Positions 1-64,000 of a DNA stretch of 64,000 nucleotides are shown here, one piece after another (the first letter of the stretch is position 1; the number at the start of each line of letters is the position of its first letter). The notes below the pieces were generated by a model. The model saw nothing but the letters and a program-made list of their open reading frames with translations, was not told where the DNA came from and did not search any database. Source of the stretch: Gracilimonas mengyeensis (GTDB lineage Bacteria > Bacteroidota > Rhodothermia > Balneolales > Balneolaceae); NCBI RefSeq assembly GCF_900182705.1, contig NZ_FXTP01000003.1, positions 62,001 to 126,000 of the forward strand, written 5' to 3'. The position numbers and the translations under genes were made by a program.

Positions 1-1562
1 CCGGGATTTACCTTAAACAAACCCTCTTCTGCTGCAGTCAATTGAGCGTTTCCATCATTCAATCCGGAAACAGAAAAATCACTCCCCAAATCCGGCAGGT
101 TTATTTCCATTTCGCGTTCACCCCACAAAATATGCGTTACCTCTTTGCTAAAATTGGGCTTGGCAAAAGGATCGCTGACAGGCACCGCATCGGGATACAC
201 TTCCAGCCGCCACACGCCCTCTTCCAGCTTATCCAGGAAATACACGCCCGTACCGCGGTACTTTACAACGGGCGAGGAGCCCGCTCCCGCAATGTGCCTC
301 AGGTTTGAAGGAGAAGAAGGCTCGGATTCGGTGTGATTGGTGTAATAAAATTTTTCCCCGGAGTTCAGCTCGGCCAGGTTTTGGGAATGACTCAACCGAA
401 AATCGCCAAACACAGTATCAGCTAAAAAAGAATCAAAGGTTTGGCGGCGATCTACCTGGTGAAAAACTTCCGAGGCAATCATCATACTGAGGGCTCTTTT
501 TGGAGAATACGCCAGGTTCAGAAAATGCGTGGGATAATCGGAGTTGTGCGGCGCAATGGGCACCGGATCGTAGGCAAATTGTGTGGCCCATTGGAAACCG
601 GCCTCGCGAAAGCTGCGGGCCATCATCGGATAGGCGTACGTGTGACGCGTATCAGCGGCATCAAACTCGTACACCATCATGGCTTTACCGGAAAAACCCG
701 CTCCATCCCGAAACGGAATGGGATAATCGTGCACGTAAGGCATATAATTTTGATGCTGGGTTTCCCCGCCTACCAATCCGCCGGGATACCATTGAAAGGT
801 GAGACCATCTACCTCGGCCCGCATCACCGCATCCACTACCGAGGGATTTTGGGCGATGTTATAAAATATGGGTTTTTCCCAGCCGGTATCGCGCACGTGA
901 TCGGCCATTTCGTTGATGAAATCCGTAATGGCTTGTTCATCGCCCCAATGCGAGGGTTCGTTAATAATTTCCATAGCGATGATATTGGGATCTTCGCGGT
1001 AGGTTTTACCTGTGTATGGATTTTTGTGATTCAAAAACTGATCGAGGTAATTTTTGATAACCGGATAGAATTCCTCATTCCGGGGCGCTTCTCCTTTGGA
1101 GATGTAATTGGCGAAACCGTCGGTGGGCGTAGCGCCATCGGGATAGGCATTGTTATAAAAAGTTAGCGGGGTGAGGATAACTTTGATGTTCCGCTCTTCC
1201 AGCTTGGCCAGCATATAATCAAACAAATCCAGGTGTTCGTTGGGGATGAGATTACCCAGGCTGTCGCTGATCTCCGTATCCCAGAGGTGAATACGGAAGG
1301 CATCTAAACCCAGCCGTGCAAAGTGGTACACATCCTGGTCGATAGCCGCTTTATGATCTTCGCCCAACAACTTTAACGCGCGGTAGCTGTGGGCAAAAGG
1401 CGTGGAATAGTTCACCCCAAAATAGGTGACTTCTTCCCCATCCGGTGAACGCAGCACACCATCCTCATCCACATAATGAAAGGCATTCTGGGCAGCCAGT
1501 GGGGACATCATTCCAAATAAAAAAAGAAGCAGCAGACTGCTTAATCGCCCTAAATATTTCAT
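1..1562 (-). CDS. Secreted clan GH-A glycoside hydrolase (GH5-like), C-terminus cut by window edge
   Basis: The gene starts at ATG 1562 and runs off the left edge, leaving 520 codons visible. The N-terminus (MKYLGRLSSLLLLFLFGM, then a cleavage-like SPLAAQ) is a clear signal peptide. The body reads as a TIM-barrel glycosidase of the GH5/cellulase superfamily. A strand ending in IINEPSHWGDE carries the expected acid/base Glu, and a later MVYEFDAADT carries a plausible nucleophile Glu. It is the last visible gene of the SusC1 block, behind the GH53 galactanase, so a role on galactan or attached mannan/galactose residues is likely. The exact GH family (GH5, GH147 or another clan A family) cannot be decided by eye. 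The 235-bp gap upstream contains a dispersed repeat, so it may be transcribed less than the genes before it. Confidence 0.75.
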   Translation of the reverse strand, partial: MKYLGRLSSLLLLFLFGMMSPLAAQNAFHYVDEDGVLRSPDGEEVTYFGVNYSTPFAHSYRALKLLGEDHKAAIDQDVYHFARLGLDAFRIHLWDTEISDSLGNLIPNEHLDLFDYMLAKLEERNIKVILTPLTFYNNAYPDGATPTDGFANYISKGEAPRNEEFYPVIKNYLDQFLNHKNPYTGKTYREDPNIIAMEIINEPSHWGDEQAITDFINEMADHVRDTGWEKPIFYNIAQNPSVVDAVMRAEVDGLTFQWYPGGLVGGETQHQNYMPYVHDYPIPFRDGAGFSGKAMMVYEFDAADTRHTYAYPMMARSFREAGFQWATQFAYDPVPIAPHNSDYPTHFLNLAYSPKRALSMMIASEVFHQVDRRQTFDSFLADTVFGDFRLSHSQNLAELNSGEKFYYTNHTESEPSSPSNLRHIAGAGSSPVVKYRGTGVYFLDKLEEGVWRLEVYPDAVPVSDPFAKPNFSKEVTHILWGEREMEINLPDLGSDFSVSGLNDGNAQLTAAEEGLFKVNP

Positions 1563-1654
1563 TTTTAATTTTCGGTTCATTCGTATCTATTATTGTTAAA
1601 ATAAAGAGTGTCGTCGCGCGGAGTTAACCAGCTTGAAATTTGATTTATTAAGCT

Positions 1655-1777
1655 AAGCGATGCGGCCCCGAGCAGTCGGGGTTGAATCTTAGCAACTCCA
1701 TTTCCATCATTTCGTTGTTAAACATCCGGCCAGTATCCGGGAGATTGCCGCGTTCCCGAATACTCGGGACAATGACG
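1655..1777. repeat. Intergenic hairpin repeat, related to 44293-44515
   Basis: This fills most of the gap between GH53 and the GH-A gene. It holds a CCCCGA-loop-TCGGGG hairpin near 1666-1681, a GGGAGATTGCCGCG segment, and ends with a TCCCGAATACTCGGGA palindrome followed by CAATGACG. The left half matches the middle of the repeat at 44293-44515 (GCGGCCCCGAGCA, then GCAACTCC). It looks like a non-coding dispersed repeat that can fold on both strands. Confidence 0.6.
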
Positions 1778-1797
1778 ATTTATTTATTGAACTCAAA

Positions 1798-3948
1798 TTA
1801 CTTCACCAGCATCATTTTTCGGGTTTCCACAAACTCCCCGGCCTGCAGCCGGTAGATGTACAAGCCTGATGAAAGATTAGACGCGTCAAACACCGCCGTA
1901 TGCTCTCCGGCCGCCTTCCGCTGTCCATTTACCAACCCGGCCACTTCCCGCCCCAAGGCATCGTACACCGTTAGCTCCACCGTACTATTCACGGCTAACT
2001 GGTAACTGATTAATGTAGATGGATTGAAGGGATTCGGGTAATTTTGCTGCAACTGAAAATCACGGGGAAGCTGGCCTTGGTGTTCGTTAGAGACGGTAAT
2101 GGCTTCACACGATCCCCACTTAAAAGAAAACACGGTATCGTCTTCGGTGATGTTGTATCCGCGATCCGAATCGTACATATCGGCGCAGGCATCGGGGACG
2201 GTTTCGCGGGCATTCCAGTCATTTCCCGAGAGAAAGTAATAGGCGCCGGAGTCTCCAATTTCTAATTCGGTTTGATAGGAGAATATTCCTTCCTGCTGCT
2301 CGGTCATCGGGATGATAGACCAGTTACCACCTCCCTCATCTGCCGTAAAAGTTCCGGTGACGTACACACCATTCGAATAATCCACCCCGGCGTCCGTCAT
2401 ATCTACTTTAAAAGTCACCTCTACCTCGCCGGAGGCATAAATGGCCTCGCAACTGCCCCACTTAAAATCAAAGAGCGTGTCCTCACCTGGCATGGTGTAG
2501 CCGCGGTCGGTATCCCACATGGTGGCACAGGTTTCTGGTACGGTTTCGCGCGCATCCCAGCTGTTGCCGTTTACAAAATAGTAGGCACCGGAATCGGCCT
2601 CATTTATATAGGTATAATAGCTGTAGATACCGTCGCGCTCATCGGCCATGGGCAGCAGCTGCCAGTCGCCCCCTTCTTCCTCTACGGTAAAACTACCGGT
2701 GATATACATCCCTTCTTCTGAAACTTCTTGCCCACTCATATCTACTTTGAAGGTGGCTTTGGGCGCTTCAGGGTTTTTGTAAAATTCGGGATTCATCCAG
2801 CGGCCGCCGCCGTTGTCCATAAAGTTGTAGTCGCCGGGTGTAAAAAAGGCGACATGCGTGTGCGATGACCCGGTAATCCAGGGCGTGCGGCAGGGCGTAT
2901 CTACCCAGGCCGGTTCCCAAAAGATGACGCCACTTCCCCCGGCACGAATCACTGCACGGGTGTAGTCGGTCATGTACTCCAGTTGTTTTTCGGGGATAAC
3001 GGGAAGGTAATTTGGGGAGGGTTCGTCAATAATGCCACCCATATCATCCGACCACAGATACCCTGTTTCCAACACCATTACTTCGCGGTTCGGATAATCT
3101 TCCACCAATCCAGCTACAATATTTTCCAGCTCAGGGATGCTGGCATCGTGCCAGGCGTAGTAATAGGAAAAGCCAATGATATCAAAATCGGTTACGCCGT
3201 TATTTATGATGTTGCCAAACCACCATTGCAAACCGTTCAAACCGGCAAAATGCAGCGCTATTTTTGGATCGATGGAGGCTGTTTCACCCACATCCCGTAC
3301 GGCTTGTATACCGGCATTAAACAGCTGTGCATGGCGCGACCAATTATTCGAATTCGGAACCCGGCCGGCGGTCTCAAATCCGTCTTCTTCCGGGATGTGA
3401 AACATCATGCCGGAGTTGTTTTCGTTCCCTACCTGCACCAGGTTGGGCATCAGGCCTTCGGCGTCCAGCTCGGTTAATACATCGGAGGTATATTCATACA
3501 CCGAGTCGGCCAACACCTCCACATCGTCGGCAATATCAACCCAATGTTTAGGTACTTGCTGTCGGCCGGGATCTGCCCAAAAATCCGAGTAGTGGAAATC
3601 AAGCAGCACTTCCATACCGTTATCACGGGCGCGGCGGATGGTTTCTTTTACATCTTCCAGGTTGCTGTATACAGGCTTTACACCTTCGGGTTGTTGCAGC
3701 GGCGCTTGCCACCAGGAAGGGTTCACCCACAGCCGCACCCTTACCAGGTTCGTGCCTTGGTCAGCAAAAATCTGGTAAGGATCGGTTGATTGACCCTGGT
3801 ATTTATAATCGGCCCCACAATCCTCCATTTGATTCACATAGGAAAGATCATTCCCAAAATAAAAATCCTGGTTTTGTGCTTGTCCCGGATTGGCAAATAA
3901 CAGAAACATACATACAAGACATACCGGTATTTTTAAAAAATCTTTCAT
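1798..3948 (-). CDS. Secreted GH53 endo-beta-1,4-galactanase with two tandem accessory modules and sorting tail
   Basis: 716 aa. Signal peptide at residues 1-24. The GH53 domain (about 27-390) starts with FYFGNDLSYVNQMED and includes RVRLWVNP. Catalytic residues are E176 in VQVGNENNS (acid/base) and E294 in MVLETGY (nucleophile), both in the family context. The known activity is endo-cleavage of beta-1,4-galactan (type I arabinogalactan, pectic side chains). Residues about 398-505 and 510-618 are two copies of one module of about 105 aa. Each begins TFKVDM, has a (Y/V)xTG(S/T)FT strand and a spaced Cys pair ending WGSCEA, so they are probably carbohydrate-binding. The last 85 residues (QNYPNPFNPSTL ... 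KMMLVK) are a T9SS type A-like sorting domain, which implies surface display or secretion. It follows the 347-aa protein in the SusC1 block. Confidence 0.92.
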   Translation of the reverse strand: MKDFLKIPVCLVCMFLLFANPGQAQNQDFYFGNDLSYVNQMEDCGADYKYQGQSTDPYQIFADQGTNLVRVRLWVNPSWWQAPLQQPEGVKPVYSNLEDVKETIRRARDNGMEVLLDFHYSDFWADPGRQQVPKHWVDIADDVEVLADSVYEYTSDVLTELDAEGLMPNLVQVGNENNSGMMFHIPEEDGFETAGRVPNSNNWSRHAQLFNAGIQAVRDVGETASIDPKIALHFAGLNGLQWWFGNIINNGVTDFDIIGFSYYYAWHDASIPELENIVAGLVEDYPNREVMVLETGYLWSDDMGGIIDEPSPNYLPVIPEKQLEYMTDYTRAVIRAGGSGVIFWEPAWVDTPCRTPWITGSSHTHVAFFTPGDYNFMDNGGGRWMNPEFYKNPEAPKATFKVDMSGQEVSEEGMYITGSFTVEEEGGDWQLLPMADERDGIYSYYTYINEADSGAYYFVNGNSWDARETVPETCATMWDTDRGYTMPGEDTLFDFKWGSCEAIYASGEVEVTFKVDMTDAGVDYSNGVYVTGTFTADEGGGNWSIIPMTEQQEGIFSYQTELEIGDSGAYYFLSGNDWNARETVPDACADMYDSDRGYNITEDDTVFSFKWGSCEAITVSNEHQGQLPRDFQLQQNYPNPFNPSTLISYQLAVNSTVELTVYDALGREVAGLVNGQRKAAGEHTAVFDASNLSSGLYIYRLQAGEFVETRKMMLVK

Positions 3949-3993
3949 AGTAAATTTTTTGGATGAGAAACAGTTTATAAAAAGAAAACCGCG

Positions 3994-4041
3994 AAGGCGC
4001 TAAGAGCGCAAGGAGAATTCAACGTTCTTAGCGCGCTTTGC
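3994..4041. repeat. Intergenic inverted repeat between the 347-aa gene and GH53
   Basis: GCGCTAAGA at 3997-4005 pairs perfectly with TCTTAGCGC at 4026-4034, with further partial pairing outside (GCGAAG / CTTTGC). It lies in the 124-bp gap and could form an RNA hairpin that stabilises or attenuates the polycistronic message. Confidence 0.55.
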
Positions 4042-4072
4042 AGTTTCCATCCACTAAAGCAATGGCGATTGA

Positions 4073-5116
4073 TTACTTAATCAGCATCATTTTACGGGTA
4101 AATGTGCCGGCTTCAGTTTTTAACCGATACAGGTAGATGCCGGAATTAAGCTCCGAGGCATCAAAAGTCGAGGTGTGCTGCCCGGCAGATTTCATGCCTT
4201 GTTGAAGAGTGCGAATTTCACGTCCCAGCGCATCATACACCGTAAGCTCTACATTGGAGGCATGCTCCAGCGTAAAACTGATGTTGGTAGTGGGGTTGAA
4301 TGGATTCGGGTAGTTTTGAGCCAACGCAAAAGTGCGGGCTACATCTTCTCTTTCATTGGAAACCGCGCCTCCCTCAACAATAGAGAAACTGTTTACAAAT
4401 AAACTGCCCTGACCGGTATCGCTCCAGTTAGGCCGTCCATCATTGAAAAAGTTGATACGATCTGCCGTAACACCTTCAACGGTTCCACTGAAATCAACAT
4501 GAGATTGCTCGGTAATAGCCACGACGGTATAATCCAGGTTTGCGCCGTTTTGCGTGATGGAAACATCCAGCGCTACACCGCCCTGTCTCCATTGGTCACC
4601 TTCGTCCCAGTCAGCCGTGGAGGCGTGTGCTTCCACAGAATCACCGTTAACAAAGTAACCGGCCTGATCAAAGTCTAACCGCATTACGGCTTCTGTGTCC
4701 CAGCCACCGTTGTGCAAGGTAAAACCCGTTAAACCGGGAGAAGCCCAGTTCCACGCCATCTTAAAGTTAAGTGTTTGTCCGTCTTCGAGCGCTGCAGCAA
4801 AGGCTCGGCCTAAGTCTACACGTTGGTCACTGGCATCCGATGCAGATGCACGCAGCACAAACGACATCCCGTCGGTATCAATAACGGCAGAATTTTCTCC
4901 GTTATCTGCGGCGGTTTGCAAGGTAATAGCAGCATCTTCACCGTTAATTATACGGTTCCATTCACCAAAACCGGTTCCCATATTTTCTCCGGCTTCAAAT
5001 TCAGCGGCCGTATAATTTGAGGCATCATCCTCTGCTATCACTTCCTGCGCGTACAGGCCAGTGCCCGTTGCCAGAACCAGCAGAGTAGCAAGTAGTAATT
5101 GTCGCGTTATTTTCAT
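4073..5116 (-). CDS. Secreted beta-sandwich protein with T9SS-like tail, SusE-position, function unknown
   Basis: 347 aa starting at ATG 5116 with a signal peptide (residues 1-23, ending in TGLYAQ). I do not recognise the N-terminal 240 residues. They are Asp/Gly/aromatic-rich and predicted beta (GMSFVLRAS, GFTLHNGGWDTEAVMRLDF, DRINFFNDGRPNW), resembling a lectin or laminin-G-like jelly roll. The last ~80 residues (AQNYPNPFNPTTNISF ... RKMMLIK) are a sorting module nearly the same as in the GH53 protein. The gene sits directly after SusD and before the endo-galactanase, where SusE/F-type surface glycan-binding proteins are usually encoded, so galactan binding is the best guess. No catalytic motif was seen. 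Confidence 0.7.
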   Translation of the reverse strand: MKITRQLLLATLLVLATGTGLYAQEVIAEDDASNYTAAEFEAGENMGTGFGEWNRIINGEDAAITLQTAADNGENSAVIDTDGMSFVLRASASDASDQRVDLGRAFAAALEDGQTLNFKMAWNWASPGLTGFTLHNGGWDTEAVMRLDFDQAGYFVNGDSVEAHASTADWDEGDQWRQGGVALDVSITQNGANLDYTVVAITEQSHVDFSGTVEGVTADRINFFNDGRPNWSDTGQGSLFVNSFSIVEGGAVSNEREDVARTFALAQNYPNPFNPTTNISFTLEHASNVELTVYDALGREIRTLQQGMKSAGQHTSTFDASELNSGIYLYRLKTEAGTFTRKMMLIK

Positions 5117-5202
5117 AGGTAGATCTCCATTTAGGGTTAATTAAATCACGTTTGAGGGTAGTATTAGGGTTATTACAAATGTATTGGTGTGATAAAATCT
5201 GC

Positions 5203-5255
5203 CAGGTTCCGGGCATCACAAACCATCGGGGCTTTACCCGGCAACCTGACAGGTT
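5203..5255. repeat. Inverted repeat after SusD1
   Basis: CAGGTTCCGGG (5203-5213) pairs with CCCGGCAACCTG (5237-5248) with one bulge. AACCTG-A-CAGGTT at 5243-5255 is a second, overlapping palindrome. It lies between the SusD1 stop and the next gene, so it could partly terminate or protect the SusCD part of the transcript. Confidence 0.55.
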
Positions 5256-5262
5256 ACAACTA

Positions 5263-6771
5263 TTAGTTATATCCGGGGTTTTGCTCCACAATGCCGTTAC
5301 TCTGCACAATCACCGTTTGCGGAATAGGGAAAAGCACATGATGCGGCTGGGCGTTGCTCACTCCACGAGCCCGTGCATTTTCAATAAATTTACCATGGCG
5401 AATCAGGTCCATACGCCGCAAGCCTTCTCCATAAAATTCACGGGCCCGCTCTTCTAACAGCGCATCCAAAAATTGCTGGCTCGACAGCCCGGCCCATCCT
5501 TCCATATCCAGCCCGGCACGGTTGCGCACTTGCTCTACCAGTGCCAAAGCCTCTCCGGTTACTCCCTGCTGGCGTACTATCGCTTCCGCAAGCGACAGCA
5601 GCACTTCGGGGTAACGGAATATAGGTTGATCAAAATCATAGCCCTGACCGGGGTTTCCGGTAAGGTTTTGCGTAAATTTCAACGGAATGGCTCCCTGCAT
5701 ACCGTTGCCACGGCTTACGGTTGTACCGCGGGAGTTCTCATAACTGTCCACGATGGTGGCACGGCGTTCGTCTTCTTCAGAAAACTTGTCATAAAATTCC
5801 CAGGGCATGTAGTACACGTTCCAGCCCGGTTGTGTTAGCCCTTCAATACCGCTGGCATAATTAGAAGGCACTACCTCAGCTACCCAGTAATTGGGGGCGC
5901 CTTCACCGGCTGGTATAGCATGAATCATCTCGTTGTTTCGTTCGGCATGAAATACGTCGGCATAGTTGGGAAGCAGGCTGTATCCCATATTCATGAGATC
6001 GCGTGCCACAGCTTCGGCTTTAGGCCAATCTTTCTCGTGCATGTACAAACGCAACAAAATCATGCGGGCCGTTCCCTTGGAAACACGTCCCCAGTTTTCC
6101 GCATCGTTGTTATATTTTTCTTCCAGGTTGGGGATAGCCGCCAGCAGGTCGTTTTCCATGGCTGCCACGTACTCTTCCTGGCTTGGACGAGGGTTAATTT
6201 CCGTGTCGTGCAAGGTCTCCGGGTCCAGTTTAACCGGAACCGGGCCGTGGAAATCGTAGATAGAGAACATCAGCCAGGCCCGGAGGGTGCGTGCCTGGGC
6301 TACATAACGATCCCGAACATCCTGGGGTACATCGGCCTCGGAAGTTTCGATTTGCTCAATTACATCGGTAGCCCTTGCGATGAAGCGGGATTTGATGTAA
6401 GTGGCTGCAAATACGTTGCCTTCCATAGTAAAAGTAGCCGGGCCCCACGTAAAGTTGTTAAACACAGCGTGATCGGGGGCGTACATTTCATCGGTGGTTA
6501 CCATGCTTTGACCCAGGTATGATTTGGGATCTGCATTGTAAAGCGCGGCCGACCATACGTTATCGCCAGGATCAGAAAAGCCCCAGTCGCTGGTAAAGGG
6601 ACTGTACAGGGCCACTACGGCTTGGTCAAAATCCGATTCCGAGGAGAAGAAGGTATCGGGCGTTAAATCGCCATAAACCTCCGGCTCCAGCATATCCGAA
6701 CATGCTGTCATCAGCAGGCCGCTCAGGCCCACCACAACAACCATTAGTAATGATAATTTTAGTTTCTTCAT
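5263..6771 (-). CDS. SusD-family outer-membrane glycan-binding lipoprotein (SusD1)
   Basis: The start is the ATG at 6771, because MKKLKLSLLMVVVVGLSGLLMTAC then begins a proper lipoprotein signal peptide with the acceptor Cys at 24. The reading frame is open 69 bases further upstream, but that adds a charged, unlikely leader. The mature protein has the SusD hallmarks: LEPEVYGDLTPDTFFSSESDFDQAVVALY near the N-terminus, a helical TPR-rich body (RTLRAWLMFSIYDFHGPVPV, GTARMILLRLYMHEKDWPKA) and a C-terminus with GYDFDQPIFRYPEVLLSLAEA and EERAREFYGEGLRRMDLIRHG, ending QNPGYN. It caps the SusC1 barrel and delivers oligosaccharide, presumably galactan fragments given the GH53 neighbour. SusC1 ends 92 bp upstream. 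Confidence 0.95.
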   Translation of the reverse strand: MKKLKLSLLMVVVVGLSGLLMTACSDMLEPEVYGDLTPDTFFSSESDFDQAVVALYSPFTSDWGFSDPGDNVWSAALYNADPKSYLGQSMVTTDEMYAPDHAVFNNFTWGPATFTMEGNVFAATYIKSRFIARATDVIEQIETSEADVPQDVRDRYVAQARTLRAWLMFSIYDFHGPVPVKLDPETLHDTEINPRPSQEEYVAAMENDLLAAIPNLEEKYNNDAENWGRVSKGTARMILLRLYMHEKDWPKAEAVARDLMNMGYSLLPNYADVFHAERNNEMIHAIPAGEGAPNYWVAEVVPSNYASGIEGLTQPGWNVYYMPWEFYDKFSEEDERRATIVDSYENSRGTTVSRGNGMQGAIPLKFTQNLTGNPGQGYDFDQPIFRYPEVLLSLAEAIVRQQGVTGEALALVEQVRNRAGLDMEGWAGLSSQQFLDALLEERAREFYGEGLRRMDLIRHGKFIENARARGVSNAQPHHVLFPIPQTVIVQSNGIVEQNPGYN

Positions 6772-6863
6772 GGTTCTGCCTGTTTCTTTCAAATAATTAA
6801 AAACTCTGTTTGTTGATTTTCCGCTATTCATCCTTTTCATAATCGTCTTCTCCTATGCCCGGT

Positions 6864-9800
6864 TTAAAATTTGAGGTCTACGCCTACCGTCAGCGAATAA
6901 GACTTTGGATAAGGATTGGCTTCGGTGTATTCAGGATCAAAGCCGGAGTAATTGGTGAATACCCCCAGATCCTGCATGTTCACAAATAGCTCGGCCGAGC
7001 GCATGGACAAACCGGTCCGGGCCAGCAAACTTTGCGGAAGGTTATAACTTAGCGATACGTCCCCGATGCGGATGAAACTGGCATCTTGCAGGTCAAAATC
7101 GTCGCCTTCGGGGTTGTTTCCGGTATAGGGATTGTCGGCTACACCGGGACGTATACCGTTCGGGTTATCCGAGCTCCATACTTTTCTTGCCAGCTTGGTG
7201 GTATTCAGCGGGGCACCTGTTAAACGCAAACCAGCTACGTTAGGGGTGTAGTTGTTATAGCGGTCAAAGTCGAGATCACCATACACAAATACACTAAGCG
7301 TGAAATTGCCCGCAGAAAAGTTATTGCCCAAACCAATGGACCATTTGGGTATCCCATTTCCAATCTGAACTACATCTTCACTGTTCAGTTGTCCGTCACC
7401 ATTTTGATCTACATAAATTACGTTCCCCAAATTGGCATCAGCCATATGAGAAGGTCGATCCGACTCACTTTTAATAATGCCATTTGTTTCCCATCCGTAG
7501 ATAGCGCCATAGTCATCCGTTTCGCCTATATATTCTGGCAGATCCACGCGTGTGTTCCGCTCCTTCCAATAGCTTCGGTAGTAGGAAACATTAAAGTTGG
7601 TGGACCACTGGAATGTTTGACTTTGAAAATTTTGTGTGGTCAGCGAAAGTTCTATTCCCTGACTTTCCGTCGAACCTACGTTATCAGCCACAAGCCCCAC
7701 CGCATTGTTGAAAGGCAGCGTGTTGAAGTCGAGCAGATCTTTGGCTGTTTTTTGATAGATATCGAGTCCACCGCGAATGCGATTGCGGAAGAACCCAAAA
7801 TCCAATCCAAAGTTAATGGTCTGTACCGTCTCCCAGGTCAGGTTGGGGTTTTCAATTTGTGTGAGGGTCACCCCGTTGCGTACGGTGTTGCCAATCAGAT
7901 AGGAGAAACCGGTGCCATACAGGCGCAGCGTATTTCCACTGAGCACACTTTCGTTACCGGCCAGACCGTATCCAAGACGTACCTTCAATTCAGAGATATC
8001 GCTGTAATCTCTCATGAAATCTTCTTCAGAGACAATCCAAGCGGCAGAAACACCGGGAAATACACCCCATTTATTGTTTTCAGAAAATACGCTGGAGCCA
8101 TCCCGGCGTACAACCCCGGTGAGGATGTATTTATCATCAAGGGTATAATTCAGGCGCATAAACTGTGATAGTTTGGTGCGCTCGTCTTTGTAGGAAGTGA
8201 GCTCGTTGCGTTCGGCATCTTCGGCAGCGCCTACATTGTTATCCCGGAAAGCATCCGTAAAAAAGCCGATACCGACCAAACCAAAACCTTCATTGTTCAC
8301 CTGGTACATACCCGCACCGGCTACAGCGGTCAGTTCACTGTTTTCAAATGCTTTATCCCAGGTTAAAAACCCTTCTACGGTTGAATTTTTACGGCTGTTC
8401 AGGTTTTTCTGGGCCATCCCGTCTGAAAGGTTAGCATGGCGAGACGTGCGGGGCAAATAAAAACCACGCTGCGTTTTTTCGCTATTGTACTGTGCGGTTA
8501 CCGTACCCATCAGGTTATCGGTAAAATCCATTTCCAGCTTGGGAGCTACCGAAATATTTTGGGTTTCACTTTCATCCGAGATATCAAGGAAAGAAACCGG
8601 ATTCATAATCAGCGTGTTATATGTTCGTGTGTATTCGCCAGTACCCTCTTCATACACATCCAGGTTTGGTGCATAAGCCACCGAAGCTTGTATCATATTG
8701 TACAAATCGGCCCCGCCAATACTGCTACCGGTAGTAGGATTATTTCCATCAATACGACTGATGGAAGTACGTACATTCAGCCTGGCAAAATCTCCCAGTT
8801 CCTGATCCAGGTTTAACCGGCCAGAGTATCGTGTGAGCGATGAACTTTTCAGGATAGCCTGATCATCCTGAAAGTTAAAGGAGGTGTAGATTCGGGTGGT
8901 TTCATTACCCCCGCTTACGGTGAAATTATGCTCCTGCATCCAGCCGTCTTCCATTACCAGGTCAGGCCAGTACGTGCCTTCGCCCGCACTGTTCATTTGA
9001 CTTTCGGAAAATAATTGGGTGTAGGTATAATTAGCAGGATCGTTGTTACCGTAAGGGGGTAAGTTATTTTCGTAACGGTGATATTCATGGGCTAAACGAT
9101 TTTGTTGTCGCATAAACTGCTCGGCATTCAGCAATGGAATGTAATCATGCGGACGTTGTGTGGTCACGCTACCTCTATAATCCACTTGAATTTTACCAGC
9201 TGCCCCGCTTTTAGTGGTGATAAGCACTACTCCGTTGGCCGCGGCCGAGCCGTAAATAGCTGCCGCACTGGCGTCTTTCATCACCGAGATAGACTCAATA
9301 TCAGAGGGGTTCAAGTAACTCAATGGATCGCGATCCACCCCGCCGTAGAAACCTAGCACACTACCTGAACTGCCTTCATCAAACAAACCGGGAACGGTGG
9401 ATGAGTTATCCGTAAGCGGAACCCCGTCAATTACGTATAGCGGCTGGTTGCTTCCGCCCGGCGAAATGGCCCCCCGCACGTTCACGGAAAGTCCGCCACC
9501 CGGCTGTGCGCTGCGGCGTTGCAAATTTAAGCCCGGTGCCTGCCCCTGCAGCATCTGGTTAAACGAGTTACGTGCTACCGTGCTCAATTCATCTGCACTT
9601 ACCGAAGAAATAGAACCGGATACCGTACGCCGGCTTTGGGTTCCGTAGCCCACTACCACCAGCTCTTCGCCTTCGATAGCCTCAGGTTGCAGGGCTACAT
9701 TAATGGTTTCCCTGCCACCAATTGGCACCTGCAGGCGCTCATATCCCACAAAAGAAAAAACCAGGGTATCCGAGAGGCTTGGCACATCCAGCGAATATTC

Positions 9801-9995
9801 CCCGTTTACATCGGTTGAAATACCCGTGGTAGTATTCTGTAAAATTACATTTACCCCAGGCAAAACCGAGCCATCCGTGGCATCTGTAACCACACCTGTT
9901 ACAGTACCTTGCCCATATGCAGTGACAGAAAACATAAAAGCAGATACCATCACCACCAATGAGAATCTAAGTTTAAAACGTAACCTTGAAACCAT
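6864..9995 (-). CDS. SusC-family TonB-dependent oligosaccharide transporter (SusC1)
   Basis: About 1043 aa. I place the start at ATG 9995 (MVSRLRFKLRF): it has GGAG 6 nt upstream, and it gives the same 68-base distance to the promoter block as in SusC2. The TTG two codons earlier is less likely. Order of domains: signal peptide ending TAYGQ; a carboxypeptidase-regulatory-like beta domain (GTVTGVVTDATDGSVLPGVNV); EGEELVVVGYGTQSRRTVSGS, typical of the TonB-box/plug entry; plug domain with VRGAISPGGSNQPLYVIDGVPL and SISVMKDASAAAIYGSAAANGVVLITTK; then a 22-strand barrel ending YSLTVGVDLKF. It imports oligosaccharides across the outer membrane together with SusD1. As the first gene of block 1, its promoter carries the operator cluster described at 10063-10184. 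Confidence 0.96.
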   Translation of the reverse strand: MVSRLRFKLRFSLVVMVSAFMFSVTAYGQGTVTGVVTDATDGSVLPGVNVILQNTTTGISTDVNGEYSLDVPSLSDTLVFSFVGYERLQVPIGGRETINVALQPEAIEGEELVVVGYGTQSRRTVSGSISSVSADELSTVARNSFNQMLQGQAPGLNLQRRSAQPGGGLSVNVRGAISPGGSNQPLYVIDGVPLTDNSSTVPGLFDEGSSGSVLGFYGGVDRDPLSYLNPSDIESISVMKDASAAAIYGSAAANGVVLITTKSGAAGKIQVDYRGSVTTQRPHDYIPLLNAEQFMRQQNRLAHEYHRYENNLPPYGNNDPANYTYTQLFSESQMNSAGEGTYWPDLVMEDGWMQEHNFTVSGGNETTRIYTSFNFQDDQAILKSSSLTRYSGRLNLDQELGDFARLNVRTSISRIDGNNPTTGSSIGGADLYNMIQASVAYAPNLDVYEEGTGEYTRTYNTLIMNPVSFLDISDESETQNISVAPKLEMDFTDNLMGTVTAQYNSEKTQRGFYLPRTSRHANLSDGMAQKNLNSRKNSTVEGFLTWDKAFENSELTAVAGAGMYQVNNEGFGLVGIGFFTDAFRDNNVGAAEDAERNELTSYKDERTKLSQFMRLNYTLDDKYILTGVVRRDGSSVFSENNKWGVFPGVSAAWIVSEEDFMRDYSDISELKVRLGYGLAGNESVLSGNTLRLYGTGFSYLIGNTVRNGVTLTQIENPNLTWETVQTINFGLDFGFFRNRIRGGLDIYQKTAKDLLDFNTLPFNNAVGLVADNVGSTESQGIELSLTTQNFQSQTFQWSTNFNVSYYRSYWKERNTRVDLPEYIGETDDYGAIYGWETNGIIKSESDRPSHMADANLGNVIYVDQNGDGQLNSEDVVQIGNGIPKWSIGLGNNFSAGNFTLSVFVYGDLDFDRYNNYTPNVAGLRLTGAPLNTTKLARKVWSSDNPNGIRPGVADNPYTGNNPEGDDFDLQDASFIRIGDVSLSYNLPQSLLARTGLSMRSAELFVNMQDLGVFTNYSGFDPEYTEANPYPKSYSLTVGVDLKF

Positions 9996-10062
9996 ATTCA
10001 ACTCCGTGTTTAAGAGATCAAAGGAAATGATAACGATACCCCTTTGAGACTCATATTCTGTG

Positions 10063-10121
10063 TTAAAATTCCAACAGTAAGCGCTTTTTTACGCTTTTAA
10101 ATTAATGTTATCGATAACATT
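10063..10121 (-). promoter_or_regulatory. SusC1 promoter block: shared box, AAGCGCTT and 18-bp palindrome
   Basis: Read on plus: TTAAAATTCCAACA (10063-10076), AAGCGCTT (10079-10086), and the perfect palindrome AATGTTATCGATAACATT (10104-10121). All three recur at 30222-30280 with identical internal spacing and at the same distance from the start codon. On the transcribed strand the box reads TGTTGGAATTTTAA and may hold the TTG of a Bacteroidota -33 element. The palindromes are LacI-family style operators (CG-centred, AT-rich arms). Confidence 0.75.
10104..10121. promoter_or_regulatory. Perfect 18-bp palindromic operator, copy 1
   Basis: AATGTTATCGATAACATT, centred between 10112 and 10113. It is identical to 30263-30280. 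The central CG and two-fold symmetry suit a LacI-family dimer; the protein that binds it is unknown, and the LacI gene at 44612 is the only such regulator in the window. Confidence 0.75.
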
Positions 10122-10176
10122 TTAAATAATATAAAACCTCATCTTCAATAGTCAAACCAAATCTTTGAAAAAAAAG

Positions 10177-10184
10177 AAGCGCTT
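10177..10184. promoter_or_regulatory. AAGCGCTT palindrome, distal copy upstream of SusC1
   Basis: This octamer lies 98 bp upstream of the proximal AAGCGCTT (start to start). The SusC2 promoter has the same arrangement at 97 bp, and both copies follow a GTCAAAC plus A-rich stretch. It may be an auxiliary operator for looping. Confidence 0.55.
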
Positions 10185-10311
10185 TTATCCCCCTCCTTGG
10201 CTTAAAAAAATCAGATCTTTAGAGATTTAGGAAAGAAAGATAGATTCTGATTAGTGACTTCTTAGACTTGTCCGCAGCCTCAAATTTGTGAGTGCCGCAT
10301 TTTATATTCTT

Positions 10312-12231
10312 TTAATTTGGAATAGCCTGAATACCTTTATAAGTAGGTTTCACTTGTAAGATTCTCTGCTTTTCATCAAACTTCAACGGATCTATGGCTA
10401 CCTCACGATGGAAGCCGGCTGCCCTGCCCATATTGATACCTTCCGGAACCGAAAAGCGATGATACACGATGTACCACTCATCTTTGCCCGGCACCTTAAT
10501 TACCGAATTGTGCCCGGTACCGTAAATACCTGGTTCAGGCTCAGGCTTCTTCGCGATAACAAGATTTTCTTCAGGAATCTGTAACGGCCCTAACGGACTA
10601 TCCGCCGTGGCATAGCGCACGCGATAATCAGGACTCCGGGTATCGTTTTCGCTCCACATAAAATAGTATTTCCCATTTCTGTAGAACACCTCCACTCCTT
10701 CGCGGAAGGTGTTATCAGGTGTCATCACTTGAATAGTCTCTTTTTTGAGGGAGATCATATCATCATTCAATTCTGCAACCGCCAAATAGCCATTGCCCCA
10801 ATACAAATAGGTTTTTCCGGTTTGCGGATCGGTAAATACATCCGGATCTATTTCCTGACCACCTTGCACGCCTTCAGGCTTGTAATCAATGAGCGGTTGA
10901 CCAGAATCTGTGAATGGACCGGTGGGTTCATCTGCTACCGCTACCCCAATTTGCTGAGCGGCCGTGAAGTAATAGAAGTATTTGTACTCGCCATCTATCT
11001 TCTTTTCCATAGCGGTGGGTGCCCAGGCATTTCTGTCGGTCCAACTTACGTCTTCTTTTAGGTTTAGAATGATGCCCTCATTTGTCCAGTTAACCAAGTC
11101 TTCCGAAGAAAATGTTTGAAAGTAATAGCCGCTCCAGCTATCAAAACCATCGCTGGTTGGGTACAGGTAATACTTTTCATCCTTATGCGAATAAAAGATT
11201 TCCGGATCGGCATAGTAGCCTTCCAGCACGGGATTATTATTTATTTCGGGAAGATCCCCGGGTGTACCCCATTCATTTAAAAGCCGCTTTAACTCACTAC
11301 GGGTAATGGGCAACACGGAACCATGACGCGGATGGAAATCCATGGATATCTCATGATCCACCACCTCAAAATTTCTTAAATCCGTTGTTTTGGTAAACTG
11401 ATAAGACCCTTGCATGTACACATCGTACATCAGAATATATTCATTGCTTTGATTCAGCTTAAACACCCCTGAACCTTCTACCGCTTCAGAAGTTTGCTGT
11501 TTGTAATCCGGGCTTTCCTCCCATTTACCGGAGGTTAAATCAGTGGTAGTGGCAAGCTTGATGCCATTGCCATGCCCCTCGGTTTTATAAAACAAATGGT
11601 ACACATCATCTTTTAAAACAATATCGCCGTCAATGCAGGATTTCCCATTGGAAGGGAAAAACAATTGTTTGGGCTCGCTTTCCAAACTTGTAAAGTCTTC
11701 ATTGGCATAGGCGTAGTAAATGATGTCCGACTCATCCCCATGCTTCATCGAGAAATAGATCATGTACTTGCCGGCTTCTTCGTCATAAATGGTTTGGGGC
11801 GCCCATACCCGCTTCAGGTCTTCATGGCCTTCAAAACGGTTTTGGATGTTTACTACGCTGGAAGTCCAGTTCACCAAATCCGGGGATTTCAGCAACACCA
11901 TGGCACGATTGGAGCTCCACCCCAAGTGCGAAGTCATATCAGTGACCACCATATAAAAGTTGCCATCTTTACCGCGGAGAATATGTGGATCGCGCACTCC
12001 GCCTGTAGAACTAATCTTTTTAGAATCGAGAACGGGCTGGTTGTCATTCAGGACATAAAAGTTGTAACCGTCCAGGCTCACCCCAAAATGGATGGCTTCT
12101 TCTTCCACGCTATTGCCGGTAAAATAGGCGAAGAGATAGGCTTCCAAATCTTTTTCAAGCGGTTGCGCGTTAAGCGTGTTGAATGCTAATAGTGTGAGTA
12201 CACCGGCTATGTAAATCTGGAGTCGGGTCAT
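10312..12231 (-). CDS. Secreted double GH43 enzyme (two complete five-bladed propellers)
   Basis: The start is ATG 12231, where MTRLQIYIAGVLTLLAFNTLNAQ gives a signal peptide; upstream in-frame codons add an unlikely leader. It encodes 639 aa with two GH43 domains. The first has a base Asp in GGVRDPHIL, a pKa-modulating Asp in CIDGDIVL and an acid Glu in AVEGSGVF. The second repeats the set: YYADPEIF, EIDPDVF and EGVEVFYRNG. Both therefore look catalytic. GH43 enzymes are mainly exo-acting alpha-L-arabinofuranosidases, beta-xylosidases or galactosidases; in this arabinogalactan block arabinose removal is the most likely task. It is the last gene of block 2, 160 bp after DUF4861. Subfamilies cannot be assigned by eye. 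Confidence 0.88.
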   Translation of the reverse strand: MTRLQIYIAGVLTLLAFNTLNAQPLEKDLEAYLFAYFTGNSVEEEAIHFGVSLDGYNFYVLNDNQPVLDSKKISSTGGVRDPHILRGKDGNFYMVVTDMTSHLGWSSNRAMVLLKSPDLVNWTSSVVNIQNRFEGHEDLKRVWAPQTIYDEEAGKYMIYFSMKHGDESDIIYYAYANEDFTSLESEPKQLFFPSNGKSCIDGDIVLKDDVYHLFYKTEGHGNGIKLATTTDLTSGKWEESPDYKQQTSEAVEGSGVFKLNQSNEYILMYDVYMQGSYQFTKTTDLRNFEVVDHEISMDFHPRHGSVLPITRSELKRLLNEWGTPGDLPEINNNPVLEGYYADPEIFYSHKDEKYYLYPTSDGFDSWSGYYFQTFSSEDLVNWTNEGIILNLKEDVSWTDRNAWAPTAMEKKIDGEYKYFYYFTAAQQIGVAVADEPTGPFTDSGQPLIDYKPEGVQGGQEIDPDVFTDPQTGKTYLYWGNGYLAVAELNDDMISLKKETIQVMTPDNTFREGVEVFYRNGKYYFMWSENDTRSPDYRVRYATADSPLGPLQIPEENLVIAKKPEPEPGIYGTGHNSVIKVPGKDEWYIVYHRFSVPEGINMGRAAGFHREVAIDPLKFDEKQRILQVKPTYKGIQAIPN

Positions 12232-12391
12232 GTCTTTCTTTCCACTCGTTTTTTGCAAACCTGAGGACTTCCGATATCCGTCAGATTCGGCCCTTATGAT
12301 GTAATTTTTTAATAGTAAATACTGTATCCAAAACACTTCCGGGGTTATCCTAAAGTGTTCAAATAATTTTTATGATCGCTGGTTTGTGGAT

Positions 12392-13417
12392 TTACTCCAA
12401 CTCGCCATCTTCTTCTAATTCCCTCAACAAATCACCTAAATAGTTTTCAAAAGCGGCCTGGTTAGTAATGCCGTTTGGTTCTTGCTCCCACGCTGCCAGG
12501 AAATAATAGCTTAACTTTTCTGCGGGATTGAATACCACCAGGTGATCGTCTTCGCCCGTGGTTACTTCACTAACTTCATCCAGTTTGTAGAAAACAGCCA
12601 TGCCCAGTTTATCCGTATCATTTACGAGGGTTTGGGCGCCGTAAGTCGCAATGTAGCCCCAATTGGAACCTTCGCTTTTCATCAGCGGCAGACCATGATC
12701 TACAATGCCGGTGCTAAATCCTTCAATGGGTTTGGAAAATGTAAACTCTGCTTTGGTATGCCGGCCTTCCGGGAAAATGCTCAATGTAGATTGCAGGTCT
12801 ACTTTGGTACCAGCGGTTTCCCATCCTTCATAATGAATATTTACCGAGGCTTTATCATCTGAATTTTCTATATCTACTGAAGTGTTTTCTACCTCATTAA
12901 AATGCAACACTTCTCCATCCACATATCGGCCAAACCCGCCAATACCCAGGGCATTTCCAACTTTGAGGATATCCATGCCCCAGCCGGCCATTTCGTGGTA
13001 CGAATCAAAGCCTTCTCTACCCACATACGGTAAAGCCAGCGTGTCCACTTTCTTACCAAAAATATCGATGGCATTTCGCCAGTCCAGGTATAAGCGGTAG
13101 CCAACCTGCTGGTTTTCCCAGCCCGGACCTTCATAGCGGATGTACCAGGTATGATCGGTATGCTCTTCCGGCACGGTCATGCTGTCTACATTCTTGAACG
13201 AGCCTCCTATATACTCTTTGTGCCCCCGATCCCCATCTTGCCATTCCCCTCCTTCTTTGATAGAAATTTCGGCATATGGCGCAGTGGTATCATCTCCTGG
13301 TTTGGACTCACCGGTCGTTTTCTTTTTCTCCGTACAGGAGGCAAAGGCTACCATCAAAGCAAGGATGCAGGTGAAAACCTTTAGTTTAGAAGTTGGGAAT
13401 GCTATACTCTTTCTCAT
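12392..13417 (-). CDS. DUF4861-like lipoprotein
   Basis: 341 aa starting at ATG 13417 (a TTG four codons earlier is in frame but less likely). The signal peptide ends in a lipobox (LMVAFASC). The rest is a beta-rich fold without a family that I can name with certainty. Motifs such as YEGPGWENQQVGYRLYLDWRN, DSYHEMAGWGMDILKVGNALGIGG and FSTGIVDHG recall Pfam DUF4861, whose members are encoded in pectin, ulvan and arabinogalactan loci of Bacteroidota. Conserved Tyr, His and Trp residues and a mutarotase/lyase-like look suggest a uronate-active enzyme, but this is inference. It starts 8 bp after the GH43_24 gene and is clearly co-transcribed. Confidence 0.65.
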   Translation of the reverse strand: MRKSIAFPTSKLKVFTCILALMVAFASCTEKKKTTGESKPGDDTTAPYAEISIKEGGEWQDGDRGHKEYIGGSFKNVDSMTVPEEHTDHTWYIRYEGPGWENQQVGYRLYLDWRNAIDIFGKKVDTLALPYVGREGFDSYHEMAGWGMDILKVGNALGIGGFGRYVDGEVLHFNEVENTSVDIENSDDKASVNIHYEGWETAGTKVDLQSTLSIFPEGRHTKAEFTFSKPIEGFSTGIVDHGLPLMKSEGSNWGYIATYGAQTLVNDTDKLGMAVFYKLDEVSEVTTGEDDHLVVFNPAEKLSYYFLAAWEQEPNGITNQAAFENYLGDLLRELEEDGELE

Positions 13418-13425
13418 TTTTACCG

Positions 13426-15492
13426 TCAATTTTTGGGTTGATAGATTTTTCCGACCTTCAGCTTGTCGCCTGATATATCCACTTCAAAATAGTGGGGATA
13501 GCGGATGTACCTCCCGTTTACACTTTTATGACTATGGGCTACCATCAGCAGCTTGCCTTCCAGGGTTCGGAACAGCATACCATGGCCAAAGTTGGGAGGA
13601 GTGATGGGCTCTTCTTCCTGAACCCAGGGGCCGTCGATAGTGCCGCTTTCAGAGTAGGCTACTCCCTGCGTGTACACATCGTGTACCCAGCTGGTCCAAA
13701 TCATGCCAAGCCGGCCGGTTTCTGTACGGAACAGGTATGGTCCATCGGTCACTTTACTTGGGCCGGCACTTCCGTCTTCATATTCTTCTTCGCTCCAGGG
13801 AGAGTCCTTGGCGCGGAACAAGATTTCACGTCCGCCCACTGTACCGCTTAAATCAGGCTTCAGTTCAATTTTTTCCATCGTACCGTTCCAGTTCTGGAGC
13901 CATTCATGGCAAAAAATCATATAGGGTTTTCCATCCTCACCAACCCAAAAAGTACCGTCTAAAGTGGGTTCATCGGCTGGTAAATAGGTAGGATCTTCCA
14001 TCGGCACATAAGGACCACCGGGTTTATCGCTTACCAGCACGTGACTGGCACGGCGATCAATCGCATTGCCCCTGACCGTATCAATTTGCACATCCCGGTT
14101 CGTGAAGGTGGCGAAGTAGTAGTACTTGCCTTTATACTGATGCAATTCTGCCGCCCAAATCATGGGATTAAGTCCCATCCAGGAACTGGGGTCGGTCATA
14201 GCTACTTCGTAGGGTCCATCCCAAAATTTCAGATCTTTGCTTTCCCAAAGTAAACCGCCGGTGCCCGTCATATAATAGGTTTCCGTTTCGGAATCAGCTA
14301 AAATGCTCGGATCGCTCAATATGATGGAATCCAGGGGGACATCTTGCCGTATTGGAAATCTTCTCCTCTCAAAGAAATCCAGGCTCCATTCATCCCGCCA
14401 TCGTATCACCGGCTGGCCGTTTACTACTTCGATAGGCAGCCAAATATATCGGCCGTCGATATGGTTCTCCGGTTTCCAGCGGTCGGCCATAAAAATAAAG
14501 GCGTCCTCTTTACCCTGAACCGGGAGCACAAAAGTGCTTTGGGAATGGAACGTAACATCCGAGTCTTTCCCGATTGCCGGGTTGTTAAGCTCTTCCCAAG
14601 GACCCCAAATAGATTTTGCCCTGAATGATCGGGCCGCATTCGGGTCCCAGCCGGTGGCCCCTGAAGCAATCAGGTAATACCATCCGTCTTTTTGAAAGAT
14701 CGCCGGAGCTTCATTATGGCCTCCGGGTTTTACTCGTATATATTTTCCGGTGAAATCCAGATAGTCGTCCGTTAATTCGGAGATGTGTAGGGTGAGATTG
14801 TCTTCGGCAGAATGAATGTGATAGGCGGTTCCGTCCTCATCCACAAAAAGGGTCATATCGCGCGACATCTGCCCTTTTTCAAAATCTCTTCGTACAAACA
14901 GGCCTTCTTCAATGGCTTCATGCCATTCGGGCGTCCACCACTCAAGAGTGTCTTCACCGGGCTTGGGCGATTTCCATGCTTCTTCAAAATTCACCGGCCA
15001 CTGTTTGGCATTCGGGCGAAATGATTTCTGGTACTCGAAAGGTCCCGTCGGGCTATCACTTACAGCCAATCCCGTACGGGCGGCACTGTAGCCCTGGTCC
15101 TTCAACTCCAGGTGAAACCACATCACATATTGTTCGGTACTTTCATTGTAGATCACTTTAGGGCGCTCCATCACGCTGCCAGCCGTGATTTCAGAATCCG
15201 GATCCTCACTTACGGAGAGGGCCACGCCTTCCTTTTTCCAATTGTACAAATCATTTGAAGAATACACATTGATGCCCACATGGGCCTTGCTGGTTTTGCC
15301 CTTATGCTCTCCATACCAGTAGTACACGCCATCGTGGTACAAAATGCCGCCGCCATGGGCATTGATATGCACCCCGTCCGTATCTTCCCAAATTTCTCCG
15401 GGTTGAAAAGAGGTATGGTGTTGCGCCTGGGCCACCATCGGCGGCCCAAACACAACAGTGAACAGAAATAAGCAAAGGATTGCTTTTCTCAT
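13426..15492 (-). CDS. Secreted GH43_24 exo-beta-1,3-galactanase fused to a second GH43 domain
   Basis: 688 aa, signal peptide 1-24. The N-terminal domain has INAHGGGILYHDGVYYWYGEH (residues 43-63), the signature of subfamily GH43_24, whose characterised members release galactose or beta-1,6-branched units from the beta-1,3-galactan backbone of arabinogalactan. Expected active-site residues are present: E109 in MERPK, acid E261 in GHNEAPA and Q318 in FHSQSTF, the Gln that replaces the usual Asp base in this subfamily. Residues about 160-205 are an unusual Trp- and acid-rich insertion. A second GH43 domain follows from about residue 390 (IILSDPSILADSET, WAAELHQYKGKYY, EPTLDGTFWVGEDG). The gene is 6 bp after the beta-glucuronidase gene, which fits stepwise backbone stripping. 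Confidence 0.9.
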   Translation of the reverse strand: MRKAILCLFLFTVVFGPPMVAQAQHHTSFQPGEIWEDTDGVHINAHGGGILYHDGVYYWYGEHKGKTSKAHVGINVYSSNDLYNWKKEGVALSVSEDPDSEITAGSVMERPKVIYNESTEQYVMWFHLELKDQGYSAARTGLAVSDSPTGPFEYQKSFRPNAKQWPVNFEEAWKSPKPGEDTLEWWTPEWHEAIEEGLFVRRDFEKGQMSRDMTLFVDEDGTAYHIHSAEDNLTLHISELTDDYLDFTGKYIRVKPGGHNEAPAIFQKDGWYYLIASGATGWDPNAARSFRAKSIWGPWEELNNPAIGKDSDVTFHSQSTFVLPVQGKEDAFIFMADRWKPENHIDGRYIWLPIEVVNGQPVIRWRDEWSLDFFERRRFPIRQDVPLDSIILSDPSILADSETETYYMTGTGGLLWESKDLKFWDGPYEVAMTDPSSWMGLNPMIWAAELHQYKGKYYYFATFTNRDVQIDTVRGNAIDRRASHVLVSDKPGGPYVPMEDPTYLPADEPTLDGTFWVGEDGKPYMIFCHEWLQNWNGTMEKIELKPDLSGTVGGREILFRAKDSPWSEEEYEDGSAGPSKVTDGPYLFRTETGRLGMIWTSWVHDVYTQGVAYSESGTIDGPWVQEEEPITPPNFGHGMLFRTLEGKLLMVAHSHKSVNGRYIRYPHYFEVDISGDKLKVGKIYQPKN

Positions 15493-15498
15493 GGCAGG

Positions 15499-17352
15499 TC
15501 ACCTGGCTTTTTCCTGTTGTTCTTTTAATTCTTTGTAATAAGCCTGCAGTACATAGAAGGCTTTCTTCTTTTCACCATTGTTACCAATCAGGCCTTTCCG
15601 GTTCCATCCATCCTGGTATTCGGGATGATTGCGGCGTGGAGAGCGAAAGTCCGTCAAAATCCAGGGTGAAAGTCCGGTGAAGTTGTCCGGGAAACGATTC
15701 TTAAACATATCTACTTGCTCCTCATAGTACCATTCCTGGTACTCTTCACTGAAACGGGTTAGCTTATCGGCATGAAAGCCTGGCTGGGCGCCCGCACCGG
15801 TTTCACTAATAAAAAATGGTTTGTCATATTTGGTTTCCCATTGGGCTGTGCGACAGGCATCGGGAAGTCCGCCGTACCAGCCGAGGTATTCATTCAGGGA
15901 AACGATATCGGTGTATTCACCCAATGGATCATCCACATAGTTTTTACCCTCGTTGTAACCAACCTCAAGAGCCGCCGACACTAAGCGGGTGTCGTCCATA
16001 CGCTTGGTATCTTTTACCAGCGTGCTCATGAAGTCGGTTCGCGTTTCACTAACAGGAGTTTCATTACCAACCGACCAAATGATGACCGAGGCCCGGTTGC
16101 GGTCCCGGGATACCATTTCTTTCAGTTGAGCCTGCGCTTTATCCAGCACTTCGGGATTCTCAAAATCGATAGTCCAGTACACAGGAATCTCAGTCCAAAC
16201 CAGTATACCTAAAGAGTCAGCCAGGCGCGGCATATATTCATTGTGTGGATAATGCGCCAGGCGTACCATGTTGGCATTGAGATCTTCCACCCATTCGTAG
16301 AGTTGAGCGGCATCATCACGGCTGTTGGCACGGCGCATCTCCGGAGCAATTTCTTCATGGATACTGATGCCCCTCAAAAAGACCTTCTCGCCATTCAACA
16401 GGATATCATCGCCCTGCACTTCCACTTTGCGGAAACCAATTTTATCGATGATTGTATGGCCGTCAAAACTGACCTTTACTTCATAAAGTTTCGGGTTTGA
16501 TGTGGTCCACAGCTCCATGTTTTCCGCCTCAAAGTTAACCGCCACCGAATCGCCGGAAATAGCAAGAGCTTCTTCGAGTCCCAGTTCAGGGATTTCAATG
16601 ATAGCATTGCCGGAAGCAGACTTGTTCATCTTCAGCCAGCCTGTGATTTGATAGCTATCATTTTCTAAAGCAGCTTTAATATCCTGTTGCTGATCCAATT
16701 GGATATGATATTGCTGTACAAATTGCTGTGGGGTAATCACCAGCTTCACATCCCGGGTAATACCGCCAAAATTCCACCAATCGGTGTTTACTGTGGGGAT
16801 TTCTTCGGGGTGGCGTTTGTTATCTACCTTCACCACCAGGTTGTTGTCTTTTGCTTTCAAAAGTCCCGATGGAATCTCAAAATTGAAGGGCGTAAATCCA
16901 CCTTTATGCATACCCAGCTTTTTGCCGTTCAGATACACATGCGCTTCGTAGTTGATGGCCCCAAAATAGAGGTGAGCCACTTCATCTTCGGCCATTGCAG
17001 GTTTATCAAAATACCGTTGATACCACACCGTCCCCTCATAATAGAGGAACACACGGTCCTGCGAATTCCAGTCACCAGGCACTTCAATGCTGTATTCATC
17101 ACTGTAGCCGTGTTCGATTAAATCAGACTTTTCTGGGTTTTCGTTAATATTCCAGTAGGCTCCGCCGTCGTTTTCGTTTCGCTCTCCATACCGGTAGTTA
17201 TAAAATCCTGTTTCATAGGGATCTATAATGTAGTGCCAGTCCCCGTTTAGCGACACGGCATTGCGGCCCTGCGTGTTGATAATCAGGTTATCCTGGGCAA
17301 AAAGTGGCTGCATCAGGGCAAGCATGAATAGTATTGAAAGAAGTCTTCTCAT
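15499..17352 (-). CDS. Secreted GH2 beta-glucuronidase-type enzyme
   Basis: 617 aa with signal peptide (ending QPLFAQ). Domain order is the GH2 sugar-binding jelly roll (ISLNG-type start, EGTVWYQRYF, DWWNFGGITRDVKL), an Ig-like domain and the TIM barrel. Catalytic residues are E431 in WSVGNE (acid/base) and E517 in FISETGAG (nucleophile). W583-N584-R585-K586-G587 gives the NxKG motif, which in beta-glucuronidases binds the carboxylate and separates them from beta-galactosidases. The likely job is removing terminal beta-GlcA (or 4-O-methyl-GlcA) from arabinogalactan side chains. It lies between the LacZ-type gene and the exo-galactanase. Confidence 0.88.
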   Translation of the reverse strand: MRRLLSILFMLALMQPLFAQDNLIINTQGRNAVSLNGDWHYIIDPYETGFYNYRYGERNENDGGAYWNINENPEKSDLIEHGYSDEYSIEVPGDWNSQDRVFLYYEGTVWYQRYFDKPAMAEDEVAHLYFGAINYEAHVYLNGKKLGMHKGGFTPFNFEIPSGLLKAKDNNLVVKVDNKRHPEEIPTVNTDWWNFGGITRDVKLVITPQQFVQQYHIQLDQQQDIKAALENDSYQITGWLKMNKSASGNAIIEIPELGLEEALAISGDSVAVNFEAENMELWTTSNPKLYEVKVSFDGHTIIDKIGFRKVEVQGDDILLNGEKVFLRGISIHEEIAPEMRRANSRDDAAQLYEWVEDLNANMVRLAHYPHNEYMPRLADSLGILVWTEIPVYWTIDFENPEVLDKAQAQLKEMVSRDRNRASVIIWSVGNETPVSETRTDFMSTLVKDTKRMDDTRLVSAALEVGYNEGKNYVDDPLGEYTDIVSLNEYLGWYGGLPDACRTAQWETKYDKPFFISETGAGAQPGFHADKLTRFSEEYQEWYYEEQVDMFKNRFPDNFTGLSPWILTDFRSPRRNHPEYQDGWNRKGLIGNNGEKKKAFYVLQAYYKELKEQQEKAR

Positions 17353-17404
17353 CGGTTTTCCTATTTAAAGATGCCGGGGTTCTAATTCCGGCACTATTTA
17401 TAAT

Positions 17405-20527
<3,123 letters not shown>

Positions 20528-20604
20528 TTATAAATTATGTTAACGTGTTTACCGAATAAAAAAACCCATGTAAAAGGAAACCCTTATAGCGTTTTCCCAA
20601 GCAA

Positions 20605-20697
20605 CTGGTGCAAGCGTCTCGCTTGTACCAGTTTGTAGATTCTACCTGAGTTCTCTTATTCCAACAAACCACAAGCGAGACCCCGAATAACTCGGGG
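20605..20697. repeat. Two strong hairpins between GH88 and the LacZ-type gene
   Basis: A 12-bp stem with a 3-base loop (20605-20616 with 20620-20631, one G-T pair) is followed by CCCCGA-ATAAC-TCGGGG (20681-20697). The CCCCGA/TCGGGG stem also occurs in the repeat at 1655-1777. Neither is followed by a clear T-tract, so a processing or stability role is as likely as termination. Confidence 0.6.
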
Positions 20698-20738
20698 CGG
20701 TAGGCTGAGGAATATTGATAAACGGTAAACGCATTAGG

Positions 20739-21956
20739 TTACTTTTTGGAGTCTTTATATCGCATCATGGCTTCCACGAAATAGTAATCGCCGTAGGTCA
20801 ACGGCACGTCTACTTCACTGTTGCCGGGCAAACTGCCTACGCCATGCTTTAGCAGGAAGCCGCCATTCTCGCCTTCTTCAGCCAGGTACTTAGGAGTCAG
20901 CAAACTGGAGAGCATATCTACTGCATTTTCATAATAGTACTCTGCTTTTTCGCCCTCTGATAACGTACTTAACTCAAATAAAGCCGAGGCGATGATCGCC
21001 CCCGCAGAAGCATCACGGTAGGTATCAGGAATATTCGGGGCATTAAAATCCCAGTATGGAATTTTGTCTTCCGGTAAATTGGGGTGACTCAGAACAAAGT
21101 CTGCAATATTTTGTGCTTGCTCCAGGTATTTCTCATCGCCTGTTTCGCGGTAGGTCATTACGTACCCGTACAAACCCCAGGCTTGTCCGCGGGCCCAGGC
21201 CGACTCATCCGCTGCCCCCTGGTTGGTAATGCGAGCTTTCACAGAGCCATCATTTTCTTTATAAATCACTTCGTGATAAGAGCTGTAGTCAGGGCGGAAA
21301 TGATTTTCCATGGTGGTATTCGCATGGTTTACGGCAATGTCGTAATAAGTGCTGTCCCCGCTGTGCTCCGTAGCCCAAAACAGTAATTCCAGGTTCATCA
21401 TGTTATCGATGATCACCACTAAGTCACCTTCTTCTCCCTTGTTCCAGGAGGCGTTATCCCAAGACCGGATCGCTTTTACCGTATCCTGGTAACGGGTAGC
21501 CAGCGACTTTGCGCTGTTCATCAGGATCTCTTCATACTGCTCATTCTCCTGCTGACGGTTGGCATTCCCAAAGCTGCAATACATCATAAATCCAAGATCA
21601 TGGGTAGAAGTATTGTACTGTTCTTTTTTGAGATCTTTCATGACTTCCATGGCGCGCTTTCTCAGATGTGGAGCATCAATGGCTTCATCCAAATACAACA
21701 AGGTTCCGGGATAGAAGCCACTACACCACCAGCCCGAGCCGCTGGTTTCCAGCTCATCCCTTTCATCGTAATAGGTTTTGGGATATTCGCCCGGCTCAAT
21801 TTGGCTGCCCAAATATTCGTACTGTTTAGCGGCCAGCTCCAGGGTGCTATCAATGGTTGAAATGGATGGTGATGAATCTTGTTGGGTCGCTGATTCGCTA
21901 TTGCACCCTACAAAAACACTAAGGGTAAATAAAAAAAGTAGAAGTTTAATTTTCAT
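20739..21956 (-). CDS. GH88 unsaturated glucuronyl hydrolase, lipoprotein
   Basis: 405 aa with a lipoprotein signal (LSVFVGC, Cys18). It is an (alpha/alpha)6-barrel: WWCSGFYPGTLLYL, then D120 in STHDLGFMMY and D184 in VVIIDNMMNLELLFWA. These match the two catalytic Asp residues of GH88 (positions 88 and 149 in the Bacillus enzyme). Also present are RITNQGAADESAWARGQAWGLYGY and the C-terminal PLTYGDYYFVEAMMRY. GH88 enzymes remove 4,5-unsaturated uronic acids by hydrating the double bond, so an upstream polysaccharide lyase is expected; the BNR_4 protein encoded 45 bp upstream is the obvious candidate. Confidence 0.93.
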   Translation of the reverse strand: MKIKLLLFLFTLSVFVGCNSESATQQDSSPSISTIDSTLELAAKQYEYLGSQIEPGEYPKTYYDERDELETSGSGWWCSGFYPGTLLYLDEAIDAPHLRKRAMEVMKDLKKEQYNTSTHDLGFMMYCSFGNANRQQENEQYEEILMNSAKSLATRYQDTVKAIRSWDNASWNKGEEGDLVVIIDNMMNLELLFWATEHSGDSTYYDIAVNHANTTMENHFRPDYSSYHEVIYKENDGSVKARITNQGAADESAWARGQAWGLYGYVMTYRETGDEKYLEQAQNIADFVLSHPNLPEDKIPYWDFNAPNIPDTYRDASAGAIIASALFELSTLSEGEKAEYYYENAVDMLSSLLTPKYLAEEGENGGFLLKHGVGSLPGNSEVDVPLTYGDYYFVEAMMRYKDSKK

Positions 21957-22001
21957 TATTAGCTGGCTATTTCTAATGATTAATAGTTGAGTTTGTGCGT
22001 C

Positions 22002-23330
22002 TTAATTTCTGTTTTCAAACAGTTGCTGAAGATTTTCTATTTCGATGACCTGAACCGGCTTCGGGGCTACTTCTGCCACGCCTTCTCCATCCACTTGCTC
22101 TACTTTTTGTGAGAAGATGTGCAGTTCCCGTTTCGTATTCCATAATTCCACATCATAATTCGGTTCCCATTGTCCCACGCCCTGCTCCGTTACATCTTTC
22201 AAGGTCCACTTCTTTTTATCTAAAGAGGCGCCCGCTACAGTAATTTTACTGTCTCTTTCTTCATCCCGGAACAGTAAATACACATAATTTTCGTCCATCA
22301 AAATTTCGGGACGGGAAATCGGGATGCGTTTGGTGCCACCTCCACTCAGTGAAAAGGTACTTTCCCGGAATCCTGTATCCATCAGTTTCCATCGGCCCTC
22401 TTCCAGGTAGATGATCTTAAATTGTGGTTTACTGCCGGCATTCCAATAGGTGGTGATGTACGGATTACCGTTTTCATCTACCGTCATGGCGGTTTGATTG
22501 ATAAGCTCGCTGTTTTCAGGTATTTCCCAGGCTAGCTCAGCCGCGGTTTCCGTGATGGGGAGATCGTATGCTTCGCCGTTGGATTTCTTCCAGCTTCGGC
22601 CGCCATCGCTTGATACGGCATAGGCCATGTCATGATTGGAGGCCACGTCCCAGGTTTCGCGCCATACCCACGAAAGATGTAGATCACCGTTTTCTGCAAC
22701 ATGCATCTGCCAGTAAGCACTGCGCTGTTCTTCCCCGTCCAGCAAATTGTTTTGGAGCTGAATCCATTGTTCGGTGTCAGGATTGTATTCATTTAAAACC
22801 ATATTGCCCCTTCCCGATTCTCCAGAGCGATAGCTGAACAAGAGCTTTTCATTGGGTAGATTAAAAAACTGTGGGTACGTCACTCTTTCTTCCTGCAAGC
22901 CGGTCATTGAAAGCTCCTGAGAAAGCTCAAGTCCGAATGGCTCGGTGCTTTTTACATAACGCAAAGGGGTATTATGCTGATCCCAGCTTACGTGTAAAAA
23001 CCCGTCACTATCAACCGCCAGGCTGATGCTGTTATGGGCATCTTCCACATTTCCGGAATATCTGCTGATGTGCGTTTTCCAATTTTGATCGCCTAACTCA
23101 CGCTTCGCCAAAACCATGCGCCCTTCGGCATCATAATAAGCGGCAAATTGCACATCTTGGTACGTGGTGAGCGCTTTTCCGCGAAAAATAACGGCGTTCA
23201 CTGAGTTATTGGCCCAGCCTTGACCAATGGCCGTTGTCTTGATTATTTGCTCTTCGGAGCAACCAGCTATGAGGCCTGCTAACAGGAATAAAAAAAGTGA
23301 AATGATATGTGATCTTAACGCTAAACTCAC
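22002..23330 (-). CDS. BNR_4 seven-bladed propeller lipoprotein, likely rhamnose-glucuronate lyase or rhamnosidase (PL27/GH145-like)
   Basis: 442 aa from a GTG start at 23330 that overlaps the preceding stop by 4 bases (GTGA), so translation is coupled. Lipobox LIAGC with Cys24. The sequence has the BNR_4 pattern EDAHNSISLAVDSDGFLHVSWDQHN (H99, H119) and repeated Asp-box-like strands (SSDGGRSW). This fold covers PL24, PL25 and PL27 lyases and GH145 alpha-L-rhamnosidases. PL27 and GH145 act on L-Rha-alpha-1,4-GlcA caps of gum arabic-type arabinogalactan. With a GH88 next door, a lyase that leaves an unsaturated GlcA is favoured, but the two activities cannot be separated by eye. Confidence 0.78.
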   Translation of the reverse strand: MSLALRSHIISLFLFLLAGLIAGCSEEQIIKTTAIGQGWANNSVNAVIFRGKALTTYQDVQFAAYYDAEGRMVLAKRELGDQNWKTHISRYSGNVEDAHNSISLAVDSDGFLHVSWDQHNTPLRYVKSTEPFGLELSQELSMTGLQEERVTYPQFFNLPNEKLLFSYRSGESGRGNMVLNEYNPDTEQWIQLQNNLLDGEEQRSAYWQMHVAENGDLHLSWVWRETWDVASNHDMAYAVSSDGGRSWKKSNGEAYDLPITETAAELAWEIPENSELINQTAMTVDENGNPYITTYWNAGSKPQFKIIYLEEGRWKLMDTGFRESTFSLSGGGTKRIPISRPEILMDENYVYLLFRDEERDSKITVAGASLDKKKWTLKDVTEQGVGQWEPNYDVELWNTKRELHIFSQKVEQVDGEGVAEVAPKPVQVIEIENLQQLFENRN

Positions 23331-25294
23331 TGTACTGTCTTTCTTTTGATGGTTACTTCTTTAGCAAAATAACTGGTGCCCTCCAATCCTTCAGCATCTC
23401 CCGAAGAACCTTCCATCTGCAAGTTAATGATAAGCCACAATGGTTTATTGGTGAAATTGGTGTAATGCACAACGGTTTGTTTACCATCAATAAAATAGGT
23501 GATGCTCGCATGTTCCTCATCCAAACGCTTGATCCGTGCCGAATAGCTGTGCCATGTACCCGCTGCATCCGGGATGGATTCTTTAATAGTCGTTACATTT
23601 TGCGGGGTGATAAACGTATTCTGCCAGTTGATGTCATCTCCTTTGAATTCCAGAATATCACTTTCCGGCGGCCAGCCATCCACTGCGGTGAGCCAAAAAG
23701 CAGGCCAGGTTCCGGGGGCTGTCGGGGCTTTGAAAACACCTGATACTTCATATTCAGGGTATTCTTCCGTTATGACAATTTGATGCTTGGCATGAATCGC
23801 ACCGGAAGCATATTTAAGGGGCAGGTTTGGATGCTTACTGCTTGCCTTTTGCTCTTCTTCAAAACGTTCGGCTTTCAGCTCCAGCATATTATCCTGCACA
23901 ATAATGTTCTTCTCAAACATCCGTGCCGTGCCATTATGGTCATCTCCCCATGGATAGAATAGGTTCCAGTGCTTTTTGAGAGACTGGGCATCACTAAATG
24001 AAGTAGCGGGTAACACAACCTCCCAATCCTCTTCCTGAGGACGCCGGTTTGGGTAATAGGCATGATCGATGGGGGCTTCTTTGCCACCCCAAATTTGCTT
24101 TTGGGTCCAGTCTTTGGCCGGGGCAGACCAGAATGGCGTTTGCCCAGGCAAACCCAGCACTAAAAAGGCGGTACTACTCAGGTATAGGCTTCCGGTAGAA
24201 ATGTATCGTTCAGCAATGTCTTTTTGAGGGCCATAAAAACCGATGGTGAGCCACCCGTTTTCATCAAAAGTTCCGGGTACTTCCATTTGTTTTTTGATGA
24301 CAGCATGCAGGGCTCCCCGTACCTGGGCTGGATCGAGCTCATCCGGTAATTGCTGCATTAGTGCTATTTGGGACAACGCCTGAAAAGCGCCCACGCGGTA
24401 CGCCAGCGAGCGACCAATCGGCGGATAGGTTCCCTCCGGTGAGATCAATCGTTCCTGAACAGCGGCGTACCGTTGGGCCCGTTCCAGGAATACATGAGCG
24501 TTATCAATGAATTTGTAGCGATAGCGCCAGTGCCTTAATTCCGATTTCTTGTCTTCCAACACCGAAAGGATATCCAAAATCATGGGCTGGATGACATAGC
24601 TGTTGTAATAGTCCCAGTGAAAATCGGGGCCATCACCGTAGGTACCGTCGCCTACATACCACTCATCGTGTTTAAACAACGCATATTCCATGCGCACCAT
24701 GTCAGGTTCACCGTCAAATTTCAATAAAGCCGCTTCAATCATCCCACTAAATAACAACCAGTTCATATAAGGTGGGGAGGTCGCTCGTGTTTTTCTGAAT
24801 TCCCTGAGCATCCGCTCTTGTGTGGTTTTATCCAAATTGCCCCACAACTGTTTGGGTGCCCGAATGAGCGCTTCTGCGAGAAATGCTGCATCTACAAGAG
24901 GCTGACCTTCGCCGGAAAAATTCAGGTAATCATTAGCCTCGGGATTAACGGCATTTGCGAGACCTTTTACTGCAAGGTCTATATATTTTTTCCGAAGTTG
25001 GCCTTCTTCGGTGTCATCAGGACCCAGCTCAAGCCACGGGGCCATACCGGCCAGTGTTCGTCCAACGGCTTCTAAGTGGGTTACGTCTTCTCTGCCGCCG
25101 TATGGGTTGTTTGCCTTTTCTACAGGCATATTCTTTTTTAGCTGATCATTAGCCAGGTTTGTCAATACAGGATCGGCAATATCAACCAGCATGTTTACAT
25201 AGTATTCCCTCTGTCCCAGTTCTTTTTGCTGAGACATGCCCATCAAGGGCCACATCAATAATAAAATCAGTAAAACAGGAATAGCGCGATTCAT
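23327..25294 (-). CDS. GH154 (DUF2264) - GH16 fusion: putative beta-glucuronidase plus endo-beta-1,3-galactanase
   Basis: 655 aa, signal peptide 1-21. Residues about 25-415 look like DUF2264, now CAZy GH154 (exo-beta-glucuronidases active on arabinogalactan): VTHLEAVGRTLAGMAPWLEL, FSGEGQPLVDAAFLAEAL, DGPDFHWDYYNSYVIQPMIL and YPPIGRSLAYR. Residues about 425-655 look like a GH16 jelly roll: YASGAIHAKHQ, YEVSGVFKAP, TWPAFWLTAVDGWPPESDILEFKG and WHSYSARI. The GH16 catalytic pattern ExDxxE is met by E544, D546 and E549. GH16 includes the endo-beta-1,3-galactanases found in arabinogalactan loci. The two domains join near residue 420 with no frameshift sign. The gene is the first enzyme after SusD2 and overlaps the BNR_4 gene by 4 bases. 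Confidence 0.82.
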   Translation of the reverse strand: MNRAIPVLLILLLMWPLMGMSQQKELGQREYYVNMLVDIADPVLTNLANDQLKKNMPVEKANNPYGGREDVTHLEAVGRTLAGMAPWLELGPDDTEEGQLRKKYIDLAVKGLANAVNPEANDYLNFSGEGQPLVDAAFLAEALIRAPKQLWGNLDKTTQERMLREFRKTRATSPPYMNWLLFSGMIEAALLKFDGEPDMVRMEYALFKHDEWYVGDGTYGDGPDFHWDYYNSYVIQPMILDILSVLEDKKSELRHWRYRYKFIDNAHVFLERAQRYAAVQERLISPEGTYPPIGRSLAYRVGAFQALSQIALMQQLPDELDPAQVRGALHAVIKKQMEVPGTFDENGWLTIGFYGPQKDIAERYISTGSLYLSSTAFLVLGLPGQTPFWSAPAKDWTQKQIWGGKEAPIDHAYYPNRRPQEEDWEVVLPATSFSDAQSLKKHWNLFYPWGDDHNGTARMFEKNIIVQDNMLELKAERFEEEQKASSKHPNLPLKYASGAIHAKHQIVITEEYPEYEVSGVFKAPTAPGTWPAFWLTAVDGWPPESDILEFKGDDINWQNTFITPQNVTTIKESIPDAAGTWHSYSARIKRLDEEHASITYFIDGKQTVVHYTNFTNKPLWLIINLQMEGSSGDAEGLEGTSYFAKEVTIKRKTVQ

Positions 25295-25439
25295 GGGTGG
25301 AAATCAGGTCTGCTGATGAGCAATTATTGTTTCAATTAGATTTAGATTGGATCAAAAACAGAGCTAAGCAAATACACTCTGCCTTCAGATTACCTCCACT
25401 CGGTGTGAATCCCAAGTATAAATAAAAAAGCACCCCAAG

Positions 25440-25502
25440 TATTCGGGAAGGAATTCTCTCGACTTCTTGACCAAAAATCGATCCGAATTCCAATCCCGAA
25501 TA
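25440..25502. repeat. Inverted repeat after SusD2
   Basis: TATTCGGGAAGGAATTC (25440-25456) pairs with GAATTCCAATCCCGAATA (25485-25502), leaving a 28-base loop. It sits in the 261-bp gap between SusD2 and the GH154-GH16 gene, the same relative place as the repeat after SusD1. Confidence 0.6.
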
Positions 25503-25555
25503 TACAGAGGCAACTTGGAGGCTTTCTATGCGGAAAAATTAATTGTAGTTAGTAA

Positions 25556-27169
25556 TTAATAACCTGGGTTTTGTGTCAATTCCGCTTCGGTATTAAGCTG
25601 AATTTCAGAAATCGGAATGGGCCACAACTTGTTAGCATCTCTAAGGCCTTCTATGGTTGAATTTTCTGGAGCGCCATAATTGTAGGCATCCGTAGCACGA
25701 TCTAAGAGCTTGTCGGTTCTCATGAGCTCCATGCGGCGATTTTCTTCGGCAAGAAGTTCCCGTGCGCGTTCATCAAGAACAAAGTCCAGATCCATTTCAG
25801 CGGCTGTAACCAGAGGGGCATTCGCTCTTTCTCTCAGCACGTTGATGGAGGCAGCTGCACCAGCCATATCCCCTTGCTGAACCTGAGCTTCTGCTTTAAG
25901 CAGATAGGTTTCTCCCAATCGCATCAGGATAAAATCCTTCCACATCCCCCATCCAAAAGTATCTCTTGGATCGAAATGTTTCCATTTCATGGTGTATGGT
26001 GTCAGGATGAACAAGGTATCCGCACCTTCATAAGGAACCGGCTGTCCATATAGCTCACTGCTTGGATCGTTGTACCAGTGCTGGCGGTGAATGTTGAATC
26101 GGGAGTTACGCATGTCCCCTTCATCATATAGATTATACAATACCCAGTTGTTCAGGCGCAAACGGGCAATACCACGGCCCCCCAAAGAATCGGCAGGCAT
26201 CAACCCATTGCGGCTGTGATAAGAGCCGCCCCAAACACGTCGCTGTTGCGGTGCACCAGTTGATCCGCCACGAACATCGGAAGGGTTTTCCATTTCCAGC
26301 ACCCAAATAGCTTCACTATTACCTTGGGAGTGACGCATGTTTCCTTTCCAAAACATATCGGAGAAAGGATCGCCAGGTTGGTCGGCTTTAACTCCATAAC
26401 GTGCGTTCACTAAGGTGAAGTTGGGATTGTTAATTACGCGGTCAGCTTGTGCTTCAGCTTCCGCATATTTACCCACTCGCAGGTAATGTTTTGCCAACAA
26501 CTGGCTAGCGGCTGCATTACTTACTCTTTGCTCGTCTTCAGTTTGGCCGAAATCGGGAAGATTTTGAACGGCATACTGTAAGTCTTCTTCAATAAGTGCA
26601 TTCACTTCACTCAAAGGAGCCCGTGTGAAATCAAACTTGGGCTCAGCAATGGGATCCGTTACTATGGGCACCGGACCAAATAGTGTGGCCAGTTCTTCGT
26701 AAGCTTTTGCTCTGAAGAAACGGGCTTCTGCATTATATGCAGCCAGCCTCTCTTCGGTCATGCCCTCAATAGCCATGCCTTTGCTTTCAATGTTATTGAT
26801 CGCATTATTGGCATTTTCAATGATGTCGTATTCCCATCTCCACATCCACCATGTTGCGTGAACATCCGGAGTAAGGGTATTGTATCTGAAAAAGGGAATT
26901 TCAACGCCCTGATACTGAACAGGCCAGGCTATGTCGGTCCCCACGTTCCATAGGGCAGGCCATCCCTGTTGGTCAGATTTAGAATAGAAGTTACTGGTTG
27001 CCTCATACATCAGTATGAGGGTTGCCCGGAGGCTTTCCCGATCGTTTATGTCGGTAGAATACTGGTCTTCAACCTTTTCGTTTAGGAAGCTGTCGCTACA
27101 GGAAGAGATGACCAGAAGAAATAAAACCGAAACTGCTGTAATATATCTTAGTTGGTGTTTCATAGTCAT
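25556..27169 (-). CDS. SusD-family glycan-binding lipoprotein (SusD2)
   Basis: 537 aa. ATG at 27169, with a second ATG two codons later equally possible. The lipoprotein signal ends in LVISSC. SusD features: SDSFLNEKVEDQYSTDIND, a TPR-like core (RFFRAKAYEELATLFGPVPIVTDP, SQLLAKHYLRVGKYAEAEAQ), DFILMRLGETYLLKAEAQ and the ending WPIPISEIQLNTEAELTQNPGY. It sits 12 bp after SusC2 and is its partner. By context it binds arabinogalactan side-chain oligosaccharides. Confidence 0.95.
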   Translation of the reverse strand: MTMKHQLRYITAVSVLFLLVISSCSDSFLNEKVEDQYSTDINDRESLRATLILMYEATSNFYSKSDQQGWPALWNVGTDIAWPVQYQGVEIPFFRYNTLTPDVHATWWMWRWEYDIIENANNAINNIESKGMAIEGMTEERLAAYNAEARFFRAKAYEELATLFGPVPIVTDPIAEPKFDFTRAPLSEVNALIEEDLQYAVQNLPDFGQTEDEQRVSNAAASQLLAKHYLRVGKYAEAEAQADRVINNPNFTLVNARYGVKADQPGDPFSDMFWKGNMRHSQGNSEAIWVLEMENPSDVRGGSTGAPQQRRVWGGSYHSRNGLMPADSLGGRGIARLRLNNWVLYNLYDEGDMRNSRFNIHRQHWYNDPSSELYGQPVPYEGADTLFILTPYTMKWKHFDPRDTFGWGMWKDFILMRLGETYLLKAEAQVQQGDMAGAAASINVLRERANAPLVTAAEMDLDFVLDERARELLAEENRRMELMRTDKLLDRATDAYNYGAPENSTIEGLRDANKLWPIPISEIQLNTEAELTQNPGY

Positions 27170-27181
27170 AAATTTTTTGTG

Positions 27182-30154
27182 TTATAGTGAAATATTCAGT
27201 CCTAAAGAAAGGGTGCGTACCAACGGGTAGTTGTTGCCCCAATCTCCTGATCCTCTTGAATACTGATTACTTTCTGGATCCCATCCTTCCCAATCAGTAA
27301 AGGTGTACAAGTTCCGGCCCGCAAAGTATACGGTCAGATCTCTGATGTTATACCTTTGCACCAATGATTGCGGAACCCTGTAGCTCAGGCGAACATCTTT
27401 AATTCGCAAATAACTGGCATCTTGTGGATGTCCGTAGCCTCTGTTGTTTTCATAGGCTACTAAGGAAGGCCATTTATTACTTTGATTCTCAGGAGTCCAA
27501 TAGCCTACATCAGCAGGAATATTTCGGCGACCTACTTCGTCGGTGTAGTACACATCGGAATTGTTTCTTAGTATTCCTTGTGCTGTTTCTAAAAATACAT
27601 TCAGCGTAAAGTTTTTATAGTAGAATGTATTGGTGAAACCACCGGTCCATTTTGGCAAAGAACTGCCCAGGATTTTACGGTCGTTTTCAGAATCAATCTG
27701 TCCGTCTCCATTCAAGTCGGCAAACTTTACATCTCCCGCTCTCGCATTGGGGTCATGATTCAAGTGTTCACCGGCATCAATTTCATCTTCCTGCCAGATA
27801 CCCAACTTTTGGTAGTCATAAACTACGTTTAAAGATTGACCAATAAACCATCTGTTCGGGATATCGTCTTCGTTATCACCATACAATTTCAAAATCTCAT
27901 TCTTGTAAGTAGAGAATACGATCGTAGATTCCCATCTAAAATCCCCCGTGTTAAGGTTCTCGGTATTCAAAGTGATATCGATACCCTGATTACCTACCTC
28001 TCCAATATTATCAAGGATGCTACCAGAACCGGTAATATTGGGAATATTTCTTGCAAGAATCAGATCCGTGGTTTTGCTGTCATATACTTCTATAGAACCT
28101 CTAAGCCGGTTTCTGTACAATCCAAAGTCCACACCCAGGTTAGCTGTAGTAGTAGATTCCCACTGCAGGTTGGGGTTACCCATACCAGCTATGTAGGTAC
28201 CAATTTGAGCTGAACCACTGAATGGGTATAAGACTGTACCAGCCGTACTTTTAGTTCCATATACATCAATAGCAGGGTTACCGGTCGTTCCATAAGAGAA
28301 TCTCAACTTCAGATCATTCACCTGAAGCACATCTTCCATGAAGCTCTCATTGGCAATATTCCAACCCAAAGCTACAGAAGGAAATACCCCATACTTGGTG
28401 GTTTCCGAACCAAATACAGAAGCACCGTCTCTACGAGCTGTTACTGAAAGCAGATAACGGCTATCGTAGTTGTAGTTCACCCGACCCATTTGTGAGAGCC
28501 AGGTCTGTTCGTTCTTGTCAGAGTCTCCTTCAATGTTATCGGCTGATCCTACCTGGTGATAGGATAAAGCATCACTAAAAAAGCCGATTCCTCGTATCCA
28601 GGAATTCTGATAGATTTGCTTCTCTGCACTATATAAAGCGGTAAGGTCAAAATGATGCTTATCAATGTCCTTGGTGTAGGTAACAATATTTTCGAGTACC
28701 CAACGGTTTCTTTCTGAATTGTATTTGTAGGCCGTACCGTTATTATCATTGGCCGCACGACCAGAATAGGTGGCATTGTATCGCGGATTGCGATAATAAG
28801 AACCGTTGATTCTATACTGCAAGCCTTCAATACCTGGCTGAACAATAGCATAGGCCGTTCCAGAAAGGTTTTGCACATGATCTACCCGGTCAGTGGTTAG
28901 TCCAAGCATAGGATTTACAAACAATTGTTCCGGCGCCATTGGATAAATGATATAATCGCCATTCTCATCAGTTGGCACTGAATAGGGACTCATTGCCGTG
29001 GCAAATAAGAAATTGGCGCGTCCACCGTCATAGTTATTATTAGCATAATTTGCATTGGCTCCCGTTGTCAACCAGTCAGTTACTTCCAGGTCCAGCTTAG
29101 CTCTTAAATTGAGCCGGTTATACTGGTATCCCTTAATCACACCTTTTTGATCCAAATAGCCACCAGAAAGGAAATATCTTGCTTTTTCCGTACCACCAGA
29201 AAGACTTACATTATGCTCAGCAATCAAACCGGTACGGGTAGCCGTATCCATCCAGTCATTAGTGATACCGGCATTATAATTTTCAATTTCTGCGGTATTA
29301 GGCAGTATGTTTGTCTGCTCCAATCCTCTTTGCTCCATGTAATCCGCATATTTTTGTACATAGGCATCGGGACTCATAGGCTCCAACATATGAGAAAAGT
29401 CTTCCCAACCGTAGGACACACTATAACTTACTTCAGGCTTTCCTGCCTGACCTTGTTTTGTAGTGATAAGCACAACCCCGTTTGAACCACGATTACCATA
29501 AATGGCCGTCGCAGAGGCATCTTTAAGCACCTCTATAGATTCAATATCCCGGGTATTAATATCATTTAGGCTACCATAGAATGGCGTACCATCTACAACG
29601 ATAAAAGCGCTATTGTCGGCTTCAATTGAATTAAGCCCTCTCACCTGAACACCTGCTACCGCACCCGGAACAGACGACCTTGTTGTAATGTTTAGGCCTG
29701 CCGTGGTGCCCTGTATCGCCTGGGTTACGTTGGTAACAGGCAAGTTTTCTAAACGACCTTTGGGCACTGAAGAAACCGCACCGGTAACATCCGAGCGCTT
29801 CTGGGTACCGTACCCAATCACTACCAGCTCTTCTCCCGAAAGTGTTTGGGGAGATAAAACCACATTGATTAGCTCCCGGCCATTAATAGGTATTTCCTGC
29901 CGTTCAAAACCAAGAAAAGAGAATACTAGTGTGTCTTGGAGTGAAGGGACCGTTAATTCAAAAAATCCCTCAATATCTGTTGTAGTTCCCACACTGGTGG
30001 TACCCTTAACAAATATATTCACCCCGGGTAATGGTTCTTCCGTATCAGCTTCCGTTACTGTACCTGACACTTGAGTTTGTGCATTTGCCATTCCTACCAG
30101 GAGTAGCATCAGTACAGATGTACACAAAAACTTATAAAGTAACTTTTGTATCAT
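27182..30154 (-). CDS. SusC-family TonB-dependent oligosaccharide transporter (SusC2)
   Basis: About 990 aa. The start is ATG 30154 (MIQKLLYKFLC), which has a strong GAGGAG ribosome binding site at 30161-30166; an earlier in-frame ATG at 30178 lacks one. Signal peptide ends ANAQ. Then a carboxypeptidase-regulatory-like domain (TQVSGTVTEADTEEPLPGVNIFVKG), GEELVVIGYGTQKRSDVTGAVSS, plug with ARG-LNS elements (QVRGLNSIEADNSAFIVVDG) and SIEVLKDASATAIYGNRGSNGVVLITTK, and the barrel ending VRTLSLGLNISL. It heads the arabinogalactan block and shares its promoter architecture with SusC1. Confidence 0.96.
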   Translation of the reverse strand: MIQKLLYKFLCTSVLMLLLVGMANAQTQVSGTVTEADTEEPLPGVNIFVKGTTSVGTTTDIEGFFELTVPSLQDTLVFSFLGFERQEIPINGRELINVVLSPQTLSGEELVVIGYGTQKRSDVTGAVSSVPKGRLENLPVTNVTQAIQGTTAGLNITTRSSVPGAVAGVQVRGLNSIEADNSAFIVVDGTPFYGSLNDINTRDIESIEVLKDASATAIYGNRGSNGVVLITTKQGQAGKPEVSYSVSYGWEDFSHMLEPMSPDAYVQKYADYMEQRGLEQTNILPNTAEIENYNAGITNDWMDTATRTGLIAEHNVSLSGGTEKARYFLSGGYLDQKGVIKGYQYNRLNLRAKLDLEVTDWLTTGANANYANNNYDGGRANFLFATAMSPYSVPTDENGDYIIYPMAPEQLFVNPMLGLTTDRVDHVQNLSGTAYAIVQPGIEGLQYRINGSYYRNPRYNATYSGRAANDNNGTAYKYNSERNRWVLENIVTYTKDIDKHHFDLTALYSAEKQIYQNSWIRGIGFFSDALSYHQVGSADNIEGDSDKNEQTWLSQMGRVNYNYDSRYLLSVTARRDGASVFGSETTKYGVFPSVALGWNIANESFMEDVLQVNDLKLRFSYGTTGNPAIDVYGTKSTAGTVLYPFSGSAQIGTYIAGMGNPNLQWESTTTANLGVDFGLYRNRLRGSIEVYDSKTTDLILARNIPNITGSGSILDNIGEVGNQGIDITLNTENLNTGDFRWESTIVFSTYKNEILKLYGDNEDDIPNRWFIGQSLNVVYDYQKLGIWQEDEIDAGEHLNHDPNARAGDVKFADLNGDGQIDSENDRKILGSSLPKWTGGFTNTFYYKNFTLNVFLETAQGILRNNSDVYYTDEVGRRNIPADVGYWTPENQSNKWPSLVAYENNRGYGHPQDASYLRIKDVRLSYRVPQSLVQRYNIRDLTVYFAGRNLYTFTDWEGWDPESNQYSRGSGDWGNNYPLVRTLSLGLNISL

Positions 30155-30160
30155 ATTTTG

Positions 30161-30166
30161 CTCCTC
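30161..30166 (-). promoter_or_regulatory. Ribosome binding site that fixes the SusC2 start
   Basis: GAGGAG on the minus strand, 6 nt before ATG 30154. It supports the shorter SusC2 start over ATG 30178. Confidence 0.75.
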
Positions 30167-30221
30167 GTTATAAGACATTTAATAATTGATAAGGTTAACT
30201 TTAAATGCCTTTATTTTCCGT

Positions 30222-30280
30222 TTAAAATTCCAACAACAAGCGCTTTTCTATCCGAAAACCACAATGTTATCGATAACATT
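30222..30280 (-). promoter_or_regulatory. SusC2 promoter block, same layout as at SusC1
   Basis: TTAAAATTCCAACA (30222-30235), AAGCGCTT (30238-30245) and AATGTTATCGATAACATT (30263-30280). The block is 59 bp long as in SusC1, and lies 68 bases above the ATG in both. The sequence between the elements differs, so the elements look selected rather than simply duplicated with the gene. Confidence 0.78.
30263..30280. promoter_or_regulatory. Perfect 18-bp palindromic operator, copy 2
   Basis: AATGTTATCGATAACATT, identical to 10104-10121. It is upstream of the presumed promoter box, a position compatible with activation or with repression by looping. Confidence 0.75.
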
Positions 30281-30334
30281 TCTTTAAATATATGTGAGCA
30301 AAATGAAGAGTCAAACAATTATTTTAAAAAAGGG

Positions 30335-30342
30335 AAGCGCTT
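30335..30342. promoter_or_regulatory. AAGCGCTT palindrome, distal copy upstream of SusC2
   Basis: 97 bp above the proximal AAGCGCTT. It follows GTCAAAC and an A-rich run, as does the distal copy at SusC1. Confidence 0.55.
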
Positions 30343-30818
30343 CTACCGCAAGATTAAATAGTTATTAAGATAAGAGTTAGAACATATACTCAACTTAATG
30401 GATTAATTAATTTTGTCAATCTCTCTGCTTCTCATCTCAATTTCTGTGAGTAAATGGATACTATGGTGCAAGTTTGTTCAAAAATTGAAGTGCGTTAAGC
30501 TGTTGTCAGGCAGGGCACTACATTTTTTGTAAACGAAAAAACGTTGATAACCAATTTATGTAAAAGTTATATCCTCTCCCTTACACTAACATGCAACAAT
30601 TGCTAAGAAGCTTATGAGGCTATAGCACCATACTCATAAACATCAATAGAGTCTTTTCCATACTTCGGAATATTTTTACCTGAACGAAATAGATATATAA
30701 GAGACAAAACAGGGAAAATCCTTCGTTATCACAGACTCTATACATGTTTATAATCTTGTCAATGATTTATAATCTCATCACCGAGGCAGTAAGGGTTGAT
30801 TAGCGCGTGTATCCCCGT
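30343..30818. other. Intergenic stretch without recognised gene
   Basis: AT-rich sequence between the SusC2 operator region and the CE12 stop. I see no convincing ORF, tRNA or strong terminator. A weak imperfect inverted repeat of A- and T-runs lies near 30521-30546. It may hold the 3' end of the central transcript and further SusC2 regulatory sequence. Confidence 0.4.
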
Positions 30819-32162
30819 TCAATTTCCACGGGGCTTTCGGTTATCAAAAATCGGCGTTCTCGGAATATCAAACTGTGTAATAGAATCGGGTATAGCAGGA
30901 TTAAAATCAGGCAGGCTATCTACCAGCTCTTCTGCCAATTCAGGAAGCTGAGTCTTGATTCCTTCTACTATGCATTTGGAGAGCTGATACGCCCCGTAGT
31001 TGCTGAAGTGGGTATTATCATTTAATGCATTAACCTGTCCCGGAAAAGTGCCCGCCGAATAGTGGACAAATAAATCCCGGGTGCCCTCCACGCCCAAAGC
31101 CTCATACATCACTTCGCTCATCGTGTGCAAATCGATTAAAGCCAGCTCTTCTTCCTGGGCCAGCTGCCGCATGGCTTCCGGATAATCTCCCAGCGTATTA
31201 ACAACTTGTCCCTGCTCATCAAATCGGCGACGGTGCATAGAAGTGACAAGCACGGGTGTTGCGCCCCATTTTCGGGCTTCATTGATAAAAATTCTAAGTT
31301 GATCCTGATATCCCTTAAAGGGTTCAACATGAGTCCAGCCCTCTTTCTGATCATTATGAGCAAACTGTATAAACAGGTAGTCGCCTTCTTTCATGTGGCT
31401 TAAGACATTTTTCAGGCGGTTGGAAGATTGAAATTCTTTCAGTGTCAGACCGGATGAACCCTGGTTAGAGATGGCCACCCGATCAGGCTTAAAGAACACC
31501 GGCAGCATTTGTCCCCAGCTAGCCCATGGTTCATTTTGCTGGTTGGTAACGGTAGAATTGCCTGCCAAATATACCGTAGTGGCCTGCTCTGCGCGCTCAA
31601 TTTCAATGGAAGTTATTTTAGGGCTATGATTACTGAATTCCAGGGTGAGCTTGTGATCCCAATCCAGCTTGTCCAGCTCCCGGTCTTTTAGCTGAACCTT
31701 TCCGCCGCCTTCTATTTCAGGATGATAGACATTTACCAGGAAGGATTTTGTAATGAAAGCGTCTGTATTGGTGTCAATTTGCTTGGCCATTAGACGACGA
31801 CTTTCGGCTTTGACTGTGGTTCGCGAAGTGCCCTGCTGATCGCCAAAGGTAACGGTAACACGGTAGTTCCCTTCCGGCACTTTCACCGAAAAGAAAAAGG
31901 GAGCGTAGCTGGTGATAAAATCACTACGCAGAGCATCTCTCCCGCCACGATTAACAGATAGTACTTCAGATTCATAATCGAAGCCATAGCCCTGCTCTTC
32001 GCTGTATCCGGTAGTAGATGTTACTTTGGTATAGCCCTCCGCTACCTCACCTGTGCCAAAGTCGAACTTCATGGGAAGCTCCGAAACCTGGGAAAAAGCT
32101 AAGGATTGGGATATAAGAAAGACCCAAATAGATGCCAGCATTATTCTTTTACATACCGTCAT
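30819..32162 (-). CDS. Secreted CE12 rhamnogalacturonan acetylesterase-like SGNH hydrolase
   Basis: 447 aa, signal peptide ending LAFSQ. Residues about 28-190 form a beta-sandwich resembling the malectin/CBM-like N-domain of bacterial CE12 proteins (FDFGTGEVAEGYTKV, YRVTVTFGD). The SGNH hydrolase follows: block I YLAGNSTVTNQQ with nucleophile S203, block III FIQFAHNDQK, and block V LNDNTHFSNYGA with D382 and H385. CE12 enzymes remove O-acetyl groups from rhamnogalacturonan I and similar pectic sugars. It is the last gene of the central block, 436 bp after the GH2 lipoprotein gene, a gap filled by a complex inverted repeat. Confidence 0.88.
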   Translation of the reverse strand: MTVCKRIMLASIWVFLISQSLAFSQVSELPMKFDFGTGEVAEGYTKVTSTTGYSEEQGYGFDYESEVLSVNRGGRDALRSDFITSYAPFFFSVKVPEGNYRVTVTFGDQQGTSRTTVKAESRRLMAKQIDTNTDAFITKSFLVNVYHPEIEGGGKVQLKDRELDKLDWDHKLTLEFSNHSPKITSIEIERAEQATTVYLAGNSTVTNQQNEPWASWGQMLPVFFKPDRVAISNQGSSGLTLKEFQSSNRLKNVLSHMKEGDYLFIQFAHNDQKEGWTHVEPFKGYQDQLRIFINEARKWGATPVLVTSMHRRRFDEQGQVVNTLGDYPEAMRQLAQEEELALIDLHTMSEVMYEALGVEGTRDLFVHYSAGTFPGQVNALNDNTHFSNYGAYQLSKCIVEGIKTQLPELAEELVDSLPDFNPAIPDSITQFDIPRTPIFDNRKPRGN

Positions 32163-32368
32163 AAATCATCATCCATTTTATTTCCTTTAAGCTTGAGTGC
32201 CCAAACCCTGAGCACACCATTGATACGATGGAAAGTCTTTCTTCAAACAACAAAAATACTACAATTAAACAGTTTAAACTATTTGCTTGATTAGGTTTAT
32301 GAACCAAAAGCATCCTTAACGTTGCAAAATTTGCAACTCATAGTTTCCAATCGTCTCATACCTTGTGT

Positions 32369-32527
32369 CTCTTTGGAGAGACCGGTTTTTTAGCGGCCTT
32401 GTGCTGCTAAAAAACCAGAGAGGGTAGTGCCATTGGCTATTTCTTGTGTTGCTGCACCGTCAGAAGCCTTGGCTTCCCTCTCCCTCGCTTCATGAGCACG
32501 CTCATTCCGCATGCCCTCTCCAAAGAG
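32369..32527. repeat. Nested inverted repeat between GH2 lipoprotein and CE12 genes
   Basis: The outer arms CTCTTTGGAGAG (32369-32380) and CTCTCCAAAGAG (32516-32527) are perfect 12-mers. Nested inside is GGTTTTTTAGC (32384-32394) with GCTAAAAAACC (32406-32416), an 11-bp stem with an 11-base loop. The element is about 160 bp with no ORF, and resembles a small non-autonomous mobile or REP-like repeat rather than a simple terminator. Confidence 0.65.
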
Positions 32528-32598
32528 GGACACTGTCCTGGCTTGTTTTATTCTGCCAACTCAATCTCATTATGAAGCCTGTGTTGGCTGATACATGA

Positions 32599-35508
32599 TT
32601 AATCCTGGTTTTCAGGCATCAGATCGTCAGTACTTTCATTGGTATAAAAATTTATCCGTTCCGACTGTTTTCTAAAGATATCCTGAATCACAGACATCTC
32701 AACAGCATATGGAGGCTCAAACTTATCCGAGCTCATGTATTTAAACAGACTCTGGCGTAACTGCCGCGCTGCAGGACGTTCATCCAGGCGGTTGGTCAGA
32801 TCGGTGCTGCTCATCAGCAGTTTGCCGTTGCCTACTTTAGCTTCCACAATCAGGCCTAATTTCCGGTTCAGGTGATAGGTGTCGATAGGCTGTACCAAAG
32901 GCTCAAACTCATCCGGAAAACCTTCCAGCCACATGACCTGTTGCCGGTCCAGCAGGTCAAACCATTGATAATTGCTGTGATACTGCGTCGGAAAATCCTC
33001 GAATGCCGGATGCTCCGGATTTAGTAAAATTCCCAATGTGTGCGGAGGATTCATCTGAAACCAGGAAGTATTCCAAAAAACGGGACGAAAATATTGGATC
33101 ACATCCTTGCCGTATTGCACCTTACCGGCTGCATCGATGAATACTTTTCCTCCATCCTCCAAAATACGGATGGCCCGGGCATCCAGGCTGTCGGCTACGT
33201 GTATTTCAGCCATCTCCGGTTCCGGTGATACAGAAGGAAAGACCCAGAAATCCCAATCGTTGGCATGATCTGCGACCTCAATTTCCAGATTTAATCGTTG
33301 AGCCTGTTCAAATTCCGAAAGGTTCAACTCCAAAGCACCCAGTGGAATCGTGTTATCCAGCGGTATCATTCTAGTATCGAAATTGCCTGATGCCACTTCT
33401 TTTCCATCAGTATTTTTAATCATCCACCTGGCTTCAATGTCTTCAAGTGGTTCGGGGCCAAAATGCGATACTTCGGCGCTGGCACGGAAGGTTTCATTAT
33501 TTTCCCACACAAATTTCTCGATCCGAGCCAGTGGTACGGTGACATCCGAAAACCGGCGAAATTCTTCCGGGGAGATATATCCTTTCTCTTCCCAAAATGC
33601 GTTTAATACTCCAATTAATGCCGTTCCCTGTCCGGGAAAGTCATTCAGATCGAGCAGCTGAAAGCCGGCAAAACCGGGGGTTCTGAGTGCCGCCTCGATT
33701 TCGGCTTTGTACATTATCGACTGCAGTTTGCCGGAGGCCATCATGAAGTCATGGCCTTTCCCTTTCATCCCATTTTCTTCCAAGAGAGAACGGAATAGTT
33801 CAAAGTTTTTCGCTTTGTACACGCCGGTATATTTTTCAATCTCTCTGAAGTCAGGAAATACATTGTACTGTCCGTTTTCATGAGCCACATAAGGCATATC
33901 GGTATCCTTGATGCTCTCATAATGATCGAACATGGTACCCGGCGTACCATGTTTCCACTTTAGACCTCTGGGCCCCGAGCGCACCAGGAAATCACTTTCC
34001 GGCACCACCGGCCAGCTCATCCCGATGGAAGCGCCGGTATATAACCTGCGCGGATCTTCTTCCTGCCAATGGTTGACGTAATTATTTAGATACTCAACCT
34101 GATTCCGACCACCGGGTTCATTCCCTGATGCCATCATCACAAAGGAGGCATAATTACCGTACTCATCCAGAATTTGACTGGTCTCTTCCATCAGGTAATC
34201 ATCTACAGGCTGACCATCTCCCACCGTTACGCCATGATTAGGCCAGCTTGCCGCCTCGGGCTGAAGGTATATGCCCACCCGGTCCGCAGCTTTAAATGCA
34301 GCCTCCGGAGGACACCAGGAATGATAGCGTACGTGGTTGAGGCCATGCTCTTTGACCGTCTTAAATATCCGTTCCCACTCGGGGATATCCGTCGGCGGAT
34401 ACCCGGTAAGCGGAAAGCCGGCACAATCCAGTGTTCCCCGAAGAAATACCGGCCGACCATTCACGGCAAAGCGGGTTCCTTCGGCTGTAAATTCCCGCAT
34501 GCCAAACTCTTCCTGCTGGCGGTGAGATTCCATGCCTTCCGTTAGCAGCTCAGCAGTTATCCTGTACAAAGCCGGGTTGAACTCATCCCAAAGTTGGACC
34601 TCTTCTCCGAGCACGTAATTTATTTCCAGAATCAGCGAATCACCTTCAACCCGGAAGGCTTCTGTAAGAGCAGGCACTTCATGGGTTTGGTCTGAATTGA
34701 AGGAATGAGCAGAAAGCCGAAGTTCACCGGCAGCCGTTTCCCCGGTCATATTCCCAATGCTAACCACTGCCCTCACAGAACGGTTTTGCACGTCTGGATA
34801 AAGCTTTATGTCATCGATGTGCACCAGTGGGCTGGCCTCCAATTCCATATCACCCACAATACCATTCCAGTTCCCCTGGGTGTGGTCGGTGAGGCTGTGG
34901 GAGTCGGGCCCCACATTCACTTCGTCCAACCTGTTGTCTACCCGTATGGTCAACTTGTGCGTGCCGGGGCTCAACAGTTCCGTAAGATCATATTTGTGCG
35001 GAGTGGAAAGACTCCGCTGCGAAGGCCCGACCTGGTTGTCATCCACCCATACCGTTGTTTCCCAGTGGGGACGTTCCAGCGTCAACTCCATTTTTTTGTT
35101 GGTCCATTGCTCAGGTATGGTGATCTCCCGGCTGTACCATGCAGGGCCTACGTAGTGTTTGGGTGGTGTAAGCCAAAAAGGAAATTTAATATCGCCCGGC
35201 TGACGGTATTTTTCATACCGGCCATCATAATAGAAAGAACTGTCATAAATGGAACCGGTCCACTGGGTTTGTAAAGTGGGTTCAAACCCCTTGCCATGCT
35301 CCATCATAGATCCGGGTAATGGAATGGAGTCATCAAAATTCTTGGCATACCATGCTTCACTCACTCCAATATCCAGAGAATCGATTTTAAACTGCCACTC
35401 TCCGGATAGTGAAATTTGGTTGGGATTCTTATTTGAAGAGCATCCCAGAAACATAAAGGCTCCCAGCAATACGCAGGTTAACCGTTGCAACATTCTATTC
35501 ATCCCCAT
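32599..35508 (-). CDS. GH2-family lipoprotein with C-terminal GATase-like domain
   Basis: 969 aa. ATG at 35508 or two codons later; lipobox FMFLGC. The N-terminal sugar-binding domain (SLSGEWQFKID, GPAWYSREITIP, RPHWETTVWVDDNQVG) is followed by an Ig-like domain and a TIM barrel with E464 in MMASGNEPGG (acid/base) and E544 in PYVAHENGQY (putative nucleophile). After about residue 690 come a beta-sandwich and an alpha/beta segment resembling the GATase-like domain of some GH2/GH42 enzymes (ILEDGGKVFIDAAGK). The barrel motifs differ from LacZ and from glucuronidases, so the sugar is uncertain: beta-galactoside, arabinopyranoside or galacturonide are possible. It lies between DUF5107-TPR and CE12. 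Confidence 0.82.
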   Translation of the reverse strand: MGMNRMLQRLTCVLLGAFMFLGCSSNKNPNQISLSGEWQFKIDSLDIGVSEAWYAKNFDDSIPLPGSMMEHGKGFEPTLQTQWTGSIYDSSFYYDGRYEKYRQPGDIKFPFWLTPPKHYVGPAWYSREITIPEQWTNKKMELTLERPHWETTVWVDDNQVGPSQRSLSTPHKYDLTELLSPGTHKLTIRVDNRLDEVNVGPDSHSLTDHTQGNWNGIVGDMELEASPLVHIDDIKLYPDVQNRSVRAVVSIGNMTGETAAGELRLSAHSFNSDQTHEVPALTEAFRVEGDSLILEINYVLGEEVQLWDEFNPALYRITAELLTEGMESHRQQEEFGMREFTAEGTRFAVNGRPVFLRGTLDCAGFPLTGYPPTDIPEWERIFKTVKEHGLNHVRYHSWCPPEAAFKAADRVGIYLQPEAASWPNHGVTVGDGQPVDDYLMEETSQILDEYGNYASFVMMASGNEPGGRNQVEYLNNYVNHWQEEDPRRLYTGASIGMSWPVVPESDFLVRSGPRGLKWKHGTPGTMFDHYESIKDTDMPYVAHENGQYNVFPDFREIEKYTGVYKAKNFELFRSLLEENGMKGKGHDFMMASGKLQSIMYKAEIEAALRTPGFAGFQLLDLNDFPGQGTALIGVLNAFWEEKGYISPEEFRRFSDVTVPLARIEKFVWENNETFRASAEVSHFGPEPLEDIEARWMIKNTDGKEVASGNFDTRMIPLDNTIPLGALELNLSEFEQAQRLNLEIEVADHANDWDFWVFPSVSPEPEMAEIHVADSLDARAIRILEDGGKVFIDAAGKVQYGKDVIQYFRPVFWNTSWFQMNPPHTLGILLNPEHPAFEDFPTQYHSNYQWFDLLDRQQVMWLEGFPDEFEPLVQPIDTYHLNRKLGLIVEAKVGNGKLLMSSTDLTNRLDERPAARQLRQSLFKYMSSDKFEPPYAVEMSVIQDIFRKQSERINFYTNESTDDLMPENQD

Positions 35509-35651
35509 GACTATTTGATTAATTTTTAAGTTTCTATTTTGATGTTAATGTGATTCCAGAACCCGGCCTCAATATTTGATTGGCCATTTCAAGTGTTAAC
35601 CTGATGTTTATTACTAAAAGTAGATTTTACAATAGATCTGGAGGTCATTTC

Positions 35652-35740
35652 GCGGCGAAGGCCCGAAATCTATTTTTTTATCAGGTATCAATCGTTGACT
35701 TACTGGCAACAATAAGATTCCTGCCTTCGCAGGAATGACC
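35652..35740. repeat. Hairpin repeat between DUF5107-TPR and GH2 lipoprotein genes
   Basis: It contains ATTCCTGC-CTTC-GCAGGAAT (35717-35736, perfect 8-bp stem) directly before GACC, and a related GGTCATTTCGCGGCGAAGGC segment on the left side. It is of the 'CCTTCGCAGGAATGAC' type common between genes. Confidence 0.55.
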
Positions 35741-38700
35741 CTATAGGCTGTTTGCATTATTTCGCACATTTACGTTTGAACTCAGGTTAGGATTATTTCG
35801 GTTATTGCTTAAGCCCAGATGTGTTTTGGCGCCAACATGCATGGCATCCCATTCCAAAATGTTATGCAAGCTTGAAGTCGCCTCTTCAAGCTTTTCAGCC
35901 CCGAGGTTTCCAAGGGCCATCATATAGGTGCAATGGATTTTATTTCTCAATGAGAGATCCCCGTCAAAAATGAGCAGGTCGGGCAGGGAAACCGCGAAAT
36001 AATCAATATTGACCTCATCTTTCATGTGTTTCTGCCCGTACTTAATCAGCATCTGGTTTAAAGCTCTCGCTTTGTCAGACTCTCCAAGCTGTTGAAAAGC
36101 CAATGCCTGGTATAAGATTTTATCTGCAGGTTGGTCGTTATAAAAAATGGCCGGCTCCGGCTCATAATCTCCTTCCGTAGCTTTTCTCCACCATTTGTTG
36201 GCTTCGCCTGACTCTTTCAACCCGTCATAAGCCACGCCCAGCCAATAGAAAATATCGTTTTCACGCGTGCCGTAGAGTTTGCCCTCGCCAAGGTTTTCCG
36301 GGTACACCCTGGCTTTCTCCAATTTCTCTATAGCCTGTTGATATGAACCTGATTGAATATCTTCTTTCGCCAGTTCGGTCAGGCTGTACACGTATTGTCC
36401 GGACACTCTCCCTTCGCCGCCTTCCCAGGGATGGAACTTGCGGTCCATGATGAGATCATAGGCTTTGCCATATTCACCAAGGAAGTTATACAAGGCAGCT
36501 CGTTCGAGATACAAATCATCGCGAAACTCAACCAAATCCATGTGCTTTTCTAAAAACTGCAGGCGCTGCCGCGGATCTTTGTTAGTCCGTTTGTACAACT
36601 GGTCCAGCTCCATCAGTATTCGGGCATCGTAAGTGTCCAGAAAGAAAGCTTTCTCAAAACTTTGAATGGCTTTTTCAGGTTTCTGTAGCTTATTGAAGTA
36701 AGCAATCCCAAGGTTGCGGTGTACCGTAGGAAAATCGCTGTTTATTTCTTTGGAGTTCTCCCAATAGCGGATCGCGAGTTCATCCTGCCGTCTATCGTAA
36801 AAAAGACATCCCAGGTAATAGGGTGCCATGGAATCTTCGTTGTTATACTCCATGGCTTCGCGTAATACAGGAATCGCCTGCAGCCGGTTGGGGAAGCAGT
36901 AATCGGGAGGGGCAGTGGCAGCCTTTTGGTAGAACTTAAGAGCAGATTTTTCATCACCCTTTTTGGCATGAAACCATCCCAGGTAGTACAGTACCATCGG
37001 ATAGCATTCTTCCTCGTTGCCATCAATGGCATGCGAAAGCAACTGTATAGCTTCATCAAATAGTCCGGCTGAGGCATAATCAAGCGCATAGGCAATCAAA
37101 TTCTGAACGGACTTACGTGACAGACCCAAGAACTTGTTCAAGGCACCATCCGCCTTACCTTTTTCACCTAATTGATTGTAAATCAGATGCTGTTCATAAT
37201 AAGCGCTGAGATTAAATGGGTCGCGCCCAAGGACCGTTTCTGTATTTACCAGGGCTGCTTTATATGATTCCTTTTTTCGAAGAATAGCGGCTTTCAGCGA
37301 CCAGCCTTTGCTATTTCTCGCATTCCGGTCCAGCGACCAGTTGATTTGCTCAAGGGCTTGCTCAAACTCTCCCCGTACCGTATTAATTTCAGACAAAGAA
37401 AAGTAGGCCTTGTCCTGCCAGGCGCTGTTCCAGGCAGATTTATAGAAAGCGGCATAGGCTTCTTCTAATTTTCCCTGGTATTTCAGACAAAGGCCCAGAT
37501 TGTAATAAGGCTCTCCGTTGTAGGGATTGGGGTTTCGTTCTGTCAGGCTTTCAATGGCTGTTCTGAAATAGGCTTCGCCTTCCTCAAACCGCCCATGACG
37601 CAAGTACCATTTTCCAAGGGCATTGTTATTCCTGATATCTTTGGGATCCCTTTTCAGGGCTTCCTTATAATAGGGTTCCGGCCGGTAAGTGGCATGGCGA
37701 TATTGCTCCAGGTGCAGGCCCGTCAAATACAGTTGTTCGGTACTCTCAATTTCTTCCGGCTGCTTTGCAGGTTTTGCCGGTTCCGGAAACTCTTCTTCCT
37801 GGTTTTTGGATGGTTCATACCTGATAAGCTCGAACCCCTCGCTATCCTCAATGATCAGTACATAATTCTCCTCGGTGATATGCTGATCTAATGAAATGCT
37901 TTTCTCATACACCGATTCCGGTGAGAGGTCTGACTGGTCTTCAAATACCAACTCCTCCTCTACAAACAATTTGACCTGAACACAGGCCTGCTCTGAGGTG
38001 GCATAAATCTTTAGGTCCGCTTTGTGCTCATCAACCGGTTCAATACTTAATATAATATCCTTTGTCGCATTTTTTACCACCCCAACCTTCTGATAGGGCA
38101 TAAAATATTGTGAAAAGGACTTCTCTTCGTAGGGCATCAACCAGGAAAAATCCGGCTGATTATCGGTGTAGACCCCGGTCATGAGTTCAATATAGGGACC
38201 ATCCTCATCGGTTAAATTCCGGTCCCATGCTTTGCCAAAATCGCCATTACCCCAGGTCCATTGTTTTTTTCCGGGAGATACATGATGATTGGCTACATGC
38301 AGCAATCCGCCTTCCGTATTGTATTCATAGCCCCCTACAAAATCGTAGTCGGATTGAATGGCCATGTAGGAAGTGGGTACAGGCAGATTCTTGTATCTTG
38401 AAATATCGGTACCCGGCGAATAATCTACTTTATAGTACGTGTCTTTGGCTATGGGAAAGGAAGCTACATCGCGCTTACCGTGATCGAATACCGCATTTAC
38501 ATCCGGCGGGAAAACCGATTGGTAGTGTTCATCTACACTTACCGCAGGATTTGCCCACCACAGAAATGTTTGGGGAAGAGCGGTACGATTGTAGAGTTGC
38601 ACATTGATTTCCAGGTAGGCTTTATCCGGGTAGATGGTAAAACCAGCCATTCCCTTTGTATGGAACATCAATTCAATTTCATTGGTCCATGCCGTTACCG

Positions 38701-39133
38701 AACCGTCCTCGTTTTCATCAATCTTATAATCTATCGGCTGAAAGGTACTGGGACGGTGATGTTGCGGCCAGTTAAACTCAATCCCTCCCGAAATCCAGGG
38801 CCCCAGCAAACCGACCAGCGCCGGCTTTATGACCTGGTTATGATACACAAAATGTCGTTCCTTGATTTTATCATAGGCCATTTGAACCCGGCCTCCGAGT
38901 TCCGGCAGAATCAGTATTTTGATGTACTTGTTTTCCAGGAACAGTCCGGTGTAGGTTTTTTCTACTTTTTCATCGTGAATCTTCTCGATAATCGGATTTG
39001 GATACACCACCCCGCTGCTGCCCTGGTATACCCTCTTCTGAAAAAACATGGGATTCTTATCCGGCTTACCCGCCGGATAGGTTGGGATGGTAATTGTTTC
39101 TTTCCAAATACGAACCGGATTATGATCGTCCAT
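35741..39133 (-). CDS. Cytosolic DUF5107 domain protein with C-terminal TPR array
   Basis: 1130 aa from ATG 39133; the GTG one codon before is less likely. There is no signal peptide, so it should be cytoplasmic, unlike nearly all enzymes here. Residues about 1-400 match DUF5107 in style: KYIKILILPELGGRVQMAYDK, GLLGPWISGGIEFNWPQHHRPS, YNRTALPQTFLWWANPAV and KKQWTWGNGDFGKAWDRNL. This resembles the galactose-mutarotase-like beta-sandwich superfamily. From about residue 460 many 34-residue TPR units follow (NNALGKWYLRHGRFEEGEAYFRTAIE, YYLGWFHAKKGDEKSALKFYQKA). It lies 25 bp after the sugar porter, so handling of an imported sugar or oligosaccharide is likely, but no activity can be claimed. Confidence 0.8.
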   Translation of the reverse strand: MDDHNPVRIWKETITIPTYPAGKPDKNPMFFQKRVYQGSSGVVYPNPIIEKIHDEKVEKTYTGLFLENKYIKILILPELGGRVQMAYDKIKERHFVYHNQVIKPALVGLLGPWISGGIEFNWPQHHRPSTFQPIDYKIDENEDGSVTAWTNEIELMFHTKGMAGFTIYPDKAYLEINVQLYNRTALPQTFLWWANPAVSVDEHYQSVFPPDVNAVFDHGKRDVASFPIAKDTYYKVDYSPGTDISRYKNLPVPTSYMAIQSDYDFVGGYEYNTEGGLLHVANHHVSPGKKQWTWGNGDFGKAWDRNLTDEDGPYIELMTGVYTDNQPDFSWLMPYEEKSFSQYFMPYQKVGVVKNATKDIILSIEPVDEHKADLKIYATSEQACVQVKLFVEEELVFEDQSDLSPESVYEKSISLDQHITEENYVLIIEDSEGFELIRYEPSKNQEEEFPEPAKPAKQPEEIESTEQLYLTGLHLEQYRHATYRPEPYYKEALKRDPKDIRNNNALGKWYLRHGRFEEGEAYFRTAIESLTERNPNPYNGEPYYNLGLCLKYQGKLEEAYAAFYKSAWNSAWQDKAYFSLSEINTVRGEFEQALEQINWSLDRNARNSKGWSLKAAILRKKESYKAALVNTETVLGRDPFNLSAYYEQHLIYNQLGEKGKADGALNKFLGLSRKSVQNLIAYALDYASAGLFDEAIQLLSHAIDGNEEECYPMVLYYLGWFHAKKGDEKSALKFYQKAATAPPDYCFPNRLQAIPVLREAMEYNNEDSMAPYYLGCLFYDRRQDELAIRYWENSKEINSDFPTVHRNLGIAYFNKLQKPEKAIQSFEKAFFLDTYDARILMELDQLYKRTNKDPRQRLQFLEKHMDLVEFRDDLYLERAALYNFLGEYGKAYDLIMDRKFHPWEGGEGRVSGQYVYSLTELAKEDIQSGSYQQAIEKLEKARVYPENLGEGKLYGTRENDIFYWLGVAYDGLKESGEANKWWRKATEGDYEPEPAIFYNDQPADKILYQALAFQQLGESDKARALNQMLIKYGQKHMKDEVNIDYFAVSLPDLLIFDGDLSLRNKIHCTYMMALGNLGAEKLEEATSSLHNILEWDAMHVGAKTHLGLSNNRNNPNLSSNVNVRNNANSL

Positions 39134-39158
39134 CACAAATCTATTTTTATTGATACCA

Positions 39159-40589
39159 TTATTTCACAAGCTCTTTTTCAAGCTCTTCGAGAGATTTCCC
39201 TTTGGTTTCAGGCAATCTTTGGCGAATTAACACAAACCCAACAATGCATATGATGGCATAAAGCCCAAAAGTCAGGGCCGTTCCTTTGGAACCTTCACCG
39301 AGTCCTTCATTTAAGAGTGGAAAGGTATAGGTCAATACCAGGGAAGCCGCCCACAAGGCAAACACCGACACCGACATGGCCGCCCCGCGTATGCGATTGG
39401 GAAATATTTCTGAAATAATGACCCAGGTTACCGGCGCCAGTGACATGGCATAAAAAGCAATGGCTGCCACCACCAGGATCAGCATGTGGACACCAACCAT
39501 TTGCGTGTAGTAGAAGAATGCCAATAACAGGTATATCACCGAAAGTCCGCCGGCACCGATGAGCATAAGTTTTTTCCGCCCCCAATTATCCACGGTTTTC
39601 ATGGCAACCAGGGTAAATATTAAATTCGCTGAGCCGGTCAGAACAATGTTGAACAACATTTCAGATATTGAATAGCCGGCACTGGTAAACACTTCATCGG
39701 CATAATTGAAAATCACGTTGATGCCGCACCACTGCTGAAATACGGCCAGCCCGATCCCGATGGCAAGAATGGGCAGAAGCGATGGCTTCCAAAGTTCACT
39801 AATGTGCACCTTGTCCGCTTCATTCTTCAGGGTATTCTTAATAGACTGTAGTTGGTCTGAAGCATAGTCAAAGCCCCCTATTTTTTCTAAAACACCTTTT
39901 GCTTCATTATCCAGGTCTTGCTTTATCAGCCAGCGGGGACTTTCCGGGATGAACCAAGCCAACACAAAAAAGAGTGCGGCAGGGATGGCTTCTGCGCCAA
40001 ACATCCAGCGCCAGCCGAATTGACCATTCCAGGAATTCAGAATGTATTCCGTGGTCACATCTGCGGGCATGGAATCGGCCACCAACCAATTGGTGATTTG
40101 GGCAGCCAGAATTCCGATTACAATGGTTAGCTGATTGATAGAAACCAAACTGCCCCGGTGTTTGGCGGGGGCTATTTCCGCGATGTACATTGGCGATACA
40201 TTGGATGCCAGCCCAATACCAACGCCACCCAGAATCCGGGCCCACACAAAACAGGTGAAGCTTTCTGATAGCGATGTTCCCACGGCAGAAACGGTGAACA
40301 ACAGTCCGGCGAGTACCAGCATTTTCTTACGTCCGAACCTATCCGTTATATATCCCGATAATGCGGCACCGATCAAGCAACCCACCAGGGCATTGCTCAT
40401 GGCCCATCCGATTTCAAAAGAGGAAGTGAGATTAAAATAGGCTTCATAGAAAGGTTTTGCCCCGCCTATAACCACCCAGTCGTACCCAAACAAAAATCCG
40501 CCCAAAGCAGCTACCGAAGAAATCAGGATGAGATAGGAAAACCTCAATGGGTAGCTATTATCATCGGAAAGATTGTTTGGTGCATTCAT
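39159..40589 (-). CDS. MFS sugar porter (sugar:H+ symporter)
   Basis: 476 aa with about 12 membrane segments. Sugar-porter signatures are complete: GGFLFGYDWVVIGG in TM1, DRFGRKK after TM2, ARILGGVGIGLASNVSPMYIAEIAP in TM4, PESPRWL before the central loop, NWGRKK after TM8 and LPETKGKSLEELE at the C-terminus. It should import a monosaccharide such as galactose, arabinose or xylose from periplasm to cytoplasm. It is between GH35 and DUF5107-TPR, and is the only obvious inner-membrane importer among the three blocks apart from the partial DMT gene at the right edge. Confidence 0.93.
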   Translation of the reverse strand: MNAPNNLSDDNSYPLRFSYLILISSVAALGGFLFGYDWVVIGGAKPFYEAYFNLTSSFEIGWAMSNALVGCLIGAALSGYITDRFGRKKMLVLAGLLFTVSAVGTSLSESFTCFVWARILGGVGIGLASNVSPMYIAEIAPAKHRGSLVSINQLTIVIGILAAQITNWLVADSMPADVTTEYILNSWNGQFGWRWMFGAEAIPAALFFVLAWFIPESPRWLIKQDLDNEAKGVLEKIGGFDYASDQLQSIKNTLKNEADKVHISELWKPSLLPILAIGIGLAVFQQWCGINVIFNYADEVFTSAGYSISEMLFNIVLTGSANLIFTLVAMKTVDNWGRKKLMLIGAGGLSVIYLLLAFFYYTQMVGVHMLILVVAAIAFYAMSLAPVTWVIISEIFPNRIRGAAMSVSVFALWAASLVLTYTFPLLNEGLGEGSKGTALTFGLYAIICIVGFVLIRQRLPETKGKSLEELEKELVK

Positions 40590-40643
40590 ATTGTTGAAAG
40601 AATTATCGTTTTCCGGTTCCTGCTCTTTTAATGTCTTCAGAAT

Positions 40644-43082
40644 TTAATTGTGCTGAATAACCATCAGCGCTTTGTACTCGGGTATAAACTCGATACCGTC
40701 AATCTGCAGATAAGAATTGTCCTCTGAAAATGAAGGGATTTTCGATTCGTCAAAATCCTGCAGGTACTCGGCATCGCTGCGCATAGCGTGGAAAAGCAGA
40801 AGCATATCCTCATCCTGCATGTTCTCCCCGAACTTTCTCATTCCTACCTCCCAGGGTTCTCCGTAATAAAAATGGTCGCCAACCAGCTTTCCATCTATGA
40901 AAGCCATGGCACGGTCGCCGGTATAATTCACTTTCATGATTACATCATTCAAGCCTTCAAAGGAGCCCGCAGACTTAATGATATATCGCTGCTCAGAAAC
41001 GGAATCAACCTGGAACGGTGGTTTTACTTTTTTGAAAGTAACCTGATAGCTTGAAAAGTGGCTGTCAGTAGAAGACCTGGCACTAATTTGGGCCCCGGAC
41101 AACCTGGGGGGTTTAGCCAGCTTTGGATAAAAATGTAATTCTACCGCGGCACTGCCATTCTGTGTTATTATTTCGAAATTATCCTGTGTTTGCAGAATCC
41201 CGGCATCGGTAAATATCATTTGGTTCTTATCACTTTTCCATGCTTTCAGCGCCATGGATTTCGGAACCACCAAGAAATTTTTTTCATCGATGCGAAAGGA
41301 AAATGTCTCTCCTGATCCTCCAGACACTTTGACCAAACCCTCATTGGTCTCAACCACTGCATTCACCACTTCAACTGCTGATGGATCTGCATTTTCTAAA
41401 ACAAATTCTGGACGTATGCCCTCATTTGAGAAAAAGATAAAATGCTTTTGATTGCCACGGTTCAGGATGGTCATCGGCTGCACGGTTGCGTACCAGATCT
41501 CCACTCCATCCAGATTCAGATTAAAGGGAAGGATTGCACTGTTTTCTTTCAGAAGGCTAAAGGTTCCTGTGGAAGGTATCGTAATCTCACCTGATTCCGT
41601 CTGCAGGTTGAGTCTGAGATCTTCAAGATCCTTCGTCTCTAAATCATCCTGGAAGTTATGCATGAACACAAAGCCGGAATTGCCATCGGATCGCACGGCG
41701 TACCGAAGGGTATTAATATCATCGGGAGTGATCTGTTCATTGGTCTCAGGCAATACCGTTTCCATAGGCGCCAGCTGATGTCCGTAGCTTTCGAGGAAAT
41801 AATGCAACAGCTTCAGGCTGTGATAGTGATATCTCATCTTCCCGAATTCCCCTATAGGAGCCTGGAAATCGTAGGATATTTTGTTATACCCACCCACTTC
41901 CTCATTATAAAATTGTCCGTCAAAGACCGGGGTGGAGCCGCCATGATACATATAGTATCCAATGCCGTTTGATCCGCCGCCAATGGTACGTACCATCATG
42001 GGCTCCACACTCTTGGGATTCACGGTTGGACGCCTGGAGTAGGTAACCATGATGCCTGTTCCCAGTTCAGCAGGCAGTGATGGATACATTTCAGGATCAA
42101 AACTTACCGGAGCATAATCCGGGTTCTTGTGCATATCCTTGTATAGATAAAAGGGAGATAGCCCCTTGGAAGCCCAGGTTGGATAGGCGTAGGCTGCGGT
42201 CACCGGAATACTTCCTTTTTTTACGATGGCGGCATTGCCCCACCCGGTGGCGGTATAAAGCGGTACATCAATGCCGGCATTTTGGGCGATCGTTTTGAGG
42301 TTTTCCATATGATCGCTACCGTACTGAGCATTTTCATTCTCCACGTCGCTCACGCTCACCCCATCGTGTATCACCTCGGAATCCTCATGAGAAGCAGTAT
42401 ATTCTAATGGACTCCCCGGGTAATGTAGCCACCACTTCGCTGCGGAATGCTGAAATTCATTTTCGAGCTGTACGCCAATAATCGGGCCCCCATCCTTAAA
42501 AAGTTTCCCTTCAATCTGCCGGGCAATCTGGCCATATAATCGTTCTACATAGTTGAGATATCCCGGATCGTTGGACCTGATTTCAAAAGGCCGCCCATAC
42601 AGCCAATCCGGAATCCCGCCGTTGCGAACCTCGCCATGGCAAAAGGGGCCCAGGCGGACAATCGCTTTCATATCATGTTTTTCCACCAGTTCTATGAACC
42701 GGCGAAGATTAAGCTGTCCCTTCCAGTCAAACTCACCTTCTTCCCGCTCGTGCATATTCCAAAACACGTAGGTGGCTATCACATTGACACCACCGGCTTT
42801 CATCTTTAAAATAGATTCTTCCCAATACTTTTCGGGATAGCGGGAATAGTGAAATTCGCCCACGATGGGATAAAAAGGTTGTTGATTGTACTCCAAATAG
42901 TAATTGTTAACGGATATGCTGTCTTCCTGTGGATTGCTTTCCCCCAAATCCAGATGCCCCTCTACAATTTCCTGTTCTGCATTTCTTAGATCGATTTCAT
43001 AAGTCTGCCTCTCTTGCCCCACAGTTATGTTACAGGACAGGGCAAAAATCAGGAGAAAAAGAGTGTAGTTACATGTTTTCAT
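40644..43082 (-). CDS. Secreted GH35 beta-galactosidase-like enzyme
   Basis: 812 aa with a signal peptide (MKTCNYTLFLLIFALSCNITVGQ). The GH35 barrel is clear: FYPIVGEFHYSRYPEKYWEESILKMKAGGVNVIATYVFWNMHE, VRLGPFCHGEVRNGG, and GGPIIGVQLENEF with acid/base E209. E339 in LPAELGTG is the likely nucleophile. The N-terminal ~60 residues are an extra beta segment before the barrel, and the C-terminal half is beta-sandwich (FEGLNDVIMKVNYTGDRAMAFIDGK). Expected substrate is terminal beta-galactose. It is divergent from the AraC-type regulator, with a 240-bp shared promoter region, and heads the central block. Confidence 0.9.
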   Translation of the reverse strand: MKTCNYTLFLLIFALSCNITVGQERQTYEIDLRNAEQEIVEGHLDLGESNPQEDSISVNNYYLEYNQQPFYPIVGEFHYSRYPEKYWEESILKMKAGGVNVIATYVFWNMHEREEGEFDWKGQLNLRRFIELVEKHDMKAIVRLGPFCHGEVRNGGIPDWLYGRPFEIRSNDPGYLNYVERLYGQIARQIEGKLFKDGGPIIGVQLENEFQHSAAKWWLHYPGSPLEYTASHEDSEVIHDGVSVSDVENENAQYGSDHMENLKTIAQNAGIDVPLYTATGWGNAAIVKKGSIPVTAAYAYPTWASKGLSPFYLYKDMHKNPDYAPVSFDPEMYPSLPAELGTGIMVTYSRRPTVNPKSVEPMMVRTIGGGSNGIGYYMYHGGSTPVFDGQFYNEEVGGYNKISYDFQAPIGEFGKMRYHYHSLKLLHYFLESYGHQLAPMETVLPETNEQITPDDINTLRYAVRSDGNSGFVFMHNFQDDLETKDLEDLRLNLQTESGEITIPSTGTFSLLKENSAILPFNLNLDGVEIWYATVQPMTILNRGNQKHFIFFSNEGIRPEFVLENADPSAVEVVNAVVETNEGLVKVSGGSGETFSFRIDEKNFLVVPKSMALKAWKSDKNQMIFTDAGILQTQDNFEIITQNGSAAVELHFYPKLAKPPRLSGAQISARSSTDSHFSSYQVTFKKVKPPFQVDSVSEQRYIIKSAGSFEGLNDVIMKVNYTGDRAMAFIDGKLVGDHFYYGEPWEVGMRKFGENMQDEDMLLLFHAMRSDAEYLQDFDESKIPSFSEDNSYLQIDGIEFIPEYKALMVIQHN

Positions 43083-43322
43083 AAGAATAGAAGGTTAGTC
43101 ACTTCCCGGATATTGATTCATTGCTGAGGGCACTTTAAGATATTCCCGTCATAGACAATCCCTAAAATATCAAAGAAAGTATTGGCGCAGTCAAAACCGG
43201 TTCTCCAAATCACCAGCCCTTTACTTACTTCCCTGAATTGCAGATACTCCAACGAATGTTTATAGTAAACTATGATTTTCCAAAGTATATAATGAACGTA
43301 TAATTCACTCTAAAAGAAGTAA
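43083..43322. promoter_or_regulatory. Divergent promoter region GH35 / AraC regulator
   Basis: This 240-bp region between two divergent starts must hold both promoters. It contains AACCGGTT near 43195, an 8-bp palindrome, and AT-rich stretches close to the AraC start (TATAGTAAACTATGATT, near 43261). No AAGCGCTT or ATCGAT palindrome is present, so control probably differs from the SusC blocks and is likely by the adjacent AraC protein. Confidence 0.5.
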
Positions 43323-44264
43323 ATGGACAATAGTTCTATAGCAATGGATAATTCTACTATTAACCCAGATAAAAAACGGGAAGGATTTTTAGGCCAGCAG
43401 ATGGTCGTAATTCCCCAAAACATCAGAAGAGCTATTGAAAATGACCCCTTCCTCAATAACCTGTACCTCACTGATATTGGCTATTATCCAAATGCCAAAA
43501 ATCACTTCAGAAAACGAGAAGAGGGCACAGACGAATATATTTTAATTTATTGTACGGAAGGAAATGGCTGGATTGAGATAAACTCTCAGCAGTACAACAT
43601 GATCCCTCACTCATATTTTATTATCCCTGCTGAAATCGCACATGCCTATGGAGCCGACAAGAAGAACCCCTGGAGTATTTATTGGGTCCATTTTTCAGGA
43701 AATACCGCAAAAAGTTTCTACAAAAAACACTGCCAAAGAGGAGAAACAAGAACGGGTGATTCTTTACCGAAAGTAATCAAACTTCCCTTTGAAGAACGCC
43801 GGATTGACTATTTTAATGGGTTGATTTCCCTACTTGAAAGTGGCTATAGCACGGAAATTATTGAATACGTGAACCTAACTTTGTGGCAATTACTGGCCTC
43901 CTTTGTCTATCACGATTTCTATTCGGAAATAAGACATCAAAATAATGGGACCGATATAGTAGACTCGGCCATTCAGTACATGCAAGAACATATCGATCAA
44001 TCCATCACCATTGAAGAGTTGGCCCATCACCTTAATTATTCAGCCTCCTATCTTTATTCATTATTCAAGGAGGCTACGGGCTATTCACCCATCAATTATT
44101 TCAACCACCTCAAAATTCAGAAAGCCTGCAGATACCTGAGCTTTACCGATATGAGCATCAAAGAAATCAGTTTTGAGCTCGGTTTTAACGACCCCTATTA
44201 TTTTTCCCGACTTTTTAAAAAAATGATGGAAGTCTCGCCCTCTCAGTATCGAAACAAGCTTTAG
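43323..44264 (+). CDS. AraC-family transcriptional regulator with sugar-binding cupin domain
   Basis: 313 aa, the only complete plus-strand gene. The N-terminal cupin (about 45-170) has EYILIYCTEGNGWIEINSQQYNMIPHSYFIIPAEIAHAYGAD and WSIYWVHFSGNTAKSFY, as in AraC ligand domains. The C-terminal two-helix DNA-binding domain (about 215-313) shows QSITIEELAHHLNYSASYLYSLFKEATGYSPINYF and IKEISFELGFNDPYYFSRLFKKMMEVSPSQYR. It lies opposite GH35 and should activate the GH35-MFS-DUF5107-GH2-CE12 transcript in response to a galactose- or arabinose-related sugar; the ligand is not deducible. ATG 43323 is used; a second ATG 7 codons later is possible. Confidence 0.92.
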   Translation: MDNSSIAMDNSTINPDKKREGFLGQQMVVIPQNIRRAIENDPFLNNLYLTDIGYYPNAKNHFRKREEGTDEYILIYCTEGNGWIEINSQQYNMIPHSYFIIPAEIAHAYGADKKNPWSIYWVHFSGNTAKSFYKKHCQRGETRTGDSLPKVIKLPFEERRIDYFNGLISLLESGYSTEIIEYVNLTLWQLLASFVYHDFYSEIRHQNNGTDIVDSAIQYMQEHIDQSITIEELAHHLNYSASYLYSLFKEATGYSPINYFNHLKIQKACRYLSFTDMSIKEISFELGFNDPYYFSRLFKKMMEVSPSQYRNKL

Positions 44265-44292
44265 AAATTGCAGTTTTAATTAATGTGAGTTT

Positions 44293-44515
44293 GAGATAAG
44301 AATGACACAAAAACAGGCTGGTCATCGCGAGGAGAAAACTTGCTTATACTCAAGCTTTCTGCTTATCGACGCGGCCCCGAGCAATAGGGGTTTGATCAAG
44401 GCAACTCCTTTCCCAACGCTTCGTTGATGAAGATCCCAAACAGTTTTAGAGAGATTGCCGCGTCGTTACGCAACCCAAATGTACCTTAGGCATCTTAATC
44501 TCCTCGCAAAGACGG
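44293..44515. repeat. Dispersed intergenic repeat, copy A (42-bp exact match to 50440-50481)
   Basis: It lies between AraC and LacI stop codons (convergent genes), in a 347-bp gap without other features. The first 42 bases (44293-44334, GAGATAAGAATGACACAAAA onwards) are identical to 50440-50481. It continues with GCGGCCCCGAGCA, a CCCCGA/GGGG stem, GAGATTGCCGCG and ends CCTCGCAAAGACGG. The ends (TCATCGCGAGGAG and CTCCTCGCAAAGACG) are roughly inverted, as in hairpin repeats. Confidence 0.7.
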
Positions 44516-44611
44516 TGTATTTTATGTGATAAGAGTGGTATTCAAAAATGCATCCAACGCCCGGTCTGCCGGTCACAGATTCTGTCATTTCTTTAATGCT
44601 GTTGCCCAACC

Positions 44612-45631
44612 TTACTTACATCCACAACTGGAACGAATCATTAATTCTGTGAGCACTTCGATATTTTCGTGCTTCTCTTCGTCGTCTTCTACCAGCCGGA
44701 TAAGTTTTTGAGCAGCCTTTTTTCCCACTTCGTAAGCTGGCTGCTGTACCGTGGTTAAAGGAACCGGCAACAGTTCAGCCCGAATGTCATCCGAAAAGCC
44801 CACGATAGCGATATCATCAGGAATACTAAGGCCGGCTTCTTTAATGGCTTCAATAGCCCCAAATGCAGCGGGATCATTTACGGCCATAACGGCATCGGGC
44901 CATTCCTCTTTGGGCAATTCTAAAATCTTTTTCATGGCTTCATAGCCGCCCTCTTCCTGAAAACCGGTGTCAGCCACAAGCTTTTCATCGAGTTCAAGGT
45001 GTGCTTCACTCAAGGCTTCTTTAAACCCTTCAAATCGTTTTTTTCCGATAGACACCCCTTGCGGACCCCTAAGATGGGCAATTTTTTTGTAGCCATGATT
45101 AATGAGATGCTGGGTAATTTGCTTGGCCCCGGTTTTATCATTTACTGTGATGCAACTCAAACCGATACCATCAATACACCGGTCAAAAAATACTATGGGT
45201 ACCCCTATATTTGTGAGATTCTTATAAAAAGAGTTGTTTCTGGTGGTTTGCGAGCAGGAAATCATAATTCCATCCACCCGTTTGGAGCGCAGAGTTTCTA
45301 TGGCGGATTGCTCCCGCTCAAACTTCTCCGCAGAATGGGTTAGAATTAGCTGATAGTTTTTTTCATACGTCACCTCTTCAATCCCGCGAACTACTTCGGG
45401 GAAAAAGGAGTGGGATATTTCTGGAATTACCACGCCAATGGTATAAGTCTTTTGGGATACCAAACTCTTGGCCAGGTGATTAGGCGTATAGCCCATACTT
45501 TTTGCTTTCGCCAGGACTCTCTCCCTGGTTTTCTCATCCACATTGTCTTTGTTATTGATAGCCCGGGAAACCGTCATGGCGGACAGTCCCAATTCCTTTG
45601 CAATTTGCTTAAGTGTTACATTAGAACTCAA
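44612..45631 (-). CDS. LacI-family transcriptional regulator
   Basis: 339 aa from a TTG start at 45631: the frame has a stop two codons upstream, and AAAAGGAG (45640-45647) lies 8 nt before. The N-terminal helix-turn-helix is VTLKQIAKELGLSAMTVSRAINNKDNVDEKTRERVLAKAKSMGYTPNHLAKSL, including the hinge helix. A periplasmic-binding-protein-like effector domain follows (YTIGVVIPEISHSFFPEVVRGIEE, VDGIMISCSQ, VPIVFFDRC, DAVMAVNDPAAFGAIEAIKEAG, DIAIVGFSDDIRAELLPVPLTTVQQPAYEVGKKAA). It is the last gene of block 3, with its own 262-bp upstream gap. It is the natural candidate to bind the palindromes at the SusC promoters. Effector unknown. Confidence 0.93.
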   Translation of the reverse strand: MSSNVTLKQIAKELGLSAMTVSRAINNKDNVDEKTRERVLAKAKSMGYTPNHLAKSLVSQKTYTIGVVIPEISHSFFPEVVRGIEEVTYEKNYQLILTHSAEKFEREQSAIETLRSKRVDGIMISCSQTTRNNSFYKNLTNIGVPIVFFDRCIDGIGLSCITVNDKTGAKQITQHLINHGYKKIAHLRGPQGVSIGKKRFEGFKEALSEAHLELDEKLVADTGFQEEGGYEAMKKILELPKEEWPDAVMAVNDPAAFGAIEAIKEAGLSIPDDIAIVGFSDDIRAELLPVPLTTVQQPAYEVGKKAAQKLIRLVEDDEEKHENIEVLTELMIRSSCGCK

Positions 45632-45639
45632 TCTTCACA

Positions 45640-45647
45640 CTCCTTTT
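45640..45647 (-). promoter_or_regulatory. Ribosome binding site for the TTG start of the LacI gene
   Basis: AAAAGGAG on minus, 8 nt before TTG 45631. Together with the in-frame TGA just upstream, it fixes this non-ATG start. Confidence 0.8.
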
Positions 45648-45893
45648 CTAAATTCATTTCGATAAAATAATGCTTTTTCGCCCTCAAAAGTAACAACCCC
45701 CTAAAAGATGGAATAAAAGCGTTAATACACAACCTCCTTTTTTAACTTTTTTAGATTGCATCAAATAACCTCATGTTGGTCGTCTTTTCTTTCCAAAAAG
45801 AACATTACGTACTCAATTCTTCTTAAACATCTGTAATAATACATGAATTCCATCAGCACCATAAAACTTCTCTGATGCTGATCTGTACTATTT

Positions 45894-47420
45894 TTATTTG
45901 ATAATCAGCCAATCACGACTTCCCTGTATATCTTTTCCTTCCAGGGTTATCTCAAGGACTTGCCCCTGTTTGTTTACTGAAACATCTTTTACTAACAGTT
46001 GTTTGTTTTTAGCATTAATCTCTCTTTTTTGATCAGCATTTGGCATGTGAAGCTTTATAGTCTGGGTTCCATACACTTTTAAATCAATCAAAAGCTGTTT
46101 ATTGGATTCCTCCACATCATACACATTATAAGTACCTGTATTCTCTACAAATATACCTGACTTATTATCTCCAAGCTGGTAGGTTAGAGTGAATGTATCG
46201 CGTCTTAACTCAGGTAAATACATAAATCCATAGCCTGACTCTTCGAAGTACGCCGGAATACTCTTTCCATTTACTTCTGCTTTCTGTACATGTTCACCTT
46301 CCTTCAACTTAACGGAGAGCACCAAATTTCCCAGCAGGTCATTTTCATATGCAACAGATGGCATGTTTCGGTTATCAATGTGTACTACACCGGGTTCTTT
46401 TTCTTCAATCTCCGTGTATCGCTTATAGAGCCATTGCGAATTAAACTGCTCCGTATTTTTTGCCAAATAGAACTCCGGGTGTTCTTGTACTTTTTTGAAA
46501 AAGTTAATCCATTGTTGATTTACCTCTTCCTGCAGAAAATCATCCTGTGCCAGCCAATTGGGCCAATGGGTTTCAATGATATCTGTGCGGAAACTGTCTA
46601 TCGGAACTGAAGGTAAAGAAGCCAGCTCGTACCAGGGGTTTCCATAGTTTAAGCGGTCTATAACAAGCACCCCATGATCAAATCCACCGGTAGCCTGCGC
46701 CGGGGGATTTAGCTCCTGGATGTGGGTAAAGTCTGTATTCACGTATTTCACGCCATTGTCGTGCATTAGTTTACCGGTGCTATACGCTCCATCCGGATTC
46801 CAGTAGTATCCATATGCACAAGGCACAAAACTTTCGGGGAACGAATGCCCAGCTTCTTCGCCCATTCCATATTGCGACATAATCTGCTTAAACACTTCTA
46901 TGTGGGCCCGGCTATCCGCTTCCGGCCAGGGTTCATTATCCTCCAGGTTGTACCATTCAGCACGTTTGCGCACCCCGTCAATCCAGTGCTCGTGCCCTAC
47001 TCCGTGGATGCCAAATTCAAGATAGGCGGCATTGTTCTTCACATACTCCATCACCTCAATTTGGGAAGCGTCTATGTTACTTGAGTTGTCGAAGTCATAC
47101 CCGGCTTTTGTGATCGTTGGAATTTGACTTACCACATTGAGCCGGTCCATCTCACCAAGCACGAACAACCCCATAAACCTGACGCCTGCTTCTTGCCCCA
47201 CTTCAACGATGGGTTTGTAATCTCTCACATCAAAATCTCGCCTTACGCCAGCTCGCCAGCCTCCTCCTTCATCGCCCAGCGATCGACCTTCATTCCAGCC
47301 TAAATCATCGATGGCTACACCAAATGGCCGCTGAAAGATTACCTGGGCGGACGTCAGGCTGGTGCCCATTCCCATTAACACAACCAACAATACGATACTT
47401 GTTCTGATTTTTCCTTTCAT
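45894..47420 (-). CDS. Secreted protein with NodB/polysaccharide-deacetylase-like N-domain, family unknown
   Basis: 508 aa, signal peptide ending LTSAQ. I cannot name the family. Residues 33-45 (FGVAIDDLGWNEG, D38-D39) and 136-145 (FGIHGVGHEH, H139 and H143) resemble the Asp-Asp and HxxxH metal-binding motifs of NodB-type deacetylases and the related DUF2334 group. A long insertion describes a barrel-like part with PCAYGYYWNPDGAYSTGKLMHDNGVKYVNTDFTHI. Residues about 370-508 are beta-rich (VKLKEGEHVQKAEVNGKSIP), probably an accessory domain. It follows GatZ by 56 bp at the end of block 3. A deacetylase or a metal-dependent glycosidase are both possible. Confidence 0.6.
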   Translation of the reverse strand: MKGKIRTSIVLLVVLMGMGTSLTSAQVIFQRPFGVAIDDLGWNEGRSLGDEGGGWRAGVRRDFDVRDYKPIVEVGQEAGVRFMGLFVLGEMDRLNVVSQIPTITKAGYDFDNSSNIDASQIEVMEYVKNNAAYLEFGIHGVGHEHWIDGVRKRAEWYNLEDNEPWPEADSRAHIEVFKQIMSQYGMGEEAGHSFPESFVPCAYGYYWNPDGAYSTGKLMHDNGVKYVNTDFTHIQELNPPAQATGGFDHGVLVIDRLNYGNPWYELASLPSVPIDSFRTDIIETHWPNWLAQDDFLQEEVNQQWINFFKKVQEHPEFYLAKNTEQFNSQWLYKRYTEIEEKEPGVVHIDNRNMPSVAYENDLLGNLVLSVKLKEGEHVQKAEVNGKSIPAYFEESGYGFMYLPELRRDTFTLTYQLGDNKSGIFVENTGTYNVYDVEESNKQLLIDLKVYGTQTIKLHMPNADQKREINAKNKQLLVKDVSVNKQGQVLEITLEGKDIQGSRDWLIIK

Positions 47421-47476
47421 GGTAACTCCAACATATGTGACAGGTGTAAACTATTTGATGTTAAAACCGAGCCCTC

Positions 47477-48793
47477 TTATGCATTATTGGTGGCTTGGGT
47501 GGCATGCGAATACCATGCGGTTACTTCGCGAATTTTATGCAACACAATTTCTTTGGGATCTTTTTTGATCTGACCATTCAATACTGCCCGGTACTGATTA
47601 GTCAAATACTGGCTTAAAAGCGGAAGCGGAATCTCCGCCTGAGACAGATTGTCGAATAAAGTTTCCAAGGCTTCCTTCACGGTTGGATTTTCCCAGTAAT
47701 AGCGCGAACGATCGCTGTAACTATATTTGCGGAGGAACTTAAGCTGAGGTTCCTCTCCATGGTAGTGTTTTTCCCAGGCTTCCGGATGGTCCAGCATCAC
47801 CTGATCAAGCACCTCCCGAAAATTTGAGGGGCTTTGTATTTTTTGATTGGCTGCCATCTCTTCCTCAATCATAGACAAGGCAAACACCGCTTCCCGAAAC
47901 GCAAAGGTGAGCCAGGGACCCACTTTCAGGATGGCAAAACTGTCTTTTACAAGATTACCCAAACAATCCAATGGCTGGTAATCCGTGGAATGGGCTTCAA
48001 ACACTTTCCCTTCATAATTTTTGATGAATTGGGAGAGATCGGCACTTTTAGAAGGATCATATTCTACCACATCCGAATTACCGAATTCTACGCCGGGCTG
48101 TACCACTTGTGCAATCACCCGATCCCAAACATCTCCCAGTCCTCGTTTATAAAAAACCTCTTTTGTTACCTCCAGGGTTTTTTGGGCAGCAGAAACACTG
48201 GTTACTTCAATATCTTCCAATTCGCCTTCTGCTCCACCGGGTATGGGCACTTCTGTACCAATGACATATACCGGCTTTGCCACCTCATTTTTTGCCTTCA
48301 GGTACGTTTCTTCGGCTACCTGGCATAAACTTGCCGACCGCTCCGCTACTATATAATCATTTAAAGGCGCACCAGGCAGTACATCATCGTCGGCACAGGG
48401 AATACTGGTATCCAGGTGAATTTTGGTGAAACCGGCTTGCACATAAACTTTAACCAATTCCCGGGATTTCTCCATCGCCTCCTCGGCGGTTTCATTTTTC
48501 CATGGATTGGGTCCTAAATGATCGCCTCCCAATACTATCCTATCCACAGGAAATTGCACCTGGTCGGCTAAATCCTGTATGAAGTCTACAAAATCCTTGG
48601 GCTTCATCCCGGTATAGCCGCCAAACTGATTCACCTGGTTGGCGGTGGGCTCTATCAGCAAAAAGCTCTCATCTTCCTTTGCCTGCAGCATGGATGCCAC
48701 TAATACATATTTATTGGAAGAGCACACAGAATACACTCCTTTGGAGGCTCCTTTATCCTGCGCCTTTACAATATCTAAAAGATAATTTTTCAT
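47477..48793 (-). CDS. GatZ/KbaZ-like protein, possible D-tagatose-6-phosphate 4-epimerase
   Basis: 438 aa, cytosolic, close to the 420-426 aa of E. coli GatZ/KbaZ. Family motifs: KGVYSVCSSNKYVLVASMLQA, LLIEPTANQVNQFGGYTGMKP, IVLGGDHLGPNPWKN, GFTKIHLDTSIPCADDD, YVIGTEVPIPGGAEG, VVQPGVEFGNSDV, FEAHSTDYQP, ILKVGPWLTFAFREAVFAL and YYWENPTV. GatZ/KbaZ were described as accessory subunits of class II tagatose-bisphosphate aldolase, but no GatY/KbaY is in the window. Related proteins have been shown to epimerise tagatose-6-phosphate at C4 to fructose-6-phosphate. Together with the PfkB kinase of the same block this would give a kinase-epimerase route for tagatose. The His/Asp/Glu-rich motifs fit a metal site. 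Confidence 0.82.
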   Translation of the reverse strand: MKNYLLDIVKAQDKGASKGVYSVCSSNKYVLVASMLQAKEDESFLLIEPTANQVNQFGGYTGMKPKDFVDFIQDLADQVQFPVDRIVLGGDHLGPNPWKNETAEEAMEKSRELVKVYVQAGFTKIHLDTSIPCADDDVLPGAPLNDYIVAERSASLCQVAEETYLKAKNEVAKPVYVIGTEVPIPGGAEGELEDIEVTSVSAAQKTLEVTKEVFYKRGLGDVWDRVIAQVVQPGVEFGNSDVVEYDPSKSADLSQFIKNYEGKVFEAHSTDYQPLDCLGNLVKDSFAILKVGPWLTFAFREAVFALSMIEEEMAANQKIQSPSNFREVLDQVMLDHPEAWEKHYHGEEPQLKFLRKYSYSDRSRYYWENPTVKEALETLFDNLSQAEIPLPLLSQYLTNQYRAVLNGQIKKDPKEIVLHKIREVTAWYSHATQATNNA

Positions 48794-48856
48794 GAATATT
48801 ACTACGTTATGATGATCCTTATTTTTCTAAATAGTCTGTTTGATTCTATGAGACGA

Positions 48857-50674
48857 TCACTTTCGCACGAAATGCGGCAGACTCTCCAATCCTACACTAA
48901 CTTCTACCACCTGATCTCCCTCATACACTTTGCCATTGCTATCTTCCCACCTGCCTTCAGGGAGTACTACCCTGCGTGTATCCACTCCTTTTTCAAGTAC
49001 CGGAGCCACAAGCAGATCATCCCCCAGGAAAAATTGATCCTTTATCTCCTTAAATCCCTGGTGTGGGAAAACGTATTCCATAGGACGAACGATGGGCTCT
49101 CCCGAATGCGCCGACTCACGAGCCAGCGTCATAATGAGCGGTGTATATTTGTTTCGTAGTGCTACCGCTTCCTTTACAGCTTCCAAATGCGTTTCATCCA
49201 AAATGCGCCACGGGGCTACGGAAAACTGCATCATGGGCATGAGGGCATGCGATTGAGCCGAACGCACGATGAGCTCCTGATCGATATCTCTGCCGGGCAA
49301 AAAGGAGGTGAATTCTCCACCACCGATCATATCGGGGCAGGTAAAGTTATACCCGATGATACCCTGGAGCAGGATATCCGGAACCAGCTTTCGCAAGTCT
49401 TCCCAGCTATGTGCCTTGTCTCTCAACCGGTTTACCAGAGGCTGGCCGCCCATTTTCCACATGGCACGATACTCGTTTAAGGGATAATCCAGCCCGACTT
49501 TGCCATACAGCTTGCTATGCTCCTGGCGAGAAACTTCCCCTGTTACCGAATACGTATTTTCGTAATGATGATAATCGCCCGCATCAAACTTAAATCCATC
49601 CACATGGTACGTTTCCTGCAGGTAGTCTAACTGTTCCTTAAACCAGCCTTGCGTTTCAGGATTGGCTAAATCCAGCAGACCGCTGGCTCCATTCCACCAC
49701 CGAATCACTGCCGCATCTCCGCTTTCGTTTTGGAGCAGCATTTTCTCATCCCGCAACAGCCTGTAGACATCGCTATCGGGACTTATCATGGGGGCCATCC
49801 AAAGCATCACTTTGAACCCCATGGCGTGGAGGGAATCCACCATGGCTTTTGGATTTGAAAACCGGCCGGGGTGGAAGTCCCACTTCCCGTAATCTTCCTG
49901 CCAGTTGTCATCAATCATAAGCACGCCGGGAGGAAATCCATTATCTACGATTTTGCGGGCGTACTCCAAAATATCTTCCTGGTTCTGATCGTACATCAAC
50001 TCAATCCAGGTGTTGTACTGAGGCGCCGAAAACAAAAGCTCGTCTGGCAACTCACCGGCCGGCGGAAAATAGTTTTCCGAAGCAAACAGGTATCCTTCTT
50101 TCAGGTTCTTGCCGGCATCTGTATAGATAAGTGATGGTTCAGTCGATATAACCTTCAGGGTATCATTCACCATCGTTACTTCAAATGGCTGCTCCGACCA
50201 AATCACTTCCCCTTCACTGGAAAGCAGAAGGGGCTGAACCTGGTTCCCGTAGTTGCTTTCCAGGTTTGCATGATAGCCGTTTTCGATGGGTAAGTTTTCA
50301 CCATGATTTACAACCCCAATCCACCAAGCCACATCTTGCTCTACCGGGATTACCACCTTATCTGTTTTCTGTTGGGCTGATACCGGCACCGCCCATAAAA
50401 ACAACAAACACAACAGGGTACTTAACTTAACTTGAGTTCGAGATAAGAATGACACAAAAACAGGCTGGTCATCGCGAGGAGCCCCTTTTTGGGGACTATC
50501 TGTTTTTTCTTCCGACGAAGCGATCTCCCGAACAAAGCTCAGAGGCTTTATCCGGGAGATTGCCACGGTATTTGCTCCCTTTCGGTCGCTGAATACCTCG
50601 CAATGACGTTTTTTATATAGAACTGACGTTAACATATATTTTTGAGGCATAAATCTATTTTCTTTGATATTCAT
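48857..50674 (-). CDS. GH31 alpha-glycosidase (alpha-galactosidase-like) with a repeat-derived N-terminal extension
   Basis: 605 aa from ATG 50674, which has AAGGA 6 nt upstream. The signal peptide (VKLSTLLCLLFLWAVPVSAQ) is at residues 82-101, because residues about 23-78 are encoded by a dispersed repeat (50440-50608). GTG 50455 would give a normal leader of 27 residues instead, but it has no evident ribosome binding site. The catalytic domain has YNTWIELMYDQNQ, LMIDDNWQEDYGKWDFHPGRF, GFKVMLWMAPM, D364 in VDGFKFDAGD (nucleophile) and D448 in TCPDMIGGG (acid/base). The FKFDAGD variant resembles GH31 alpha-galactosidases. It fits the nearby GH36. Confidence 0.88.
   Translation of the reverse strand: MNIKENRFMPQKYMLTSVLYKKRHCEVFSDRKGANTVAISRIKPLSFVREIASSEEKTDSPQKGAPRDDQPVFVSFLSRTQVKLSTLLCLLFLWAVPVSAQQKTDKVVIPVEQDVAWWIGVVNHGENLPIENGYHANLESNYGNQVQPLLLSSEGEVIWSEQPFEVTMVNDTLKVISTEPSLIYTDAGKNLKEGYLFASENYFPPAGELPDELLFSAPQYNTWIELMYDQNQEDILEYARKIVDNGFPPGVLMIDDNWQEDYGKWDFHPGRFSNPKAMVDSLHAMGFKVMLWMAPMISPDSDVYRLLRDEKMLLQNESGDAAVIRWWNGASGLLDLANPETQGWFKEQLDYLQETYHVDGFKFDAGDYHHYENTYSVTGEVSRQEHSKLYGKVGLDYPLNEYRAMWKMGGQPLVNRLRDKAHSWEDLRKLVPDILLQGIIGYNFTCPDMIGGGEFTSFLPGRDIDQELIVRSAQSHALMPMMQFSVAPWRILDETHLEAVKEAVALRNKYTPLIMTLARESAHSGEPIVRPMEYVFPHQGFKEIKDQFFLGDDLLVAPVLEKGVDTRRVVLPEGRWEDSNGKVYEGDQVVEVSVGLESLPHFVRK
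50440..50608. repeat. Dispersed repeat, copy B, inside the 5' end of the GH31 reading frame
   Basis: The first 42 bases equal 44293-44334. The other end reads GAGATTGCCACGG ... CCTCGCAATGACG. Inner parts include CCCC-TTTTT-GGGG (50482-50494). All three stop codons are absent in the GH31 frame across the repeat. Confidence 0.75.
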
Positions 50675-50680
50675 TTTGTT

Positions 50681-50685
50681 TCCTT
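50681..50685 (-). promoter_or_regulatory. Ribosome binding site for GH31
   Basis: AAGGA on minus, 6 nt before ATG 50674. It argues that the ancestral start is upstream of the repeat. Confidence 0.6.
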
Positions 50686-50691
50686 AAAAGA

Positions 50692-52206
50692 TCATCCAAG
50701 ACCGGGGGTAGCGTTTAAAGTGAGGCTGCCATCTGAATTGAGCTTTTCTTTACAAGCCCACTCCACCGGGTATAATTTTCCTTTTACCTGAAGCTCCGCC
50801 GACAAGCGTAACCCTTTCCAGTCGGTTTCTTTTGGCAGCATCATTCTCACTTGCCGCACGCCGGTAGGGAAAGGATACCCGGGATCTACAAAGCCACTGG
50901 CAATCTCCTGACCAGCCTCATCCTTCAGAATCAGTTTTAATGCGCCCGGCACACCGGAAAGGCCGTCATTCACCAATCCGAGTATTAGCCCCGGGTGGCC
51001 TTCTTTGTTGAAATGCCATATCCAGGAAGGACGAACGCGATACCCTATTTTTCGTGCAATTTCATCGATTGCATCCGGATACTGGCTATAATATCTCATC
51101 ACTTTGTCTGCCACTATGGCCTGCCAGTTCCAGAGGGAGTAGTAATTAGGGCCCACATCCATCACATGGTGAATTTCATTCTCTGTATGTGTGCCGCCAT
51201 TGTACACCAGTGTGCCCTCTTTCGTGCCGTCCGACATTCCCACTTCAATAGCCGCGCCAATCCAGGGAGCCCGGTTGCTTAAGTGCGCTATCTGCTGGTT
51301 TTCGATAAATATAGTATCGGTCCGCAGCCAGTTGTGCGTTCTCAGGGATTCTTCCAGCAAGGCATCATTTCCAACCCTACTAAAGTCTGGCTGGGTGTTG
51401 GTTGTCAGAGGGACGTTCTTCCAGTTTTTTTGCTGATGCTCAAACATCTTCAGAAACGTTTGTTCAGCCACTACGGAGTCAGGAAACGGATGACCCTCAA
51501 AAGGCCAGGTGTGTCCTTCTCCCCAGAAACCGTACATATAGGTATCCATGTATTCGATGCGGGGATGTCCGTTATATTTTTCCGCCAACAGGCTATCGAA
51601 TTCCTGAAACGCTTTTTGAAATTCGGGATGATCATAACGGGGCTCATAATGCACTTTTCCATCCAGACCAATCTCTTTGGTGGTACCCAGCTTGACTAAT
51701 GGCACCTTTTCAGCCACAAAATCGGGCATAGCCAATCCCGGAATTTCCGGGTTGCTCAGCATCACCCGGAAGGCAATCTGCTTGTCATACTTTTCGGCCA
51801 TTTCAAAAGCCGTATCCCAAGCCTTGGAGGAATTTAATTTTCCCGGCTTTTGCTGCAAGTCTTTCCAGTTTAATCGCAGATACAGCTTTTGGCCCATAGG
51901 GATTTTCGCCAGCTTCTCAATGGATGTCCTCTCTGATTCCCCTTTTACGGCCGGCGGACCTGCTTCATCAATCACGTAAGTGACCAGCCCCATCCCAAAA
52001 TTTTTAAGGATTTTTGGGGAGGGAGAAGTAGTCATGACTACGCCCCATCCAGGCACCTCTTCTACGGGAAACGGCCCTTGGTGCAAGCGGTTATCAATCT
52101 CAGGACCACAGGTAGGTCCTTGTTGGCTTTGGCCTTTCAATTTGAACCCTGCCATGGTGGCCATTCCTGAAATACCTACTGACTGTAAAAACTTCTTCCT
52201 ATCCAT
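50692..52206 (-). CDS. Secreted TIM-barrel-like protein (DUF4832/GH42-like), function unknown
   Basis: 504 aa. The N-terminus MDRKKFLQSVGISGMATMAG is a Tat-like leader with RK in place of RR. The body looks like a clan A barrel of the DUF4832 type: YLRLNWKDLQQKP, IAFRVMLSNPEIPG, YEPRYDHPEFQKAFQEFDSLLAEKYNGHPRIEYMD and YMYGFWGEGHTWP, with E230 as candidate acid. A C-terminal beta-sandwich follows (GHPGLILGLVNDGLSGVPGAL, PFPTGVRQVRMMLP). I cannot assign an activity. It follows the cytochrome gene by 33 bp and precedes GH31 by 17 bp. Confidence 0.65.
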   Translation of the reverse strand: MDRKKFLQSVGISGMATMAGFKLKGQSQQGPTCGPEIDNRLHQGPFPVEEVPGWGVVMTTSPSPKILKNFGMGLVTYVIDEAGPPAVKGESERTSIEKLAKIPMGQKLYLRLNWKDLQQKPGKLNSSKAWDTAFEMAEKYDKQIAFRVMLSNPEIPGLAMPDFVAEKVPLVKLGTTKEIGLDGKVHYEPRYDHPEFQKAFQEFDSLLAEKYNGHPRIEYMDTYMYGFWGEGHTWPFEGHPFPDSVVAEQTFLKMFEHQQKNWKNVPLTTNTQPDFSRVGNDALLEESLRTHNWLRTDTIFIENQQIAHLSNRAPWIGAAIEVGMSDGTKEGTLVYNGGTHTENEIHHVMDVGPNYYSLWNWQAIVADKVMRYYSQYPDAIDEIARKIGYRVRPSWIWHFNKEGHPGLILGLVNDGLSGVPGALKLILKDEAGQEIASGFVDPGYPFPTGVRQVRMMLPKETDWKGLRLSAELQVKGKLYPVEWACKEKLNSDGSLTLNATPGLG

Positions 52207-52239
52207 ATTTCCACTCGTTTAGATCGTTGCTCCTTTGCT

Positions 52240-52983
52240 TCATTCTATCTTCAGCAGAACCGTATCAGAACCGCGTATTCCTTCCGATGAGGTATAACTG
52301 GCCGTTACCACATAAGCCCCTGGCTTTGCAGCCTTCTCAGGCTGATTGATAATCTCAAAAACTCCCTCTACCCCTGGGTACACCCAGCAGTAATTACATG
52401 CTCCCTGCTCCAGGATATATTCTACGATCTCTGTAATTTCCTCTTCAGTGTAATCGGGCGTAGGCGGCATTTGCACCTCACCCCACGTTCCGGATGAGCC
52501 TTCACTGATACTGCTTATCAATTCTTCCTTGCTTCTCTCCTGTTTTTCATGAGCATTCGCTATATCGGCAAATGAGGGCCCCACCATGCTCTTTTTATCG
52601 GCATGGCAGCCAAAACACGTACTTTGGGCTATCAGCGCTGCACCTTTGGGAAATTTATTGGCAAGCCTTACTCCAACAGGTATGGCACCGGGAGTTAACA
52701 CTTCTGGCACGTAGCGAAGATTCAACAGCACCCTGGTTGTTTCTATCTCCCCGTATCTTGAACTGCCGTCTGTGGCATCGTTCACTTCTATGGAGTAGCG
52801 TATTTGCTGGCCCCATGAAGCATGCTGATCTTTTGCAGAAAGCGTGAGTTCCACTTCAGGCCCTGTGTTTTCTTCAGCAGCATCAAAACGGGAGCTATTG
52901 AGCTCTTTAAGCAAGTATTCACCCTGCTGCGAGCTAAACAATATTGCTAAAGTTGTGATGAGCGTAAGTATCAAGCTTTTCAT
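52240..52983 (-). CDS. Periplasmic cytochrome c with flanking beta-sandwich segments
   Basis: 247 aa with a signal peptide (about 1-19). Residues 42-95 are a PKD-like beta-segment. The class I cytochrome domain (about 105-192) has C123-F-G-C126-H127 as heme site, PSFADIANAH, and M172 in EVQMPPTP as axial ligand. A further C196xxC199 lacks a His. This resembles the PKD-plus-cytochrome tail of large ThuA/PQQ-type sugar dehydrogenases, here as a separate protein. It lies 18 bp after the FAD oxidoreductase, so it is probably that enzyme's electron acceptor. Confidence 0.85.
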   Translation of the reverse strand: MKSLILTLITTLAILFSSQQGEYLLKELNSSRFDAAEENTGPEVELTLSAKDQHASWGQQIRYSIEVNDATDGSSRYGEIETTRVLLNLRYVPEVLTPGAIPVGVRLANKFPKGAALIAQSTCFGCHADKKSMVGPSFADIANAHEKQERSKEELISSISEGSSGTWGEVQMPPTPDYTEEEITEIVEYILEQGACNYCWVYPGVEGVFEIINQPEKAAKPGAYVVTASYTSSEGIRGSDTVLLKIE

Positions 52984-53001
52984 GTTTTCCCTCCGCTCCC
53001 T

Positions 53002-54471
53002 TTATGCCTGATCAATGGCCTTGGCTACCCGGTTGGCAGAATTGGTGGCCGCTTCCATTCCCCAACTCCGGTTGTCGGCATATCCTCCGGCAAAATGGAT
53101 TCTGCCGTACGGCTCCATCAGGTGCGGCCAGTATTTTGACAGCTCTCCCATGGGAATGCCCATCCTTTCACACCCCGGGGCAAAGGTATCCACCGACCAG
53201 TCTTTGATGAGCACCTGCTCGATATCAATATGCTTGCTGTTACCGGGGTACAATTCCTTGAAAGTATCCAGAACCCGTAACGGATTTACCCCGGCAGGCG
53301 CCTTTGCCATCAGGGCAGCCCTGGGCGTATCCACCTCATCAGCCACTTGCCAAATGGTTCGCAAAAAGGGATTGTTAAACGTCAGGTTTATGCTGATGTC
53401 ATCTTTCTTCCAAAACTCTGAACGGGATTGAAATACAATTCTGGATTTCTGCTCATAAGCAACATTCTCAAAAATGAATTTCTTTTCCGGCGGTAACTCC
53501 GGGGTCACGATTACATTTCTTAAAGCCGGAACGGGGAGGCAATTGGCGAGATAGTCGGCCGACATTTTTTTATCCTCACCAAACTCCCGATATAAAACGG
53601 TAACGCCACTTTGACCATGTTCTATTTCCAAAACCTTACACCCAAGCTGCACCCTCGTGCCAAGGCGTTTGGCAAACTCTTTAACCAGCACATCATTCCC
53701 ACCTTTTATGCGATAAAGATCAAAGTTTGACCAATACCCTCTTTTTTGAATGATGTAGGTTTGCCACAGCTTGTATAGTGCAGAAGTACCATTTCCTCCC
53801 AGTATCTGAAGGGCCGCTTTGGAAGCCTCTTCCTTCTTATATATCTCGGAAATTGGCACGGTGTCTAAATGATCATATCCCACCCCAAATGGTTGATATT
53901 CGTCGGTGAAACGATCCAGGTAAGGCTCTAAATACAACTTTTCGAGGCTCACATATACATCCAACTCAGGGTGTTCTGCTACGGCCCGTGCCTCCCTGGC
54001 ATTCAGACCTCCCATGTTTTTTATCTCTCGTTCCAGGTGGTACCTGCTCTCTTTTTTTGTTAACCAATCATTGCCCGAGAGTGTCAGCCTGTTTTCGCGA
54101 TGAAAATATGGGAGCACGGGAATGTCAAATTCCTCGATGTATTTCCAATAGTTCTTGTAGCCGGGCTTGGTAAAGTTTTCGGCTCCATAATCAGCATAAA
54201 GCCCGTCTGACAACCCATCGTGAACCGACATAACCGTGCCCCCATACCGGCCGGCAGCCTCCAGCACTACAACTTCATGGCCTGAGCGTACAAGCTCATA
54301 AGCACAACACAACCCTGCGATACCTGCCCCGGCTACAATTACTTTTTTGGGCGTACCAGCACTTTTTTGAACCGGAATATAGGGCTGCCGCCCCTTCATC
54401 TTGAAAGGAGCAGCTGTGAGCCCAAGCCCCAACAAGGAACTTTTTTTGATAAAGCTTTTCCTGTTCATCAT
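53002..54471 (-). CDS. Exported FAD-dependent amine-oxidase-type oxidoreductase
   Basis: 489 aa; ATG 54471 or the next codon. The leader NRKSFIKKSSLLGLGLTAAPF is Tat-like with RK, which suits a protein exported folded with FAD. The dinucleotide-binding motif is VIVAGAGIAGLCCAYELVRSGHEVVVLEAAGRYGG (about 44-78). The C-terminal FAD-contacting motif is IHFAGGYADNRSWGMEAATNSANRVAKAI. It belongs to the flavin amine oxidase superfamily, whose members oxidise amines, amino acids, porphyrins and carotenoids. The substrate in a glycan locus is not known; an amino-sugar or other amine is possible. The cytochrome next door suggests electron transfer to the respiratory chain rather than to oxygen. Confidence 0.85.
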   Translation of the reverse strand: MMNRKSFIKKSSLLGLGLTAAPFKMKGRQPYIPVQKSAGTPKKVIVAGAGIAGLCCAYELVRSGHEVVVLEAAGRYGGTVMSVHDGLSDGLYADYGAENFTKPGYKNYWKYIEEFDIPVLPYFHRENRLTLSGNDWLTKKESRYHLEREIKNMGGLNAREARAVAEHPELDVYVSLEKLYLEPYLDRFTDEYQPFGVGYDHLDTVPISEIYKKEEASKAALQILGGNGTSALYKLWQTYIIQKRGYWSNFDLYRIKGGNDVLVKEFAKRLGTRVQLGCKVLEIEHGQSGVTVLYREFGEDKKMSADYLANCLPVPALRNVIVTPELPPEKKFIFENVAYEQKSRIVFQSRSEFWKKDDISINLTFNNPFLRTIWQVADEVDTPRAALMAKAPAGVNPLRVLDTFKELYPGNSKHIDIEQVLIKDWSVDTFAPGCERMGIPMGELSKYWPHLMEPYGRIHFAGGYADNRSWGMEAATNSANRVAKAIDQA

Positions 54472-54528
54472 TGTTTAGATTACTGGTACGCCAATTAATT
54501 AGGTTTAGATAGTAGTGCCGAAACTTGT

Positions 54529-56604
54529 CTACTTCGGGCTCGCTTTAATCATTACGTGATCCTGGAATGACGTCTCAATACTGGCTTCATCCCCGGATAC
54601 CGAGCCCAGCTCTTCACCGGTTTCATAGTTGGTGAGGGTATATTCCTGGCCGTCAGTTAATCCCCTCAATTCAACTTGTCCATCATATGAATCAGCATAA
54701 AAAGCGTAGAAGATGCTCCCGTCTTTCTCAATGGCATGGGCTTCCGGGAAGTCAAAGCCGATATCATAGAGTTCGCCCAAATACTCGCCTTTGGGCAGCA
54801 TGTACTCTTTATAAATATCCATCCATTTGGCTACCAGCTCTTCTCTTTCTTCTGTTAACAGGAACTCACTGTCGGGTGCCGAAGACTCCGGCCAGGTAAA
54901 CTTGGTTCCTATCACCCCGCCAATACCAACGCTTGAAGCAAAATCACTTTGGCCATCACTGAGCTCCACGTGATCACCATAATATGCCGCATCTTCTCCC
55001 ATCAGGGCTTTGTAGGTTTTACCCTTCAGGCGAATTTGCCAGGAATTCAGGGGATCGGACGATACCGACTGATTCATGAATGGAGTGATGAACGAAGAAA
55101 TGGAGGCTCCACACGGACAGATTTCAACAACGGCATCCGGTTTGATATCCAATGCGGTATCGTAGATCTCCTTGTACAGTACAGGAAGTTCTTCCACTGA
55201 TTTTTCCGGATAATCCTGGCGGTCTTCATGTCCGTAATCCGGAGGAACTTGATTTAAGTGCTGCCCATCAATTTTCAATCCGTCATAGCCCCATTCTTCC
55301 ATAAATATTCTAACCAGCTCTTTGTGATATTCTTTGGTTGAACTGAGTGCCGGATTCAGATAATGGCTGTCCCACCAGGTAATATCCTGGTATTCGCCTT
55401 TTTTGTTGACCAACAGCATCTCTGTTTCTTCTTCATGTACTCTTGAGCCGGGATCGGCAGCCAGTGGCGCCCACCATAACTTGGCTTTCAGGCCGTAATC
55501 GTGCACATGATCCACAAACTCTTTCATGGTTGTTTCATTGAACTTGTCATTGGTACGCCAATCTCCTTCGGCTATTTGCCAGCCATCATCCAATACGGCC
55601 CAGTCAAAACCAAGCTCTTTCACTTTGGGAAGCGTATTCACAACTTGTTCAATAGTGAAATTCCGCTCATATCCCCATGCACACCAAATGGGCTCGTAGG
55701 CTGTCTCCGGTGCATCCGGAAACTGAACGCCCTTGGCCTGCAGCAGCTTCCTGTAATTTTTCATGGAGGCATAGAAGTCACCTTTGTGAGCGGTCACAAA
55801 TGTTTCGAGCGTAGAAAAGCTATCTCCCGGAGATAAAACCCGGTTGAACTTCTTTTGTGAGATACTGTCTGCATCAAACTGAACAGCAATCTGCACTTTA
55901 CTTTGCATGCCTTCCGAATTTACCGGCAGCGATACTAAATGTGGTTTAAGTTCGCTATGGCCTACCGCCAGACCAGCATCGGGGCGCCACACATCGGCCA
56001 AAGGCGTTCCTCCACCGTAGTCAGAGGAGTTCATGCCTTGGTAATTCTTCTGGTAAAAGTTATCACCTATCGGCAAAACCCAATCCTGGCGAGACGGATA
56101 CGTACCACTTTGAAAGGACCAGAAGTTTTCCATCTCATCGTTATCAGCGAGGGCACTAAGTGTATATTTATTATTGTCCCAACCGTTAATTTCAAGCCCA
56201 TTCTGCCCGTCATTCTTATACTCAACTTTTGTTACAATCAGGTTGGGCAAATTATCATACGCTGTAGCCGTAACTGTTTTGGTGATTTGCTGCCCCTCCT
56301 GCTCTAACTTGCCGGTTACGGTCAACTGTCTACCCTTGCCAATTCTGTCCCGAACCGACTCACTGTTGAACCCGGTTAAAGAGAAATCACTTAGCGTTTG
56401 CCCGTTTACTTTTAGAACCTCTGAAGGTTGGAAGCCGTCTATTAAATCTTCTTCGGCTTCAGAAAAGTCAACGTTGGTATGCAGCTGATCATCAAAAGTA
56501 AGCGTAAGGTCGCCACTCTGAATCGTTGGTTCTTTGGAAGTTGTACACGCTGTAATGGAGAGTAATACTCCTATTGACAGTATAGCGATGAGGCGGAATT
56601 TCAT
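54529..56604 (-). CDS. GH36-type alpha-galactosidase, lipoprotein
   Basis: Start at ATG 56604, where MKFRLIAILSIGVLLSITAC gives a lipoprotein signal; the frame is open 72 bases further up but overlaps the amidohydrolase gene. About 691 aa, usual for the family. An N-terminal beta-supersandwich (DNLPNLIVTKVEYKN, NKYTLSALADND) precedes a barrel: YEPIWCAWGYERNFT, FDWAVLDDGWQIAEGDWR, LKAKLWWAPLAADPGS, nucleophile D446 in YDGLKIDGQHL and acid/base D517 in SSDPLNSWQ. CPCGAS before the acid is typical of GH36/GH27-like sites. It should remove alpha-galactose. It is 10 bp after the amidohydrolase gene. Confidence 0.9.
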   Translation of the reverse strand: MKFRLIAILSIGVLLSITACTTSKEPTIQSGDLTLTFDDQLHTNVDFSEAEEDLIDGFQPSEVLKVNGQTLSDFSLTGFNSESVRDRIGKGRQLTVTGKLEQEGQQITKTVTATAYDNLPNLIVTKVEYKNDGQNGLEINGWDNNKYTLSALADNDEMENFWSFQSGTYPSRQDWVLPIGDNFYQKNYQGMNSSDYGGGTPLADVWRPDAGLAVGHSELKPHLVSLPVNSEGMQSKVQIAVQFDADSISQKKFNRVLSPGDSFSTLETFVTAHKGDFYASMKNYRKLLQAKGVQFPDAPETAYEPIWCAWGYERNFTIEQVVNTLPKVKELGFDWAVLDDGWQIAEGDWRTNDKFNETTMKEFVDHVHDYGLKAKLWWAPLAADPGSRVHEEETEMLLVNKKGEYQDITWWDSHYLNPALSSTKEYHKELVRIFMEEWGYDGLKIDGQHLNQVPPDYGHEDRQDYPEKSVEELPVLYKEIYDTALDIKPDAVVEICPCGASISSFITPFMNQSVSSDPLNSWQIRLKGKTYKALMGEDAAYYGDHVELSDGQSDFASSVGIGGVIGTKFTWPESSAPDSEFLLTEEREELVAKWMDIYKEYMLPKGEYLGELYDIGFDFPEAHAIEKDGSIFYAFYADSYDGQVELRGLTDGQEYTLTNYETGEELGSVSGDEASIETSFQDHVMIKASPK

Positions 56605-56614
56605 ATTCTTAGAG

Positions 56615-57694
56615 TTATTTTGCGTTGAGAATTTTTTCTGGATTTGTTTGGTAAACTTTGCGGAGTACTTCATCACTAAGATCGAAGCCGTTCAGGCTCC
56701 AGTGATATCCAAAGCTATCATGCTCATAGAAATGCTCGTCCATGGTTTGCAGCACGCGAAAGGTGGTATTATACATTCCTTCGGCCGTACCCATATCGGT
56801 GCCGTACACAATTTTATCCTGGTGTTTGGTGATGAACTTTTGCACATGCCTTGGAATTTGAGATAACTCGGCATATCGTGCCGATACATCCGCATACAGG
56901 TTGGGATATTTTTCCAGCATACGATCCATAATAGCCAGGTCATACGAACTGTTACCAAGGTGGGCGGCCACAAAGGTGGTATTGGGATGCTTGGCTACCG
57001 CATTCTCCAGCGTTTTCAGCATGGCTCCATGGCCCAAAATGTCCTCTTTATTATCCAGCCTCCAGTTCAGTGCATTCATCATGCCATCGTTGGTAGAATC
57101 CATGTCCATATAAAACCAATAGGGCTCTGCCACATGGATATTGACCGGCATATTCAGTTCACCGGCTCTTTTTAAAACCGGGTCCAAGCGTTCATCGTCA
57201 ATATGCATTCCAAATGCTTTTGTGGGGTGAGAATAGAAAAGCCCGCTGCCTTTGTCTCCCAATTCCCCTATACCGGTAGCCCCTACTTCATGCAGGCGCT
57301 CCAGTTCTTTAACGGCTTTTTCGGCGAAACCGGGTTCTTCGTAACCGGTGTAATCAATACCACACCATACTTCAAAATAGTCGCCATAGGAAGAGTAAAG
57401 TGCATGAAGCGAATCATATTCGGCACCGGTGGCATAGGTGAGCAAAATCGTTTTCCGAATGTTGTTTGCCTTCATTGTTTCCACCCATTCTGCGATGCCT
57501 TCCTCGGTCTGCGGATAGTTGTGGGAGTGCATATCAATGGCCGTAAATTTGGCTTTATCGGCCTTGTATTCCGGCAGCTTATAAATGGATACCGGGCGAT
57601 AGTTTTTAAGAAGAATTTCTTCTTCTACATCCTGGGCCATCAGGGTACTTCCCATCAAGGCCAAGACACAGGTAAAAATGACAGTTCTAATCAT
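56615..57694 (-). CDS. Secreted Amidohydro_2 (lactonase-like) metal hydrolase
   Basis: 359 aa, signal peptide ending TLMAQ. It is an amidohydrolase barrel: H56 and H58 in TAIDMHSHNYP, NIHVAEPYWFYMDMD, FVAAHLGNSSYDL, LYADVSARYAEL and IVYGTDMGTAEG, covering the metal ligands and the Asp. Relatives hydrolyse sugar lactones or decarboxylate aromatic acids. Export is unusual for these. In this block it could open a lactone formed by an oxidised sugar, which is inference. It overlaps the PfkB stop by 4 bases (ATGA) and is coupled to it. Confidence 0.82.
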   Translation of the reverse strand: MIRTVIFTCVLALMGSTLMAQDVEEEILLKNYRPVSIYKLPEYKADKAKFTAIDMHSHNYPQTEEGIAEWVETMKANNIRKTILLTYATGAEYDSLHALYSSYGDYFEVWCGIDYTGYEEPGFAEKAVKELERLHEVGATGIGELGDKGSGLFYSHPTKAFGMHIDDERLDPVLKRAGELNMPVNIHVAEPYWFYMDMDSTNDGMMNALNWRLDNKEDILGHGAMLKTLENAVAKHPNTTFVAAHLGNSSYDLAIMDRMLEKYPNLYADVSARYAELSQIPRHVQKFITKHQDKIVYGTDMGTAEGMYNTTFRVLQTMDEHFYEHDSFGYHWSLNGFDLSDEVLRKVYQTNPEKILNAK

Positions 57695-58656
57695 AGTGAG
57701 GTGAGGTTAATTTCAAGATCAAATTTTTCTTTGGCGATGGATTCCAGGGCTTTTAAATCGGTGAAGGCATTGGTTCCGCCCGAGTTAGTGGTTGACAGGG
57801 CTCCGGTTAAATTTCCAAATCTGCAGCATTCTTTTATAGATGCCCCGTCTATGAATTTTCGTATAAAACCGGTATTGAAGCTATCCCCAGCCCCAATGGC
57901 ATCTACAACTTCATCATTGTAAAAAGAGGGCTCTTGCCGAATTTCTCCCTCATGCATATATGCTGAGCCTTTAGACCCCAGTTTCACAATCACATGGTTG
58001 CCTTTTTGCTGAAGCTTGCGAATCGAAACTTCCCAGTCTTTGTCGCCGGTCAGGTTTACCAGCTCTGCCTGGTTGGGAAGAAACACATCAACATGCGGTA
58101 AAACCTGGTCAAGGTTCATATCCCACTTCTCTTCCGGGTCCCATTGGGGATCAATGGAAGTGGTTAGCCCTAAGGCTTTGGCCCGCTTCATCAGGGTGGA
58201 AATGTCCTTGGCAATTTTCGGCTGCAGAAAATAGGAGGAGAAATGTAAATGACGGGCTTTAGCGAGCTGCTCATCGGTTATATCGTCAATTCCCAACTCC
58301 GTCATTGCGCCCTGGTGGGTCACCATGGCCCGGTCTTCATCGTAGTTTAGTGCTACGGTTACGCCCGTTGCCAATGATTTATCCTTAATGATGAGATCGG
58401 TGCTTACATTCTTTTTCTGAAGTTCTGCAAGCACTTTATGACCAAACAAATCGTCTCCGATTTTACCAATAAAACCTACATTGGCTCCCAGGCTGCTTAA
58501 ATTACTTGCGAAAATAGCGGAGGAACTACCCAGAGTAAGCGTAAGGTCATCCGCCAGTTTTTCTTTGCCCATTTCAGGGAACCCGTCAATACCGTTGAGA
58601 ATCAAGTCAACGTTAAGCTCCCCAACTACTAAAACATCAAATTCTTTTTGTGACAT
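57691..58656 (-). CDS. PfkB-family sugar kinase, possible tagatose/fructose kinase
   Basis: 321 aa, cytosolic, ribokinase fold. VLVVGELNVDLILNGID and the GKxxGDDLFG-like IGKIGDDLFG lie near the N-terminus. SLATGVTVALNYDEDRAM, VDVFLPNQAELVNLTG and the catalytic DAIGAGDSFNTGF (Asp base, anion hole) follow. The sugar cannot be read from the sequence. Position in the same block as a GatZ-like epimerase suggests phosphorylation of tagatose, as in the tagatose kinase plus 4-epimerase pathway. It follows SusD3 by 83 bp. Confidence 0.88.
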   Translation of the reverse strand: MSQKEFDVLVVGELNVDLILNGIDGFPEMGKEKLADDLTLTLGSSSAIFASNLSSLGANVGFIGKIGDDLFGHKVLAELQKKNVSTDLIIKDKSLATGVTVALNYDEDRAMVTHQGAMTELGIDDITDEQLAKARHLHFSSYFLQPKIAKDISTLMKRAKALGLTTSIDPQWDPEEKWDMNLDQVLPHVDVFLPNQAELVNLTGDKDWEVSIRKLQQKGNHVIVKLGSKGSAYMHEGEIRQEPSFYNDEVVDAIGAGDSFNTGFIRKFIDGASIKECCRFGNLTGALSTTNSGGTNAFTDLKALESIAKEKFDLEINLTSL

Positions 58657-58739
58657 ATATATTTTTTTAAAAATCCTACCCGGATTAAGTCAAACCCGGG
58701 CAGGTAAATGTTCAGAGGTACGCTACTACTATGCTGATG

Positions 58740-60206
58740 TTAATATCCGGGATTTTGGGTTAATTCCGGATTTACATCTATCTCTGACTGCGGAATAGGG
58801 AAGAGCAAATGATGTTCCTGAATGTTGTCTCTGCCTTGAGCTCTCATAACATCTAACGCTCTTCCCGTTCTAACGAGGTCCCACCATCTGTGGCCTTCTT
58901 GCGCCAGCTCCACGCGTCGTTCATGATATACCGCTTCACGAAACGCTGACTGACCCATACCGGCCGCCAGATCATCCAGGCCAGCCCTTGCTCTAACCTG
59001 GTTTACATACGGATAAGCCTGAGCGGTTTCGCCCAATTCATTTAAGGCTTCCGCATACATCAACAGAACTTCAGAATATCGCATTACCCGTACGTTTACC
59101 GGAGAATCTTCTCCCCAGCCAATAAATCCTTCGGTTTTGATGAGATATTTTCGGGAGTTGTAACCCGTAGAGGACCATTCCGGGTTATATTCCTTCCCAC
59201 CAATCGTTGAACCTTCCATTAATACGGTAGCTTCTAATCGTGGATCGCCTTCTTCAAATGCATCAACCAAATCCTGTGTAGGCATATTGAAGCCCCAGCC
59301 TTCCAAACCTGGCATTCCGGAGTTTCGGGGAGCCGTACTAATGTGGATGATATTGCCATCAGCGGTATTACCCCATGGACCGTTGGGGCCGCCTTCTACG
59401 TACTGAATCTCGAACACCGATTCTTTGCTGTTTTCAAACTCTTGCTCAAAGTTATCTCCATAATTTTCCAGCAGTTCATATACGCCGGAGTCTATTACTT
59501 TTTTAGAGTGATCAGCGGCCTTCTGCCAATCTTTTCGCCACATATACACTTTGGCAAGCATGCCGTTAGCAGCGCCTTTGGTAATACGTCCAAGGTCTGA
59601 ACCTGAATATGTTTCAGGTAAAACCTCGGCCGCCTCACTCAAATCTTTAATCAGGAAAGCGTACACTTCTTCTTTAGGGGTCCGGCTTACTTTCAAATCT
59701 CCCAAACTTTGAGGCTCGGTAATTAACGGAACATCACCAAATAAGCGTACCAGCCAGAAGTAATAGAATCCCCGGAGAAATTTAGCTTCTCCCATCAGGC
59801 GTTGCTTCAGGTTGTTATCCATCTCAATATCCGGGATACGCTCCAGGGCAATATTTGCTCTGTAAATACCGGTATAACTGTCTGCCCAGCTCTCTGTTAG
59901 CAGAGAATTGGTCGATTTGATATCAAACAAGTCAAACTCCCACCAGGCGGGCCCATCCGATTTACCACCGTCACCTTTATCGGCATCGTCTGAAGTGATA
60001 TCTCCAATCGACCAGTAACTATTGGTGAACAATCCCCGGTATTGCAGGGGGTCGTACACTGCATTGATCGCAGCTACTGCGTCTTCTTCGGTTTTGTAGA
60101 AACTTGCAGCAGTAACCTCATTGGGGGATTGTTTGTTCAGTATTTGGTCATCGCATCCCCAGGAGACGACTAAAAGAACTATCAATAAACTTTTAATTAA
60201 TTTCAT
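58740..60206 (-). CDS. SusD-family glycan-binding lipoprotein (SusD3)
   Basis: 488 aa. The lipoprotein signal ends LVVSWGC. Typical SusD features: DQILNKQSPNEVTAASFYKTEEDAVAAINAVYDPL, FLRGFYYFWLVRLFGDVPLITEP, GMLAKVYMWRKDWQKAADHSKKVI, VMRYSEVLLMYAEALNELGE and ERRVELAQEGHRWWDLVRTG, ending LFPIPQSEIDVNPELTQNPGY. It pairs with SusC3, 36 bp upstream. Given GH36 and GH31 in the block, alpha-galactose-containing oligosaccharides are likely ligands. Confidence 0.95.
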   Translation of the reverse strand: MKLIKSLLIVLLVVSWGCDDQILNKQSPNEVTAASFYKTEEDAVAAINAVYDPLQYRGLFTNSYWSIGDITSDDADKGDGGKSDGPAWWEFDLFDIKSTNSLLTESWADSYTGIYRANIALERIPDIEMDNNLKQRLMGEAKFLRGFYYFWLVRLFGDVPLITEPQSLGDLKVSRTPKEEVYAFLIKDLSEAAEVLPETYSGSDLGRITKGAANGMLAKVYMWRKDWQKAADHSKKVIDSGVYELLENYGDNFEQEFENSKESVFEIQYVEGGPNGPWGNTADGNIIHISTAPRNSGMPGLEGWGFNMPTQDLVDAFEEGDPRLEATVLMEGSTIGGKEYNPEWSSTGYNSRKYLIKTEGFIGWGEDSPVNVRVMRYSEVLLMYAEALNELGETAQAYPYVNQVRARAGLDDLAAGMGQSAFREAVYHERRVELAQEGHRWWDLVRTGRALDVMRAQGRDNIQEHHLLFPIPQSEIDVNPELTQNPGY

Positions 60207-60242
60207 AACAGTAAATTTTTGATTTTAAAGAACGAATATGAA

Positions 60243-63200
60243 TTAAAGACCTAAGCTTACGCCTATATTAAAGGAGCGTGGAACCGGGTAGTTACCCATA
60301 TCAATTCCATAGTTTAGGTTGTTATTATCAACCTTACCCAACTCAGGATCGAAGCCGCTATAGTCCGTTATGGTGAAGAGGTTTCGGGCACTTACAAAAA
60401 TCCGAGCACTGCGTGCACCAATTTTTTCCAGCATACTTTCTGACAGATTGTATGCCAGGAGGATATTTTTGAGACGGAAGTAAGAGCCATCCTCAACATA
60501 CCGGTCTGAAATACGGGCATTATCGTTGGGGTCATTCCATGTTAAGCGGGGCATTTCATTGCTTGTGCCCGGGCCGGTCCAACGGTCTAATACGCCTGCC
60601 ATCTTATTACCGATATGCGAACCGTTAAGCAGTCGATATCCCATGGTATTCATCAACTTGTTGCCCTGCACGCCGCTGAACAGCATGTTCAGGTCGAAGT
60701 TTTTATAGGAGAAATTGGCATTAATACCATATTGGAAATCAGGAATAGGGCTGCCGATATAGGTACGATCGCTATCGTTGATCACGCCGTCTCCATTCAC
60801 ATCCACAAACCGGATGTCTCCGGGTGCAGCACCAGGCTGATCCGCATGACTGTCTACTTCACTTTGATTTTGGAAAATGCCATCTGTTTTATAGCCATAG
60901 AACTCACCAACGGAACGACCTTTTTCAGTTCGGGTTAGGCGCACGGATTCGCGATATAGAATTGGAGATGGAACAGGAAGTCCGCCGCCAAGATCCAGTA
61001 CTTCATTACTGATGGCCGAGAAGTTTCCGCCAATCTTATAGTAAAAATCTCCTACCGAATTTTGATAGAACATCGCGATCTCAAGCCCTTTATTCTCTAT
61101 CTCACCTGCATTTTGATAGGGGGCTTCCGTGATACCGGAACTGCTTGGAATAGGCACCGGTACCAGCATATCGGTGGTATTCTTAATGAAGTAATCTGCT
61201 GTAAAGTTGATTTTATCCTGGAACAGCGCTAAATCCACCCCAATATTGGTTTGTGTGGTAGTTTCCCACTTTACATCCTTATTAGGTACACTGTTTGGTG
61301 CTACACCGGGCACTATCTCCTGACCACTTCCAAATACATAGTATTGTGAAAGGTTCAGGCGGGTGGCATAATTGTAATTACCAATTTGCGAGTTACCTGA
61401 CTTACCCCAGCTTACCCGCAATTTCAAATCATCAAGAGCATTTATATCAGACAAGAACTGCTCTTCAGATAATCTCCAACCCACAGAGAAGGAAGGGAAC
61501 ACCCCATAACGATTTCCTTCGCCAAACTTGGAAGAACCATCAACCCGAACATTACCCGTAAACAGGTACTTACTGTCAAACGCATAGTTGATACGGCCGA
61601 AGTAACCAATCATCGCTTCTTCTTCCACAAATTCAGACAAGCTGTTGATTTGATCGGCAGCACTCAGCACTCTTACTTTTTCACTGATAAAGCCCTGGGC
61701 CGAAGCATCAATAGACTCATACCTGGATTCACTTACCGAGAAACCAGCCAGGAAGTTTACATCATGATACTGCTTAAATGTATCTTGGTATCTTGCCGTG
61801 GTTTGGCTTGTCCAGCCAAAACTGTTGCTGCTACCTCTGTAAAGCTGAGCAATGGAGCTGGAAGTAATTCCCCATCGGTAGGTAGGATTGAATTCAAAAT
61901 AATTGCCGTCTGTATAATCAACACCCAGTTCAGATTTAATAATCAGGTTTTCGATGGGGGTAATTTCGATATAGGCACGGTTCACTACATTTGAAACCTT
62001 GTTTTCTACATCGTTAATCACAGCTAAACCAACCGGGTTGGGGCCCTGGCTACTGCCTTCAAAATCGCCCAGCGGGCCTGCGTATTGTCCATCCCGAAAT
62101 ACGGGTACGGTAGGAGACATTTCCAATGCACCAACAATGCGGTTATCCGTGGCAAATGGATAATCTTCAGGGATAGAAGCCTGATTGGTTCGGGCCAAAG
62201 AAAGACGGTTACCAATTTTGAAGTAATCGTTGATCTTATAATCAGCGTTAGCTTGTATTGAGCCGCGTTCAAAACCACTGCCCACCAACACTCCTTCCTG
62301 GTCGTAATATCCACCCGATACGAAATATTGCAAGTCCTCAGTTCCACCTGATACCGACAGGTTATACTTTTGCATCACCGCATTTTGTGATAATTCATCC
62401 TGCCAGTCGGTTCCTTTTCCTAATGAAGAAGGGTTATCCCAATACGTTTCCAAACCGGAGGCTGCGCGGGCCTCATTCTGCATGCGGGCATATTGCTCGG
62501 CATTCAACATGTCCATCTTATTAGACAGCTGCTGGATACCACGAGTCATGTCAAAATCAATTTGAGCTTCCCCAATCGTACCGCCTTTGGTAGTTACAAG
62601 CACTACACCGTTGGCTCCATTGGCCCCATAAATAGCGGCAGCTGAAGCATCCTTAAGAATTTCTATCGATTTGATATTCTGCGGGTTGATGGAGTTGATA
62701 TCCCCGCCAGGGATCCCATCTATAACATATAATGGACTACTATTCCCAATGGTACCAATACCTCGAACATCTACCGAAATACCCGCGCCGGGAGCACCAC
62801 TATTCTGCGTAATATTTACACCAGCCACCCGACCTTGCAGCGCCTGGTTTAAATTTGTTGTGGTTTGCTGGGCTATTTCAGTTGCCGGAACGGAGGATAT
62901 AGAAGAAGTCACTTCCATACGTCTTTGGGTTCCATACCCAACCACCACAACTTCAGACAGGCTGCCGATACGCTCAACCAGTTTAACGTCTAAATATTCT
63001 TGTGATCCTACCGTAATTTCTTGTGTTTCGAAACCTACGTAAGAAAAAACAAGAATTGTATTTGAACCTGGCACCCTGAGGGTAAATTCCCCGTCAAGAT
63101 TTGTTGTAGTTCCATTTAATGTCCCTTTTATGACGATGTTTACCCCAGGCAAGGTTTCCCCTGATTCACTATCAGTCACCCTTCCCGTAACGGTAATTTC

Positions 63201-63284
63201 ACTATTTTCACTGTCCTGTCCATGTGCATCAACAGCCATACCCCATACCAATAGGATAAACAGTAAATTGCCTAATATTCGCAT
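60243..63284 (-). CDS. SusC-family TonB-dependent oligosaccharide transporter (SusC3)
   Basis: 1013 aa, ATG 63284, signal peptide ending DAHGQ. A carboxypeptidase-regulatory-like domain (EITVTGRVTDSESGETLPGVNIVIKG) is followed by SLSEVVVVGYGTQRRMEVTSSISS, a plug with VRGIGTIGNSSPLYVIDGIPG and SIEILKDASAAAIYGANGANGVVLVTTKGG, and a barrel ending SFNIGVSLGL. It heads block 3 and is divergent from the DMT transporter. Its upstream region has an AAGCGCTT but not the 18-bp ATCGAT palindrome of the other two SusC genes. Confidence 0.96.
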   Translation of the reverse strand: MRILGNLLFILLVWGMAVDAHGQDSENSEITVTGRVTDSESGETLPGVNIVIKGTLNGTTTNLDGEFTLRVPGSNTILVFSYVGFETQEITVGSQEYLDVKLVERIGSLSEVVVVGYGTQRRMEVTSSISSVPATEIAQQTTTNLNQALQGRVAGVNITQNSGAPGAGISVDVRGIGTIGNSSPLYVIDGIPGGDINSINPQNIKSIEILKDASAAAIYGANGANGVVLVTTKGGTIGEAQIDFDMTRGIQQLSNKMDMLNAEQYARMQNEARAASGLETYWDNPSSLGKGTDWQDELSQNAVMQKYNLSVSGGTEDLQYFVSGGYYDQEGVLVGSGFERGSIQANADYKINDYFKIGNRLSLARTNQASIPEDYPFATDNRIVGALEMSPTVPVFRDGQYAGPLGDFEGSSQGPNPVGLAVINDVENKVSNVVNRAYIEITPIENLIIKSELGVDYTDGNYFEFNPTYRWGITSSSIAQLYRGSSNSFGWTSQTTARYQDTFKQYHDVNFLAGFSVSESRYESIDASAQGFISEKVRVLSAADQINSLSEFVEEEAMIGYFGRINYAFDSKYLFTGNVRVDGSSKFGEGNRYGVFPSFSVGWRLSEEQFLSDINALDDLKLRVSWGKSGNSQIGNYNYATRLNLSQYYVFGSGQEIVPGVAPNSVPNKDVKWETTTQTNIGVDLALFQDKINFTADYFIKNTTDMLVPVPIPSSSGITEAPYQNAGEIENKGLEIAMFYQNSVGDFYYKIGGNFSAISNEVLDLGGGLPVPSPILYRESVRLTRTEKGRSVGEFYGYKTDGIFQNQSEVDSHADQPGAAPGDIRFVDVNGDGVINDSDRTYIGSPIPDFQYGINANFSYKNFDLNMLFSGVQGNKLMNTMGYRLLNGSHIGNKMAGVLDRWTGPGTSNEMPRLTWNDPNDNARISDRYVEDGSYFRLKNILLAYNLSESMLEKIGARSARIFVSARNLFTITDYSGFDPELGKVDNNNLNYGIDMGNYPVPRSFNIGVSLGL

Positions 63285-63620
63285 ATCGACTTGCCTTATT
63301 ATTTAGAGTTAAAAGCGATTTTTACACGATTTTTCAAAGAATAAGCATTAGCAAGCGCTTACAACTTTGTTTCGTTATTACTAAATCACTTTTTGGTTTC
63401 AGTTTCTTACTACTTTCCAAGTAATGGAATTTTAAAATAAATTCAAAACAAAAATTTTATAAAAAATAATGCCGTTAAATAGCCTTAAAACGGACATTAT
63501 TAATACAAAAGCCTTGAGAGAGAAAAAAACATTCACTTATTTAAAATAATTCTTTGCCTTTCGTTTCCTTATTTTTTAGAATTACCTGTAGTTAATTCCA
63601 TTTACCCGAATCAATTATTT
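63285..63620. promoter_or_regulatory. Divergent region SusC3 / DMT transporter
   Basis: 336 bp, AT-rich. AAGCGCTT at 63353-63360 (context GCAAGCGCTTAC) lies 69 bases above the SusC3 start. No second palindrome was seen. The rest holds A-rich runs (near 63430-63470) without a gene. Confidence 0.5.
63353..63360. promoter_or_regulatory. AAGCGCTT palindrome upstream of SusC3
   Basis: The same octamer that flanks both other SusC promoters, here as a single copy. With flanks it reads GCAAGCGCTTAC, close to the GTAAGCGCTT of the SusC1 site. Confidence 0.55.
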
Positions 63621-64000
63621 ATGAAAATCAATCAATCAAAAAACTGGCTTTTATATGCCATCGTAACCACTCTCTTTTGGGGAGTATGGGGAGCTCTTAT
63701 CGAAATTCCAGAAAAAGCAGGCTTCCCGGCCACCCTCGGCTATTGTGTTTGGGCTTTAACCATGATCCCCCCTGCCCTGGTGGCGTTACGAAATATCAAC
63801 TGGAAGCTTGAGCATTCTAAAAAAGCAATTTTACTGGGCTCTCTTGCTGGTTTTACCGGCGCCGGCGGACAACTTGTTCTTTTTGAAACGCTTCGTCTTG
63901 GACCCGCATATCTTGTGTTTCCTATTATTTCATTATCTCCCGTAGTAACCATAATACTATCCACCCTCTTTCTTAAAGAAAAGACCGGCAAGTTGGGCTG
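63621..64000 (+). CDS. DMT-superfamily (EamA-like) transporter, N-terminal part
   Basis: ATG 63621 opens a frame that runs off the right edge (126 codons seen). It is very hydrophobic, with at least three to four membrane segments: WLLYAIVTTLFWGVWGALIE, TLGYCVWALTMIPPALVALR, AILLGSLAGFTGAGGQLVLFE and AYLVFPIISLSPVVTIILST. The WG-containing first helix and the repeat-like pattern are typical of EamA/DMT permeases, with FLKEK ending the fourth. It is divergent from block 3 and could export or import a small metabolite or sugar; substrate unknown. Confidence 0.75.
   Translation, partial: MKINQSKNWLLYAIVTTLFWGVWGALIEIPEKAGFPATLGYCVWALTMIPPALVALRNINWKLEHSKKAILLGSLAGFTGAGGQLVLFETLRLGPAYLVFPIISLSPVVTIILSTLFLKEKTGKLG

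Follow-up and report, generated by a model that had tools for sequence, protein, structure and literature searches.

Closest described enzymes and systems

The enzymes closest to the propeller described here are the Bacteroides GH145 proteins BT3686, BACCELL_00856, BACINT_00347 and BACPLE_00338, now classified as PL42. According to the available part of their published account (PMC8406133), the lyase site of these proteins cleaves wine AGP and not gum arabic, apparently requiring a modified substrate, and mutants of BT3686 at His90, Tyr143 or Arg333 lose activity on wine AGP. GH145 enzymes without His48, BACCELL_00856 and BACPLE_00338 among them, still eliminate on wine AGP and show no hydrolase activity on gum arabic. 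In Bacteroides plebeius PUL5, the same account pairs such a lyase with a GH105 enzyme on wine AGP. A further PL42 member, FoRham1 of Fusarium oxysporum, is an L-Rha-alpha-1,4-GlcA lyase (PMC8377490, PMC10951650). The chondroitin cycle of BcPUL25 links a PL35 lyase, a GH154 dehydratase and a GH88 hydrolase, and the available text of that study (PMC12269599) reports that the GH154 proteins BcGDH and BT_3677 dehydrate terminal GlcA to delta-4,5-GlcA, BT3677 having first been reported, in work cited there, as an exo-beta-1,6-glucuronidase.

Gene layout of the Gracilimonas locus

The window analysed here, a 64,000-nucleotide stretch of contig NZ_FXTP01000003.1 of Gracilimonas mengyeensis, carries adjoining genes for a GH154-GH16 protein, a BNR_4 propeller and a GH88 protein, all on the minus strand. 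The features to which the text refers are as follows.

27182..30178, minus strand: SusC-like TonB-dependent transporter at the head of the operon, identified by reading the sequence; homologues lie 5' of GH154 in relatives
25556..27169, minus strand: SusD-like protein at the head of the operon, identified by reading the sequence; SusD homologues lie 5' of GH154 in relatives
25294..23327, minus strand: GH154-type (DUF2264) domain (residues ~25-415) fused to a GH16 domain (~420-655), 655 aa; from Pfam, folds and residues
23327..23330, minus strand: 4-base overlap of the GH154-GH16 stop and the PL42 GTG start, from ORF coordinates
23330..22002, minus strand: BNR_4 seven-bladed propeller, PL42 (ex-GH145), predicted Rha-alpha-1,4-GlcA lyase, 442 aa, GTG start
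21956..20739, minus strand: GH88, predicted unsaturated glucuronyl hydrolase, 405 aa; from Pfam, the 3WIW match and the catalytic Asp pair
17405..20476, minus strand: GH2 beta-galactosidase of LacZ type (NCBIfam NF052611, 1003.6 bits, cut-off 999)
15499..17352, minus strand: GH2 exo-beta-uronidase, glucuronidase or galacturonidase (7VQM E 4e-184, 6D1N E 2e-174)
13426..15492, minus strand: two-domain GH43, an N-terminal exo-beta-1,3-galactanase-like half and a second GH43 domain (6EUG and 7BYS matches)
10312..12336, minus strand: GH43 protein, arabinofuranosidase/xylosidase-like (Pfam and sequence comparison)

The place of the three genes and the overlap of the first two, as given in a preliminary description of this DNA, agree with the ORF coordinates, and 45 bases separate the PL42 and GH88 genes. 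The domain contents given there are likewise borne out by Pfam, together with folds or a PDB match: DUF2264 (E 2.5e-119) and Glyco_hydro_16 (E 8e-05) in one protein, BNR_4 (E 3.4e-88) in the propeller, and Glyco_hydro_88 (E 2.2e-07) in the third. Although the GH88 and GH16 scores barely exceed their curated cut-offs (30.6 against 26.6 bits and 22.6 against 22 bits, respectively), both calls are firm, given a match of the GH88 protein to 3WIW at E 4.8e-98, and a GH16 fold at Z ~21 with an intact ExDxxE motif. A search of the literature on GH154/DUF2264, GH16, arabinogalactan and glucuronic acid dehydratase, at the level of titles and abstract openings, returned no description of such an operon.

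Base composition of the operon gives no sign of foreign origin. By eye, lipobox-like motifs are present in the PL42 (LIAGC) and GH88 (FVGC) proteins; a loose lipobox pattern occurs in 18 of 57 PL42 relatives and 13 of 26 GH88 relatives, with false matches among them.

A PL42 propeller with a conserved lyase site

In a PDB sequence search, the nearest solved relatives of the propeller were GH145/PL42 proteins (E 1e-132 to 1e-136), followed by FoRham1 (E 7e-30), while ulvan lyases gave far weaker matches (Uly1 at E 2.4e-07; LOR_107 at E 0.015, over part only), and PL25 was absent from the matches listed. The predicted model gave Z 54-60 to GH145, 42-45 to FoRham1, 33 to PL25 and 29-30 to PL24. 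For the three Bacteroides proteins with a solved structure and for 4IRT, which account for the Z scores of 54-60, identity in the structure alignment is 46-48%; identity to FoRham1 is 24%, and to the PL24/PL25 ulvan lyases 13-20% (Z 29-33), which does not amount to close sequence kinship. Against the NCBIfam BT3686 family the propeller scores 581.7 bits, below the equivalog cut-off of 700. By sequence and by likeness of the predicted fold to FoRham1 and BT3686, the propeller is assigned to PL42. The preliminary description had placed it in a "PL27/GH145 type", of which the GH145 part stands. The PL27 name is not supported: the relatives, predicted model and fold matches of the window protein are all beta-propellers, whereas the literature gives PL27 an (alpha/alpha)6 barrel fold and puts its identity to the PL42 lyase at 3-5%. 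No PL27 chain occurred among PDB sequence matches to E 10 or the 50 fold matches listed, an absence which alone proves nothing.

An active-site comparison, a check that had been proposed earlier, was made with BT3686 and FoRham1 and gave a divided answer, with loss of the hydrolase histidine and retention of the whole anterior lyase site. The anterior PL42 set His85, His105, Asp83, Arg166, Tyr150 and Tyr202 corresponds to His99, His119, Asp97, Arg168, Tyr152 and Tyr206 of the window protein, the Asp83-Asp97 match being placed by its position two before the first His and standing outside the residue count over relatives. BT3686 and BACINT_00347 have the same anterior residues. The BT3686 lyase residues His90, His110, Tyr143 and Arg333, as well as FoRham1 Arg166, Ser170, Arg220, Asn275 and Gln276, are identical in the window protein and in 57/57 relatives, and Tyr202 is kept in 56/57. 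On the posterior face, His48 of the GH145 hydrolase is replaced by Tyr57, and FoRham1 also has Tyr at this position. While the core of the lyase site is invariant, position 48 takes 13 residue types among the 57 relatives, with His in 25 of 68 rows; its changes on the tree number 18, where 200 shuffles gave a value of 20.1 (sd 1.8) and 18 or fewer changes arose in 34 of these. In PL42 relatives, position 48 is by these sequence comparisons freely variable. GH88/105 genes were present at 8/19 loci with His48 and 24/38 without it (counted by hand), with no clear difference.

These data bear on the reading of the propeller as a hydrolytic GH145 alpha-L-rhamnosidase acting through its posterior pocket, with GH88 serving the dehydratase product only. 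The closest sequences are indeed GH145 proteins, and these include the hydrolase BT3686, but the sole catalytic candidate is Tyr57 in the window protein, enzymes without His48 lack hydrolase activity on gum arabic in the published work cited above, and the position itself varies freely. We consider this reading very unlikely. FoRham1 Tyr26 and Pro223 are Phe49 and Trp227 in the window protein, so FoRham1's activity on gum arabic need not be shared. Furthermore, since the Bacteroides lyase site ignores gum arabic and the window propeller resembles it, the gum arabic assay at A235 could mislead.

The GH154 domain as a probable dehydratase

In an AlphaFold2 model of the GH154-GH16 protein (pLDDT 84), the GH154 domain matches 8OI4, 9O4U and 9NWF at Z 58-59, and the GH16 domain matches GH16 structures at the Z noted above. 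Identity of the GH154 domain is 46% to 8OI4 (Z 58.8) and 44-45% to the dehydratase. Nine of ten residues of the BcGDH active-site set (E74, R78, N176, N177, W178, F181, Y229, R285, Y289, Y354) are identical; the exception, Asn176, is Met177 in the window and varies too across 21 loci rows, in all of which (21/21) the other residues are kept. Because characterised members dehydrate terminal GlcA and the window keeps nine of ten residues, its GH154 domain is probably a dehydratase and not a hydrolytic glucuronidase. The preliminary description had treated GH154 as a hydrolytic beta-glucuronidase providing a separate route, a claim which the published dehydratases do not support; as these make the same kind of unsaturated GlcA, the GH154 route would also run through GH88.

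A PL27-type lyase accompanied by hydrolytic glucuronidases (GH154 and GH2) as an independent second route would leave the lyase chemistry unchanged, and could draw on the first report on BT3677 and on the GH2 at 15499-17352, for which the nearest solved structures belong to a beta-galacturonidase and to beta-glucuronidases. The differing PL27 fold and the available text of PMC12269599, in which GH154 members dehydrate and lack a hydrolase-like site, make this combination improbable, while a hydrolytic route through the GH2 enzyme itself is possible from its sequence. Equally improbable is a GH154 domain with the beta-galactosidase activity reported for its near relative 8OI4, trimming galactose beside the GH16 endo-enzyme. 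An endo-galactanase would be a sensible partner for such an activity, but the same text describes galactosidase activity as inconsistent between preparations and a hydrolase-like site in no structure of the family, and GH154 is tightly paired or fused with GH88/105.

The GH16 domain carries its ExDxxE motif as ESDILE, at position 547 in an open frame of 658 aa. Its best solved relative reaches only E 5.5e-05, with none close, and a galactanase role is our guess from context.

GH88, neighbouring genes and target glycan

Asp120 and Asp184 of the GH88 protein match Asp88 and Asp149 of the Bacillus UGL. The propeller residues and these neighbours fit the sequence of steps in the preliminary description, in which beta-elimination at Rha-GlcA would precede removal of unsaturated GlcA by GH88. 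A KduI equivalog is encoded elsewhere in the genome (381.5 bits, cut-off 250).

The GH43 protein at 13426..15492 matches 6EUG at E 2e-137 over residues 24-372 and the galactan 1,3-beta-galactosidase 7BYS at E 9e-55; its N-terminal half is presumably GH43_24. This relative of exo-beta-1,3-galactanases points to type II arabinogalactan as the target. Another Rha-GlcA glycan, ulvan-like or a sulfated AGP in place of plain plant AGP, would be in keeping with the fold common to PL24/PL25 ulvan lyases, the modified substrate apparently required by the Bacteroides lyase site (PMC8406133, in the part available), and the marine Flavobacteriaceae that, by organism names, make up many of the PL42 relatives. 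Nevertheless, no sulfatase was found among the window proteins run through Pfam, and the exo-beta-1,3-galactanase and GH2/GH43 neighbours suit arabinogalactan, leaving another glycan unlikely, though the least so of the alternatives weighed here.

Recurrence of the arrangement in other genomes

Using our own profiles over 57 PL42 loci, we identified the order GH154-PL42-GH88 at 10, which indicates that the three-gene arrangement is not due to chance. Among loci with GH154, 19 of 20 also have GH88/105 in the stretch, the twentieth being a 4-kb contig, compared with 13 of 37 loci without GH154. No GH88/105 was seen at 25/57 loci and no GH154 at 37/57, some contigs ending early. For GH154 loci sampled independently of PL42, GH88/105 lay nearby in 14/25, with none in the stretch taken in 11/25.

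Fusions also recur. GH154-GH16 fusion was found at 5/57 loci besides the window, all in Flavobacteriaceae genomes, and the idea that it is unique to the window was dropped; the two domains are separate neighbouring genes in Echinicola. Among 394 genomes of the phylum there was no second case, and across 92 genomes of the same family the window protein alone matched over GH154, the other 11 matches covering the GH16 part only. GH105::GH154 fusions occur in two genomes, one immediately 3' of a PL42 gene, and GH2::PL42 fusions exist in other genomes.

Compared with the Bacteroides GH145 proteins, the window enzyme has Tyr at position 48, adjoins GH154-GH16, and is partnered by GH88 rather than the GH105 of B. 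plebeius PUL5. That locus and the window both combine a PL42-type lyase with an unsaturated glucuronyl hydrolase that comes after it, GH154 being unmentioned in the available text of PMC8406133. FoRham1 has the fold and core catalytic residues in common with the window protein, which differs in belonging to a bacterial operon. BcPUL25 likewise sends the products of a lyase and a dehydratase to one unsaturated glucuronyl hydrolase, with another lyase family and another glycan, and GH16 is unmentioned in the available text of PMC12269599.

A proposed elimination route and its implications

From gene order, folds, residues, fusions and conservation we infer the activities, substrate and GH16 target of a likely AGP (type II arabinogalactan) utilisation operon in which caps are removed by elimination from two sides. 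The three genes probably strip acidic caps, Rha-capped and bare GlcA being converted to the same unsaturated sugar, which the third enzyme removes. The PL42 enzyme, through a His99/His119/Asp97 triad with Arg168 and Tyr152, would cleave Rha-alpha-1,4-GlcA by beta-elimination, freeing terminal L-Rha and leaving delta-4,5-GlcA; the GH154 domain would dehydrate Rha-free GlcA to the same product; and GH88 would take it off from both routes, its own product passing to KduI. The GH16 domain may open the galactan backbone, placing endo-cleavage and end-processing on one chain.

Whether this elimination module is general for arabinogalactan caps, with the unrelated PL42 lyase and GH154 dehydratase converting capped and bare GlcA to a single product that one unsaturated glucuronyl hydrolase would handle, and neighbours fused variously (GH154-GH16, GH105-GH154, GH2-PL42), we judge to be evenly balanced. 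Were it general, schemes of AGP breakdown in the gut that give GH154 an exo-beta-glucuronidase step would be in error, and the hydrolase histidine on the posterior side of GH145 would be an unconstrained position and not the function of the family. Each part is already known; it is the linked arrangement that revises the usual labels of two enzymes. GH154 and GH145 bear hydrolase names, while operon order, fusions and conservation suggest that both eliminate and share a downstream enzyme. The predicted product would shift accordingly from free GlcA to an unsaturated uronate for KduI, and the fused and adjoining genes offer concrete enzyme pairs for arabinogalactan analysis.

Organization of the cassette

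The preliminary description proposed a three-gene cassette whose first two genes overlap by 4 bases; both features were confirmed on the sequence, in a genome of 4.67 Mb. Gene calls for the cassette were based on open frames and Pfam domains.

30178..25556, minus strand, SusC/SusD pair upstream of GH154-GH16
25294..23327, minus strand, GH154-GH16
23330..22002, minus strand, BNR_4 propeller
21956..20739, minus strand, GH88

Downstream of GH88 follow, in order, GH2, GH2, GH43, DUF4861 and GH43 genes, and SusC/SusD pairs and Por_Secre_tail proteins are present among the window genes, a combination that points to Bacteroidota as the probable source phylum. The GH43 at 13426-15492 carries an N-terminal exo-beta-1,3-galactanase-like domain (6EUG, E 2e-137; 7BYS, E 9e-55) and, together with a GH2 beta-galactosidase and GH43 arabinosidase-like enzymes, fits type II arabinogalactan as the target. 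The genome encodes KduI (NCBIfam equivalog), with a UxuA relative 5 kb away, and so has potential routes for unsaturated as well as saturated uronates. Elsewhere in the window, a GatZ/KbaZ-like gene (47477-48793) and a PfkB kinase gene (57691-58656) beside polysaccharide loci suggest a galactose/tagatose catabolic neighbourhood, and two ORFs (45894-47420, 508 aa; 50692-52206, 504 aa) had no Pfam match at 0.001.

Family placement and active sites of the propeller

In a sequence search of solved structures, the best relatives of the propeller were Bacteroides GH145 proteins (5MUM, E 1.3e-136, then 5MVH, 4IRT and 5MUK), followed by FoRham1, the Fusarium oxysporum lyase of PL42 (E 7.4e-30), and weakly by PL24-type chains. 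Ranking by fold of an AlphaFold2 model (31 sequences, pLDDT 88, pTM 0.87) agreed with this order, placing GH145 closest (Z 54-60), then FoRham1 (42-45), PL25 (33) and PL24 (29-30). GH145 is reported to have since been renamed PL42. The earlier name PL27 is not supported, given its differing fold: PL27 enzymes are described as an N-terminal beta-sandwich with an (alpha/alpha)6 barrel rather than a beta-propeller, at 3-5% identity to FoRham1.

Two pockets are described for the Bacteroides GH145 protein BT3686: a posterior pocket hydrolysing Rha-GlcA via His48, and an anterior lyase pocket, where His90, Tyr143 and Arg333 mutants were inactive on wine AGP; proteins without His48 are reported to remain lyases (PMC8406133). 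For FoRham1, His85 is described as base/acid, together with His105, Asp83, Arg166 and Tyr150 (PMC8377490, PMC10951650). The window propeller retains the anterior lyase residues (His99, His119, Asp97, Arg168, Tyr152, Tyr206, Arg224, Asn278, Gln279 and Arg340), and Tyr57 replaces the hydrolase His48. Among 57 propeller relatives from named genomes, His90, His110, Tyr143, Arg333, Arg166, Ser170, Arg220, Asn275 and Gln276 (BT3686/FoRham1 numbering) were identical in all 57 and Tyr202 in 56, while position 48 was variable, with His (19 relatives), Tyr (12), Phe (9) and ten further residue kinds across the remainder. On a quick tree of 68 rows built with column 48 left out, His48 required 18 changes, compared with an average of 20.1 (sd 1.8) over 200 shuffles, of which 34 gave 18 or fewer; such counts are blind to gain versus loss, and the tree has one very long branch (FoRham1). 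Only 8 other columns among 102 of like composition were as labile (9 with His48 itself). This contrast between the anterior residues and position 48 indicates that selection maintains the lyase site, the hydrolase histidine being nearly unconstrained outside the studied enzymes.

GH154-GH16 and GH88

In a model of the fused protein (27 sequences, pLDDT 84, pTM 0.69), the fold matches over residues 22-416 were 8OI4 at Z 58.8 and, at Z 58, the beta-D-glucuronate dehydratase 9O4U/9NWF; residues 418-655 matched GH16 enzymes of several specificities (Z about 21). The GH154 domain is equally close to 8OI4, published as a beta-galactosidase, and to the dehydratase structures. As described in PMC12269599, the GH154 dehydratase BcGDH shows no hydrolase activity and converts terminal GlcA to delta-4,5-GlcA, made ready for GH88; methyl beta-glucuronide is also dehydrated by BT_3677, and ten BcGDH alanine mutants are inactive. 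Nine of those ten residues are identical in the window GH154 and in 21 of 21 rows from the surveyed loci; the tenth, Asn176, is Met177 in the window and varies among the rows. The GH16 motif ExDxxE is retained in the window and in fused and separate GH16 copies from PL42 loci.

The closest solved relative of GH88 was 3WIW (E 4.8e-98), followed by two groups of unsaturated glucuronyl hydrolases. Asp120 and Asp184 align with the catalytic Asp pair (Asp88 and Asp149) of Bacillus UGL.

Gene neighbourhoods and origin of the propeller

We surveyed the DNA around 57 PL42 relatives, with counts that are descriptive because the relatedness of the genomes was left uncorrected. GH88/105 was found in 32 loci, GH154 in 20, both in 19 and GH16 in 14; the one GH154-bearing locus without GH88/105 is a 4-kb contig. 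A GH88/105 frame lay within 36 bases downstream of PL42 in 24 of 57 (distance between open frames), that of locus L044 being a portion of a second BNR_4::GH105 protein. The order GH154-PL42-GH88 recurred in 10 of 57 (Pustulibacterium, two Galbibacter, Robertkochia, three Echinicola and three Sinomicrobium), nine of which have SusC and SusD frames ahead. GH154 and GH16 form one protein in 5 of 57 (Robertkochia, G. orientalis and three Sinomicrobium) and separate adjoining genes in Echinicola. Among 25 GH154 loci from a phylum sample chosen independently of PL42, GH88/105 was nearby in 14 (in two cases as a fusion with GH154) and a PL42 frame was present in 5.

Other fusions were also identified. 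GH88/105 and DUF2264 share one chain (Pfam) in genomes G351, directly after the PL42 gene, and G300. A fusion joining a GH2 uronidase relative to PL42 occurs in G253, surrounded by GH154, GH88, GH16, GH43 and GH2 genes; at L097:4625-7801 this type of fusion forms one 1059-aa protein adjoining GH154. A Prevotella PL42 locus encodes a GH43-GH16 fusion (L040:2064-4028). In two PL42 loci (L044:11203-13680, L051:14529-16955) a BNR_4 propeller is joined to a GH88/105 domain; these propellers belong to another branch and do not match PL42 at Arg220, Asn275 and Gln276. The window's own genome encodes a second BNR_4 protein (G000:C11:5732-7057, locus L101), likewise from the other BNR_4 branch, which keeps the two histidines and lacks the PL42 sugar-binding residues. 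The DUF4861 gene of the operon (window 12392-13429) has relatives near PL42 in Marinilabilia loci (L054, L060 and L061), where no GH88/105 was seen.

Within the genus, the propeller was found in 1 of 10 genomes searched, the window's own. Other members of the bacterial family have copies sharing 43-48% identity across most of the propeller's length, together with some weaker matches; the closest Flavobacteriaceae copies reach 59-64%, and in a quick tree the window propeller groups with seven Flavobacteriaceae copies (SH-aLRT 100). Base composition gave no sign of transfer. Judging from these sequence comparisons, the propeller gene (window 22002-23330) was likely gained horizontally from that Flavobacteriaceae group.

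Predicted function

The cassette function first proposed holds in outline, as a prediction; its enzyme names do not, PL42 replacing PL27 and a predicted GH154 dehydratase replacing a hydrolytic glucuronidase. A PL42 lyase and a GH154 dehydratase, encoded in one operon, would feed one unsaturated glucuronyl hydrolase (GH88) on arabinogalactan. The parts are already known, as is the principle of lyase, dehydratase and GH88 acting in chondroitin; the glycan there is chondroitin, whereas here it is predicted to be arabinogalactan. The novelty lies in the arrangement, in which a predicted lyase and dehydratase, in one operon with fusions, would share a single hydrolase on arabinogalactan.

Follow-up and report, generated by a model that had tools for sequence, protein, structure and literature searches.

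The closest described relatives of the N half of the enzyme analyzed here belong to the former GH154 family, which has been reassigned from glucuronidase to beta-D-glucuronate 4,5-dehydratase (PMC12269599, 2025). In that study, clean preparations of BcGDH displayed no glycosidase activity and gave a product detected at 232 nm, with loss of water confirmed by mass spectrometry, and BT_3677, the founding GH154 enzyme, exhibited dehydratase activity in an absorbance assay. In BcGDH, the vicinity of the glycosidic bond lacks an acid/nucleophile pair. The proposed mechanism employs Y229 as the base and Y289 as the acid, with R285 assisting, and the residues whose replacement with Ala left no detectable activity include these three as well as E74, R78, N176, N177, W178, F181, and Y354. 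The same authors dispute the presence of a hydrolase active site across the former GH154 family. As for other enzymes relevant to the locus, GH145 enzymes harbor a lyase site on their anterior face and, in some cases, a rhamnosidase site centered on His48 on their posterior face (PMC8406133, PMC8377490), and FvEn3GAL is a GH16 endo-beta-1,3-galactanase (PMC4052742).

We examined a stretch of 64,000 nucleotides from Gracilimonas mengyeensis (contig NZ_FXTP01000003.1, positions 62,001 to 126,000), referred to here as the window. One of its genes (23327..25294, reverse strand) encodes a fusion of a dehydratase-family domain and a GH16 domain. The open reading frame runs from an ATG at 25294 to 23327 without stop codons and encodes 655 residues, comprising a signal peptide (residues 1 to approximately 22), the dehydratase domain (residues 28 to 396 or 412), a linker (approximately 402 to 421), and the GH16 domain (approximately 425 to 652). 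By inspection, the signal peptide is visible and lacks a lipobox. In Pfam searches, DUF2264 (PF10022) matched residues 28 to 396 (24107..25213, reverse strand) with an E value of 2.5e-119 over profile positions 1 to 353 of 353, and Glyco_hydro_16 (PF00722) matched residues 497 to 613 with an E value of 8e-5. The score of the latter is marginal, with 22.6 bits against a cutoff of 22 in the protein search, and 25.2 in the genome search. In a sequence search against the PDB, the N half matched 8oi4, 9o4u, and 9nwf, and the matches of the C half to GH16 enzymes were weak. In an AlphaFold2 model of the full-length protein, based on an alignment of 14 sequences, a helical domain was connected to a beta-sandwich by a linker with little order (402 to 421). 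When this model was searched with Foldseek, 8oi4 and BcGDH (9nwf/9o4u) ranked first through the N half (TMt 0.88 to 0.92), and GH16 laminarinases and lichenases came next through the C half (E values down to 4e-12). With both domains recognized by Pfam and both folds by AlphaFold2 and Foldseek, our results confirm the proposal of the first-pass annotation that one exported chain joins a GH154-like domain to a GH16-like domain, and show that the GH16 domain is complete. The limits proposed for the two halves, 25 to 415 and 420 to 655, were correct to within a few residues.

The N domain is 46% identical to BcGDH and 48% identical to 8oi4, with superposition over the full domain, and Foldseek matched it to the helical-barrel fold of 9o4u/8oi4. 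Nine of the ten active-site residues of BcGDH that were mutated in PMC12269599, including the three proposed to be catalytic, are identical in the window protein: E74, R78, N177, W178, F181, Y229, R285, Y289, and Y354 of BcGDH correspond to E75, R79, N178, W179, F182, Y230, R295, Y299, and Y364. These nine residues were also kept in the other fusions checked. N176 is replaced by M177, and this position is occupied by Met, Ser, or Thr in the other fusions, indicating that it is not a constant of the family. The degree of identity to BcGDH together with the active-site residues suggests that the N half is a dehydratase. The first-pass annotation had assigned it as a beta-glucuronidase, a view now superseded, as both BcGDH and BT_3677 are dehydratases (PMC12269599) and the catalytic residues are conserved in the window protein. 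A true beta-glucuronidase, hydrolyzing terminal glucuronate while the GH16 half cuts the galactan backbone, would agree with the earlier reports of BT3677 as an exo-beta-1,6-glucuronidase and of BD-beta-Gal as a galactosidase (both as cited in PMC12269599). We regard this as quite improbable, considering the lack of hydrolase activity in BcGDH, the absence of an acid/nucleophile pair, and the dehydratase activity of BT_3677 (PMC12269599). Furthermore, neither the colocation with GH88 genes described below nor the GH105 fusion found in Flavobacterium sp. strain Sd200 would serve much purpose for a hydrolase. In this second fusion (L027:15040-17388), a GH88/GH105 domain (residues 42 to 382) and a DUF2264 dehydratase domain (residues 392 to 755) are present on one chain. 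Joining a dehydratase to an unsaturated-uronyl hydrolase makes the best sense if the product of the dehydratase is an unsaturated uronate, and the fusion thus provides independent support for dehydratase function. The same locus also harbors a standalone copy of the GH16 domain, along with GH2 and GH43 genes.

The GH16 domain of the window protein (approximately residues 425 to 655; 23330..24022, reverse strand) contains the sequence ESDILE once, at residues 544 to 549, where the first-pass annotation had placed it. This matches the GH16 catalytic motif E-x-D-x(1,2)-E, and the triad E544, D546, and E549 is kept, with E544 presumably the nucleophile and E549 the acid/base following GH16 convention. 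Both the triad and the surrounding stretch, WPPE-x-DILEFKGD, are invariant in 13 aligned sequences, which include secreted standalone copies. Modeled alone with AlphaFold2 (pLDDT 85.5, pTM 0.84), the domain adopted a beta-jelly-roll that VIA-align superposed on dozens of GH16 structures with Z scores of approximately 22 and rmsd values of approximately 2.3 to 3.0 A over approximately 200 to 215 residues. This answers affirmatively whether the C half has the GH16 fold. Thus, the Pfam score only just supports the assignment to GH16, but the modeled structure supports it firmly. The GH16 rows from VIA-align were all tied at Z scores of 20 to 22, singling out no specificity. All solved GH16 structures are no more than distant relatives of the domain, the best profile match among them scoring 39 bits. 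The nearest by both profile and fold are glucanases (laminarinases and lichenases) of low identity, and no endo-beta-1,3-galactanase was recognized among the solved-structure matches. The low Pfam score and the wide divergence from characterized GH16 enzymes would be consistent with a domain that is now a noncatalytic carbohydrate-binding module holding the dehydratase on its substrate. The invariance of the triad and its surroundings in an alignment including secreted standalone copies, which could only be enzymes or lectins, leaves this a very small probability. L044 and L046 contain standalone GH16 domains of this type that form a more distant branch, with TVTG replacing TFITP after EFKG, and the copy in L044 adjoins a GH43 gene.

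The genes surrounding the fusion in the window were identified by Pfam and further profile or PDB sequence matches, and those with coordinates below are on the reverse strand. A seven-bladed propeller of the GH145/PL42 type (22002..23330), recognized by BNR_4 and by matches to 5mum, 5mvh, and 5muk with E values of approximately 1e-132 or better, overlaps the fusion gene by 4 nucleotides at its start. Its nearest matches are GH145 enzymes, among them BT3686 and BACCELL_00856. The anterior residues H90, H110, Y143, and R333 of BT3686 are kept as H99, H119, Y152, and R340, and the posterior His48 is absent, with Y57 in its place. From these residues, a lyase rather than a hydrolase is expected, one that would cleave Rha-alpha-1,4-GlcA by elimination, taking off the rhamnose and rendering the uronate unsaturated. 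The propeller is followed by a GH88 unsaturated glucuronyl hydrolase (20739..21956), aligned with 3wiw and 1vd5. Equivalents of both catalytic residues of UGL, Asp88 and Asp149, are kept, within the stretches HDLGF (HDIGF in 1vd5) and IIDNMMNL (IIDCLLNL in 1vd5). Further along are a GH2 LacZ-type beta-galactosidase (17405..20476; NCBIfam NF052611 over its cutoff), a second GH2 enzyme resembling beta-glucuronidases/galactosidases (15499..17352), and a two-domain GH43 protein (13426..15492) whose N half matches the exo-beta-1,3-galactanases 6eug, 7bys, and 3vsf (GH43_24-like) and whose C half is GH43-like. The same operon includes a DUF4861 (BT_3233-like) gene at 12392-13429 that overlaps the GH43 gene by 4 nucleotides. 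A two-domain GH32N/GH43 protein (10312..12336), part of the same operon type, has orthologs in L023, L024, and L030. Upstream of the fusion lies a glycan uptake pair (25556..30178) of SusD (25556-27169) and SusC (27182-30178), and SusC/SusD orthologs are found directly upstream of the fusion in L023, L025, L026, and L030. GH35 and GH53 genes and further SusC/SusD pairs are present elsewhere in the window, and a KduI-family gene for the released keto-uronate is found in the same genome. Near GatZ/KbaZ-like and GH31 genes, two ORFs of approximately 500 residues (45894-47420 and 50692-52206) had no Pfam or NCBIfam match at an E value of 0.001.

Together, the GH145/PL42, GH88, GH2, GH43 (exo-beta-1,3-galactanase-like), GH35, GH53, and SusC/SusD genes make up the repertoire that would be expected of a locus for type II arabinogalactan. 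The gene context thus agrees with the arabinogalactan setting put forward in the first-pass annotation, and the locus probably functions in the utilization of this polysaccharide. An ulvan locus was also considered, as BNR_4 is common to ulvan lyases and dehydratases occur in ulvan degradation, but is less likely, with PDB ulvan lyases matching the propeller at E values of only approximately 1e-7 to 1e-1. No sulfatase was found among the window ORFs scanned, a set that excludes those at 52240-52983, 57691-58656, and 60243-63284.

When two peptides of the GH16 domain were sought as exact matches in approximately 85,000 genomes, a procedure that undercounts, eight other fusions came to light, two each in Galbibacter and Flavobacterium and four in Sinomicrobium, as well as four standalone secreted GH16 copies. 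A profile search of a sample of one family detected the GH16 domain in 7 of 397 genomes and revealed another fusion, in Robertkochia, which the peptide scan had missed. In total, ten fusions, the window copy and nine others, were identified. Robertkochia solimangrovi harbors its fusion (L047) and a separate, lipoprotein-like standalone GH16 copy (L032) at different loci. A GH145/PL42 propeller lies directly after the fusion gene in nine of the ten loci, including the window, and a GH88-family gene follows the fusion in all eight loci that extend far enough. The exception is L022, in which a GH88 gene is upstream and no propeller of the GH145/PL42 type is present in the stretch read. GH2 and GH43 galactan/arabinan enzymes are found in several of the fusion loci. 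With nine other fusions in several genera and a recurrent gene order, the fusion is not a chance joining. Among the eight propellers checked, the posterior His is kept in only three, all from Sinomicrobium. The residues at this position are Y, F, L, H, H, H, D, and Y, and the anterior lyase residues never change, so that these propellers form a ready-made set for probing the two-site model.

In a phylogenetic tree, the dehydratase halves of the ten fusions form one group (93/93), within which the window copy groups with those of Galbibacter and Robertkochia (100/99). The GH16 tree did not discriminate between a single gain of the GH16 part and several. The fusion is absent from nine congeners of the window genome, which is the only carrier among 245 genomes of its class, and only the window's among 22 DUF2264 matches in a sample of the phylum has this GH16 domain. 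Because the 244 other genomes of the class lack the fusion, the simplest reading is that the window copy was probably acquired horizontally from Flavobacteriaceae-like bacteria.

In our view, the protein probably serves a type II arabinogalactan locus as an exported enzyme with two activities, dehydration by the N half and galactan cutting by the GH16 half, with release of the uronate by the GH88 enzyme. The N half, judging from its close relative, would dehydrate terminal glucuronate to the 4,5-unsaturated uronate, which the downstream GH88 enzyme would then free. Acting on Rha-alpha-1,4-GlcA caps, the propeller would directly generate the same kind of end, and glucuronates with and without a cap would therefore yield one product. 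The decapping envisaged in the first-pass annotation would thus be a two-step process, with the fusion producing the unsaturated uronate and the enzyme encoded two genes downstream removing it. The GH16 domain would be a retaining endo-glycanase, most likely acting on beta-1,3-galactan, or oligogalactan, bearing side chains. As the type I signal peptide has no lipobox, the enzyme is probably periplasmic, and in this case the GH16 half would act on imported fragments rather than initiate degradation at the surface. In loci of this kind, endo enzymes normally reside on the surface of the cell, which counts against this explanation, as do M177 at the N176 site, the report of 8oi4 as a beta-galactosidase, the distance of the GH16 domain from all solved GH16 structures, and the glucanase nature of the nearest of these.

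Substrates across the GH16 family include a wide range of glucans and galactans. An alternative is that, alongside an active dehydratase half, the GH16 half cuts some other beta-linked chain, such as beta-1,3-glucan or a sulfated or marine galactan, as might be expected from its closest solved structures, the laminarinases and lichenases, and from relatives in marine Flavobacteriia. This seems rather unlikely, as each of the ten fusion copies includes a glucuronate dehydratase, nine adjoin a GH145/PL42 enzyme, and several loci encode the GH2 and GH43 enzymes mentioned above. As GH16 endo-beta-1,3-galactanases exist (FvEn3GAL, PMC4052742), cleavage of the arabinogalactan backbone by the GH16 half is reasonable, and we favor it as plausible, although it is the genomic context and not the sequence that points to galactan. 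A broader proposal can be made more tentatively, with somewhat less than an even chance of being correct: the fusion is a conserved, horizontally spreading chain coupling uronate dehydration to endo-cleavage of the arabinogalactan backbone, it forms with the lyase and GH88 enzyme a conserved cassette that removes all glucuronate caps, with or without rhamnose, via unsaturated intermediates, and its GH16 domain founds an uncharacterized galactanase subfamily.

The dehydratase-GH16 combination seems to be undescribed. We found no paper describing this architecture, a literature search for DUF2264 returned nothing, and papers naming both GH154 and GH16 were, judging from their titles and abstracts, genome surveys or unrelated work. 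The first-pass annotation likewise knew of no description of the architecture, but the fusion itself is found in at least nine other sequenced genomes. It is a new combination of known families, already present at low frequency in several sequenced Bacteroidota genera. Our results would carry the recent redefinition of GH154 as a dehydratase rather than a glucuronidase family over to the arabinogalactan pathway of environmental bacteria, where annotations as "GH154 beta-glucuronidase" would be misleading. The fusion also offers a compact, directly testable enzyme and an uncharacterized branch of GH16.

Among known systems, BcGDH from Bacteroides caccae resembles the N half in fold, in domain identity, and in nine of the ten residues probed, and its locus also harbors GH88, but it is a stand-alone enzyme of a chondroitin locus and has no GH16 domain. 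BD-beta-Gal (8oi4, former GH154) has the same fold and similar identity, but is likewise stand-alone and has been reported as a galactosidase. The arabinogalactan locus of Bacteroides thetaiotaomicron, which includes BT_3677, BT3686, and BT3683, shares the set of a former GH154 enzyme, a GH145 enzyme, and an exo-beta-1,3-galactanase. BT_3677 differs in representing a distant branch (22% identical to BcGDH according to PMC12269599) and in its second domain. In ulvan degradation by Formosa agariphila (PMC8511951), P29_PDnc with GH105 follows the same logic, in that a terminal uronate is dehydrated and then removed by an unsaturated-uronyl hydrolase. P29_PDnc is unrelated in sequence to the former GH154 enzymes (PMC12269599), and its family was rejected for the N half on these grounds. 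Endo-beta-1,3-galactanases such as FvEn3GAL share the proposed reaction and, in this case, the GH16 family, but the literature consulted does not describe them as fused to a dehydratase. In the GH105-DUF2264 protein of Flavobacterium sp. strain Sd200, a dehydratase is likewise fused to an enzyme of the same pathway, but the partner is a uronyl hydrolase, not GH16, and the dehydratase is of a different lineage. Two different partners have thus been fused to the dehydratase in evolution, the type of hydrolase that acts downstream of it and a GH16 glycanase.
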